Shown: positions 1-41,292 of the stretch, piece by piece
Layout of the letters: each line of letters begins with the position of its first letter
Numbering within the stretch: position 1 is the first letter of the stretch
DNA from: an uncultured Eubacteriales bacterium
GTDB lineage: Bacteria > Bacillota > Clostridia > Oscillospirales > Ruminococcaceae
Reading direction: 5' to 3'
Length of the DNA: 41,292 bases
NCBI GenBank assembly: GCA_900319075.1
Contig: ONMZ01000021.1
Coordinates: 1-41,292 of the forward strand
Made by a program: the position numbers and the translations under genes
Notes under the pieces: model-generated
Seen by the model: the letters and a program-made list of their open reading frames with translations, nothing else
Database searches by the model: none
What the model was told of the DNA's origin: nothing

Positions 1-24
1 CATTAAGAGGTTTAGGAAGGGGGT

Positions 25-61
25 CTGGGGGATAACCCTTCTCCAAAAGGGTTTCCCCCAG
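25..61. repeat. GC-rich intergenic palindrome
   Basis: A two-part hairpin: CTGGGGG (25-31) pairs with CCCCCAG (55-61), and inside it AACCCTT (34-40) pairs with AAGGGTT (47-53) around a 6-base loop. It lies in the intergenic space upstream of asnA, next to a G-rich stretch (18-31). It resembles the short palindromic repeats scattered between genes in Oscillospiraceae chromosomes, but a copy number cannot be judged from one window. It could also be the terminator of a gene left of the window, although no T-run follows. Confidence 0.45.
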
Positions 62-140
62 CTGCCACGCAAGGGTGCTGCGGTAAATTCTGATTTATCG
101 CATTATTGAAGATTTAAACGAACTATAAGGAGTGAATATT

Positions 141-1154
141 ATGTCAAGAGAATTATACATACCCAAGGGTTACAAGTCCAAGCTGACGCTGAGGGAGACT
201 CAGCACGCTATAAAATATATCAAGGACGTTTTTCAGCAGGCTTTGTCTTTTGCGCTGACCCTTGACAGAGTGACCGCACCGCTTATCGTTCGCAAGGGAA
301 GCGGTATAAACGACGACCTTAACGGCGTTGAGCGCAAGGTGGAATTCACTATCAAGGAAATAGATGACAGCGAGGCGGAGATAGTTCAGTCCCTTGCCAA
401 GTGGAAGAGAATGGCGCTTTACCGTTACGGATATAACCCGGGCGAGGGCATCTATACCGACATGAACGCTATACGCCGTGACGACGATACCGACAATACC
501 CACTCGGTTTTCGTTGACCAGTGGGACTGGGAAAAGGTAATCACAAGAGAGCAGAGAAATGTTGACTTCTTAAAGGAAACGGTAAGGTCTATCGTTAAGG
601 CAGTTGCCTACACCAAACGTAAAGTAGGGCTTCGCTATCCGGTGCTGGATGGCAGGATAAACGAGGAGCCATTTTTCATCACCACCCAGGAGCTTGAGGA
701 TATGTATCCCGATAAGACTCCCAAAGAGCGTGAAAGACTGATAGTAAAAGAGCACGGGACCGTTTTTCTTATGCAGATAGGCGGCGAGCTTAAAAGCGGC
801 ATAAAGCACGACGGAAGAGCGCCTGACTATGACGACTGGTCTCTCAACGGTGATATCCTTGTTTGGGACAGGGTGCTTGATAACGCTTTGGAAATATCCT
901 CTATGGGTATAAGGGTCGACGAGAAGTCCCTTGAAAAACAGCTGGAGATTTGCGGCGCAATGGGCAGGATGCAGTATGACTACCACAAGATGATCGCAGA
1001 CGGCACTCTGCCTCTGACTATCGGCGGCGGAATAGGTCAGTCAAGGCTTTGTATGCTGCTGCTTGAAAAGGCACACATCGGCGAGGTACAGGCTTCTATC
1101 TGGTCGGACGAGATGACTGAAAAGTGCAAAGAAAACGGCATAGTGTTGCTGTAA
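141..1154 (+). CDS. asnA: Aspartate--ammonia ligase (asparagine synthetase A)
   Basis: Cytoplasmic ATP-dependent enzyme that makes asparagine from aspartate and free ammonia, with a class II aminoacyl-tRNA synthetase-like fold. The 337-residue product has the usual AsnA length and family landmarks: the opening SRELYIPKGYKSKLT, the early VTAPL segment, the HSVFVDQWDWE segment near residue 133, and the C-terminal GGGIGQSRLCMLLL active-site block. The ATG at 141 is preferred to an upstream GTG at 132 because AAGGAG at 127-132 sits 8 bases before it. tmk follows 12 bases after the stop, so the two are probably co-transcribed. No clear promoter is visible in the first 130 bases. Confidence 0.95.
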   Translation: MSRELYIPKGYKSKLTLRETQHAIKYIKDVFQQALSFALTLDRVTAPLIVRKGSGINDDLNGVERKVEFTIKEIDDSEAEIVQSLAKWKRMALYRYGYNPGEGIYTDMNAIRRDDDTDNTHSVFVDQWDWEKVITREQRNVDFLKETVRSIVKAVAYTKRKVGLRYPVLDGRINEEPFFITTQELEDMYPDKTPKERERLIVKEHGTVFLMQIGGELKSGIKHDGRAPDYDDWSLNGDILVWDRVLDNALEISSMGIRVDEKSLEKQLEICGAMGRMQYDYHKMIADGTLPLTIGGGIGQSRLCMLLLEKAHIGEVQASIWSDEMTEKCKENGIVLL

Positions 1155-1166
1155 ACGGAGGAAAAG

Positions 1167-1820
1167 ATGAAGGGCAGACTTATCGTTATAGAGGGACTTG
1201 ACGGAAGCGGAAAGGCAACCCAGGCAAAGCTGCTTGCAAAAACCCTTACCCGGCAGGGGCAAAGGGTGAGGGAGATAACCTTTCCCGATTATGAGAGCGA
1301 CTCCTCGGCACTTGTGAAAATGTATCTGCACGGGAAGTTCGGCAGCAAGCCGGGGGATGTGAACGCTTATGCGGCTTCGGCTTTTTATGCGGTGGACAGA
1401 TACGCCAGCTTTAAGACCGACTGGGGTGAGCTTTACCAAAGCGGTGCAACAATAATCGCAGACAGATATGCCACCTCAAACGGTATCCACCAGTGCTCAA
1501 AACTGGAGGATGAGAGCTGGGACGGTTACCTTGAATGGCTGGACGATTTTGAATACAAAAAGCTGGGTATCCCCGCACCGGATCTTGTTATCTACCTTAA
1601 AGCCGACACCGACGTGAGCCAGAAGCTTATGACGGGAAGATATAAAGGCGACGAAAGCAAAAAGGATATCCATGAGGGCGATATCGAGTACCTGAAGCGC
1701 TCGCAGCAGGCTGCGGCATACTGTGCACAAAAGCTGGGCTGGAAAACGGTGGAGTGCGTAAAGGACGGAAAGATGAGATCTATCGAGGATATCCACGCAG
1801 AGATAATGGAGCTTATATAA
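1167..1820 (+). CDS. tmk: dTMP kinase (thymidylate kinase)
   Basis: Phosphorylates dTMP to dTDP for DNA synthesis in the cytoplasm. The P-loop GLDGSGKATQ is at residues 9-18; most family members have KTTQ or KSTQ, so the KATQ form is slightly unusual. A DR-Y motif (ADRYATSN, around residue 98) provides the base- and phosphate-binding region, and a lid-like region follows near residue 150. At 217 residues the length is normal. The ATG has GGAGG at 1157-1161 just before it, and the gene ends immediately before a strong terminator, closing the asnA-tmk unit. Confidence 0.93.
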   Translation: MKGRLIVIEGLDGSGKATQAKLLAKTLTRQGQRVREITFPDYESDSSALVKMYLHGKFGSKPGDVNAYAASAFYAVDRYASFKTDWGELYQSGATIIADRYATSNGIHQCSKLEDESWDGYLEWLDDFEYKKLGIPAPDLVIYLKADTDVSQKLMTGRYKGDESKKDIHEGDIEYLKRSQQAAAYCAQKLGWKTVECVKDGKMRSIEDIHAEIMELI

Positions 1821-1825
1821 AAAGA

Positions 1826-1856
1826 AAGAACCACCTCAGGCGAGGTGGTTCTTTTG
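1826..1856. terminator. Intrinsic terminator after tmk
   Basis: AAGAACCACCTC (1826-1837) pairs with GAGGTGGTTCTT (1842-1853) around a 4-base loop and runs into TTTT. The left side is A-rich, so it can also end the convergent anti-sigma transcript that stops at 1874 on the other strand. Confidence 0.9.
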
Positions 1857-1873
1857 TATTGTGCGAGGGTTGT

Positions 1874-3367
1874 TTATACGCCGGGTTCTATATCACCGGG
1901 GTTCAACAGAGCGGTATTCATTTCTGCTTGAGTGAGAGTTACATTTAAATTCGGGAAGGAAGTATCGTTTTTACAGCTTAACTTTACACCCTCGGGAAGA
2001 GTTTTGAAGTTAATGGTGTTAGTGCTGTATATCTCAGCATAAACTGCGGTATCGCTGAACTTATGGCACCAGTTTACAAGGCAGCTGCAAAGCTGATTGC
2101 CCGAACTATCGGTTAGGACAAATTCAAGAGACTTCTTTTGTTTACTGTCAGCAATTTGACGGGCTAAACTGTCTTTGCAGCAGATAACGGCGATGAAGTG
2201 TTTATCGGATGTTACTCCTGCACAAATAATGTCAGAGCCGTTGGAGTCGGAGACAGCTTTAGCGGTTGTAATCTGTTGTAGGTTGTACTTTTTGAACAGC
2301 TGTGCAAAATCGGGCTCGTTATATCTGTTGTTCACCAGTTTTGCCTTTTCAGCTGTGGCATTTATGAAGTTGTCCTTTGCACTCTCGGACGACGGCTGAG
2401 AATTATCCGAAACATTTTGTGTTGTCTGATGAGTGGAGTCAGTGACATTCTTGAACTCAATGCCGTCATAGGTGATGCTTTCAATGTCTGCGGTGTTCAG
2501 CTTTACTCTGAAATAGCACAGCGAATAGCTCAGATAGTCCGAAGCTCCTGCGCCGCCGTTGCTGTCACTTCCGGTGAGTTCCTTGACCGAGCCGTCCTTG
2601 TTTTTTATCGTATACAGATCCTTTTTCTGAGGATCGCTGGGATTATGCCCCGATGCAATGTAGTGATCGGTGAGCCAGATGTCCTCGCCCTTGTCGGATC
2701 TGAAATGAAGCTCACACGGGGTAATGGGGATGTTAAAGGATACCTTTCTTCCCGGGTCCGTGATCGCACCGCTGGGATCAGAGGGGAACCTTAAAAATAT
2801 ATCCACTCCAAGGTTGCTCTCAAATCCCGTGAATTTCTGCGGCACAAAGCTTACCTGCATGATGCAGCTGTCGCCCTGCACAATGGGGGTGGAAAATGAC
2901 ATAGCTGCGATGCCTGCGCCAAAAAAGTTCTGATCCGTTGAGATCTTATCACTCTGTTGTTTGATAAGTGTCTTTCCCTTTTCGGTAAGTCCTGTTAATT
3001 TCAGTGTGGCACACATTCCGTGGGTGCCGCCCATAGTATCGGTGACCTCGATCTTGAAATCTCCCAGCTCGGGGGAGGGCGTGAGGGGCTGTTTTGCTGT
3101 GGTGATCGCAGGGGTAGTGGCGGCAGGTTTTGGTGCGGTTTCTGTGTCGTCTGAACCAAAGGACGAAAAACCTATCCCTGCACACAGAGCTATTGCAGCC
3201 GCCGCAGTTGTTACAGCAGCGATCTTCCCTGTGGAGTGCTTTATCCTTGCGCCGGGATTTGCCGGGGTCCTTTCGCCGTTAAGCAGGCCTTCCAAAGCCG
3301 AGCTGTCGGCGTGGATATCTGTGATATATTCTTTATACATCTGTTCTGCACTTGTTTGTTTGTTCAT
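1874..3367 (-). CDS. Membrane-anchored anti-sigma-like protein
   Basis: A 497-residue protein with a short cytoplasmic N-terminus (about 48 residues), one membrane segment rich in Ala and Ile around residues 49-68, a Pro/Thr-rich linker (residues 75-95) and a long extracytoplasmic region without a family I can name. This is the layout of anti-sigma factors of ECF sigma units. The coupling supports the role: its ATG shares a base with the stop codon of the sigma factor gene, and GGAGG lies within the end of the sigma gene. No zinc-binding HxxxCxxC anti-sigma motif is visible, so the inhibitory function is inferred from context. Confidence 0.7.
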   Translation of the reverse strand: MNKQTSAEQMYKEYITDIHADSSALEGLLNGERTPANPGARIKHSTGKIAAVTTAAAAIALCAGIGFSSFGSDDTETAPKPAATTPAITTAKQPLTPSPELGDFKIEVTDTMGGTHGMCATLKLTGLTEKGKTLIKQQSDKISTDQNFFGAGIAAMSFSTPIVQGDSCIMQVSFVPQKFTGFESNLGVDIFLRFPSDPSGAITDPGRKVSFNIPITPCELHFRSDKGEDIWLTDHYIASGHNPSDPQKKDLYTIKNKDGSVKELTGSDSNGGAGASDYLSYSLCYFRVKLNTADIESITYDGIEFKNVTDSTHQTTQNVSDNSQPSSESAKDNFINATAEKAKLVNNRYNEPDFAQLFKKYNLQQITTAKAVSDSNGSDIICAGVTSDKHFIAVICCKDSLARQIADSKQKKSLEFVLTDSSGNQLCSCLVNWCHKFSDTAVYAEIYSTNTINFKTLPEGVKLSCKNDTSFPNLNVTLTQAEMNTALLNPGDIEPGV

Positions 3368-3843
3368 TATAATTCCTCCTTTTCATAGGCTTTCTGAAGC
3401 AGCTTTTTTCCCCTTCTTATAAGAGATCCGGTGGTGTTTACACCTTTGCCGATGATCTTTGCGGTGTCTGCAATAGTTCGTCCTTCGCCTATATGCAGCA
3501 TAAGAGGTATGCGGTATTTTTCCGGCAGACAAAGCATCGCCCTTGCCGCTGCACGGCGTGCAAGCACAAGGCTGTCGGTCTGCCCGTCCGTCATCTGCTC
3601 GTCAAAGGGGTCGGTGCATTTTCTGTGAGATGATTTCAAAAGATTTTTTGCTGTATTTACCGTGACCCGAATGAGCCAGGGAAGCACCTTCTCGTCAGGC
3701 ATATCCTCCTGAGAAAGCAGTCGTAAAAAAGCTTCTTCGGCACAGTCCTGTGCGCTGTGCATATCGCCGGTGTAATGCCATGCAGCACGAACGGCTGTAT
3801 CGGCGTAACGCTCGTACGCCTGGGCTACACGCTGTTTATCCAT
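3367..3843 (-). CDS. ECF-like sigma-70 family RNA polymerase sigma factor
   Basis: A 158-residue group 4 (ECF) sigma factor. Region 2 is at residues 5-60 (AYERYADTAVRAAWHYTGD, then AQDCAEEAFLRLL) and region 4 at residues 95-150 (LCLPEKYRIPLMLHIGEGRTI, then a helix-turn-helix), with a variable linker between. It would direct RNA polymerase to a small regulon in response to an envelope signal sensed by the downstream partner. A GAAAGGAG ribosome site precedes the ATG, and the palindrome TGAACC-C-GGTTCA (3861-3873) lies just upstream. Confidence 0.88.
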   Translation of the reverse strand: MDKQRVAQAYERYADTAVRAAWHYTGDMHSAQDCAEEAFLRLLSQEDMPDEKVLPWLIRVTVNTAKNLLKSSHRKCTDPFDEQMTDGQTDSLVLARRAAARAMLCLPEKYRIPLMLHIGEGRTIADTAKIIGKGVNTTGSLIRRGKKLLQKAYEKEEL

Positions 3844-3927
3844 TGTGCTTTCTCCTTTCTTGAACCCGGTTCACTATATATACAACTCACAGGGCAGAAT
3901 TTGTGCATATGAAAAGTAAAAAATTTA

Positions 3928-3973
3928 AAAGACCGAAAAATCAGCGGCGGCAATTCATCCTTTTTCGGTCTTT
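3928..3973 (-). terminator. Terminator of the reverse transcriptase unit
   Basis: Plus-strand AAAGACCGAAAAA (3928-3940) pairs with TTTTTCGGTCTTT (3961-3973), a perfect 13-bp stem with a 20-base loop that contains the stop codon of the reverse transcriptase. Read on the minus strand it is followed by a T-rich tract (3927 down to 3911). Confidence 0.75.
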
Positions 3974-5160
3974 ATATCATTTCGGTATTTGTAATATTCG
4001 TTCACAAGGCTGCGAAGCCCAAGAGATTTCAGATGTTCATAGCTTATCTTGTAGTTGCCTTTGTAATGCCGTCCGGTGTATGTATAACGGATGTATTTAA
4101 CAAGATATCTGTCTATTTCCTCAAGTCCTTTGTGGGTGGTGATAACAGGGAAGAACCAGCGGCTCCAGGTAAAATCCTTTTCGTTCGCAGGGGCAAAGAA
4201 TTTGCGGTCAAATGTCCTTATAAGGTTTTTTGCCGCCTTGTCATCAGCTGTGCCTTGCCTGCATTTGCGGCGGTATATGGCTGCGGCTTTGCGCTTTATC
4301 TTGGCTTTCATTTTATCTATTGATGCCTGCGAAAGGTCTATTTCACCATTGTGATATTTAAACCCGAGAAACTCCCACGGTTCCCCCGGAGGGGTGAGTG
4401 AAAACTTATTGTTGTTAAGTGTCAGCCCCTTGTTTTCAATATGCTGCTTTATTATCTGGCAGTATTGCATTGCAAGACTGCGGCTGGGGGCAAAAATAAG
4501 TATATCGTCGGAATATCTGAAATAGGGTACGCCCATTTTTTCAAAAAGCCTGTCCAGGTCGGTAAGGTAGAGGTTGGCGCAAAATGCCGACAAGGGCATA
4601 CCTGCCATTGCGCCACGGTCCTCGGTTATCCTGTGTCCGTCGCTCAGGGACACGTCGGCAGTGAAAAATTGTGTGAGAAAATCCAAAAGCCGTGGGTCGT
4701 CGGTTATGACCCTTTCAAACTCCTTCACCAGCTTTTTTGAGGGCATGGAATTAAAGTAGTTGTGGATATCCAGCTTCATCACCCAGCAGCTGTTTTTATT
4801 TTTCAGTCCCATAATGTCTTGCATTGCCTTTTTGGCAGTTATCCCCTTGCGGAAGGAATAACAGCTCTTGCAAAATGCCCCGTCATATTTATACAAAAGG
4901 TACGTAAGAAGCTTGAGCACCCTGGTCTGCTGCGGCAGGAACATATATATCACACGCTTTTTTTGCGTTCCGCTTTTGTTTATAGTCTTTTTTTCAGGGG
5001 GCGAAAAGCAAAGGTCTTTTGCGGTGGGAAGATAAAGCTCACATCTGATATACTCCTCCAGCTCCTTTTGTCTGCGTGGAGAAATATGTTCGTGAGAGAT
5101 CTTGTACTGTTTATATTCCTCCCACGTCTGTGCGTCATAAAGACTGTCGAGCAAGGACAC
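3955..5160 (-). CDS. Stand-alone reverse transcriptase (retron-like or DRT-like)
   Basis: A 401-residue RNA-dependent DNA polymerase. Visible RT motifs: KKRVIYMF (about 67-74), YSFRKG (101-106), motif A KLDIHNYFNSM with Asp131, motif B GMPLSAFCAN (187-196), the catalytic YSDD (216-219) and the FLGF block (264-267). No maturase X/DNA-binding or HNH domain follows, so it is not a group II intron protein. Motif B is not the SQ form of diversity-generating retroelements. The NAxxH and VTG signatures of classical retron RTs are not seen. That leaves an unassigned group (UG/DRT-type) or a divergent retron. Start is GTG with GGAGG 7 bases upstream. A promoter and a structured leader precede it, and no partner gene follows. 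Host defence is a reasonable hypothesis, not shown. Confidence 0.88.
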   Translation of the reverse strand: MSLLDSLYDAQTWEEYKQYKISHEHISPRRQKELEEYIRCELYLPTAKDLCFSPPEKKTINKSGTQKKRVIYMFLPQQTRVLKLLTYLLYKYDGAFCKSCYSFRKGITAKKAMQDIMGLKNKNSCWVMKLDIHNYFNSMPSKKLVKEFERVITDDPRLLDFLTQFFTADVSLSDGHRITEDRGAMAGMPLSAFCANLYLTDLDRLFEKMGVPYFRYSDDILIFAPSRSLAMQYCQIIKQHIENKGLTLNNNKFSLTPPGEPWEFLGFKYHNGEIDLSQASIDKMKAKIKRKAAAIYRRKCRQGTADDKAAKNLIRTFDRKFFAPANEKDFTWSRWFFPVITTHKGLEEIDRYLVKYIRYTYTGRHYKGNYKISYEHLKSLGLRSLVNEYYKYRNDIKTEKG

Positions 5161-5181
5161 TGTGCCACCTCCCTTTGGAAA

Positions 5182-5332
5182 AAATAAAAAGAAGAAGAGA
5201 ATATGCTTTCAATTAAGCATCGCTTAATGTACCGGGTTGAACGTGCATCGGCTGTCTGCAAAGCCTTTTGAACGAGGCACGCTTTGCCTTTCGCAGACGC
5301 AGCAAACGCTGCTTTCTCTTCTTCTTATTTAC
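5182..5332 (-). ncRNA. Candidate structured RNA upstream of the RT (msr/msd-like)
   Basis: Transcribed with the RT from the promoter at 5339-5367, starting near 5332. The 5' arm (5314-5330) and 3' arm (5182-5201) are complementary: 13 perfect pairs plus 4 more after a 3-base bulge. They enclose about 110 nt with no ORF. Inside are GCAGC/GCTGC (5299-5312), a long hairpin GTCTGC-AAAG / CTTT-GCAGAC (5254-5298), and ATTAAGC/GCTTAAT (5212-5228) competing with ATGCTT/AAGCAT (5203-5220). This order (promoter, arm, hairpins, arm, RT) is the layout of retron msr-msd loci; DRT2 and DRT9 loci also carry an upstream RNA. The ends are inferred from the promoter and arms. Confidence 0.6.
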
Positions 5333-5338
5333 CGTTTT

Positions 5339-5367
5339 ATTGTAGCACACAAAAAGTACCCTGTCAA
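5339..5367 (-). promoter_or_regulatory. Promoter of the ncRNA-RT unit
   Basis: On the minus strand TTGACA (plus 5362-5367) is 17 bases from TACAAT (plus 5339-5344). The predicted start near 5332 falls just before the 5' complementary arm of the RNA. Confidence 0.8.
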
Positions 5368-5380
5368 TAGGGCCTTGTGT

Positions 5381-5490
5381 TTTCACCGCCGGCTCATGCC
5401 GGACGGGTCAAAGCAAATGAAGAGCCTGTGCCCCATACCTGCCGGTGAGTACAATGACTAACGCCGCAGCGCTTGACTATGGCGGTGAAA
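5381..5490. repeat. Long-range inverted repeat between the divergent promoters
   Basis: TTTCACCGCC (5381-5390) and GGCGGTGAAA (5481-5490) are perfect 10-bp complements about 90 bases apart. The right copy lies in the spacer of the metG promoter, the left one just upstream of the RT promoter. A small CCGGC-TCAT-GCCGG hairpin (5389-5402) lies inside. It could be a protein site pair or a remnant structure; because the metG promoter lies at its right end, it is not a 5' leader of metG. Confidence 0.45.
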
Positions 5491-5501
5491 TGGTGTATAA
5501 T
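5473..5501 (+). promoter_or_regulatory. metG promoter
   Basis: TTGACT (5473-5478), 17-base spacer, TATAAT (5496-5501). The start would be near 5508, about 44 bases before the metG ATG. Confidence 0.8.
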
Positions 5502-5551
5502 ACTAAAAGTGTCACTGTTTTGTGGCAAATTTCAAAAGGAGGAATGGAAAA

Positions 5552-7507
5552 ATGCCTAAGAAAACATATTATATTACTACGGCTATCGCATATACTTCAA
5601 AGAAGCCGCACATAGGCAATACCTACGAAGTAGTCTTTACAGATGCTATTGCGAGGTTCAAGCGAATGCAGGGCTACGATGTTTTCTTCCTTACGGGAAC
5701 TGACGAGCACGGTCAGAAGATCGAGGAGCTTGCTGAGGCTGAGGGAATAACTCCGAAGGAACACGTTGATAAGGTGGCAGGGGAGATAAGAGAGATCTGT
5801 GACCTTATGAATACATCGTACGACAAGTTTATAAGGACCACCGATGAATATCACGAAAAGGCTGTACAGAAGATATTTAAAAAGCTGTATGACCAGGGCG
5901 ATATTTATAAGTCGGAGTATGAGGGTATGTACTGTACCCCCTGTGAGAGCTTCTGGACACAGAGCCAGCTGGTGGACGGCAAGTGCCCCGACTGCGGACG
6001 TGAGGTAAAGCCTGCAAAGGAAGAGGCATATTTTCTCAAGCTTTCCAAGTATCAGAAACAGCTTGAAAAATATGTCCTTGAAGACAACCCGGATTTTATA
6101 TATCCTGAATCCAGAAAAAAAGAGATGTATAACAATTTCATCAAACCGGGCATACAGGACCTTTGCGTTTCAAGGACAACTGTAAAGTGGGGAATACCCG
6201 TAACCTTTGATGACAAGCACGTTATCTATATCTGGATAGATGCCCTTTCAAACTATATCACAGCCCTTGGGTATGATCCCGACGGACCGGGAGAGCTTTA
6301 TAAAAAATACTGGCCTGCTGACTGTCACGTTATCGGCAAGGATATAATGAGGTTCCATACGATCTACTGGCCAATAATCCTTATGGCGCTGGGTGAACCG
6401 CTGCCTAAAAAGGTGTTCGGACACCAGTGGATGCTTTTCGGCACAGAAAAGATGTCAAAGTCAAGGGGAAATGTTATCTACGCCGAGGATGTTGTAAAAG
6501 AATTCGGCGTTGACGGTGCAAGGTATTATCTGCTTTCGGAGATGCCATACAGCTCCGACGGCTCGGTAACTTATGAATCCCTTATTGAAAGATATAATAC
6601 CGACCTTGCCAACACTCTGGGAAATCTTGTGAACAGAACTGTGGCAATGCAGAAAAAATACTTTGGCGGTAAAATAATGCCTCCTTGTGCAAAGCAGCCT
6701 CTTGACGATGAGGTGATAAGCAAGTGTGAGCAGACACCTAAAAAAGTTGAGAAGCTCCTTGATGAGTACAGAATGGCAGAGACTATGGATACCATCATGG
6801 CTCTTGCAAAGCGAGCTAACAAGTATATCGACGAAACAGAGCCGTGGGTGCTGGGCAAGGACGAAACGCAGAAAGAACGCCTTGCAACAGTGCTGTATGT
6901 GCTGCTTGAAACGATAAGATATCTGGGAGTGCTGTTAAAACCGTTCCTTCCGCAGACCAGCGAAAAGATACTGCAGCAGATAAACTGCGACATCGACACC
7001 TGGGAAAGCCTTGAAAGCTTCGGCAGACTGCCTGTGGGCATTACGGTAAACGATCCTGTTCCGCTGTTTGCAAGAATAGACGGTACAAAGCTGCTGGAGG
7101 AGATAAATCAGCGCATCGAGGAAGCTAAAAAAGCAGCCGGAGAAACAGATGAGCCTGAATTTGATGCGCCTGCGCTTTTGGATGAGATAACCATAGACGA
7201 TTTTTCCAAGGTCGATCTGCGTGTTGCACTTGTAAAGAGCGCCGAAAAGGTGAAAAAGGCAAAGAAACTCCTTTGTTTGCAGCTTGACGACGGAATGGGA
7301 GGCAGACAGGTAGTTTCCGGCATAGCTCAGTGGTATGCCCCCGAGGACCTTGTTGGTAAGAAGGTCATTATCGTTGCAAACCTTAAACCTGCAACCCTGT
7401 GCGGCGTTGAATCACAGGGTATGATCTGTGCAGCAGATGCACCCGACGGCTCGGCAAAGGTCATCTTCCCTGACCAGTCGCTTCCTTGCGGTGCAAAGAT
7501 AAGATAA
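5552..7507 (+). CDS. metG: Methionyl-tRNA synthetase
   Basis: Class I synthetase that charges tRNA-Met; 651 residues, the long form with a C-terminal tRNA-binding OB-fold. Seen in order: the signature KPHIGNTYE (HIGN in place of HIGH) near residue 17, a zinc knuckle CTPC-x9/10-CPDC near residues 127-146, KMSKS followed by RGN near residue 300, the anticodon-binding helical domain, and the C-terminal EITIDDFSKVDLRV domain from about residue 540. The ATG at 5552 has AAAAGGAGGA at 5534-5543; an upstream GTG at 5522 in the same frame has no good site. It has its own promoter and is divergent from the RT unit. Confidence 0.96.
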   Translation: MPKKTYYITTAIAYTSKKPHIGNTYEVVFTDAIARFKRMQGYDVFFLTGTDEHGQKIEELAEAEGITPKEHVDKVAGEIREICDLMNTSYDKFIRTTDEYHEKAVQKIFKKLYDQGDIYKSEYEGMYCTPCESFWTQSQLVDGKCPDCGREVKPAKEEAYFLKLSKYQKQLEKYVLEDNPDFIYPESRKKEMYNNFIKPGIQDLCVSRTTVKWGIPVTFDDKHVIYIWIDALSNYITALGYDPDGPGELYKKYWPADCHVIGKDIMRFHTIYWPIILMALGEPLPKKVFGHQWMLFGTEKMSKSRGNVIYAEDVVKEFGVDGARYYLLSEMPYSSDGSVTYESLIERYNTDLANTLGNLVNRTVAMQKKYFGGKIMPPCAKQPLDDEVISKCEQTPKKVEKLLDEYRMAETMDTIMALAKRANKYIDETEPWVLGKDETQKERLATVLYVLLETIRYLGVLLKPFLPQTSEKILQQINCDIDTWESLESFGRLPVGITVNDPVPLFARIDGTKLLEEINQRIEEAKKAAGETDEPEFDAPALLDEITIDDFSKVDLRVALVKSAEKVKKAKKLLCLQLDDGMGGRQVVSGIAQWYAPEDLVGKKVIIVANLKPATLCGVESQGMICAADAPDGSAKVIFPDQSLPCGAKIR

Positions 7508-7515
7508 GCTGTTCA

Positions 7516-7555
7516 AAAGATGCTGGGGTGTGCACCCAAGCGCACTCCTGCATCT
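7516..7555. terminator. Long hairpin between metG and tRNA-Arg
   Basis: AAGATGC (7516-7522) and GCATCTT (7549-7555) pair, and after a T-T mismatch GGGGTGTGC and GCGCACTCC continue the stem with two wobbles. No T-run follows, so it may be a processing or stability element rather than a true terminator. Confidence 0.45.
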
Positions 7556-7561
7556 TGATAT

Positions 7562-7635
7562 GTGCCTGTAGCTCAGCTGGATAGAGCGTCAGACTCCGAC
7601 TCTGAAGGTCGTGCGTTCGAATCGCATCAGGCACG
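7562..7635 (+). tRNA. tRNA-Arg (anticodon CCG)
   Basis: The acceptor stem GTGCCTG/CAGGCAC, D arm, anticodon stem TCAGA/TCTGA with loop CTCCGAC (anticodon CCG at 7596-7598), and T arm with TTCGAAT are all present. It reads CGG. CCA is not encoded. Confidence 0.95.
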
Positions 7636-7641
7636 TTTTAT

Positions 7642-7668
7642 CGCCTCACGGCAAATTGCTGTGGGGCG
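7642..7668. terminator. Hairpin after tRNA-Arg
   Basis: CGCCTCACGGCA (7642-7653) pairs over all 12 positions, with a few G-U pairs, with TGCTGTGGGGCG (7657-7668); loop of 3. The run after it is AAATTTGGG rather than T-rich, so it may only partly terminate and leave read-through into the next gene. Confidence 0.4.
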
Positions 7669-7698
7669 AAATTTGGGTAAAAATGGGGGGATGCAGCG

Positions 7699-8889
7699 GT
7701 GTATCTGAAAAAGGGTCTTATAACTGCACTGCGTATTAAAAACATTCTGCTGCTGCTCTTTTGCGCATTTGAGTTCGTTCTCAGCACCACATATATAATC
7801 TCCGAGTTTTCTACATACAGCGATAGACCCGAGTATGCCTGGGGCGCAGTGTCAATGAAAAGCGCAATAGTAATGACCTGCGTGGCAGTGGTGCTGCTGA
7901 TAGCTGCGCTTTTGTCTATAAAACACGTTGGCAACGCCGTTTTCTATTCCAGCTTTTTAGAGGGCGATCTTGACGGATTTACGACCTATGCGGATCTGTC
8001 CCAGGTAATGGGTAAAAGTCAGGCTGCTGTTCGCAGACAAATGCATATCTACCGTGTGCTGTATATGAAAAACTTTAAATTCATTCAAAGCAGCAGCGGC
8101 GAGATCATTGAGCTGTACAGCAAAAAATGTCTGTGCGAGTGCCGCAGCTGCGGTGCACACATAGAAAAAAGAGTTTTCTTTACCGGCACCTGTCCGTATT
8201 GCCATAGCAGCGACCTGCACGCAAAGGTGCTTTCCGACGACCACTTTTACAGCGTTTCCAACCGGCTCGGCTCGGGAAGCGGCAGACCCGATTTTTATAA
8301 ATCTTCCACAACAGGTCTAAGAAAAGTTCTGTACCTTGTTCTTTCCGTAATAGGGCTCTCGCTGGGAGTTATTCTTCTTATGTATACACTCAGTCAGGTA
8401 AGCCATTATTTTGATGAGGGGTATCAGAAAAAAATGCTCCTGGATCCATCGAACCATCTGTTTTCATATAAGCTGATAAAGGATCATATCCGTGACGGTA
8501 TAATCTACGGCGGAGCGTTTGCACTTGTACTTTTACCCTTGGGTCTGCTGCGTTTCAGAAAGACTATGGCGCTGTTTTCGGCTTCCGATTGGGCAAATTA
8601 TTTTTCACGCTCCACCAAGCCGTTTGTCAATGCAAATACCCTGCCTGATCTGGGCTTTGCGTCAAGCGGAAAAAGCAAGCTCAAGCGGATCAGATATGCA
8701 ATAAAGAACGGCTATCTCAAAAACTGCACCCTTGAGGTGCATGACGGGCAGCTTGTTGTTGCGCTTGCAAAAATGATCGTTAAGGACAGATGTCTGTCCT
8801 GCGGCGCACCGCTTACAGGTGTTGTGGATGAAAACGCAAGGTGCAGCTACTGCGGAAATCTTATTATGGGCGTGCTTGAAAAAAGATAA
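7699..8889 (+). CDS. Membrane protein with two zinc-ribbon modules
   Basis: Unrecognised 396-residue protein. Two membrane helices at the N-terminus (about residues 12-33 and 52-73), a cytoplasmic segment with one zinc ribbon (CRSCG then CPYCH, about residues 145-173), two more membrane helices (about 213-236 and 268-285), and a C-terminal zinc ribbon (CLSCG then CSYCG, near the end). Start is GTG at 7699 with a G-rich site at 7685-7690. Paired zinc ribbons on a polytopic scaffold suggest a sensor or assembly factor, but no function can be assigned. It follows tRNA-Arg and may be transcribed with it. Confidence 0.75.
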   Translation: MYLKKGLITALRIKNILLLLFCAFEFVLSTTYIISEFSTYSDRPEYAWGAVSMKSAIVMTCVAVVLLIAALLSIKHVGNAVFYSSFLEGDLDGFTTYADLSQVMGKSQAAVRRQMHIYRVLYMKNFKFIQSSSGEIIELYSKKCLCECRSCGAHIEKRVFFTGTCPYCHSSDLHAKVLSDDHFYSVSNRLGSGSGRPDFYKSSTTGLRKVLYLVLSVIGLSLGVILLMYTLSQVSHYFDEGYQKKMLLDPSNHLFSYKLIKDHIRDGIIYGGAFALVLLPLGLLRFRKTMALFSASDWANYFSRSTKPFVNANTLPDLGFASSGKSKLKRIRYAIKNGYLKNCTLEVHDGQLVVALAKMIVKDRCLSCGAPLTGVVDENARCSYCGNLIMGVLEKR

Positions 8890-8949
8890 GCAACGCTGTC
8901 GTTTTATGTTGGACTTTTTCAGGATAACAAGGCAGGGAGTTGATTGAAT

Positions 8950-9384
8950 ATGATAAGAGAAATATCGGAAAAAGACTTTGACGGCCTGTTAAGGCTTTAT
9001 ATGCAGCTTCACGATAATCCGCTCCCGGAAAAGGACGACAGAGTTCTTGGAGTCTGGAAAGACATACTGAATGATAAAAACCACCATATTATCGTGGCTG
9101 AAGAAAACGACGTTATAGTATCTTCCTGTGTGTGCGTTATTATCCCGAACCTGACACGGGGACAGCGGCCGTACGCTTTTATTGAAAATGTGATAACCGA
9201 TATGGAGTATAGAAAAAAGGGCTTTGCAACAGCCTGCCTGAATTATGCAAGACAGATCGCAGTGAATGAGAATTGCTATAAGATGATGCTGCTGACAGGC
9301 TCCAAAGAAAGGTCTACACTTGATTTTTACGAACGAGCAGGGTATAATCAAAACGATAAAACGGCTTTTATACAATGGCTGTAA
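8950..9384 (+). CDS. GNAT family N-acetyltransferase
   Basis: A 144-residue single-domain acetyl-CoA-dependent acyltransferase of unknown substrate. The GNAT fold is seen as IREISEKDFDGLLRLYMQLH at the start, a central strand with AFIENVITDMEYR, the acetyl-CoA loop RKKGFATACL, and the C-terminal MLLTGSKERSTLDFYERAGY motif. ATG at 8950 is preferred over TTG at 8944 because GGGAG (8935-8939) is 10 bases before it. It is the last gene before the tRNA-Leu integration site. Confidence 0.85.
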   Translation: MIREISEKDFDGLLRLYMQLHDNPLPEKDDRVLGVWKDILNDKNHHIIVAEENDVIVSSCVCVIIPNLTRGQRPYAFIENVITDMEYRKKGFATACLNYARQIAVNENCYKMMLLTGSKERSTLDFYERAGYNQNDKTAFIQWL

Positions 9385-9458
9385 AGAAAAATGAAAGAGT
9401 GCTGTGTGGTGATGCTTCACGGCACTTTGATTTATTTTATAAAAATCCTGAAAAAAGC

Positions 9459-9487
9459 TTGACAAACTCAGATAGAAGTGATATAAT
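9459..9487 (+). promoter_or_regulatory. tRNA-Leu promoter
   Basis: A perfect consensus: TTGACA (9459-9464), 17-base spacer, TATAAT (9482-9487), about 30 bases before the mature tRNA end. Confidence 0.9.
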
Positions 9488-9517
9488 AATTAAGCTGACT
9501 ACATCAGCAGAATATAT

Positions 9518-9599
9518 GCGGCAGTGCTGGAACTGGCAGACAGGCACGTTTGAGGGGCGTGTGTTTTACGACGTACGGGTTCAAGTCCCGTTTGCCGCA
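9518..9599 (+). tRNA. tRNA-Leu (anticodon GAG), integration target
   Basis: Class II tRNA of 82 nt: acceptor GCGGCAG with TTTGCCGC, anticodon stem CACGT/GCGTG around loop TTGAGGG (anticodon GAG at 9552-9554), a long variable arm, and T arm CGGG-TTCAAGT-CCCG. The last 20 bases (9580-9599) recur at 19874 and 41110, so this gene is the attachment site of the two islands to its right and its present 3' end was probably supplied by the last element to integrate. Confidence 0.93.
9580..9599 (+). repeat. att copy 1 (inside tRNA-Leu)
   Basis: The 20-base core running from TTCAAGTCCCG to TTTGCCGCA, identical to the copies at 19874-19893 and 41110-41129. It marks the left boundary of island 1. Confidence 0.85.
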
Positions 9600-9610
9600 T
9601 AAAAGAAAAG

Positions 9611-9643
9611 CTCGCAAACATGGCGTTTGCGAGTTCTTTTTTT
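9611..9643 (+). terminator. tRNA-Leu terminator (att-linked copy 1)
   Basis: CTCGCAAAC (9611-9619) pairs with GTTTGCGAG (9625-9633), then TTCTTTTTTT. The same kind of hairpin with T-run follows each of the three att cores, so each insertion leaves the tRNA with a terminator. Confidence 0.88.
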
Positions 9644-10092
9644 GTCAAAAATGGCTCTATGGACTTTACTATGGACCTTATTGATAAAAGTCAACTGTGG
9701 GAGTTTGTGTGTGAATGCGGCTTCCGCTTTTCTTTTTTCTGTGTTTGCTCTTTGTTTTTTGCTGTTTATCCTATGTCGGCTTAACAATTTTACGGAGGAT
9801 TTAAACAAATCTGTGTATGGCTGTGGATTATCAATGGGTGTGTCATTAGTCAACTGCACAATAAGGTCATAGATACAAAAAAACAACTGCGCCCCCTATT
9901 GGAGACGCAGTCTGAGGTAGGAGAGGATCAATCATTGATTATTGATTCATCCGAGTTAGAAAAAATCTGTTCTGGATATCTTGAACGTCATTACTATAAA
10001 TACAAGAACAATAAGCTTACTTATGCAAAGTAGAGAAACAACTCAATTTTTTCTTATTTAAAATCAGAAAACAAGCAACTAAAATCTAATCA
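9644..10092. other. Left-end region of island 1 without a supported gene
   Basis: About 450 bases. Near the left end are two direct repeats, TATGGACTTTA and TATGGACCTTA (9659-9680), likely integrase arm sites. A frame ending with TAG at 10031-10033 is open for about 80 codons (9785 onward, including SSELEKICSGYLERHYYKYK) but has no good start, and may be the tail of a decayed gene. Nothing else is recognised. Confidence 0.4.
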
Positions 10093-10884
10093 TTATGAAG
10101 CGAGATCCCTTTTTGCGTAAATCATACCAGCTCCCACAGTCATAATCACAATCATTATCGTCCCTAAAATCAAAGCAACACAATCCCTTGATTCTCCAGC
10201 AAAAATTGATGTCGCATTTGAATAGGAAAACGGAGAAATAAAGATAGCGTCCTTTAAATCAGGAACAACTCTTGCCATCAAATCATACGCATACAGCAGC
10301 ATGGCAACTGCAATTCCAATTCCTAACCTGTTCTTTTTGCTTACCGCAGAGATCACAAAGCAAATAGCCGCAATTTCGATATTCATCATTAACTGAAAAA
10401 GCATATACTCTGTGAATATGCTTCCAAAATCCGTTTCTCCAAGAAAAACAAACCCGACTTCATAAAGCATGCCACAAATAAATGTAAAACAAATAAGTTT
10501 TATCAGCACTGCCAAAAACTTCATTGCTATGACCTTGCCCCTTGAAACCGGAAGTGTAAACGTATATTCTGCAGTATGCCCATCCTCTTCCTTTGAAAGA
10601 ATTACTGTGGCAATGGAAGCCGCAAACATACTGCTTCCAAGTGCATGAATCTGTCCGACTTCTATGGCAAAAAATCCTTTTAATGTTGCTATACTGAGTT
10701 TACTCATTCCAAAAGCATCCGAAAACGCGCCCATTTTTGCATAATTCTCTGCTATACCTGCCATGCTATCTTCCATACCCTTATATAAAATGATGAAGAT
10801 GAGCCCCATTCCACCCACAGAAAGCGCCCATATCAAAAGACTTTTCCGACCTGATTTCCATTCGTTTTTTAATATTACCGGCAT
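10093..10884 (-). CDS. ABC-2 type transporter permease
   Basis: A 263-residue integral membrane protein with six predicted helices (about residues 18-36, 80-98, 120-140, 155-180, 188-208 and 235-256), the usual permease half of a drug or lantibiotic-type exporter. The segment VILSKEEDGHTAEYTFTLP after the second helix is typical of this permease class. Its ATG directly follows the stop of the ATPase gene, and GGAGG lies within the end of the ATPase gene, so the two are translated together. The substrate is unknown; the linked TetR regulator suggests a toxic compound. Confidence 0.85.
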   Translation of the reverse strand: MPVILKNEWKSGRKSLLIWALSVGGMGLIFIILYKGMEDSMAGIAENYAKMGAFSDAFGMSKLSIATLKGFFAIEVGQIHALGSSMFAASIATVILSKEEDGHTAEYTFTLPVSRGKVIAMKFLAVLIKLICFTFICGMLYEVGFVFLGETDFGSIFTEYMLFQLMMNIEIAAICFVISAVSKKNRLGIGIAVAMLLYAYDLMARVVPDLKDAIFISPFSYSNATSIFAGESRDCVALILGTIMIVIMTVGAGMIYAKRDLAS

Positions 10885-11721
10885 TTATTTTTCCTCCTTC
10901 AAGTAATAGTGCATAAATACTTCTTCTATGGACGGTTCCTCGATGATAATATCCTCGATATGATGTCCTTCCAGTTCCTTATATAAATTGTCCAGGTTAT
11001 CCTTGTAGATATAATCAAGCTTTTCGCCATCCCGTATCATTTTGATTCTCTTTGATCGACTGCTCAGAAGATTATCGACGGTATCTGTGACAACCAGCCT
11101 GCCTTCCTTCATAATTGCCACACGAGTACAGTGATTTCTTACTTCCGATAAAACGTGAGTGGAAAGCATACAGGTCGCACCCTCATTCACATACTCCTGA
11201 ATCAACTCAAAGAAAACATTTTGCATCAGAGGATCAAGTCCGCTGGTCGGTTCATCAAAAACAAAAAGCTTTGGTCTGTGCTGCATTGCACAGATGATGC
11301 TGACCTTTTTCCTGTTCCCAAGTGAGAGCTCATTGATTTTTCTTTTTACGTCCACCTGAAGTCTGTCGCAAAGTTTTTCTACTTCATCGGTGCAATCAAC
11401 CTTTCTGACATCTGCCGAATGCTTCAGCATTTCCCTGATTGTCATGCCCGGATAAAACCATGCTTCACTTGGCATATAGCCAATGTCTGCAAGGATTTTT
11501 TCTCTGTCCTTTACGCTGTCAAGACCATTGATTCTTATTTCGCCCTGATCATACTTTATCAATCCAAGCATTGACCGAATAGTCGTTGATTTTCCGGCAC
11601 CGTTCGATCCAAGGAACCCCAAAATTTCGCCTTCCCGAACCGAGAATGTTACATCCTCGATGCCTCTTTGCTTGCCGTAGAACTTTGAGAGATTATCAAT
11701 CTCAATTATATTTTTACTCAT
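10885..11721 (-). CDS. ABC transporter ATP-binding protein
   Basis: A 278-residue ATPase partner of the adjacent permease. Walker A GSNGAGKST (about 36-44), a Q-loop region, a signature motif in the degenerate form LSLGNRKK, Walker B KLFVFDEPTSGLDP, and the H-loop STHVLSEV are seen. The LSLGNRKKV signature in place of LSGGQ is common in this exporter subfamily. ATG at 11721 is preferred over TTG at 11727 because AAAGGTAGG lies 9 bases ahead of it. It is followed by the permease and preceded by the TetR regulator on the same strand. Confidence 0.9.
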   Translation of the reverse strand: MSKNIIEIDNLSKFYGKQRGIEDVTFSVREGEILGFLGSNGAGKSTTIRSMLGLIKYDQGEIRINGLDSVKDREKILADIGYMPSEAWFYPGMTIREMLKHSADVRKVDCTDEVEKLCDRLQVDVKRKINELSLGNRKKVSIICAMQHRPKLFVFDEPTSGLDPLMQNVFFELIQEYVNEGATCMLSTHVLSEVRNHCTRVAIMKEGRLVVTDTVDNLLSSRSKRIKMIRDGEKLDYIYKDNLDNLYKELEGHHIEDIIIEEPSIEEVFMHYYLKEEK

Positions 11722-11744
11722 AATCAAACCTACCTTTCTTTAAA

Positions 11745-12413
11745 TTATTGATACAACAGCTTACGAAGCAATTGGAGATATCCCTCAAATTCTTTCATGC
11801 ACTGGTCATAATGAGACTTGTAATTCTCAATATCACCTCCGCAGGCCAGCAAGCTATTCATAAAACCGTCCATCGTCCATAAGATAATTTTTTGTGCCTT
11901 TTCAGCATCGATGTCCGACCTAAGCAATGACCAGTCAGAGTTTTTCACAATCCGATCCAACAATATGCCGGCGGTCAAATCAGGTACATCTTTGGGCAAC
12001 CCCTCCGGAAAAACCTCTTTTAATGAAAAAGCCGCTTTAACCAAAAAGTCCATGACATACGGCTGTTCAAAGCTTAAATCTAGTTCCATTTTTGACGCTT
12101 GCCAGATGTTTTGAAGGAAGTCGTTTTTTTCCAAAACAATCTCTTCAAACTTTGTGTTGACAATGTTTAAGGTATATTTCAGAAGAAACAGGAACACCCC
12201 CTTTTTAGTACCGAAATAGTGAAACAGCAATCCTTTTGATATTCCGGCACGCTTGACGATCTCGTCCATATTGGCATACGCATAGCCTTTGGAAAACTCT
12301 TTCAGGGCTTCCATGATAAGGCGTTCACGCTTTTCTTCCTCCATCGTCATAATTTTATGATCTGCAATTTCATATTCGTCGATAAATTCAGTATTATTAC
12401 TCTTACGAGCCAT
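11745..12413 (-). CDS. TetR/AcrR family transcriptional regulator
   Basis: A 222-residue repressor. The N-terminal helix-turn-helix lies at about residues 30-75 (RERLIMEALKEFSKGYAYANM, then GISKGLLFHYFGTKKG); the ligand-binding helical domain follows. The start has GGAGG 9 bases upstream. It heads the regulator-ATPase-permease operon and is preceded by a promoter carrying two copies of a 16-bp palindrome, so it almost certainly represses itself and the exporter until an inducer binds. Confidence 0.9.
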   Translation of the reverse strand: MARKSNNTEFIDEYEIADHKIMTMEEEKRERLIMEALKEFSKGYAYANMDEIVKRAGISKGLLFHYFGTKKGVFLFLLKYTLNIVNTKFEEIVLEKNDFLQNIWQASKMELDLSFEQPYVMDFLVKAAFSLKEVFPEGLPKDVPDLTAGILLDRIVKNSDWSLLRSDIDAEKAQKIILWTMDGFMNSLLACGGDIENYKSHYDQCMKEFEGYLQLLRKLLYQ

Positions 12414-12439
12414 TATTACTCACCTCCATTTCTATCCCA

Positions 12440-12488
12440 TTGACTTTTAAGTCAATAAAAGTATAACATGTATTGACTTAAAAGTCAA
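12440..12488 (-). promoter_or_regulatory. Promoter and twin operators of the TetR-ABC operon
   Basis: Minus-strand TTGACT (plus 12483-12488), 17-base spacer, TATACT (plus 12460-12465). Two palindromes, TTGACTTTTAAGTCAA (12440-12455) and TTGACTTAAAAGTCAA (12473-12488), flank the -10; one contains the -35 box. This is a standard autorepression layout. Confidence 0.85.
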
Positions 12489-12558
12489 TAGGAAATGTGG
12501 AGAAAATAGGTACTGTACAATGAAAAGTTCTACCCCCGTGTCATGAGCGCACAAGCTC

Positions 12559-12582
12559 ACCCTCTGTGGAACTCCACAGAGG
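12559..12582. repeat. Short perfect inverted repeat
   Basis: CCTCTGTGGA and TCCACAGAGG, nearly contiguous, lie between the TetR promoter and the transposase remnant. It may be an element end or a terminator stem for the remnant; no T-run follows. Confidence 0.35.
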
Positions 12583-12636
12583 CAAATGGTCACCAATATG
12601 GTTTGTGAGCCAGGAAAAAGAGTACAGCAGATTTCG

Positions 12637-12933
12637 TTAAGCCACTTCATTGCCCGCTTCATCGCCATCGCCTTCCCGCTGCGCCTGTCGAATTATTCCA
12701 CTTAGCCCGGAATCAGGCCGAAACAGCAAAAGTCGATAAAAGTTTTTGGCGAGATAGGACAGGATGGTGGCCTCGGACACTTTCCCCGGGGTCTGGGTTC
12801 TCAAATAACGAGCCTTCTTGGCCTGCTCTGCGATTGACGGCGTCAGCGCCATCATCTGTACCAACCCCATAGCAACGCATGAGAAGAATAGATGCGTCAT
12901 ACACGGGGCAATCATATTTTGCCAACACATCAA
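12637..12933 (-). pseudogene. Transposase C-terminal remnant
   Basis: A 98-codon fragment whose core (KARYLRTQTPGKVSEATI, then YLAKNFYRLLLF) resembles the C-terminal end of DDE-type transposases of clostridial insertion sequences, as I remember the family. There is no catalytic domain, no clean ribosome site and no matching terminal inverted repeats, so this is a decayed relic. It separates the exporter operon from the integrase. The exact IS family is uncertain. Confidence 0.4.
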
Positions 12934-13043
12934 TAATCCTATTTAATTCCTCCGCGATTACTCCATAAGTATCAATCCTGAAAAGCTGTTGCGTGCAAGT
13001 GACTTCAAAAAATTGACCATCAGCTTTCTCATAGACTGATACA

Positions 13044-13098
13044 TTAAAAAAAGAGGCTCACCACAGCCGCTGCATAAAGCAGCACTGTGAGAGCCTCT
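13044..13098 (-). terminator. Terminator after integrase 1
   Basis: AGAGGCTC (13052-13059) pairs with GAGCCTCT (13091-13098), with further pairing CACAG/CTGTG and GCTGC/GCAGC inside. On the minus strand the stem ends in a run of T (plus 13046-13051 is all A). Confidence 0.88.
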
Positions 13099-13107
13099 CT
13101 TTGTTAG

Positions 13108-14319
13108 TCAGCTTGCTGTTTTCCCCTCAATGATGTCCGCAATTATGTTGCTTGCCCTGCGTTTGCTGTCAGCGAAGAAGTGACTGTAAGTCGTCAGGGT
13201 AGTCTGTGGTGTCGAGTGTCCGACCATAGCTGCAATGGTGGTCGGGTCTATTCCTGCCTCTATCTCAAGGGATACGAACAGGTGTCTGAAAGTGTGCACA
13301 CCATAGAACGGGAAGTCCCTGCGTTCACACTCACGCTTGAGCCACGAGTACGGTGTCGCTGGGTGCATCGGAGTTCCGTCCCACTTGGTGAACAGCCTGT
13401 CGTGCTCTTGCCACTTGTCGCCAAGGTTTGCCTTGTAGCTGTCCTGGTCTTTCTTGTAGGCTCTGAGCAGCTCTAATACCGTTGGCGGTAAATCTACAAG
13501 CCTTGTGCTTTTCTCTGTCTTGGTAGCATCACTGTAGATGCCCTTTTCTGATGTGTAGTTTGAGGTGTGGTCTATCATCATGGTTGCACTTTCAAAGTCT
13601 ATGTTCTTCCACTCCAGACCGAGCAGTTCACCTCGGCGGCAGCCTGTGTAGATAGCCAGCGTGAAAAACAGCCTGTGCTTCATTGGAGCCTCGGCAAGTA
13701 TCTTCATGAACTCCCTTGCCTGTTCCTTGGTGTATATGTGTTTCTCAGGCTTTCTGTATGCCTTGCCCGTTGCATCTATCTTGGGTATCGTGACCTTTGT
13801 GCAGGGGTTTGAGCTTATCATGTCAAGCCTTATCGCATACTCAAAGATAGAGGATATGAACGAGAGATGATGCCTCATCGTCTTTTGTGACAGAGGGTTG
13901 CCGTTTCTCTTGTTAGCTCCCGGTCTGGCAAGTGAGTTGATAAATTTCTGAATGTCACGAGCCGATATCTTGTCGATGCGGTAGTGACCGAGAGCAGGGT
14001 AGACCCTTGATGCTATGAGGTGTTCACGCTGTAAGGTAGTGCTTCGGTGGTTGAGTTCAGCGTACTCACTGAACCACTGCTCGCATAGCTTCTGCAGCTT
14101 GATAGCCGCAGTTACCTGTCCGTGAGCACACTCTTCATCGAACAGCACAGCAAGCCTGTTCACCTCTTTCTCTGCTTGTGTTCTGCTCATTTCTTTCGGC
14201 GGCGTCCAGCTTTTGTACTGCACCATCTGTTTTCCGTTAACATCATATCCACAGTACGATCTGATGCGATAGCCGGTCACTTCGCCTTTTGCATTTTTCC
14301 TTTTTTCAATATACGCCAT
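13108..14319 (-). CDS. Tyrosine site-specific integrase (island 1)
   Basis: A 403-residue phage/ICE-type tyrosine recombinase. It has an N-terminal arm-binding segment (AYIEKRKNAKGEVTGYRIRSY), a SAM-like core-binding domain, and a C-terminal catalytic domain with Arg in YTGCRRGELLGL, HTFRH, a GHSTPQTT loop and the nucleophile in TTYSHFF. ATG at 14319 is chosen because AAGGAAAGG lies about 9 bases ahead; an in-frame ATG three codons earlier sits right on that site. It presumably recombines the tRNA-Leu core. It lies about 3.5 kb inside the island rather than at the edge, with the exporter operon between it and att copy 1. Confidence 0.93.
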   Translation of the reverse strand: MAYIEKRKNAKGEVTGYRIRSYCGYDVNGKQMVQYKSWTPPKEMSRTQAEKEVNRLAVLFDEECAHGQVTAAIKLQKLCEQWFSEYAELNHRSTTLQREHLIASRVYPALGHYRIDKISARDIQKFINSLARPGANKRNGNPLSQKTMRHHLSFISSIFEYAIRLDMISSNPCTKVTIPKIDATGKAYRKPEKHIYTKEQAREFMKILAEAPMKHRLFFTLAIYTGCRRGELLGLEWKNIDFESATMMIDHTSNYTSEKGIYSDATKTEKSTRLVDLPPTVLELLRAYKKDQDSYKANLGDKWQEHDRLFTKWDGTPMHPATPYSWLKRECERRDFPFYGVHTFRHLFVSLEIEAGIDPTTIAAMVGHSTPQTTLTTYSHFFADSKRRASNIIADIIEGKTAS

Positions 14320-14437
14320 ACATTTCATCCTTTCCTTTTTACTTTTGATCTTGTCCTGCCCGACAACATCACCATACCACAGACTAACGGGCATAGCTAT
14401 CGGGCAGGCTCACTATTAATTTCTACAACACAGTTTT

Positions 14438-14638
14438 CTACTTAACCGACATATCGCTGCCGAGGAATTTGTACAAAACCTCTTTGTTTATCAGGTATTT
14501 CTTGCCCGCCATAAAGCAGGGCAGCTGACCTGACTTGCACAGCTCTCTGACTCTGTATTCGGTAAGACCGCTGACCAGTGCAGCAGCTTCCTTGATCGTA
14601 AGCATCTGTATTTTCGTTTCTGTTTTATTTTCAGCCAT
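14438..14638 (-). CDS. Excisionase-like helix-turn-helix protein
   Basis: A 66-residue protein with a MerR/excisionase-type winged helix: LTIKEAAALVSGLTEYRVRELCKSGQL followed by GKKYLINKEVLYKFL. Such proteins bind the element's arm sites and steer the adjacent integrase to excision. It lies about 120 bases upstream of the integrase on the same strand, so both are probably in one transcript. A related protein is at 23356-23649 in island 2. Confidence 0.85.
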   Translation of the reverse strand: MAENKTETKIQMLTIKEAAALVSGLTEYRVRELCKSGQLPCFMAGKKYLINKEVLYKFLGSDMSVK

Positions 14639-14763
14639 TGTATTATCGACCTCCTTGTTTTCTGCAAATTGTTGTTGTGAATGTTGATTGCATTGTTCAA
14701 TTTTTATCTGTCCTTTCGTAGTTAGATTTTTTGTTGTTAAGAGTCAGAACACATATTTTATGT

Positions 14764-14832
14764 TCACTTGAATACTGCCTGTGATATCAGTGCAACGCCT
14801 CGCACTAACGCCCAAACAGGCAATGTTTTCAT
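14764..14832 (-). CDS. Possible 22-residue small protein
   Basis: ATG at 14832 with AGGAGTTG 5 to 12 bases ahead, encoding MKTLPVWALVRGVALISQ and four more residues before TGA. The sequence is short, amphipathic and Trp-containing, and lies between the replication ATPase and the excisionase on the same strand. A second AGGAGTTGTAA occurs about 36 bases further upstream. The good ribosome site supports translation; the function is unknown. A longer frame through it (start at 14970) has no such site. Confidence 0.4.
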   Translation of the reverse strand: MKTLPVWALVRGVALISQAVFK

Positions 14833-15237
14833 ATTACAACTCCTGTTTTTCAAAAGTTTTGGTTTTACAACTCCTTTTTGGTGAGCTGCTGAAAGTGCGT
14901 AGATTGCGGTCGGCTTTGCCGTTCGCTGTGGCTGCTTTCGGGGCAGCGACCCCGAAGCTTTAACTCGCAAACCAACGAAAGCTCTGAAACCGAGCCTTGT
15001 TGGTCTGCCATCGAAACTATCGTGTTATCAGTTCAGACATTTTTATTTTTCTGCCAATGAGCATGGGGGTCCGGGGTTCTCCCCGAGCCAGTGAAGCAGG
15101 TAAGCAGGGCGCTTTGCGGACTGCCGCCTGCGATGCTGGCATTCCCGGAAAAGTATGGTTTTCGGACTGCCATCTGACCTGTCAGTTTTCCTCTTTCACC
15201 AATATCATTTACAACAGAAAAAAGTCCTCACGGACGC
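14833..15237. other. Intergenic segment in island 1
   Basis: About 400 bases between the small ORF and the replication ATPase. It has an A/T-rich part next to the small ORF and a GC-rich part from about 15060 to 15170. I see no supported gene, promoter or repeat array in it. Confidence 0.3.
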
Positions 15238-17109
15238 TCACATCTGCGCCACGTTGCCCTGTGCTGCGTTGTCTTGTATCGGCTCGGGTAAACTCTCTAC
15301 CGGGGGAGAGGGCGGGTACAAATCGCGCGACAGTCGCTGGGCAACTTTGCTTTTGTCAAGCATAGTCACATTGATAACTCCGCTGCTGTCACGGATAGAG
15401 ATCGTGTTGCGGTTTGACTTTGATACAAGGATACCGTCCTTTCTCATCTGCTTGAGCAGCTCTTTCTTGCTGATGGAGAAGTGTTCTCCCTGACTGCTGC
15501 ACAGCTGTCTGACATCAGAGTGCGCACTGTCCATGAACAGATAGTAGTACTTGTCATCTGCAAGACCGATGCAGTTCTTCTGCCTCGGTGAACAGTCACA
15601 GCCTCTGTTCTCAACATAGCACCTGCCGCTGTCAAGAAGACTGGTGAGCTTCTCACAGAACTTAGTCACAGGCTGTTCCTCGATTATCTGTTCTGCACTC
15701 ACAGATGTGGTCTGCAAAAGTATCTCATCAAGGTTGTGCTCGTAGCGTTTCCTGTCATCCTGTCCGATGAACTCTGTCGCAAGCAAAAACTCAAGCAGCA
15801 TAGTGAGTCCTATCTTCAGGTGAGAAAGCATATCGGGAACTCTGCTGTGGAACTTTATCTTTCGCTCTGTCAGCTTTGTTATGAAGTCAGTACGGAAGTT
15901 CAGAAACATCTCCGAGAGCTTTTTCACAAAGCTGTCAGTGTCACCAAGGTAAGTATCCTTTATCCATTCGATGTAGGTCATCATTACTCCCGACAGAAGA
16001 TCCTGCTCTGCATATCTCTGATACCTGCTCAGCTCGTCCAGAGCCACATCGTCATCGTCAAGCTCAATGGTAAAGTATCTTGCACAGCCTGACTCGGATA
16101 TTTCGGGAGAGAACTCCGCCGTGATGAGTGCGTTGCCTGTCGGCGGCTTTGATGCCTGCAGTTCAGCTTTGGAGTTGAGACGGGCACGACCTATGCGGTC
16201 ACCGTAGTACCTTGAGATGTTCTGTGCTATATCTTTCATCTCTTTCTCTTGGAAGTGACCTGACGGGTGGAAGTCATCTATGCAGGTCAGTACATCTTTA
16301 AGGTAGTAGATGTTTGAGAGTATGCTGTTGGCTGTGTCGTGGAAACTCATCGGCAGATCGCTGGCAGTAAATCTTCCGAAGAAGGAAAGAAACAGCGCAG
16401 CGAGTGTAGACTTGCGGCTGCCTGTCTTACCTATGAGCGCAGTAACGAACTTCGGTTCGCAGCCACCCATTTTGAGAAAGTGATCAAGCGGTGAGAGGAA
16501 TGTCACCGCAAGCAGCGGCAGAATAACTCTGTCTGGAGCTATGCTCTTTTCAAGCATAGCGGAAACAAGAACTGGCTCATCGGGTGAACACTTTTTGCTG
16601 AAGCTATACCTGTTGAGCTTGCCCTGCAGTTCCACTGTGTACGGACTGTTCTCATTGGGCATCAGGAACACATACTCACCTCCGATCTTTTTCCAGCCCG
16701 TCTGTGCGTACACAGTTTCCTTTCTGTACTCTGCCTTGGTCTGCATGATAGCGTAGCTTATCCGAGCCAGAGTGTTCTGCTTTGGCGGTGCAGCACCCTG
16801 CTGTCCCCACCTTTGCAGCAGCCATTTCATAGTCTGCATATCGTCAGCGCTCACCAGCTGTTCAGAAAGAACATCACCGCTTTTGTGAACAGCGGATATG
16901 AGGAACTTCTTCTTTTCTTCCGTTCCGTCATCGTAGGTTATCTCTGCCTTGAGCGTGGGAACAAAGTCTGCCAGCTTGACATACTCTGTTTTGTTCTTGG
17001 TGGTCACCTCCTCGTAAAGACAATCATCCTTTACAACATAGGGTTCTTCGTAGACACTTCGGTCTATGTCGATTTCAATTGGTTCTTGTGTAATCTGGTT
17101 TTCATTCAT
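15238..17109 (-). CDS. DUF927-like replication ATPase/helicase
   Basis: A 623-residue protein carried by many integrative elements. A P-loop GKTGSRKST lies near residues 227-235, followed by a Walker B-like LTCIDDFHPS, and an arginine-finger region ITAEFSPEISESGCAR. The N-terminal 200 residues are of unknown fold, with a GWKKIGGEYVF segment typical of DUF927 proteins. By family analogy it would unwind the element's origin during replication after excision. The ATG at 17109 has GGAGG 8 bases upstream. Iteron-like repeats lie just upstream at 17136-17256, which fits an origin next to its initiator. Confidence 0.75.
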   Translation of the reverse strand: MNENQITQEPIEIDIDRSVYEEPYVVKDDCLYEEVTTKNKTEYVKLADFVPTLKAEITYDDGTEEKKKFLISAVHKSGDVLSEQLVSADDMQTMKWLLQRWGQQGAAPPKQNTLARISYAIMQTKAEYRKETVYAQTGWKKIGGEYVFLMPNENSPYTVELQGKLNRYSFSKKCSPDEPVLVSAMLEKSIAPDRVILPLLAVTFLSPLDHFLKMGGCEPKFVTALIGKTGSRKSTLAALFLSFFGRFTASDLPMSFHDTANSILSNIYYLKDVLTCIDDFHPSGHFQEKEMKDIAQNISRYYGDRIGRARLNSKAELQASKPPTGNALITAEFSPEISESGCARYFTIELDDDDVALDELSRYQRYAEQDLLSGVMMTYIEWIKDTYLGDTDSFVKKLSEMFLNFRTDFITKLTERKIKFHSRVPDMLSHLKIGLTMLLEFLLATEFIGQDDRKRYEHNLDEILLQTTSVSAEQIIEEQPVTKFCEKLTSLLDSGRCYVENRGCDCSPRQKNCIGLADDKYYYLFMDSAHSDVRQLCSSQGEHFSISKKELLKQMRKDGILVSKSNRNTISIRDSSGVINVTMLDKSKVAQRLSRDLYPPSPPVESLPEPIQDNAAQGNVAQM

Positions 17110-17135
17110 TCTATCATCCTCCTGTCTTTTTTTTC

Positions 17136-17256
17136 GTATTACACGCATTACATCTGCCGCAAAGCAAGAAGCTAAAGGCTCTGCGGACTTTTTCTTTGCA
17201 TTACGCTCGTATTACATCAGCATACATTCGCATTACACACCTTACGCTCGTCTTAC
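17136..17256. repeat. Iteron-like TTAC repeats (candidate origin)
   Basis: Seven copies of a 5- to 7-base unit ending in TTAC: GTATTAC 17136, GCATTAC 17145, GCATTAC 17198, GTATTAC 17209, GCATTAC 17230, CTTAC 17241 and GTCTTAC 17250. Within each close pair or triplet they are spaced 9 to 11 bases apart, and TTACGCTCGT recurs twice. Their position directly upstream of a replication-type ATPase suggests an origin or autoregulatory site. Confidence 0.5.
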
Positions 17257-17358
17257 GCCTTTCAGCCCACAACTACGCAGTTTGAGAGAGCTGTAAGGTT
17301 TGTAAGACGAAAATGAGGGTATAGGGTATCCTTTTCCCGCACTCCACTATCGTTCCTG

Positions 17359-17607
17359 TCAGAGTTCTTCCAAAGTTCTGATGTATTTTCCCGACTTGGC
17401 ACGCTCCGAGTCCTCCAAGCTCATCCTGGCTGTACTTCCCCGTGGGGTATCTTTCATGTGTGCGGATTCAATTGTCAAGATGCTATTCAACAACTTTCCT
17501 ACTTGTATAGGGAAAGATGCTGGGGTTTTTGCAAGTCTAATTTTTTTAATTGTAATATTTTTTGTAGGCTTGCATAACGATTCGTACTTTGAGTTGTAGA
17601 AAAACAC
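17359..17607 (-). CDS. Hypothetical small protein
   Basis: An 82-codon frame starting with GTG at 17607, with AAAGGTG just upstream. The protein is basic at the N-terminus (KPTKNITIKKIRLAK) and ends KSGKYIRTLEEL. I do not recognise it. It lies upstream of the iteron repeats and replication ATPase on the same strand, possibly in one transcript with the structured leader at 17881-17993. An internal ATG at residue 51 could give a shorter product. Confidence 0.35.
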   Translation of the reverse strand: MFFYNSKYESLCKPTKNITIKKIRLAKTPASFPIQVGKLLNSILTIESAHMKDTPRGSTARMSLEDSERAKSGKYIRTLEEL

Positions 17608-17742
17608 AACACCTTTATTCTAATCTCTATGCGCGTCGATCACGAGGATCTTGTGCGGCGCTTAAATGAAACTTTCCATTTCGATCACCTCTTTCTTCTG
17701 CTGTCTTATTCTGACCTCTGCTGATTTACGGCGAAAAACACT

Positions 17743-17800
17743 AAAGGCTCCTTACTTACTCGCATCATGTTTTGCGGTAAGCAAAGAGCCTTTTGATTTT
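17743..17800. terminator. Intrinsic terminator in island 1
   Basis: AAAGGCTC (17743-17750) pairs with GAGCCTTT (17786-17793), continued inside by CTTAC/GTAAG. T-rich sequence follows on the plus strand (to 17800), and a T-run follows a few bases later on the minus strand, so it may work in both directions. Confidence 0.6.
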
Positions 17801-17880
17801 GAAATATTCAGTTCGCTTTTTTCGTTTTCGCTTTTGGAGTTTTATATCTATCACCTCTTTCTGATGCCCATTCAATAAGG

Positions 17881-17999
17881 GGCATCGCCCCGTCATTCAA
17901 GCACGACCGGTCGTTAGACCATTAGGTTTTCGGTGGGGGATTCCCACCACCGAAAGACTAAGTTGACCGCCGCCTAAAAGGCGGGGGTCATAGGTCGTG
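17881..17999 (-). ncRNA. Multi-hairpin structured RNA candidate
   Basis: Three hairpins lie in under 100 bases: TGACC-CCGCCT with AGGCGG-GGTCA (17964-17990), TTTCGGTGG with CCACCGAAA (17928-17955), and GGTC-GTTA-GACC (17909-17920). CACGACC (17902-17908) and GGTCGTG (17993-17999) could close them into a junction. A further stem around GGCATC/GATGCC lies at 17872-17886. A minus-strand promoter at 18000-18028 would start transcription near 17993, at the edge of the closing arm. There is no ORF. It could be a leader of the downstream genes, an independent small RNA, or an orphan IS200/IS605-type end. Confidence 0.45.
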
Positions 18000-18028
18000 G
18001 TTATATGTCTTTCCGTTTTAAATGTCAA
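18000..18028 (-). promoter_or_regulatory. Promoter for the structured RNA
   Basis: Minus-strand TTGACA (plus 18023-18028), 17-base spacer, TATAAC (plus 18000-18005). Confidence 0.65.
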
Positions 18029-18280
18029 GGATTTGGGTACTCTGCAAATGCAAGTTTGTATAGCTGCACAATCGTCAAGTTCAAAGCATTTACCGACAAG
18101 GCTGAACATCGTTCAAACAGCGCAGATAAAGGATTTGTTGCCTCTTTGATTGTTCTGCGTTTTCAAAAGATACTGAAAGCTGCTAAAAGCTGCTTGAGGA
18201 TAGCAGAAGTTACGACAAGCATTTCAAAAGGTGCGTTTTTGTGCAAGGTGACGAGCGACAGAAGAACTTGTGCAAATGAC
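18029..18280. other. Intergenic segment between divergent promoters
   Basis: About 250 bases between the minus promoter at 18000-18028 and the plus promoter at 18281-18309. One plus frame is open through it (from ATG at 18005) but lacks a ribosome site and recognisable content. I see no supported gene here. Confidence 0.3.
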
Positions 18281-18309
18281 TTGATTTTAGGGTGGAGCTA
18301 TGGTATAAT
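18281..18309 (+). promoter_or_regulatory. Promoter of the HipA-like kinase gene
   Basis: TTGATT (18281-18286), 17-base spacer, TATAAT (18304-18309). Confidence 0.7.
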
Positions 18310-18322
18310 CAAGACAACGATA

Positions 18323-18389
18323 TAACCCGCCTTTTTAGCGGCGGGTTACATCTTTCTGTTCAGCAGGTGATTGCTCCCCTGCTGAACAG
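18323..18389 (+). promoter_or_regulatory. Two-hairpin leader of the HipA-like gene
   Basis: TAACCCGCC (18323-18331) pairs with GGCGGGTTA (18340-18348), and CTGTTCAGCAGG (18356-18367) pairs perfectly with CCTGCTGAACAG (18378-18389). Both lie between the promoter and the start codon. Neither is followed by a clear T-run, so they may control translation, RNA stability or partial termination. Confidence 0.55.
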
Positions 18390-18479
18390 AGGCAAGCTGC
18401 GCTTGCTGTTGCTTTCTTGAAAGCAAGCTTTGAATCAAGGAAACACGAAACTGAACCTGAACAGATCGAGGTGAGAGCA

Positions 18480-19721
18480 TTGAAATATACCCTTATGCAC
18501 AAGAATATCTGCGTTGCTGATATCGATATAGATGAGGATACTGCGGTGATACTGTCTGTTGATAACATTACGGCAAAGGAGCATCTTCCTTTGGGCGTAG
18601 TTCATCCTCTGCGTCACCAGGAGACTGTGGACAAAGCAGCTCTGAACAAATGGTGGACAGGACGCTGCATACCTGCAAGCAGAATGGGAATAGGTGATGC
18701 TCTTGAAACACTCGGCATACACAGTTCGCAGATGCTGCTGACAAAGTGTCTCGGTCTGAGTCTTTCAGATCACTACTGGGTCAGACCTGCAGGCAGTGAT
18801 ATGTCCTGGGAGAGAGTGAACTTCTTTGACAATGATTTCTCAGATGACATCGGTGATGTGCTTTTCGGCACAACTGTCAAAAGTCTGAACTTTGACTATG
18901 CATCTCCTGATAACACATCCGACGGCAATCTGCAGAAAAGGTGGAAGATACTTGATACAAAACGCTGCCTTATAAAGTCGGGGTCTAAACCGTACAGACA
19001 GCAGCCGTTCAATGAGGTCATAGCATCGGTCATTCTTGACAGGCTCGGCATCGACCATATACCATACAGACTGATGTGGATAGATGACAAGCCATACAGT
19101 GTTTGCGACAATTTCGTTACACGCAGCAGTGAGCTTGTCAGTGCATCGAGGCTAATGCAGATAAGACCGAAAGAAAACAACAAGAATTCCTATCTTCATT
19201 TTGTGAACATCTGCAAAGAGATTGGTATCGACATTGTTCCAACGCTCGACAGAATGATAGCTTTTGACTATATCATAGCCAATGAGGACAGGCATTTCGG
19301 CAATTTTGGTTTGCTTCGTGATCCTGATACACTTGAATGGATAGGTCCTGCGCCTTTGTATGACAACGGAACATCTCTGTGGTATGACAAGCAGACATCT
19401 CAGTTGCGTACTGACGAGATAATATGCAAGCCGTTCAAGAAAACTCACGGTGAACAGCTCAAACTTGTATCTTCATTTGACTGGCTTGATCTTTCGAAGC
19501 TTGATGGAATAGAAGATGTTATCAACTCGCTCTTGTCAGACAACAGGATATTGAAGTATGTTTCTGCACAGCGTTTAGAAGCTATTTCTGTTGAGTTGAG
19601 AAATCGGATAGATAGGCTTTCGGATATCGTTTTGAAACACACTGCTGCCGAGCAGATAAGTTTGACTGATGAAGAGCCTGAAGAAGACGAAGCAGAGAGT
19701 TATGATATGAAAATGGAATAG
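18480..19721 (+). CDS. HipA-like serine/threonine kinase
   Basis: A 413-residue HipA-superfamily protein. The core has the LIKSG nucleotide-contact strand (about residue 164), the catalytic IIANEDRHFGNFG block (about 270-282), and PLYDNGTSL as the metal-binding DFG equivalent. HipA kinases phosphorylate translation factors such as glutamyl-tRNA synthetase and act as toxins; some homologues have other roles. TTG at 18480 is chosen because GAGGTGA precedes it by about 6 bases, and the resulting start, KYTLMHKNI, fits clostridial homologues. No HipB-type DNA-binding antitoxin lies next to it; a structured leader does. The acidic tail (EEPEEDEAE) is unusual. Confidence 0.78.
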   Translation: MKYTLMHKNICVADIDIDEDTAVILSVDNITAKEHLPLGVVHPLRHQETVDKAALNKWWTGRCIPASRMGIGDALETLGIHSSQMLLTKCLGLSLSDHYWVRPAGSDMSWERVNFFDNDFSDDIGDVLFGTTVKSLNFDYASPDNTSDGNLQKRWKILDTKRCLIKSGSKPYRQQPFNEVIASVILDRLGIDHIPYRLMWIDDKPYSVCDNFVTRSSELVSASRLMQIRPKENNKNSYLHFVNICKEIGIDIVPTLDRMIAFDYIIANEDRHFGNFGLLRDPDTLEWIGPAPLYDNGTSLWYDKQTSQLRTDEIICKPFKKTHGEQLKLVSSFDWLDLSKLDGIEDVINSLLSDNRILKYVSAQRLEAISVELRNRIDRLSDIVLKHTAAEQISLTDEEPEEDEAESYDMKME

Positions 19722-19873
19722 TAAACGGGAATCGACCTGACTTTAAATGGACTTTATTTCTGTCAAAGACCGCCTGAGATCACCTGAATCTGCGTTAGGT
19801 TCACAGCGGAAATTCGCCGCAACAGCGCAGATCAGCTGAAATTGCAAGCATTCAGCATAGGACTCTGGCAGCC

Positions 19874-19893
19874 TTCAAGTCCCGTTTGCCGCA
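19874..19893 (+). repeat. att copy 2 (junction of the two islands)
   Basis: The same 20-base tRNA-Leu 3' end as at 9580. The rest of the tRNA is absent, so this is an attachment-site scar. Direct repeats of GGACTTTA type lie on its left and GGGACTT type on its right, matching the two different islands. Confidence 0.85.
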
Positions 19894-19903
19894 CCACTTA
19901 GAG

Positions 19904-19948
19904 CTTCGCAAACCACCGATTTTACGGCGTTTGCGAAGTTCTTTTTTT
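19904..19948 (+). terminator. att-linked terminator, copy 2
   Basis: CTTCGCAAAC (19904-19913) pairs with GTTTGCGAAG (19929-19938), then a T-run. It is similar in design to those at 9611 and 41141 but diverged in the loop, so it probably came with a different element. Confidence 0.85.
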
Positions 19949-19964
19949 GTCCGAAATTGTCGAT

Positions 19965-19985
19965 GGGACTTGTTTGGGACTTATT
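19965..19985 (+). repeat. Integrase arm-type repeat, left end of island 2
   Basis: GGGACTTGTTT followed directly by GGGACTTATT. A near-identical 21-base block with two mismatches lies at 40974-40994, just inside the right end of the same island, in the same orientation. Confidence 0.55.
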
Positions 19986-20021
19986 TTTCAGACACTACAA
20001 GTCCCGTCCAAAAGTTGACCT

Positions 20022-21272
20022 TTATGATACATCTTTCTGTGAGTTGGCGTCACCTTTGCTGTTACTTGCCGTGATATTGTTTTTCTTCCCACAGCTTAAA
20101 GGCAGAGCCTCTGCTACAGCGTCCATTGCAGCTGCCTGTGCGGTCTGGAAGGTATGGCAGTACAGATTCAAAGTCGTTGTCGCAACGCTATGTCCAAGAC
20201 AGGACTGCACAGTCTTTACATCAATACCGCTGTTGATGAGCAGTGTAGCGTTCAGATGCCTCCATGAGTGATTTGACACATACCTCATTCCCGTTCTCTC
20301 ACAGAACTTTTTGAAATACCTGCCAGGTGCCGAACGGTCAAGAGTAAGCCCGTTCCACTTGGTGAAAACTCTGTCGGTCTCGATCCATTTCGAGCCGACT
20401 TTTTTGCGCTGAATTTCCTGCAAGCTTTGCCATTTTTTCAGTACGTCCATAACGTCCTGCGGCAGCTTTAGACTTCTCATGCTCTGTGCGGTCTTAGGAG
20501 TTTCCGTGTAGTGACCACGTTCTTTTGAATAGAGACACGTTCTGTTGACCGTCACAACATTGGTATCAAAGTTAATGTCCTTCCACTCCAGTCCCATAAG
20601 CTCTCCGAGTCTGAAACCGCTGTAGATCGCAAGGATATGAAAGCATACATATATGTAGTTGTGATCGCTTTCCTCCTCGAACAGCTTGAAAAGCTTCTGC
20701 GCTTCTTCGATAGTGTAGTATTCCTTTTCGGGTGTGGTAACTCTCGGGATCTGAACATTTTTGCAGGGATTTTCCTTGATCATCTGCATCTTTACGGCAT
20801 AGTCAAGTATGCTTGAGATCATTGACTTGTACAGCTTTATCGTCTTTGTCGATAGCTTTCCGCCGTTCTTGTCCCTGCCGTCCTTGCGGCTTGTCTCGCA
20901 AAGCTCCAGTATGAATTTCTGGATATGCCTTGTGGTCAGCTTGTCAAGCCTGATGTGTCCGATAGCCTTGTATGTTCGGGCTTCCATTGTATGATACCCC
21001 TGCAGGGTGGATTCTTTCAGCCTCATAGCAGCATATTCCTTGAACCACTGTCTGGCAAAATCCTCGAACTTGATGGTCGCCACCATGTTGCCCTGCATAC
21101 AAGCTTCCTCAAACAGAACAGTCTGACGCTGGAGCTCTTTCTCGATCTGTCGTGCAGTCATGCCCGGCTCCGGGCTCCATGTCATTCTTTGAGTTACTTG
21201 CTTGCCCTGCGCGTCATATCCGCAGGAAACCTTTATCCTATATGAATTACCTCTTTTTTCAATCGTTGCCAT
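20022..21272 (-). CDS. Tyrosine site-specific integrase (island 2)
   Basis: A 416-residue tyrosine recombinase, related to but clearly distinct from integrase 1. It has an N-terminal arm-binding part (ATIEKRGNSYRIKVSCGYDA), a core-binding domain, and a catalytic domain with Arg in YSGFRLGELMGL, HSWRH, CLGHSVATTT and nucleophile Tyr in TLNLYCHTF. It lies directly inside att copy 2 with its 3' end toward the site, the usual place for an integrase acting on a tRNA gene. A TGGCGTGTTCCGTT motif upstream (21306-21319) recurs inverted at the far end of the island. Confidence 0.94.
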   Translation of the reverse strand: MATIEKRGNSYRIKVSCGYDAQGKQVTQRMTWSPEPGMTARQIEKELQRQTVLFEEACMQGNMVATIKFEDFARQWFKEYAAMRLKESTLQGYHTMEARTYKAIGHIRLDKLTTRHIQKFILELCETSRKDGRDKNGGKLSTKTIKLYKSMISSILDYAVKMQMIKENPCKNVQIPRVTTPEKEYYTIEEAQKLFKLFEEESDHNYIYVCFHILAIYSGFRLGELMGLEWKDINFDTNVVTVNRTCLYSKERGHYTETPKTAQSMRSLKLPQDVMDVLKKWQSLQEIQRKKVGSKWIETDRVFTKWNGLTLDRSAPGRYFKKFCERTGMRYVSNHSWRHLNATLLINSGIDVKTVQSCLGHSVATTTLNLYCHTFQTAQAAAMDAVAEALPLSCGKKNNITASNSKGDANSQKDVS

Positions 21273-21305
21273 AAAACATCTCTCCTTTGCGATGTGTAGA
21301 TTTTA

Positions 21306-21319
21306 TGGCGTGTTCCGTT
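21306..21319. repeat. 14-bp inverted motif, left copy
   Basis: TGGCGTGTTCCGTT upstream of integrase 2; its exact reverse complement AACGGAACACGCCA is at 40952-40965 next to the right arm repeat. It may be a site for the integrase or excisionase. Confidence 0.45.
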
Positions 21320-21390
21320 ATATTCAGTTTAGCACTTTAAAGCCAGAATGTCAAGTGCCTATATATTATTGATTGAAACACGCCATTTTT

Positions 21391-22830
21391 CTATCGTCTT
21401 TTGTTCGTTTTATTTTTGTTTTTCTGTATTTCTAATTCTCTGTGCTGTTTTTCTTCCTCTACGAGTTTTGAAATATAGTCCCCACCGGAAATATCTTTGT
21501 AGGTATCACGAATATCGGAATAAAGCGCAAGCCTATTCTTTTTCTTATAGATAGAATTCTTGAGCTCGGCTATCTCCGATAGCAATTTATCATTCCGCTC
21601 ACGCAAAGAAATAATATCATCCGGCGAGGATATATTATTCAGCTCGGCACAAGATTTATATGTTTCAAGCAACAATTTATCCTCGTCACTCAAAGCATTC
21701 CTATCCGACAGGACGAAATACTTCTCGCAGTAATCTATAACCTGTTGCACTTGTTCCTGCTCTAACAGCTTACCCGATAGCTTCTTCTGCAAGGCTATAT
21801 ACTCCGCCGACAGCCTATCAATTCTACCCTCCAAATCACCAATCGAAGCTATACTATCCCGATTGATAACCGTTAGCTGTGCTGATAGCCTGTAAATATC
21901 AAGATCGTTTTTCGGTGAGTACGGAGCATTTGTATCACGCCTACGCTTCACCTTTTTATTTTGCTCGGCAAGTATTCTCACCTCGCCAATGACGGAAATA
22001 TATGCACGCTCAATCTCCGTATTGCTGAAATGTGCGATTGAATTTCCACCGCCCACCATACGCCAGAGAATGCGAGCGTTCAGCGATTCCTCGGTGTAGT
22101 CCTCGCCTAAAGTCCACAAGCTGACGGAGCGCTGCTGCCCGGGGGCTTTGATGTAGATATGCTTATCGCGCTTGACGGTAAAGCCCTTACTTTCAAGCTG
22201 CGATAACAGGTCATCGACAGAATACACCGCAGGTATCAAGCTGTCTATCGCTTGTCTGATATGCTCTTTCCACGAGGTACCCTTTTTCTTATGCTGCCAT
22301 TCAAAGTAGCTGATTGACCTGCCCTTGTTCTCGAAATTGAGAGCAGGTGTTACACCAAATGCTCTGCATACTCCGTTAGCAGTTTCACGAGCTTGCCGCA
22401 AAGTTGTTTGGTTCTCATAAAACCTCTTGCCCGAAAGTGAGTATGAATTGATGAGGATATGGTTGTGAATGTGGTCAGCGTTGATATGCGTTGCAATGAC
22501 CGCCTGTGCATCATCGCCAAACATCTTGCGGACAAAAGCCTTGCCTATCTTCAATGCGAGTTCCGGAGAAACGTTCTCCTTGTCTGCAAAACTCATGATG
22601 AGGTGAATTGCCTTGACCGAGGATTTCCCACTTTTCGACTTGGGGGCATCGTAGCTGAGTTTGGAGAATTGCTCATAAACTGCTTTCATCTGTGTGTAGG
22701 CAAACTCCGGCTCGGTCATGCAGTTTATGGAGGCAGTCAAAATGCGCTCATCGGTCTTGTCGGGGTTGAGTATGTAGGTCAGAGTTTGCTTGACGTTATT
22801 GTGGACAGCCAGTTGCTTACAGTACGGCAA
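21391..22830 (-). CDS. MobA/VirD2-type relaxase (MOBP)
   Basis: A 479-residue mobilization nuclease. The N-terminal domain carries the metal-binding motif HINADHIHNHILINS (about residues 112-126) and a candidate catalytic Tyr in its first 25 residues. The C-terminal third is Lys/Glu-rich and coiled-coil, ending in KNKTNKRR. It would nick the element at oriT and lead the strand into the recipient, using a helper's conjugation channel because no type IV secretion genes are present. The start is TTG at 22830; the frame is closed upstream. It overlaps the end of mobC by 52 bases, so the two are probably translationally coupled. Confidence 0.9.
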   Translation of the reverse strand: MPYCKQLAVHNNVKQTLTYILNPDKTDERILTASINCMTEPEFAYTQMKAVYEQFSKLSYDAPKSKSGKSSVKAIHLIMSFADKENVSPELALKIGKAFVRKMFGDDAQAVIATHINADHIHNHILINSYSLSGKRFYENQTTLRQARETANGVCRAFGVTPALNFENKGRSISYFEWQHKKKGTSWKEHIRQAIDSLIPAVYSVDDLLSQLESKGFTVKRDKHIYIKAPGQQRSVSLWTLGEDYTEESLNARILWRMVGGGNSIAHFSNTEIERAYISVIGEVRILAEQNKKVKRRRDTNAPYSPKNDLDIYRLSAQLTVINRDSIASIGDLEGRIDRLSAEYIALQKKLSGKLLEQEQVQQVIDYCEKYFVLSDRNALSDEDKLLLETYKSCAELNNISSPDDIISLRERNDKLLSEIAELKNSIYKKKNRLALYSDIRDTYKDISGGDYISKLVEEEKQHRELEIQKNKNKTNKRR

Positions 22831-23120
22831 AGTTCGCTAACATCTCCTTTCAGCTTTTCTACATCGGCAGCATAAACGTTGTTAGTTTCGTTAGCCTTAC
22901 GAGCCACCTGATTTATATTGTTAGAAATTATCCTCATACCGTTAAGCAAGGGCGCAAGCTCCTTCATATCATAAACGTAAATGCTCCCATCAAGCGACAT
23001 CGCCCTTATGAAAGTTGCCGTTTTCAAGTGACAAACCGCAGCCTTCTCTTTGATCTGATTCCATTCTTCCTTTGTGTAAACTATCTCCTTGCGCTGGAGC
23101 GTTGTGTTTTTTCTTGCTAT
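22779..23120 (-). CDS. MobC-like relaxosome accessory protein (possible ATA start)
   Basis: The 113-codon frame contains the MobC signature LAPLLNGMRIISNNINQVAR and an upstream segment EIVYTKEEWNQIKEKAAV that belongs to the N-terminal DNA-binding ribbon-helix-helix part. The family length is reached only if the frame starts at 23120, where the codon is ATA with AAAGGA 9 bases upstream; the next usable start is TTG at 23027, which would remove the DNA-binding part. Either a rare AUA start is used or a point mutation has destroyed the original ATG. It lies between the relaxase and the oriT-like hairpins, as in other mobilizable elements. Confidence 0.75.
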   Translation of the reverse strand: MARKNTTLQRKEIVYTKEEWNQIKEKAAVCHLKTATFIRAMSLDGSIYVYDMKELAPLLNGMRIISNNINQVARKANETNNVYAADVEKLKGDVSELCRTVSNWLSTITSSKL

Positions 23121-23180
23121 ATTTATCAGTCCTTTCTTTGCTTTGTAGTTGATGTTTAGTCTCGTTTTTAGCGAGCCTAT

Positions 23181-23305
23181 GTTAAGGGGCGAATTGCCCC
23201 TTAACAGCGCAATTATGGGGGTAACACATAATTGCGGGAAAGTACCGGTAAATTACCGGTGCTTTCTGTACTTGCTCGTTTTTGAAAATTGAATTATTCA
23301 AAAAC
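23181..23305. other. Candidate oriT: hairpin cluster upstream of mobC
   Basis: Four inverted repeats lie in a row: GTTAAGGGGC/GCCCCTTAAC (23181-23205), CGCAATTATG/CATAATTGCG (23208-23236), AAGTAC/GTACTT (23240-23273) enclosing two ACCGGTAA-like units, and TTTTTGAA/TTCAAAAA (23279-23305). Their position upstream of mobC-mobA and the dense palindromes fit an origin of transfer. The nick site cannot be named. Confidence 0.5.
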
Positions 23306-23355
23306 ACGTTTTTTCATTCAGCTATGCCGTCCTCGGCAGGGCTGCATTTTAACGC

Positions 23356-23649
23356 TCAATTTGCGATACCAAGATATTTGAGCAGAGACGCTTTGCTGAT
23401 GAGTATCTTGCCGTTCCTGCCTGCGCCCGCACGCACATGGGCTACCTTATCCTGCGCAACAAGCTGGCGTACGGTATTCTCCGACAGCCCGTCAACAAGT
23501 GCAGCACACTCCTTGACGGTAAGCATTTCGAGCGGCTTGTCAACACTTGGCTCGGGTGCTGTGGCTTGTTCTTCCTCTTGCACATCTATTATTTTCTCCA
23601 ACAGCTCGGTGAGCTGTCTGATGAGTTCCTTCTTCTGATATAATGTCAT
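23356..23649 (-). CDS. Excisionase-like helix-turn-helix protein (island 2)
   Basis: A 97-residue protein. The N-terminal half is helical and acidic, possibly coiled-coil (KKELIRQLTELLEKIIDVQEEE). The C-terminal half is a MerR/excisionase-type winged helix (LTVKECAALVDGLSENTVRQLVAQDKV, then GKILISKASLLKYL), related to the 66-residue protein in island 1. ATG at 23649 is chosen over ATG at 23655 because GGAG lies 8 bases ahead of it. It probably directs excision with integrase 2 or controls the mob genes. Confidence 0.8.
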   Translation of the reverse strand: MTLYQKKELIRQLTELLEKIIDVQEEEQATAPEPSVDKPLEMLTVKECAALVDGLSENTVRQLVAQDKVAHVRAGAGRNGKILISKASLLKYLGIAN

Positions 23650-24245
23650 TTGCATGACTCCTTTCTGATCGTGTATTTATTCATTATTGTTTAGGTTCTG
23701 CTTATGTCGGAAAGCCGTAATCCTATGACTTGGCGAGAGGGTCATAACGGCATGAATACCTCCGACGGTATGTATCATCGGTTGCTTGACGAACAGCACC
23801 GATATGATTATTCATTGTGAATGTTGTGTGCGCCTTGTTACCTCCTTCGGGTATGAATGGTTGTCGTTACTGCTTACGCTGTTTTGTTCGCTGCTGGCGA
23901 GGCAGCGGATATGGCGTTCAGCGGTATTTTGTTTATGGTGAATGATATTGTGATTTTACATTATGATTTACCCCTTCCACAAGGTAGGTCACGGCAGGAC
24001 AGATTTTTCTGGTCAGTTGACAGAATTAGATTGCTGGTGTATAATAATTCTTGTGAGGGGCAGTATAACAGTTTCAAATCATAAAATAAAATTTTCTGTG
24101 TGGGGTGGATATTTCACCCCCTCTCATAAGAACCTACAAAAAGAGCCAAAAAGTTAACCCAAATCGAGAAGGTTGGTACAAAAATCTCCCTTTTCGATAT
24201 TTTTATTTAACATTGTTGAGAACTTATGTTCGCTTTAACAAGCGT

Positions 24246-24274
24246 TTGACAAGGTGCTAAACTTCACATATAAA
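24246..24274 (+). promoter_or_regulatory. Orphan promoter in the gene-poor stretch
   Basis: TTGACA (24246-24251), 17-base spacer, TATAAA (24269-24274). No convincing gene follows before the hairpin at 24492. Confidence 0.6.
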
Positions 24275-24491
24275 ATTTTGTTTTGTTTCATATTTTTATA
24301 TCTGCTGTGAGATCAATTTTTGAGAGCAGGTGAAATAATTCCAGCTTGGCAAAGTGTTATTGCCTACATTGCGGTTTAAGAATAAGCTATCTCGGAGAGG
24401 TTTTGAAAATGTACTCCCCTAAGTATGCACAAAATCGGCTTTTTTTCGGTACAGCTGCCGGAAACTGTAACCATATTGTAATAAAAGAGAA

Positions 24492-24529
24492 AATCCCGAT
24501 GAAGCGAGGCATTATGCTTCATCGGGATT
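24492..24529. terminator. Strong hairpin, terminator-like
   Basis: A perfect 14-bp stem, AATCCCGATGAAGC with GCTTCATCGGGATT, and a 10-base loop. The T-run is better on the minus strand (the plus strand before it is A-rich), but a short AT-rich run also follows on the plus strand. Confidence 0.55.
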
Positions 24530-24647
24530 GTTAATAAAAAATAATTGTATTATTGGATAGTGTAGGAGATCAGATTTTAGTAAGCTCAGTAATATTAATA
24601 CCCAAATTCCGTTTCAAAATCACATCAAAAATCATCACTCTGTCAAT

Positions 24648-24725
24648 TTACAAAATCAGCCATATTGTGATATAATCTAATCATAAAGCAACGGCGCTGA
24701 TTGTATTCAGTGCCGTTTTCTTTTT
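24648..24725 (+). promoter_or_regulatory. Promoter plus hexaloop/terminator leader 1
   Basis: TTACAA (24648-24653), 17-base spacer, TATAAT (24671-24676). The leader has AGC-[AACGGC]-GCT (24687-24698), a hexaloop with A at position 1 and G at position 4, supported by an outer AATC/GATT pairing. It overlaps the terminator ACGGCGCTGA/TCAGTGCCGT (24691-24716) followed by TTTCTTTTT. The two structures exclude each other. Confidence 0.65.
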
Positions 24726-24741
24726 GATTGAGGTGATACCT

Positions 24742-26025
24742 ATGAAGATACCCCCAAAACTCCCGCCTATCGGAGCAAGGATAATAAAATCATCTGTTGC
24801 GGTGGCGTTATGTATGGTGATCTATTTCTTACGAACGCTTCTTCCTATCGGGAACGGCATACCGTTCTACAGCGCTCTTGCAGCCCTTTGGTGCTTACAG
24901 CCTTATTCCAATTCTACTAAAAATAATGCGGGACAGCGTTCAATAGGTACCTTCATAGGGGCGGCTTACGGACTTGCGTTTATTGTACTGCTCCGCTTTA
25001 TTGGTCTGACAGAGCCTGCTCTTGTTTATCTTCTTGCATCTGCAATGATAATTCCTGTGATCTATCTTACAGTTGTTTTAAATAAAAGAAATGCCTCTTT
25101 CTTTTCCTGCGTGGTTTTCCTGAGCATAGCACTGACTCATTCATTCGATGATGACCCTTATCTGTTTGTTTTCAACCGTGTTCTCGATACGTTTATCGGC
25201 ATTGGTGTAGGTCTTGCGGTCAATAACTTTCACTTGCCGGTAAAGCATGACAGCGATACGCTTTATGTCAGCGGCATCGATTCCGTTCTGATACCCGACG
25301 ATCATTCGGCTAATGCTTTCAACAAGGTCGAGCTTAACAGAATGATAGAATCTAGAGTAAGGTTCACACTTTCAACGGTACGCACTCCTGCTGAGGTGAG
25401 GTCACTTATGAACGGTGTGGCTCTCGAATATCCGCTGATCGTAATGGACGGTGCTGCACTGTATGATCTTAAAAAGAAAGAATATCTGGAAATAGAATAC
25501 CTTTCACCGCAGGTATGCGATACTGCCGAAACCATTATAGCCGAGAACTGTATGCATTCATTTGTGAACACCATATATGATTCCACCCTGCTGATCTTTT
25601 ACGGTGAGCTTAAAAACCCTGCCGAGCTTGACCTTTTTGAAACTCACCGGCACTCGTCTTACAGAAACTATATCCATGATTCCTTCAGGCGCTTTGACGA
25701 GCATGAAAAGGTGTTGTATCTAACCGTGCTGGACGAGAATGAAAAGATCGACGCTCTTAAAATCAGGCTTTGTGACGAGCTTGGCGAAAATGCACGGATA
25801 ACAGTGACGGCCTCGGAATATGAGGGGTATAGCTATTTGAAAGTATTCTCACCACTTGCTTCAAAAGAGCGCATGCTTGTTAAGCTTAAAGCACATTCCG
25901 GCTGTGAAAAGGTGGTAACGCTTGGAAGCATCGAGGGAAAATACGATGTATATATCGGTGACGGCGGTGGAAATGCAACTGTCAAGAAGCTGAAAAAACT
26001 GTACAGACACGACATTTACCACTGA
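24742..26025 (+). CDS. ArAE-type membrane protein fused to a HAD-like domain
   Basis: A 427-residue protein. The first about 160 residues have four to six membrane helices of the aromatic acid exporter (ArAE/FUSC-like) type. From about residue 178 a cytoplasmic domain resembles Cof-type HAD phosphatases: a segment VRFTLSTVRTPAEVRSL, then YPLIVMDGAALYD, and near the end HSGCEKVVTLGS and VYIGDGGGNATVKKLK, which match later HAD motifs. Where the nucleophile motif DxDGT should be, the sequence reads GIDSVLIPDD, so the first aspartate pair is lost and the domain may bind but not hydrolyse a phosphoester. ATG at 24742 has GAGGTGA 5 bases before it. Confidence 0.75.
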   Translation: MKIPPKLPPIGARIIKSSVAVALCMVIYFLRTLLPIGNGIPFYSALAALWCLQPYSNSTKNNAGQRSIGTFIGAAYGLAFIVLLRFIGLTEPALVYLLASAMIIPVIYLTVVLNKRNASFFSCVVFLSIALTHSFDDDPYLFVFNRVLDTFIGIGVGLAVNNFHLPVKHDSDTLYVSGIDSVLIPDDHSANAFNKVELNRMIESRVRFTLSTVRTPAEVRSLMNGVALEYPLIVMDGAALYDLKKKEYLEIEYLSPQVCDTAETIIAENCMHSFVNTIYDSTLLIFYGELKNPAELDLFETHRHSSYRNYIHDSFRRFDEHEKVLYLTVLDENEKIDALKIRLCDELGENARITVTASEYEGYSYLKVFSPLASKERMLVKLKAHSGCEKVVTLGSIEGKYDVYIGDGGGNATVKKLKKLYRHDIYH

Positions 26026-26082
26026 ATTTATGACATCTTATTTTCTTAACAAAATAATAATGAAAGAATAAATTTGCTTTGT

Positions 26083-26147
26083 TATAATGAATGCAAATAA
26101 GGATAGGCAAAGGCGCTTCTCTGTATGGAGGAGCGCCCTTGGTTTTA
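26083..26147 (+). promoter_or_regulatory. Promoter plus hexaloop/terminator leader 2
   Basis: TATAAT (26083-26088) without a good -35 box. The leader has AGGC-[AAAGGC]-GCTT (26105-26118), again a hexaloop with A1 and G4. It overlaps a terminator, GGCGCTTCTC with GAGGAGCGCC (26112-26137), followed by a short GGTTTT run. The citrate synthase ATG is 20 bases further. Confidence 0.6.
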
Positions 26148-26167
26148 CAGCGAAAGAGGTTTTAACT

Positions 26168-27534
26168 ATGAGCAGCTTTAAGAAAACAATGTATGCAGCC
26201 TTCAGAGAAAATAACACTATCTCTCCTGCTTACTTTGATAAATACAGCGTAAAGCGAGGACTGCGTAACCCTGACGGCACTGGTGTTATGGCGGGTGTTA
26301 CAAATATCTGCAATGTTCACGGATATGTTGTTGATGACGGTGAGAAAAAGCCCGCCGAGGGCAAGCTGATTTTCAGAGGATACAGTATCCGTGATCTGAT
26401 CGGCAAGGCCGAAGCGGAAGATCGCTTCGGATTTGAGGAGATCGTATATCTTTTGCTGACGGGTAAACTGCCGACTGCGGACGAGCTTGCAGAGTTTACA
26501 GCTCTGCTTTCGGATAACCGTGCTTTGCCCGAAAACTTTTTTGAGGATATGATACTGAAAGCTCCCTCACGGGATATTATGAATAAAATGGCAAGGTCAA
26601 CCCTTGCACTTTACTCCTATGACAGCGATCCCGAATCCCTGTCACCAGAGCATGAGATAGACACGGCTGTATCGCTGATAGCAAAAATGCCCGTCATCAT
26701 GATATGCGCCTATGAGACTAAAATGCGGTATTTCAGCGAAAACTCCATGATAATGCACCCTTTGATAAAGGGGCAGACAACTGCTGAAAACATATTATCT
26801 ACCCTGCGTCCCGACAGAAAATTCACACGAGATGAAGCAAAGCTCCTTGACCTTATGCTTATGCTTCACGCTGAACACGGAGGGGGCAACAACTCGACTT
26901 TTTCCTGCCGTGTACTCACTTCATCGGGAACAGACCCTTATTCGACCTATGCGGCTGCTATCGGCTCGCTCAAAGGTGCAAGGCATGGCGGAGCAAACCG
27001 CAAGGTCACGGAGATGCACGAATACATCAAGGCTAATGTCTCCGATTGGGAAAATGAAGATGAACTCAGCGAATATCTGCGCAGGATACTCAAAAAGGAA
27101 GCAGGAGACGGCAGCGGACTGATCTACGGAATGGGTCATGCCGTGTATACGCTTTCCGATCCCAGAGCCGTGATACTGAAAGAATATGCAGGAAAAATGG
27201 CTGAGGGTACGGAATTTGAAAAGGAGTATCATCTGCTTGAAGCAATAGAACGGCTGACACCTCTCATATTTGAGGAGGTAAAGCATTCGGCATATTTGAG
27301 GAGGTAAAGCATTCGGACAAGGCTATGTGTGCAAACATAGATATGTACAGCGGATTTGTTTACAGAATGCTCGGTATCCCCGAAGAATTATTTACACCCC
27401 TGTTTGCTGTATCGAGAATGGCTGGCTGGTGCGCTCACAGATTTGAGGAGATGGGCAGCGGCAAACGCATTATCCGTCCCGCATACAAATCTGTCTCACA
27501 TGAAAAGAAGTATGTAAATATTAAGGATAGATAA
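26168..27534 (+). pseudogene. Citrate synthase, frameshifted by a 26-bp duplication
   Basis: Condenses acetyl-CoA and oxaloacetate to citrate when intact. The first frame (379 residues to the stop at 27305-27307) has the catalytic histidines in LKGARHGGAN (His273) and GMGHAVY (His324). The rest of the enzyme, with the catalytic Asp in NIDMYSG and the LFAVSRMAGWCAH block, continues in another frame to 27534. A 26-base segment is exactly duplicated in tandem at 27265-27316; removing one copy restores one 446-residue frame of normal length. The ATG at 26168 has AGAGG upstream; an in-frame ATG at 26087 lies on the promoter. As read, the product lacks its last active-site residue. Confidence 0.88.
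27265..27316 (+). repeat. 26-bp perfect tandem duplication
   Basis: Two exact copies of a 26-base unit beginning CATATTTGAGG and ending AGCATTCGG, at 27265-27290 and 27291-27316. Since 26 is not a multiple of 3 it shifts the citrate synthase frame. It may be a reversible slippage mutation or a sequence/assembly artefact. Confidence 0.95.
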
Positions 27535-27557
27535 GCCTTGTGTTTTGGAGGAATACC

Positions 27558-29468
27558 ATGAAAGACGGTTTTATTAAAATTGCCTGTGCAACACCTGAAC
27601 TGAAAGTTGCTGACTGTGCATTCAATGCGGACAGGATCATAGAGCTTATAAAAGAAGCGCATACAAGCGGTGTAAAGATAGTTTGTTTTCCGGAACTGTC
27701 TGTCACAGGCTATACCTGCGGAGACTTGTTTTTACAGGATTCTCTTCTGAATGAAGCTAAGCATGAGCTGGTACGTATCGTAAAAGTAACAGAAAGGCTG
27801 GATATCGTGTCAGTCATCGGGCTGCCGCTTGATGTCAGAGGTAAACTGTATAACTGCGCAGTCGTAATAAACAGAGGAAATATCATCGGTGCAGCAGCCA
27901 AAAAGAATATCCCGAATTACAGCGAGTTTTATGAGGTCAGGCACTTTACGGCAGCCGATGAAAGGCTCTGCACTGATGTTCAGCTTCCTGACGGGTATTA
28001 TGTACATCTTGAAGATACGGTATTTGTCTGCAAAGAGCTGCCGGAGCTGACATTCGGAATCGAGATATGCGAGGATATGTGGGTATGCTCACCTCCCGCT
28101 GAAAAGCTTGCGGCATCAGGGGCAGTTGTAATATTCAATCTTTCAGCAAGTGATGAGGTGATCGGTAAGGCGGAATACCGCCGTACTCTGATCAAGGCAC
28201 ATTCTGGGTCGATGGCCTGTGCATACGCTTATGCCGACTGCGGCATCGGAGAATCAACACAGGACATGGTATTTGCCGGACATAATATAATTGCAGAAAA
28301 CGGCTCTGTGCTTGCTGAATCCAACGCATTTTCCAGAGGACTGACAATAGCTGATATTGACATTAAAAAGCTGCTTCATGAACGAAGGAGAATGAATACC
28401 TTTGCTTCTGCTCCAAGTGTTCACACTGCATATTTTTCTCTCAGGATAACTGAAACGGTGCTTGACAGATCATTTTCTCAAACGCCGTTTGTTCCGGCTG
28501 ATAAAAATGCACTCGACAGTAGGTGTGAAGAAATTCTGGGTATGCAGGCAGTAGGCTTGATGACACGGCTGCGGCATATCGGTTGTAAAACGGCGGTGCT
28601 TGGTCTTTCAGGCGGACTTGATTCCACACTTGCTCTTATAGTAACAGCCCATGCTTATGATATGCTCGGGCTTGACAGAAACGGCATTAAGGCAGTCACA
28701 ATGCCCTGCTTTGGCACAACTGACAGAACCTACCTGAATGCCTGTTCTCTGGCAAAGGCATACGGAGCAGAACTCTTAGAGATAAATATTTGCAGCAGTG
28801 TGATGCAGCATTTTTCTGATATCGGTCAGTCACCGGACAATTATGATGTTACCTTTGAAAATTCACAGGCAAGAGAGCGCACTCAGGTCTTAATGGACAA
28901 AGCGAATCAGCTTGGCAGCATCGTGATCGGAACAGGAGACCTTTCAGAGCTTGCACTTGGCTGGGCGACCTATAACGGCGATCATATGTCGATGTATGCT
29001 GTAAATTCATCTATTCCGAAAACGCTTGTAAAATGGCTGGTAGGTTACGAGGCACAGATATCACAGGGAGAACTGAAAAAGGTGCTGTTTGATATTCTTG
29101 ACACACCGGTCAGCCCTGAGCTTCTTCCGCCGGAGGGTAACGGTTCTATATCACAGAAAACAGAGGATATTGTCGGGCCCTATGAGCTTCATGACTTTTT
29201 CATGTACTATATGCTTAGATACGGCTTTTCACCATCAAAGATATTCCGTATCGCCTGCATTTCATTCACTGATAAGTATTCCGATGTGGAGATACTTAAA
29301 TGGCTGAAAACCTTCTATCGACGCTTTTTCTCACAACAGTTTAAGCGCTCTTGTCTGCCTGACGGTCCGAAGGTGGGAACAGTTACCCTATCTCCCCGTA
29401 GTGACTGGCGTATGCCCAGTGACGCTTCGGCAAATCTGTGGCTTCGGGAAATAGAAAAGTTACCGTAG
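27558..29468 (+). CDS. nadE: Glutamine-dependent NAD+ synthetase
   Basis: A 636-residue two-domain enzyme that amidates nicotinic acid adenine dinucleotide to NAD+. The N-terminal nitrilase-like glutaminase has the Glu-Lys-Cys triad: Glu46 in CFPELSVTGY, Lys in AAKKNIPNY (about 120) and Cys in GIEICEDMW (about 175). The C-terminal synthetase has the pyrophosphatase loop LGLSGGLDSTLAL near residue 355 and the GTGDLSELALGW segment. ATG at 27558 has GGAGGA 6 bases upstream. It follows citrate synthase by 23 bases and shares its transcript from leader 2. The length matches the long, glutamine-using class. Confidence 0.94.
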   Translation: MKDGFIKIACATPELKVADCAFNADRIIELIKEAHTSGVKIVCFPELSVTGYTCGDLFLQDSLLNEAKHELVRIVKVTERLDIVSVIGLPLDVRGKLYNCAVVINRGNIIGAAAKKNIPNYSEFYEVRHFTAADERLCTDVQLPDGYYVHLEDTVFVCKELPELTFGIEICEDMWVCSPPAEKLAASGAVVIFNLSASDEVIGKAEYRRTLIKAHSGSMACAYAYADCGIGESTQDMVFAGHNIIAENGSVLAESNAFSRGLTIADIDIKKLLHERRRMNTFASAPSVHTAYFSLRITETVLDRSFSQTPFVPADKNALDSRCEEILGMQAVGLMTRLRHIGCKTAVLGLSGGLDSTLALIVTAHAYDMLGLDRNGIKAVTMPCFGTTDRTYLNACSLAKAYGAELLEINICSSVMQHFSDIGQSPDNYDVTFENSQARERTQVLMDKANQLGSIVIGTGDLSELALGWATYNGDHMSMYAVNSSIPKTLVKWLVGYEAQISQGELKKVLFDILDTPVSPELLPPEGNGSISQKTEDIVGPYELHDFFMYYMLRYGFSPSKIFRIACISFTDKYSDVEILKWLKTFYRRFFSQQFKRSCLPDGPKVGTVTLSPRSDWRMPSDASANLWLREIEKLP

Positions 29469-29494
29469 TTTTCCGACATTTTGTCATAAAAATA

Positions 29495-29582
29495 TTGACA
29501 TACAAAAATTTTAGTGGTATAATATGGGTATAAATTCAGAAGCAACGGCGCTTCTCCTTCAATGGAGAGGCGCCGCTTTTTT
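29495..29582 (+). promoter_or_regulatory. Promoter plus hexaloop/terminator leader 3
   Basis: A perfect promoter: TTGACA (29495-29500), 17 bases, TATAAT (29518-29523). The leader has a 6-bp stem AGAAGC/GCTTCT around loop AACGGC (29538-29555). It overlaps the left arm of a terminator, CGGCGC...CTCC with GGAG...GCGCCG (29546-29575), followed by CTTTTTT. This is the clearest of the five leaders. Confidence 0.8.
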
Positions 29583-29613
29583 ATGAAAATATTTATGATT
29601 GGAGTGATATAAA

Positions 29614-30914
29614 ATGACACAGCAGATTCAGTTCACAAAGGCAGTGGGCAATGCAAATGAGATCAACGAGCTTCTCAGAAGATATGGTGTTAAGTTTGGT
29701 ATATACAAAAACGGCGTGTTCAATGAAGACCCTATACCCCGAGTCATTTCGGCTGAGGATTTTCAGAGCATGGAAAAGGGACTTGTTCAGCGTGTAAACG
29801 CCCTGAATGAGTTCCTTTTTGATATTTACCACGATAAAAAGATAGTGCGCGACGGCATAATACCGGAGGACTTTATCTACATATCCTCGGGTTATCTGGC
29901 CGAGTGCGAGGGTATCACCCCTAAGAACAAGGTCTACAGCCACATCTCGGGCATTGACCTCGTGCAGGCAAAGGACGGCGAGTGGTATATCTTAGAGGAC
30001 AATCTGCGCATTCCATCGGGGGCTTCATATCCGCTTATCGCAAGGGACTTGACCCGTATCGCTGCACCGCAGGCATTCGAGGAAAACCCGATCATAGATA
30101 ACCGTGGATATGCTGAATTGCTCAAAGAAACGATGGAACACGTCAATTGCGGCGGTGCAAGGGCGATACTTACCCCCGGACGATACAATGCGGCATATTT
30201 CGAGCATTCCTAAACGATGAGCTGTTCGTGGAGGACAATATTCTCTATCACCGTACCTATTCGGGCGGCAAGACCAGGATAGGCGTGCTTTACCGCCGAA
30301 TCTCCGACGAGTACCTTGACCCGCTGACCTTCCTGCCGCAGTCGCTTATCGGCATACCAAATTTAATGGAGGCCTACCGCAGCGGGAATGTGGGTATCAT
30401 CAACGCCCCGGGCAACGGCGTGGCAGACGACAAGGGTATCTATTATTTCGTGCCGAAGATGATAAAATACTATCTCGGTGAAGAACCGATACTCAAAAAT
30501 GCACCGACCTATCTGCCGTTCTATGAGGAGGACATGAAGTATGTTATGGAGCATCTTGATACGCTTGTCATCAAGGACGTTGCCGAAGCCGGCGGCTATG
30601 GCGTGGTGTTCGGCAGCGACCTTACAAAGGAGAAGTTAGAGGAGTTCCGCAAAACGATCATCGCAGAGCCGAGGCGATTCATCGCGCAGGAGGTCATTGA
30701 TTTCCTTGATATGCCGATTGTTGAGGGCAATGATGGTATGAGCGAAGCTCATACGGTAATGCGCAAGGCAGACCTGAGAGCATTTGTGCTTTCGGGAGAA
30801 ACAACAAGGGTATGGGCTTCGGGGCTGACCCGCTTTTCACGCAACCCGGATTCATTCGTAGTCAATTCATCACAAGGTGGAGGGTTTAAGGACACATGGG
30901 TACTATCTCGTTAG
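29614..30914 (+). pseudogene. Circularly permuted ATP-grasp protein, interrupted
   Basis: Belongs to the type 2 circularly permuted ATP-grasp family (COG2308), predicted amide- or peptide-bond-forming enzymes. The first frame (to 30213) has IPRVISAEDF, VQRVNALNEFL, GIDLVQAKDGEWYILEDNLRIPSG and TPGRYNAAYFEHS. The second frame continues LFVEDNILYHRTYSGG, YRRISDEYLDPLTF, NAPGNGVADDKGIYYFVP, DVAEAGGYGVVFG and VVNSSQGGGFKDTWVL. Between FEHS and the next block, family members have about 12-15 residues (of the FLARQMG type) that are missing here, so a small deletion near 30205-30215 removed them and shifted the frame. Start ATG at 29614 has GGAGTGA upstream. As read, the protein is split. Confidence 0.85.
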
Positions 30915-31597
30915 AACACAGCGACCGGCTTTACTGGCTGGGCCGCTATACCGAAAGATTTTTTACGACAATAAAGGCTCTGGGCAGGCAGTTTGACAAA
31001 ATGATCGGCACGGCACACAGCTACACCGATTATCTCGACTGCTTCGGACTGCCCGATACTTATATGGATAATAAGGATTTTATCCGCAGCCTGCTTTTTG
31101 ACGAAAACAATGCTCACTCTGCGGCATACAGTCTGGAAAGAGCCTACGACAACGGCATTGTCCTGCGGGAGGAGATCTCTACCGACTCGCTGTCCTTCCT
31201 GCAAATGGCGAAGGACACCCTCACCAAAGCAGGACAGAGCGATAATGTCAGGCTGGCGCTCCTGCCGCTGGAGGATATCATCTACAGCTTTTGGGGGAGC
31301 ATCAATGAGCATATTTACGATGATGAGATCAGAAATATCATCTACATCGGCAAGACCCTGGAAAGGCTGGATCTGTATATCAGAATGAAATATCCGTTTG
31401 GTATCGTTGAGAAGGAATTTATCCGGTTGATGAAGAACCTGAACCGTGTGCCGAAGGGTACGCCTTATCGCTACAGCACGAAATATCTCTCCGACCTGGT
31501 GGAGATACTGGGCACCGAGGAGGACTATAAGCGCGAGTCGGACAAGGCTATTGACAGTCTCGGGCATTTGTTTGAAACAACGGAGGTGTTTGCATGA
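30896..31597 (+). CDS. Alpha-E domain protein (DUF403/COG2307)
   Basis: A 233-residue, almost wholly helical protein opening with GTISLEHSDRLYWLGRYTERFF, the hallmark of the alpha-E family. It always accompanies the circularly permuted ATP-grasp, and is thought to act with it in making an unknown peptide-like product. Its ATG overlaps the end of the ATP-grasp gene by 19 bases, and its stop overlaps the start of the transglutaminase-like gene, so the three are one translational unit. The gene itself looks intact. Confidence 0.88.
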   Translation: MGTISLEHSDRLYWLGRYTERFFTTIKALGRQFDKMIGTAHSYTDYLDCFGLPDTYMDNKDFIRSLLFDENNAHSAAYSLERAYDNGIVLREEISTDSLSFLQMAKDTLTKAGQSDNVRLALLPLEDIIYSFWGSINEHIYDDEIRNIIYIGKTLERLDLYIRMKYPFGIVEKEFIRLMKNLNRVPKGTPYRYSTKYLSDLVEILGTEEDYKRESDKAIDSLGHLFETTEVFA

Positions 31598-32364
31598 AGC
31601 GCGTGAATTTCTATTACTCGACCAAGCTGACCTTTGACGATTATGTTCACGGTCACAGCTTTGCGCTGCGGGTTATCCCGCCGGAGACCGAAACACAGCA
31701 TATGCTGTCGTGCAGTCTGAACATCTCGCCTTATGTCTCCACACAGCAGACGGTTGACTCCTTCGGGAACAACGTCACGGCGGGCTATATGCGGGACGAT
31801 CACCGCTTCCTTGATTTCGAGATAAAGGGCGCAGCCGAAGTTGACCACTCAAAGCACCGCACCGATTACATGCCCTGCTATCTCTATCAGTCGCAGTACA
31901 CCAAGCCCGACGAAGCGCTTAAAAGCTTCTATGAAAGTATCAAGGGCAAATGCACCGGCACGGCGGCTGACAAGGCGGAGTATATCAGCAATATACTTTC
32001 GGAGACTATCGAGTATGCAAAGGACGTTACCGACATCTCCACAACTGCGGCGCAGGCGTTTGCGCTTAAAAAGGGCGTGTGTCAGGATTTTTCGCACATA
32101 CTCATATCGCTGCTGCGAATGGACGGCATCGCTGCAAGGTACATCGCAGGGCTGGCCTTCTGTGACGGGGAGACTCATTCGTGGGTAGAGTACTGGACGG
32201 GCGACCACTGGGAGGGCATCGACCCTGCCAACAACTGCCCCGTCAGCGACGATTATATCGTTATCTCTCATGGCAGAGATTTCCGCGACTGCGCCATTGA
32301 CAGGGGCGTGATGTTTGGCAGCTATACAAAGCAGCTCCAGCTGGTGCGCTCGGTGCTGACATAA
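31594..32364 (+). CDS. Transglutaminase-like cysteine protein
   Basis: A 256-residue protein with an N-terminal beta-rich domain and a transglutaminase-like core. The triad is visible: Cys in KKGVCQDFSHI (about residue 162), His in THSWVEYW (about 195) and Asp in GIDPANN (about 210). Family members act as thiol proteases or amide-bond transferases. It overlaps the alpha-E gene by 4 bases (ATGA). The ATP-grasp, alpha-E and transglutaminase trio is a known conserved gene set with an unknown product; the intact triad suggests an active enzyme. Confidence 0.9.
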   Translation: MKRVNFYYSTKLTFDDYVHGHSFALRVIPPETETQHMLSCSLNISPYVSTQQTVDSFGNNVTAGYMRDDHRFLDFEIKGAAEVDHSKHRTDYMPCYLYQSQYTKPDEALKSFYESIKGKCTGTAADKAEYISNILSETIEYAKDVTDISTTAAQAFALKKGVCQDFSHILISLLRMDGIAARYIAGLAFCDGETHSWVEYWTGDHWEGIDPANNCPVSDDYIVISHGRDFRDCAIDRGVMFGSYTKQLQLVRSVLT

Positions 32365-32377
32365 GGGGGTGGGACCA

Positions 32378-33316
32378 ATGATAGAACGTGTGGCAAGCAT
32401 TCCGCTTGCGGTGAACGAAAATCTGAATATACAAAAGCAGCGAATACAGAACGGCAGCAGCAAGACCCGTCTAAGCCTTGTGACAGGCACTCACGGCGAT
32501 GAGCTGGAGGGGCAGTATCTTGCCTATATGGTCGGCAGTTATATTGATGAGCATATCGAACAGCTTGACGGCATTCTGGACATTTACCCCGCCCTAAACC
32601 CTATGGGTATCGACAGCATAACTCGCGGAATACCCATGTTTGACCTCGACATGAACAGAGTTTTTCCCGGCACTAAGCGGGGCACTATGGTTGAAGTCAT
32701 ATGCTCGTCTATCGTTGATGATCTCTCGGGCTCGGACGTTTGCATTGATGTTCACTCCAGTAATATTTTTCTCAAAGAAATACCGCAGATTCGCATTAGC
32801 GTGCCGACGGCAGAAACGCTCGTCCCTTACGCCAAAAAGCTGAATGTGGATTTTGTGTGGATACACGACGCCGCAACGGTGCTTGAATCCACCCTCGCTC
32901 ACACCCTCAACAGCAGAGGGACAAAAACGCTCGTTGTGGAAATGGGCGTTGGTATGCGGATCACAAAAGAGTATTGCAAGCAGCTGTTTGACGGCGTGCT
33001 GAACCTGATGAAGGAGCTTGGAATGTGGAAGGGCGAGGCCGCGCCTGTGCGGGAGCCTGTTATCTCTCAGGGGCGCGAGGTTGGCTTTGTCAACTCCGAT
33101 GCAGCAGGGATCTTTGTGCCGTGTGCTAACTTTGGCGATCATGTCAAGCAGGGCGACCATATCGGAGATGTGGTCGATCCGCTGACCTCGAAGGTGGTAG
33201 AGCGGGTGCAGGCGGTCTGCGACGGAATGATATTTACGCTGCGTGAATACCCCGTGGTCTATGGCGGCTCGCTGCTGGCGAGAATTTTGCAGCCTGCGGG
33301 AGGTGAGCTGATATGA
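32378..33316 (+). CDS. AstE/AspA-family M14 deacylase, first copy
   Basis: A 312-residue zinc hydrolase of the succinylglutamate desuccinylase/aspartoacylase family, which removes acyl groups from amino acids. Zinc ligands are complete: His39 and Glu42 in GTHGDELEG and His126 in CIDVHSS; the substrate-binding DMNRVFPG motif is at about 91-98. The C-terminal about 75 residues form a small beta domain (AAGIFVPCANFGDHVKQG). ATG at 32378 is chosen over GTG at 32369 because the G-rich site AAGGGGGTG precedes it. It follows the transglutaminase-like gene by 13 bases. Confidence 0.88.
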   Translation: MIERVASIPLAVNENLNIQKQRIQNGSSKTRLSLVTGTHGDELEGQYLAYMVGSYIDEHIEQLDGILDIYPALNPMGIDSITRGIPMFDLDMNRVFPGTKRGTMVEVICSSIVDDLSGSDVCIDVHSSNIFLKEIPQIRISVPTAETLVPYAKKLNVDFVWIHDAATVLESTLAHTLNSRGTKTLVVEMGVGMRITKEYCKQLFDGVLNLMKELGMWKGEAAPVREPVISQGREVGFVNSDAAGIFVPCANFGDHVKQGDHIGDVVDPLTSKVVERVQAVCDGMIFTLREYPVVYGGSLLARILQPAGGELI

Positions 33317-34236
33317 AAAAGAAGATATTATTTTCACTCAAATCGCCCTACCGCGAGCAGCTGGATATTATAGGCTTCCGCTTTGGTCACGGTAAAAAGT
33401 CCCTTGCGATTGTCGGGGCAATGCGAGGAAACGAGGTCCAGCAGATGTATGTCTGCTCCCGGATGGTTCAGACGCTTAAAAAGCTTGAAAGCGAGGGCAG
33501 GCTCGCCGAGGACACCGAGATACTTGTAGTGCCCTGCATAAATTACTATTCCATGAACATCGGCAAGCGCTTCTGGGCTATGGATAATACCGACATCAAC
33601 AGAATGTTTCCGGGCTATAATTTGGGCGAGACGACCCAGCGTATCGCTGACGGGGTTTTCAGCAAATTGCAGGGCTATGAATACGGCATACAGCTTGCAA
33701 GCTTCTATCAGCCGGGCATCTTTCTGCCCCATGTCAAAATGATGGACACAGGCTTCACCGACCCCGATATAATGAAGGATTTCGGTCTGGAGTTCGGCAT
33801 TATCCGCAAGCCCCGGCCCTACGACACCACCACCCTCAACTACAACTGGCAGGTGTGGGAGACCAAGGCCTTCTCGGTCTATGCCAATGCCACCGACGAG
33901 ATAGATGTCAAGGCGGCTGATGAGGCAGTAAATGCCATACTTCGATTTATGGACAATCGGGGCATAGCAGCAGTCAAAACACCGCCCGGGTATATCACCG
34001 AGATCATCGACGAGGGCAAGACTAAACAGATACAGTCAGAGCACGCGGGCATTTTTTTCAGGACTGCCGAGATCGGCAAAACGGTGGAGCACGGCGAGGT
34101 GCTGGGCAGGATATACGACCCGCTGGACGGCGAGCTCATCGCCGAGGTGAGAACGCCTGTATCGGGAACGGTGTATTTTGCCTACAACAGCCCGCTGATA
34201 AACGCAAAGACGGTGTGCTTTAAGATAATAAAATAA
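33313..34236 (+). CDS. AstE/AspA-family M14 paralogue lacking zinc ligands
   Basis: A 307-residue paralogue of the preceding gene, overlapping it by 4 bases. The fold markers are kept (NTDINRMFPGYNLGETTQRIAD, and the C-terminal AGIFFRTAEIGKTVEHG domain), but the first zinc motif reads GAMRGNEVQQ, with Arg38 in place of His, and the DxHS motif is replaced by GIQLASFY. It is therefore probably not a normal zinc hydrolase and may be a regulatory partner of the first copy. Confidence 0.85.
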   Translation: MKKKILFSLKSPYREQLDIIGFRFGHGKKSLAIVGAMRGNEVQQMYVCSRMVQTLKKLESEGRLAEDTEILVVPCINYYSMNIGKRFWAMDNTDINRMFPGYNLGETTQRIADGVFSKLQGYEYGIQLASFYQPGIFLPHVKMMDTGFTDPDIMKDFGLEFGIIRKPRPYDTTTLNYNWQVWETKAFSVYANATDEIDVKAADEAVNAILRFMDNRGIAAVKTPPGYITEIIDEGKTKQIQSEHAGIFFRTAEIGKTVEHGEVLGRIYDPLDGELIAEVRTPVSGTVYFAYNSPLINAKTVCFKIIK

Positions 34237-34242
34237 AAGCGC

Positions 34243-34287
34243 GGAGATGCTGCTATGGTCATCAAAGCAACAGCTCCGTTTTATTGG
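34243..34287 (+). terminator. Terminator of the ATP-grasp operon
   Basis: CGGAG near 34244 pairs with CTCCG near 34275, with TGCTG/CAaCA-type pairing inside, followed by TTTTATT. The long loop makes it a moderate terminator. Confidence 0.45.
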
Positions 34288-34291
34288 GTCG

Positions 34292-34990
34292 TCAATTGCA
34301 ATTTCGCACAAACTCCTCAAATATCAATATACTGTTTTCATCACGCTGATATGAGAGCTCCGGATGCCATTGTATTGCCCACAGGAATTTCTGATCGGGT
34401 GCATATACGGCTTCGATCAGTCCGTCCGGGGCAAAAGCCATGCTGACAAGCTGCGGTGACAGCTTACGCACGCCTTGATGGTGATAGCTGTTGACGGATA
34501 TATTTTTTATTTTTAAGAGAGAATAAAGCGGCGAGTTGGTCTTAATCTCAACATCGTGAGAGGGAATATCATAAGGCGGCTTCTGACAATGTATCACATT
34601 GCTCGGAAGCTCGGTCGGAATATCTTGCCAGAGTGTACCGCCCAGAGCGGCATTGATAAACTGTATCCCGCGGCAGATGCCGAGGATGGACTTGTCTCTT
34701 TTTATAGCCTCATCAAGAATGAGCATTTCCATTTTGTCACGTTCTGGACTGCACTCGCCGCACAATGGGCTTTTTTCTGAATGATATAAAGCCGGGTCAA
34801 CGTCCTGACCGCCTGTGAACAGAAAACCGTCGCACACTTCCATAACAGTCTGAAGCTCACTCCTGCTCTCTATGACAGGCAGCATTACCGGCAATGCTCC
34901 GACAGTCTGCAATCCTTTTAAGTAGCCCGGTATCATCCAATAGCTGTTTCTTCCGTAATCTATAAGCGGGATAACTCCGATTGTCTTCAT
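34292..34990 (-). CDS. C26 family gamma-glutamyl hydrolase / glutamine amidotransferase-like protein
   Basis: A 232-residue class I glutamine amidotransferase-fold protein of the PuuD type. The nucleophile Cys is in ILGICRGIQF (about residue 100), the His-Glu pair in AIQWHPELS (about 212-216), and GGQDVDPALY near residue 58 is typical of gamma-glutamyl-GABA hydrolases. It would cleave gamma-glutamyl bonds of a small amide. It is the only minus-strand gene of the cargo, converging on the ATP-grasp operon, and has its own promoter and hexaloop/terminator leader (35002-35092). GGAGG lies 7 bases before the ATG. Confidence 0.9.
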   Translation of the reverse strand: MKTIGVIPLIDYGRNSYWMIPGYLKGLQTVGALPVMLPVIESRSELQTVMEVCDGFLFTGGQDVDPALYHSEKSPLCGECSPERDKMEMLILDEAIKRDKSILGICRGIQFINAALGGTLWQDIPTELPSNVIHCQKPPYDIPSHDVEIKTNSPLYSLLKIKNISVNSYHHQGVRKLSPQLVSMAFAPDGLIEAVYAPDQKFLWAIQWHPELSYQRDENSILIFEEFVRNCN

Positions 34991-35001
34991 AACAAACCTC
35001 C

Positions 35002-35092
35002 AAAAAAGGTGCCGCAGGAATGACCCACAGCACCTTTGCTGATATGTTATTTACTTCGTTTTTATTCTATCATCTTTGGCGGAGAAAGTCAA
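35002..35092 (-). promoter_or_regulatory. Promoter plus hexaloop/terminator leader 4
   Basis: On the minus strand TTGACT (plus 35087-35092), 17 bases, TAGAAT (plus 35064-35069). The leader has CAGC-[AAAGGT]-GCTG (plus 35028-35041), a hexaloop with A1 and G4. It overlaps the terminator AAAGGTGC/GCACCTTT (plus 35005-35037), followed by T on the minus strand (plus 35002-35007 is all A) and directly by the ribosome site. Confidence 0.72.
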
Positions 35093-35223
35093 TATATCAA
35101 TTGGACTGTTTAAAATATTATCGGATAATTTACAGTAATTTCTTAAATCGTTGAAAGTGACTTGACCTCCTGCAAAAAGCCGACACTGTTTTTGGGTAAA
35201 AAATAGAATCCGTTTCAAAAGGC

Positions 35224-35370
35224 TTGACTTTGCAGGTATAATGTGATAATATGAAGCTGTCGAAGGACAAGGCACGGACAACGGGGTTCAGCAGGCTTCG
35301 CTGTCCGTTATTATTTAACTGAAATGTGGGCATTGGCGTTCATTTTACGAAAGCTGATGCCCACATTTTT
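35224..35370 (+). promoter_or_regulatory. Promoter plus hexaloop and two-terminator leader 5
   Basis: TTGACT (35224-35229), 17 bases, TAATAT (35247-35252). The leader has GGAC-[AACGGG]-GTTC (35276-35289), a hexaloop with A1 and G4, overlapping terminator 1, ACGGACA/TGTCCGT (35274-35308), followed by TATTATTT. A second, strong terminator, TGTGGGCAT/ATGCCCACA (35325-35365), runs into TTTTT just before the aminotransferase ribosome site. Confidence 0.72.
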
Positions 35371-35391
35371 ATTTCAAAGGAGATGTTTTTC

Positions 35392-36606
35392 ATGAAGCTG
35401 AAGGATACCGGACTTACCGCTGCTGAGCTGAAGGAAAAGGCTTCAAGGTACATCATTGAGACATACGAGCGCTTTGATTTTGTTGCCGACAGTGCAAAGG
35501 GCATATATGTCTATGATGATAACGGAACGCCTTATCTGGATTTTTATGCAGGAATTGCAGTCAATTCGGTCGGCAACTGCAATGAGCATGTTGTAAAGGC
35601 TGTGCAGCAGCAGGCGGAAACAGCAATGCAGCTTTTTAACTACCCATACTCTGTTCCGCAGACGCTGCTTGCCGAAAAGGTCTGCACGACGATAGGCATG
35701 GATAAGATATTCTTTCAGAACAGCGGCACCGAGGCTAACGAAGCTATGATAAAAATGGCGAGAAAATATGGCGTCGAGAAGTACGGCGCAAACCGCTTCA
35801 ATATCGTGACTGCCGCCAATTCCTTCCACGGCAGGACCTTCGGCTCAATGTCCGCAACCGGTCAGCCTGACAATGCCTGTCAGATAGGCTTCGGCGGAAT
35901 GACCCCGGGCTTCACTTATGCCCCGTTTAACGACCTCGAAGCTTTTAAAGCAGCCTGTACGAAGGATACTATCGCTATCATGATAGAGCCTGTGCAGGGC
36001 GAGGGCGGCGTGAACCCCGCAACGCAGGAGTTCATGATGGGTCTCAGAAAATTCTGCGACGAAAAAGAGATGCTTTTGCTGCTGGACGAGGTGCAGACAG
36101 GCTGGTGCAGAACAGGCAAATATATGTCGTTTATGAATTACGGTATAAAGCCCGACATTGTTTCTATGGCAAAGGCGCTGGGCGGCGGAATGCCGATAGG
36201 CGCTATCTGCGCGACGGAAGAAGTGGCAAAAGCGTTTACTTCCGGCTCACACGGCACCACCTTTGGCGGGCACCCGGTTTGCTGTGCCGCAGCACTGGCA
36301 GCCATCGAGGAGATGGAGGAAAAGCACCTTGCAGACAACGCCGCAAGGGTCGGCGCATACTTTATGGAGAAGCTGAAGGGTCTGCCACACATTAAAGAGG
36401 TGCGCGGCCAGGGTCTGCTGGTGGGTGTCGAGTTCGACGGAGTGAATGCAGTTGAGGTCAAGCATAAGTGCTTTGACAGAAAGCTGCTCATCACGGCAAT
36501 AGGTGAGAGCGTCATCAGAATGGTACCTCCGCTTATCATCACCGAAGCAGACTGCGACAAGGCCGTTGAGATCATCAAAGACGCGGTTGAAGAAGCCGCC
36601 GTATAA
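35392..36606 (+). CDS. Class III PLP-dependent aminotransferase
   Basis: A 404-residue omega- or acetylornithine-type aminotransferase. Seen: the substrate-side DFYAGIAVNSVGN, the PLP phosphate-binding NSGTEANEAMIKMAR (about 106-120), LLLLDEVQTGWCRTGK with the PLP-binding Asp, and the Schiff-base Lys in SMAKALGGGMPIG (about 262). The substrate cannot be fixed from sequence: acetylornithine, ornithine or GABA are all possible, and the neighbouring gamma-glutamyl hydrolase and transporter suggest an amine or amino acid carrying an omega-amino group. ATG at 35392 has GGAG 9 bases upstream. It is the first gene of a six-gene operon running to 40899. Confidence 0.9.
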   Translation: MKLKDTGLTAAELKEKASRYIIETYERFDFVADSAKGIYVYDDNGTPYLDFYAGIAVNSVGNCNEHVVKAVQQQAETAMQLFNYPYSVPQTLLAEKVCTTIGMDKIFFQNSGTEANEAMIKMARKYGVEKYGANRFNIVTAANSFHGRTFGSMSATGQPDNACQIGFGGMTPGFTYAPFNDLEAFKAACTKDTIAIMIEPVQGEGGVNPATQEFMMGLRKFCDEKEMLLLLDEVQTGWCRTGKYMSFMNYGIKPDIVSMAKALGGGMPIGAICATEEVAKAFTSGSHGTTFGGHPVCCAAALAAIEEMEEKHLADNAARVGAYFMEKLKGLPHIKEVRGQGLLVGVEFDGVNAVEVKHKCFDRKLLITAIGESVIRMVPPLIITEADCDKAVEIIKDAVEEAAV

Positions 36607-36623
36607 GGAAAGGAATGGAAAGT

Positions 36624-37505
36624 ATGAAAATGAAAAGATTTGCAAAAAAATTCGTATGTATGGCATTGACAGCAAGCCTTATGGCAATGCCGCTTTCAGG
36701 CTGCGGTGACTCAGACAGCGGCTCCGGTTCAGACAAGGCTGTTCTGAGAGTCGGAATGGAATGTGCTTACGCTCCCTTTAACTGGACACAGGTTGGTGAC
36801 GATGTGCCCGATGGCAGCAAAGCTGTGCCTATCTACGGCAGCAGTGACTATGCCTACGGTTATGATGTTATGGTAGCACAGAAGCTGGCAGACGAAATGG
36901 GAATGGAGCTTGAGATCCATAAGGTCGAATGGGATTCCATCGGGCTTTCTCTGGACGCAAAGGAATATGACTGCATTATCGCAGGCATGGGCAGAACTGC
37001 CGAACGTGAGGCCTCCTACTCCTTTACTGAGCCCTATTACTACCGCGACAACTGCCTTGTGGTCAAGAAGGGTTCAGACTTCGAGAGCGTTAAGGGGCTT
37101 TCGGATTTCAAGGGAAAGAATGTCACCGTTACCACGCAGCTTGGCACAGGCTGGGTTCCGCTGCTTGAACAGATCCCCGATGCAGTTAAGGGTGCCAATT
37201 ACGAGACCACCGCAGAGGTCTTTATGGCGATCTCCAACGGAGTTGCCGATGTGGCCCTTATCGATCTTCCCACAGCCGAATCAGCACTGCTGACAAACAC
37301 AGATCTGACTATCATCATTCCAGATGCAAGCGACGCCTTTGAGGGCGACAAGGAAATGACCAACGTCTGCATTGCCACCAGAAAGGACGATACAGAGCTC
37401 CGTGATAAGCTCCAGAAGGCAATGGACGACATTGGCTGGAATGACAAGGCAAAGATGGATGAGCTCATGAATGATGCCGTAAAGCTGCAGCCCGCAGCCA
37501 ACTGA
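36624..37505 (+). CDS. Polar amino acid ABC transporter substrate-binding lipoprotein
   Basis: A 293-residue family 3 solute-binding protein. It starts with a basic stretch (KMKRFAKKF) and a hydrophobic signal peptide ending in the lipobox PLSGC at about residues 23-27, so it is anchored to the outer face of the membrane. The mature part has LRVGMECAYAPFNW, the AYGYDVMVAQKLAD helix and ECIIAGMG-like and EPYYYRDNC ligand-region segments. ATG at 36624 has AAAGG 10 bases upstream. It works with the permease and ATPase that follow to import an amino acid or a related compound. Confidence 0.92.
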   Translation: MKMKRFAKKFVCMALTASLMAMPLSGCGDSDSGSGSDKAVLRVGMECAYAPFNWTQVGDDVPDGSKAVPIYGSSDYAYGYDVMVAQKLADEMGMELEIHKVEWDSIGLSLDAKEYDCIIAGMGRTAEREASYSFTEPYYYRDNCLVVKKGSDFESVKGLSDFKGKNVTVTTQLGTGWVPLLEQIPDAVKGANYETTAEVFMAISNGVADVALIDLPTAESALLTNTDLTIIIPDASDAFEGDKEMTNVCIATRKDDTELRDKLQKAMDDIGWNDKAKMDELMNDAVKLQPAAN

Positions 37506-37531
37506 TATATTTCTTCCCCTACCTCCACAAA

Positions 37532-37560
37532 GACTGCCGGCCGGACTGTGCTGCCGGCAG
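37532..37560 (+). other. Intercistronic hairpin
   Basis: CTGCCGG near 37532 pairs with CCGGCAG near 37554 in the 96-base gap between binding protein and permease genes. There is no T-run. Such hairpins often protect the 3' end of the binding-protein message so that it is more abundant than the rest. Confidence 0.45.
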
Positions 37561-37601
37561 CCGCTTTGCGGTGAAAAGAATACTATTAGGCGGTGATCAT
37601 T

Positions 37602-38357
37602 ATGACAGAAACACCCACCAACTCATTTGAATGGGTCTGGTTTATAGCGAAGAAATATTCCGATCTGTTTATCCGGGGCACCTGGCTGACGCTTGTCGTT
37701 GCCGTCACAGGAACTCTTGCCGGGTTTATACTGGGATATATAGTCGGCATCGTTCAGGACACAAGAATAAACAAAGAGGATAATATCATCAAGAGAGGTA
37801 TTGTCAGGCTGTTCAAGATAATAGCCACAGTATATGTTGAGCTTTTCAGAGGCACTCCTATGATCGTGCAGGCGATGATAGTTTTCTACGGATTGAGGCA
37901 GTCAGGACTTGAGATAGATTCCATCTCAGCAGGTATTCTTGTGACCCTGCTCAACACCGGAGCTTATATGGCCGAGACGGTCAGGGCGGGCATCAAGTCT
38001 ATAGATATAGGTCAGCGTGAGGGCGCTCTTGCACTGGGTATGTCTCCGATAGCTGCAATGTTTCATATTATCCTGCCGCAGGCATTCAAGAACATTGTTC
38101 CGGAAATGGCTAACACCTTTCTTACCAATCTGAAAATGACCTCAGTGCTGAATGTCATCGGCGTGCAGGAGCTTTTCTTACAGGCAAAAACGGCAGGCGG
38201 GACATATTATAAATATCTTGAATCCTATCTGGTCATCGCGCTTATTTATCTTGTGCTGTGCTTTGTATTCAGCAGGATATTTGCGCTTATCGAAAAGAAA
38301 ATGGCTGGGCAGAAGGATTACGTTCTCGCTGTAGAGTATATGGAAAACACGCAGTAA
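37602..38357 (+). CDS. Polar amino acid ABC transporter permease
   Basis: A 251-residue permease of the HisMQ family with five predicted membrane helices. It has the [16 protein letters not shown] opening, [19 protein letters not shown], and the ATPase-coupling EAA loop [26 protein letters not shown] at 37602 is chosen over GTG at 37593; GGCGGTGA lies upstream. It lies between the binding protein and the ATPase in one operon. Confidence 0.92.
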
Positions 38358-38370
38358 GGAGGGCGGCAGA

Positions 38371-39111
38371 ATGAGTGAAGAGATCATCAGAGTTGAAGAA
38401 CTGGGCAAGAGCTTCGGCGAGCATCAGGTGCTGAGGAAGATAGATTTCAGCGTTAACAAGGGTAATGTTATCTGCATACTCGGCTCATCGGGCTCGGGCA
38501 AGTCAACACTTCTCAGGTGCATAAATCAGCTTGAGACTCAAAGCTGCGGCAGGATATTTTTTCATAACAAGGAGCTCGGACGGACGCAGAAGGAAATAAA
38601 CGAATACCGTTCAAAGGTGGGCATGGTGTTCCAGTCCTTCAACCTGTTCAACAATATGACGGTACTTAAAAACTGTATGGAGGGCACCCGCAGGGTCCTT
38701 CACCTTTCAAAGCAGGAGGCTCACGAGCGTGCGATAGCCCACCTGAAAAGTGTGGGTATGGCTCCGTTTATCAACGCCTATCCGGCGCAGCTGTCCGGCG
38801 GGCAGAAGCAGAGAGTTGCCATAGCCAGAGGCCTTTGTATGAACCCCGAGGTGCTGCTGTTTGACGAGCCGACCTCTGCACTCGACCCGGAAATGGTTGG
38901 AGATGTGCTGAATGTTATGAAGGAGCTGGCACAGAAAAGTCTGACCATGCTGATCGTTACCCACGAAATGGATTTTGCAAGAGATGTTTCAAACCGTGTG
39001 CTGTTCATGGACAAGGGCTACATTGCCGAGGACGCTCCGCCCGAAAAGTTCTTTACTGCCCCGGAGCACCCGAGGGCAAAGGAATTTCTTAGCAGGTTCA
39101 TAGCGGGGTGA
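38371..39111 (+). CDS. Polar amino acid ABC transporter ATP-binding protein
   Basis: A 246-residue GlnQ-type ATPase. Walker [10 protein letters not shown] (about 34-42), Q-loop [11 protein letters not shown], signature LSGGQKQR, Walker [14 protein letters not shown] and H-loop IVTHEMDFA are all intact. AAGGAGGGCG precedes the ATG. It drives import through the permease upstream. The stop overlaps a possible GTG start of the next gene. Confidence 0.95.
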
Positions 39112-39116
39112 TAAGC

Positions 39117-39749
39117 ATGAAGAATTTTGTTGTGACTTTCGCAAGAGGCTTCGGCACAGGCGGTAAGGTCATCGCCTCAAAGCTTGCAGCTGATCTGGGC
39201 GTCCATTGCTACGAGAACCGTATCCTGACCCTTGCCTCACAGATGAGCGGGCTTGACGAGGATATGTTCCAGGAAGTGAATGAGAAGATACGCTCCAAGC
39301 AGGGAGCCTTTGCCGGACTTATGAAGGGTCTGCCGAGAGCGAGAAAATATATTGCACGGAATGAGAAGTTTGTTTCTGACGATGCACTGTTTGAATATCA
39401 GAAGCAAATAATCAAAAACCTTGCTGATACAGAATCCTGTGTCATTGTCGGCAAGTGTGCAGATTATATTCTTGCGGGAAGGCCAAATGTAGTCAGCATA
39501 TATATTGAGGCACCACGGGATTTCTGCATCAGGCGAACTATGGAGAACATGGGTGTTACCGAGGAGGTCGCTGCCGCTACGATCAAGCAGACCGACGCCT
39601 ATCGGGCTGAATACTACAAATATTATACTCACGGCAACTATTGGACAAACCCCATAAACTACGACATGACCCTTAACAGCGAACGTGTTGGGATAGACGA
39701 ATGTGTTGAACTGATAAAGGCATATATGAAGATCAAAGGTCTTATCTGA
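39117..39749 (+). CDS. Cytidylate-kinase-like family protein
   Basis: A 210-residue protein of the cytidylate kinase-like family. The opening VVTFARGFGTGGKVIASKLAADLG replaces a canonical P-loop (GxGxGGK form), followed by SCVIVGKCADYIL (about 103-115) and VSIYIEAPRDFCIRR, both typical of this family, and a final DMTLNSERVG segment. The in vivo substrate of these proteins is unknown. ATG at 39117 follows GGGGTGA; a GTG at 39108 overlapping the upstream stop is also possible. It is embedded in the transporter operon. Confidence 0.85.
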   Translation: MKNFVVTFARGFGTGGKVIASKLAADLGVHCYENRILTLASQMSGLDEDMFQEVNEKIRSKQGAFAGLMKGLPRARKYIARNEKFVSDDALFEYQKQIIKNLADTESCVIVGKCADYILAGRPNVVSIYIEAPRDFCIRRTMENMGVTEEVAAATIKQTDAYRAEYYKYYTHGNYWTNPINYDMTLNSERVGIDECVELIKAYMKIKGLI

Positions 39750-39762
39750 TGAGGTGATCAAA

Positions 39763-40899
39763 ATGGATTTCAGATACTATTTACCGGTCAATCTGATATT
39801 TGGCAGAGGAAAGGTCTGTGAGGTCGGAAGGCTGGCAGCAAAATACGGCAAACGAGCGCTTATCGTTACCGGAGCGAGCAGCACTAAGCGCTCCGGACTG
39901 CTTGACAAGGTAAGGAACCATCTCGAAAACGAGAGAGTAGATACCTTTGTATTTGACAAGGTAACGCCTAACCCGCTTACCACAACTGCCGGAGAGGGAG
40001 CAGAGCTTGCAAAGGCAAAGCAATGTGACACAGTCATAGCCCTCGGCGGAGGAAGCGTCATCGACTGTGCAAAGGCTATAGCCTTTCTCGCAAAGAACAA
40101 CCGCGACATCAACGATTTTATATATAACAGGTATCACGGCAGAGGGGCTCTGCCGATAGTGGCGATACCCACCACCTGCGGCACAGGCAGCGAGGCAAAC
40201 GGTTTTGCTGTGCTTACAAATCCCGAAAACAACGATAAAAAATCCTTGCGGCGGGACGAGATAATTCCGGCTGTTTCAATAATCGACCCCTCGCTTATGG
40301 AAACCATGCCGAAGGAGCTGCTGGCTTGCGTCAGCTTTGACGCGCTCTGCCATTCAATGGAGGCCTTTCTCTCGGTGAACAGTCAGCCGATAACGGAGTA
40401 TCTTTCTTATCAGGGAATGAAAATGATAACGGACAGTCTGGTCAATGTTTATAACGGCTATAATGATACAGTAGCCTGGGACCAGCTTGCATGGGCCAGC
40501 ACGATCGGTGGTATGGTCATCCATACGGCGGGTGTTACGCTGCCTCACGCTATGGAGCACCCGGTCAGCGGGCTTAAAAACATAGTACACGGGAAAGGTC
40601 TGGCAGCGCTCACTCCGGTGATAACCGAGGCAAGCGTCGAATCCGCGCCCGAAAAGTACGCGCTTATCTCTCGGCTGCTGAGGGGAAAGAATGCCTATGA
40701 TTGCGCAGATGCAATGCGAAAATTCCTTGAACGGATAGGCCTTTCAGTCTCACTTTCCGAGGAAGGCGTCACCGAAGATGATATTCCCTGGCTGACCGAC
40801 AATTGCTTTAAGGTATCAGCTGCAAGCATAGCAAACCACCCGGCTGCCTTTTCCTCAGAAACAATATACAGACTGTATGAAAGGGCGTTGGCATTCTAA
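39763..40899 (+). CDS. Iron-containing alcohol dehydrogenase
   Basis: A 378-residue group III (Fe-dependent) NAD(P)-linked alcohol dehydrogenase. Seen: GGGSVIDCAKAIAF (nucleotide-binding, about 93-106), PTTCGTGSEAN, IDPSLMETMPKEL, SFDALCHSMEAF with metal-binding Asp and His, and TLPHAMEHPVSG and NIVHGKGLAAL with the other His ligands. The physiological substrate may be an aldehyde or semialdehyde produced by the aminotransferase at the head of the operon. GAGGTG lies 6 bases before the ATG. It is the last cargo gene before the right end of island 2. Confidence 0.93.
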   Translation: MDFRYYLPVNLIFGRGKVCEVGRLAAKYGKRALIVTGASSTKRSGLLDKVRNHLENERVDTFVFDKVTPNPLTTTAGEGAELAKAKQCDTVIALGGGSVIDCAKAIAFLAKNNRDINDFIYNRYHGRGALPIVAIPTTCGTGSEANGFAVLTNPENNDKKSLRRDEIIPAVSIIDPSLMETMPKELLACVSFDALCHSMEAFLSVNSQPITEYLSYQGMKMITDSLVNVYNGYNDTVAWDQLAWASTIGGMVIHTAGVTLPHAMEHPVSGLKNIVHGKGLAALTPVITEASVESAPEKYALISRLLRGKNAYDCADAMRKFLERIGLSVSLSEEGVTEDDIPWLTDNCFKVSAASIANHPAAFSSETIYRLYERALAF

Positions 40900-40918
40900 A
40901 TATAATGGGATATAATTT

Positions 40919-40943
40919 GAGCCGGCCTGCATTAGGTCGGCTC
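40919..40943. terminator. Hairpin after the cargo operon
   Basis: GAGCCGGCCT (40919-40928) pairs with AGGTCGGCTC (40934-40943) with one G-U pair and a 5-base loop. It is followed by AAAA rather than T, so termination may be partial or Rho-dependent. Confidence 0.5.
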
Positions 40944-40951
40944 AAAACATA

Positions 40952-40994
40952 AACGGAACACGCCAATAACTTTGGGACTTATTTGGGCCTTATT
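40952..40994. repeat. Right-end recombination repeats of island 2
   Basis: AACGGAACACGCCA (40952-40965) is the exact inverse of the motif at 21306-21319, and GGGACTTATTT plus GGGCCTTATT (40974-40994) matches the block at 19965-19985 with two mismatches. Together they look like arm sites for integrase 2 and its accessory protein. Confidence 0.5.
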
Positions 40995-41109
40995 GCCGCA
41001 AAAAGCTGCAATAAAATGCATTAAGCTGTTTTGCTTAACTTGGTCTGAAATGGCGTAAAATCGGACTTTTTATCGATTGGCAATATGTTGTAAAAGAACG
41101 CTTGTACGA

Positions 41110-41129
41110 TTCAAGTCCCGTTTGCCGCA
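41110..41129 (+). repeat. att copy 3 (right end of island 2)
   Basis: The third identical copy of the 20-base tRNA-Leu 3' end. In the usual tRNA-integration model this distal copy is the displaced original chromosomal 3' end. Confidence 0.85.
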
Positions 41130-41140
41130 TAAATGAAAAG

Positions 41141-41173
41141 CTCGCAAACACGTCGTTTGCGAGTTCTTTTTTT
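41141..41173 (+). terminator. att-linked terminator, copy 3
   Basis: CTCGCAAAC (41141-41149) pairs with GTTTGCGAG (41155-41163) and is followed by TTCTTTTTTT. The stem is the same as copy 1 at 9611. Confidence 0.88.
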
Positions 41174-41228
41174 GCTCAAAAGTGTGTTTTGGTCGTAACC
41201 GTCAAATTTTCCGCATCTTGAACAAACT

Positions 41229-41258
41229 GCGCCCAGCCGGATCATTCCGACTGGGCGC
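41229..41258. terminator. GC-rich hairpin at the window end
   Basis: GCGCCCAG (41229-41236) pairs with CTGGGCGC (41251-41258), extended inside by CGG/CCG. It may end a gene lying beyond the window. The sequence from 41174 to the end has no visible gene. Confidence 0.45.
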
Positions 41259-41292
41259 TTGGCTATTCATCGTCGCTTTGAAATTTCATTAC

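Follow-up and report, generated by a model that had tools for sequence, protein, structure and literature searches.

We report that five leaders with a common hairpin design lie in a 41,292-nt stretch of DNA from an uncultured rumen bacterium of the Eubacteriales (the window, i.e. the whole stretch that was analysed). The leaders, numbered 1 to 5, their parts and the genes behind them are as follows.

24671..24676, plus strand: -10 box TATAAT of leader 1
24687..24698, plus: hexaloop hairpin AGC-AACGGC-GCT of leader 1, upstream of the FUSC/HAD gene (loop 24690-24695, 3-bp stem)
24690..24717, plus: intrinsic terminator hairpin of leader 1, mutually exclusive with the hexaloop hairpin (-18.1 kcal/mol)
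24724..26025, plus: gene for a FUSC_2 and HAD-hydrolase protein (ORF; ATG near 24742)
26083..26088, plus: -10 box TATAAT of leader 2
26105..26118, plus: hexaloop hairpin AGGC-AAAGGC-GCTT of leader 2, upstream of the second citrate synthase (loop 26109-26114, 4 bp, one G-U)
26112..26139, plus: terminator of leader 2 (-19.5 kcal/mol)
26168..27307, plus: citrate synthase, second paralogue
27540-29468, plus: NAD synthase/CN-hydrolase gene, next after citrate synthase
29495..29500, plus: -35 box TTGACA of leader 3
29518..29523, plus: -10 box TATAAT of leader 3
29538..29555, plus: hexaloop hairpin AGAAGC-AACGGC-GCTTCT of leader 3, upstream of the ATP-grasp/Alpha-E/transglutaminase/AstE set (loop 29544-29549, 6 bp)
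29546..29577, plus: terminator of leader 3 (-24.9 kcal/mol)
29614..34236, plus: CP-ATP-grasp (split, two ORFs), Alpha-E, transglutaminase and two AstE/AspA-like genes
34292..34990, minus: peptidase C26 / class I glutamine amidotransferase-like gene
35006..35036, minus: terminator of leader 4 (-20.5 kcal/mol)
35028..35041, minus: hexaloop hairpin CAGC-AAAGGT-GCTG of leader 4, upstream of peptidase C26 (loop 35037-35032, 4 bp)
35064..35069, minus: -10-like box TAGAAT of leader 4, with TTGACT 17 bases further upstream
35276..35289, plus: first hexaloop hairpin GGAC-AACGGG-GTTC of leader 5 (loop 35280-35285, 4 bp, one G-U)
35280..35309, plus: first terminator of leader 5 (-9.9 kcal/mol)
35326..35343, plus: second hexaloop hairpin GTGGGC-ATTGGC-GTTCAT of leader 5
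35326..35364, plus: second terminator-like hairpin with T tract of leader 5 (fold only; not flagged by the automatic terminator test)
35395..36606, plus: class III aminotransferase
36615-39111, plus: polar amino acid ABC transporter, next after the aminotransferase

A first-pass annotation had claimed AANGGN hexaloop hairpins in these leaders, each overlapping a terminator; all five hairpins are present at their positions and closed by a C-G pair, and all five overlap the left arm of a hairpin preceding a T-rich tract, the two structures being mutually exclusive in 5/5 leaders. One clear hexaloop per leader had also been described, which holds for leaders 1-4 but not for leader 5, where a second hexaloop (ATTGGC, 35332-35337) had been overlooked. 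The stem of leader 1 is merely 3 bp, which corrects the earlier description. Anatomy and mutual exclusion, as well as the promoter positions, covariation, orthologue conservation, ANTAR co-occurrence and adjacency, and gene functions given below, are computational observations.

The terminator hairpins range between -9.9 and -24.9 kcal/mol and the hexaloop hairpins, taken by themselves, have little stability (-1.0 to -6.5 kcal/mol); the predicted fold of the leaders is the terminator, as expected if a protein has to hold the antiterminator. Defining a site as C-AANGGN-G with a stem of ≥3 bp, at most one G-U pair and an overlapping terminator on either strand, we found 5 sites in the window vs a mean of 0.1 and a maximum of 1 in 60 dinucleotide shuffles. 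The whole window holds 41 CAANGGNG strings. The leaders do not represent a known Rfam RNA, with no Rfam match in the window leaders or in ten further sources. An frnS match at 23234 is under its cut-off and away from the leaders.

The covariation check that had been suggested together with the hairpins was done on 29 leaders taken from various genes and genomes. The three pairs next to the loop are formed in 29/29 leaders, and the stems covary with 27 cells of double-sided changes vs 8.1 ± 2.6 in shuffles (reached in 0/500), where it should be kept in mind that many of the 29 rows were found by a structure model or a pairing filter, such that the covariation leans towards structure. The fourth stem pair shows 9 double changes in this set. 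No excess over shuffles was seen for further pair types (both alignments) or for the number of pairs with double changes (A2). An A at position 1 and a G at position 4 of the hexaloop are present in 29/29 rows, most source searches having asked for A..G loops, and the C:G closing pair likewise in 29/29 leaders, several search patterns and filters having required that pair. A whole-leader MAFFT alignment was dropped because the terminator arms were misaligned. An overlapping terminator was predicted for 17 of 30 loci of the class by the automatic test, and for 5 more via a long hairpin. One of these five, L234, has a poor T tract.

AAnGG is a frequent look of the 5' base of a terminator, and the terminators here are real, so the motif might be nothing but the ordinary A-tract and G-C base of a terminator, with an accidental flanking stem and no antiterminator. 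We find this hardly credible and reject it. The terminator does not include the 5' arm of the hexaloop stem, yet this arm pairs in all 29 (partly selected) rows, and termination cannot account for its complementarity; the double changes in the fourth pair point the same way. Moreover, the terminators sit between promoter and gene start, and a plain terminator gives no reason for the co-occurrence with ANTAR proteins described below.

The design is conserved before orthologous genes. It is kept in 28/30 fetched loci of glutamate synthase (GOGAT), L062 and L063 being the two without such a leader. Orthologues of the second citrate synthase carry a hexaloop leader in 6/6 cases, own included, and 24 loci of citrate synthase paralogues showed no AANGGN leader (L074, L077 and L088 of the paralogue set could not be oriented). 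Chance hairpins with the loops AGTGGA, AAGGTC and AGCGCT occur in the paralogue loci L078, L086 and L093, respectively. For the ATP-grasp set a leader is present at 9/11 loci, own included (none at L104; L096 is an incomplete locus), and for the C26 gene at 6/11, own included; L113-L115 were not convincing, L106 is incomplete, and one more, L109, which is not among the 29 covariation rows, has the loop GAAGGT, i.e. a natural loop that breaks A1. The first hexaloop of leader 5 is conserved in relatives, and two hexaloops precede the aminotransferase also in six Ruminococcus-type relatives; 80 aminotransferase loci were fetched, and of the 25 looked at 5 had no leader. In genome G021 the citrate synthase, ATP-grasp, C26 and FUSC/HAD orthologues lie on one 20-kb stretch, all with the leader, that of FUSC/HAD (L209) having the loop AACGGC and a terminator. 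Across genomes, most of the genes that follow the leaders have to do with nitrogen and glutamine, among them glnA, glnN, GOGAT, gdhA, amt, asnB, purine genes and pyrG.

The first-pass annotation had also proposed a search for an ANTAR protein, and two are encoded in the genome that harbours the window, including one of 65 aa that lacks a receiver. The REC-ANTAR gene is the last gene of a GOGAT-glnA operon whose own leader has the same hexaloop/terminator layout, and its ANTAR domain (PF03861) scores 56.0 bits (cut-off 27.3). A pattern search of this genome gave 19 matches vs 10 for the reversed pattern; three are window leaders and three, all on contig C35, are the GOGAT, glnN and AraC/REC leaders, that of glnN with two hexaloops. 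Among the other pattern matches listed, L005 and L015 passed a loose terminator test and were judged to be coding.

A covariance model, as had likewise been proposed, was trained on 45 leaders, all from other genomes. It gave 25 matches at E≤10 in the own genome, and which of these count as terminator leaders is our judgement. The GOGAT operon leader was found with E 7.7e-6, and leaders 3 (22.6 bits, E 0.0135) and 2 (20.7 bits, E 0.054) were clear, while leaders 4 (15.0 bits, E 3.2) and 1 (13.5 bits, E 9.5) were weak. For leader 5 the second hexaloop scored 15.4 bits; its first hexaloop and the AraC/REC leader were not recovered. Matches L136, L127 and L135 (automatic test -13.6, -4.7 and -5.6 kcal/mol) were rejected as coding and, by eye, lacking a T tract.

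Among 391 genomes of the class, ANTAR is encoded in 69/76 motif-bearing vs 127/315 motif-less genomes (P = 1.5e-16, odds ratio 14.6), and the reversed-pattern control showed no association with ANTAR (P = 0.75). The motif lies within 10 kb of an ANTAR gene in at least 24 genomes. Of the seven motif genomes without ANTAR, G473 has a leader and the other six have no terminator at the match. Among the matches listed, those outside the training set passed the automatic terminator test in 18/44 cases in ANTAR-bearing vs 1/15 in ANTAR-less genomes, a comparison that leaves out about 10 listed ANTAR-bearing matches in the same E range (two within L209) as well as three training leaders of the ANTAR-less G012. 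Judged by eye, the test overlooked L197, L203 and L206, as well as L174 (G065) among the ANTAR-less matches. It passed L171, which resembles a plain hairpin, and also L202, L220 and L223, which have no clear gene behind them.

These data bear on whether the attenuators, though real, might be bound at the hexaloop by another RNA-binding antiterminator or a small molecule, with an indirect link to ANTAR. Genomes with leaders and no convincing ANTAR even at E≤10 (G028, 99% complete; G012, 93%; G065, 90%), as well as G473 (89% complete; no ANTAR detected), fit such a binder, as does the receiver of the own REC-ANTAR, in which Asn replaces the phosphoacceptor Asp. We nevertheless consider another binder unlikely given the odds ratio, the ANTAR genes within or close to operons that have this leader too, a loop whose letters and closing pair are those known for ANTAR recognition, and the lack of any Rfam family match in the window leaders and the ten further sources.

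A promoter with ≤2/12 mismatches precedes 66/71 leaders vs 1/71 in the reversed control, and in 59 of the 66 the -10 box ends ≤26 nt ahead of the loop; with the -10 box this close, and an assumed start about 7 nt downstream, there is no room for a recruiting P1 hairpin in these 59. Within 70 nt upstream of leaders 1-5 we found no second A..G.. hairpin of ≥4 bp, and no window leader has two hexaloops with the published linker of 2-25 nt; those of leader 5 are separated by 52 nt, and each has a terminator-like hairpin of its own. Could the leaders still be ordinary dual-hexaloop targets, with P1 overlooked and transcription starting further upstream? Seven leaders, leader 5 among them, do have a best promoter that ends >26 nt ahead of the loop, leader 5 and the own glnN leader have two hexaloops, and so do L253 and L254, which precede glnN and belong to the same class. 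We judge this very unlikely, considering the promoter counts and that the extra A..G.. hairpins found upstream in three leaders are all located before the -10 box. Most leaders, as predicted from sequence, would be a new single-hexaloop variant of the ANTAR target; the open-licence literature, with supplementary tables outside the scope, yielded no single-hexaloop antitermination leader.

Very probably, the five leaders are part of a wider nitrogen (glutamine) regulon under ANTAR-type transcription antitermination. On computational grounds the putative role of ANTAR is strongly supported, and of the three refuting conditions named in the first-pass annotation the two examined, covariation of the stems and presence of ANTAR in motif-bearing genomes, both came out in favour of its reading; the regulon reaches beyond the window. 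The transcript would start shortly ahead of the C-G-closed AANGGN hairpin, and by default the downstream half of that hairpin would pair onward into the intrinsic terminator, such that transcription stops. We infer that the REC-ANTAR protein made from the end of the GOGAT-glnA operon, once activated (presumably when nitrogen is limiting), attaches to the hexaloop and keeps its hairpin in place so that the terminator cannot form, and that one hexaloop would be sufficient.

We also lean towards a broader reading, in which single-hexaloop leaders near the transcription start would be a prevailing ANTAR target in Clostridia. They would make up a global regulon for glutamine and nitrogen that covers GS, GOGAT and GDH, the uptake of ammonium and amino acids, the synthesis of asparagine, purines and CTP, a nitrogen-regulated citrate synthase and an ATP-grasp peptide set. 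In the own lineage this regulon would be driven by an ANTAR protein with a receiver unfit for the usual phosphate, nitrogen status being read by another input, and P1 would be dispensable since the hexaloop emerges before any other RNA. In published searches and models an ANTAR target is by definition a dual hairpin, and in the current mechanism P1 must recruit the protein; a natural and widespread one-hexaloop class would be a direct test of P1 recruitment. If true, many gut and rumen Clostridia would gain a defined regulator of nitrogen, one that connects carbon metabolism (through citrate synthase) with that of NAD, nucleotides and glutamine.

AmiR responds to amide. Both NasR/nasF and AmiR/amiE use two hairpins, and the signal for NasR is nitrate. 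The window loops match the NasR SELEX consensus as given in passages of PMC7496416, i.e. A1, G4 and the C:G closing pair. In the assays described in such passages, single hairpins were insufficient or weak for EutV and NasR. The Kd of NasR P2 is 12 uM. EutV/eutP of Enterococcus faecalis, as far as described in parts of PMC3369931 and PMC8934654, is alike in combining REC-ANTAR with an A1/G4 hexaloop over an intrinsic terminator and in having several transcripts under one protein. In contrast, EutV is described there as requiring P1 in vivo, together with a linker of roughly 5-12 nt, whereas here a terminator mostly comes with a single hexaloop and lacks P1; the gene set differs too. Nitrogen ANTAR regulons have been predicted in Desulfotomaculum and Pelobacter, with several nitrogen operons and overlapping terminators, and the single-hexaloop leaders fell outside that search because its model, as described in PMC3369931, required two hairpins.

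The own REC-ANTAR probably belongs to the same protein lineage as NitR of Clostridium saccharobutylicum, an ANTAR protein that switches on GS/GOGAT genes through antitermination when nitrogen is limiting, and C. thermocellum has a similar cluster (Clo1313_2030-2036) in which GOGAT stands with genes for a glutamine synthetase and a REC-ANTAR protein (passages in PMC6316151, PMC4676874). The passages on NitR describe no target RNA, whereas it is defined here, and the targets also include genes for citrate synthase, NAD synthase, ATP-grasp, purines, pyrimidines and the transport of amino acids. At the place of Tyr164 in EutV the own ANTAR carries His, and so does the aligned AmiR chain. Unlike EutV, the own receiver has Asn at the phosphoacceptor place, and this altered receiver reopens the question of which signal these ANTAR proteins sense; in the receivers of 12 relatives the residue there is Asn in seven, Asp in three, Cys in one and Gly in one.

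The first-pass annotation had assigned to one ANTAR antitermination regulon the five leaders of the window that precede the FUSC/HAD gene (leader 1), the second citrate synthase gene (leader 2), the ATP-grasp set (leader 3), the C26 gene (leader 4) and the aminotransferase/transporter genes (leader 5), and this reading was supported computationally by anatomy, covariation, co-occurrence and gene functions. All five hexaloop hairpins (short stems closing a 6-base AANGGN loop) were confirmed where it had placed them, each with a C-G closing pair, A at loop position 1 and G at position 4, and every leader has an intrinsic terminator whose left arm overlaps the hairpin's 3' arm. Five such overlapping sites are present in the window compared with a mean of 0.1 and a maximum of 1 in 60 dinucleotide shuffles of it. 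On their own the hairpins have low stability (-1.0 to -6.5 kcal/mol), and the predicted fold of the leaders is the terminator. That each leader has one hexaloop holds except for leader 5, where a sixth unit, ATTGGC (35332-35337), with its own terminator-like hairpin comes after the first.

The stems covary. In a set of 29 leaders that differ in gene and genome the closing pair is always C-G, the second and third pairs are always formed (exchanges AU/GC/GU and AU/GU/GC), and the fourth is formed in 27 and shows nine double changes. There are 27 cells with changes on both sides, versus 8.1 +/- 2.6 in shuffles (0/500 reach it), and slid versions give 4 to 17; some rows come from structure-aware search or pairing-demanding filters, and rows share ancestry. 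Further pair types show no excess over shuffles in this set (402/500). In a 45-row training alignment the covariation score lies above all shuffles; double-change pairs and further pair types do not. Since the upstream stem arm lies outside the terminator, termination alone cannot require its pairing.

A covariance model trained on these 45 leaders, all from other genomes, gave 25 matches at E≤10 in the window's own genome. Those judged to be terminator leaders were the GOGAT operon (E 7.7e-6), leader 3 (0.0135), leader 2 (0.054) and, more weakly, the second hexaloop of leader 5 (2.4), leader 4 (3.2) and leader 1 (9.5). With the search restricted to the window, leaders 1-4 and the second hexaloop of leader 5 rank as the top five.

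A promoter (TTGACA-(16-18)-TATAAT within 160 nt, ≤2/12 mismatches) was found for 66 of 71 leaders versus 1/71 with the upstream DNA reversed. The distance from the -10 end to the loop is ≤26 nt for 59 of these; among the seven with a longer distance is a leader of the window, evidently leader 5 (37 nt). By the general rule of a start approximately 7 nt past the -10, the 59 leaders would have no room for a second hairpin. Published ANTAR-target definitions, in contrast, demand two stem-loops (PMC3369931, PMC8164766); for EutV one hexaloop is described as contacted at a time, yet the recruiting hairpin P1 is needed in vivo (PMC8934654), and for NasR single-hairpin binding is given at about 12 uM (PMC7496416). 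In a class-wide sample of 30 loci the hexaloop directly overlaps the first terminator in 17 (L233 and L243 repeat the unit downstream) and via a long hairpin in five more (L237, L238, L249, L258 and L234, whose T tract is poor); L253 and L254 are clear dual-hexaloop leaders, as is L252 by eye, four of the 30 loci have no terminator, and L251 is chance-like. Predicted ANTAR antitermination with a single promoter-proximal hexaloop, across many nitrogen genes, is new.

The class-wide pattern TATAAT-N(4-24)-RARCAANGGYGYTY was found in 76 of 391 genomes (its reversed control in 10/391) and ANTAR was detected in 196/391. The two are linked, as the regulon reading implied: ANTAR is present in 69/76 motif genomes versus 127/315 others (odds ratio 14.6, P=1.5e-16, the genomes being related and not independent samples), while the control is unlinked (6/10 vs 190/381, P=0.75). 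The motif and the ANTAR gene are ≤10 kb apart in at least 24 genomes. Seven genomes with the motif lack a detected ANTAR. In six of them the match has no terminator (L239, L245, L246, L344-L346), and in G473 (89% complete) it looks like a true leader (L347). True-looking leaders also occur in G028 (99%), G012 (93%) and G065 (90%), where no convincing ANTAR was found at E≤10.

Non-training model matches yielded 22 leaders, and 16 of the 17 first genes scanned had a Pfam match: glutamine synthetase (3), type III glutamine synthetase, glutamate-synthase-type class II glutamine amidotransferase (3), glutamate dehydrogenase, ammonium transporter, asparagine synthase, PurF-like, PurA, PurC, DapF, ATP-grasp and a lyase that we read from its N terminus as probably PurB-like. 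The remaining five leaders comprise two with gene starts resembling scanned ones and three without a clear gene. For the 30 class-wide loci, 17 of 20 scanned genes encode type III/type I glutamine synthetase, glutamate synthase GATase, GDH, Amt, PurA, PurC or CTP synthase, and the other three an amino acid permease, an ABC ATPase and a protein without match; the ten unscanned loci have glnN- or glnA-like starts (5) or lack a terminator leader (5). Because the model and pattern searches ignored gene function, these results support a nitrogen/glutamine regulon. The window genes fit it: the second citrate synthase, which would supply 2-oxoglutarate, the CN-hydrolase-domain NAD synthase, the C26 amidotransferase-like hydrolase, and the aminotransferase with its polar amino acid transporter.

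An ANTAR protein was expected elsewhere in the genome (2.26 Mb, 86.65% complete), and two such proteins, encoded on contig C35, exceed the family cut-off. A REC-ANTAR protein (198 aa) is encoded by the final gene of a GATase - glutamate synthase - ferredoxin - oxidoreductase - GXGXG - glutamine synthetase - GNAT - ANTAR run, whose leader has the window layout (TATAAT-ACTTGCAAATGAGC-AAAGGC-GTTCAT plus terminator). The same hexaloop-terminator layout precedes an AraC/REC regulator gene, and the own glnN leader has two widely spaced hexaloops. NitR is described as an ANTAR antiterminator acting on GS/GOGAT during nitrogen limitation, and a comparable gene cluster is described for C. thermocellum (PMC6316151, PMC4676874). 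The REC-ANTAR receiver has Asn at the EutV phosphoacceptor Asp position and Ser-Ser at the acidic pair; 12 relatives have Asn (7), Asp (3), Cys (1) or Gly (1). With the Asp missing here and in nine of the 12, phosphorylation is unlikely to act as the switch in this lineage. The second protein consists of just an ANTAR domain, is encoded close to a glutamate dehydrogenase gene, and is possibly a competitor or modulator of REC-ANTAR:

G000 (own genome) contig C35:27355-27510 (L002:1480-1677, minus strand), 65-aa ANTAR-only protein, ANTAR domain match

Short ANTAR-matching open frames (47-71 aa) are also present in G001, G018 and G026.

Counting the own locus, the hairpin is present in 28/30 GOGAT loci (one such hairpin each), 6/6 orthologues of the window citrate synthase, 9/11 ATP-grasp loci and 6/11 C26 loci, plus one C26 leader with a GAAGGT loop; in citrate synthase paralogues an AANGGN leader was found in 0/24 loci, three of which could not be oriented. 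The GAAGGT loop (L109) breaks A1 and the otherwise similar L111 keeps AAAGGT, a pair that offers a natural comparison for the A1 rule. Twenty of 25 aminotransferase loci examined have the hexaloop, in tandem in six (L264-L268, L272; L265 is Ruminococcus albus KH2T6); the first unit passed the terminator test in all six, and the second clearly in L272, marginally in L264 and L265 and not in the other three. In a single 20-kb stretch of G021, terminator-bearing leaders precede citrate synthase, ATP-grasp, C26, FUSC/HAD and PPDK_N genes, the last being:

L209:15104-17719 (G021), PPDK_N-domain protein of 871 aa, behind a hexaloop leader

Hexaloop leaders L185 and L196 precede genes with starts resembling that of the PPDK_N gene; the L185 gene had no Pfam match in the portion scanned.

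The CP-ATP-grasp gene of the window is split (ORFs 29614-30213 and 30147-30914), the frame being 444-480 aa in ten other matched genomes. Near the citrate synthase gene end (27268-27318), a segment containing GAGGAGGTAAAGCATTCGG occurs in tandem repeat, and the 406-aa ORF stops there. To the left of the regulated genes, 13108-22830 holds genes for two tyrosine recombinases and one that is relaxase-like, and the window also has an RNA family match:

5199-5302, minus strand, RT-5 RNA (RF03026), 62.1 bits, above the gathering score
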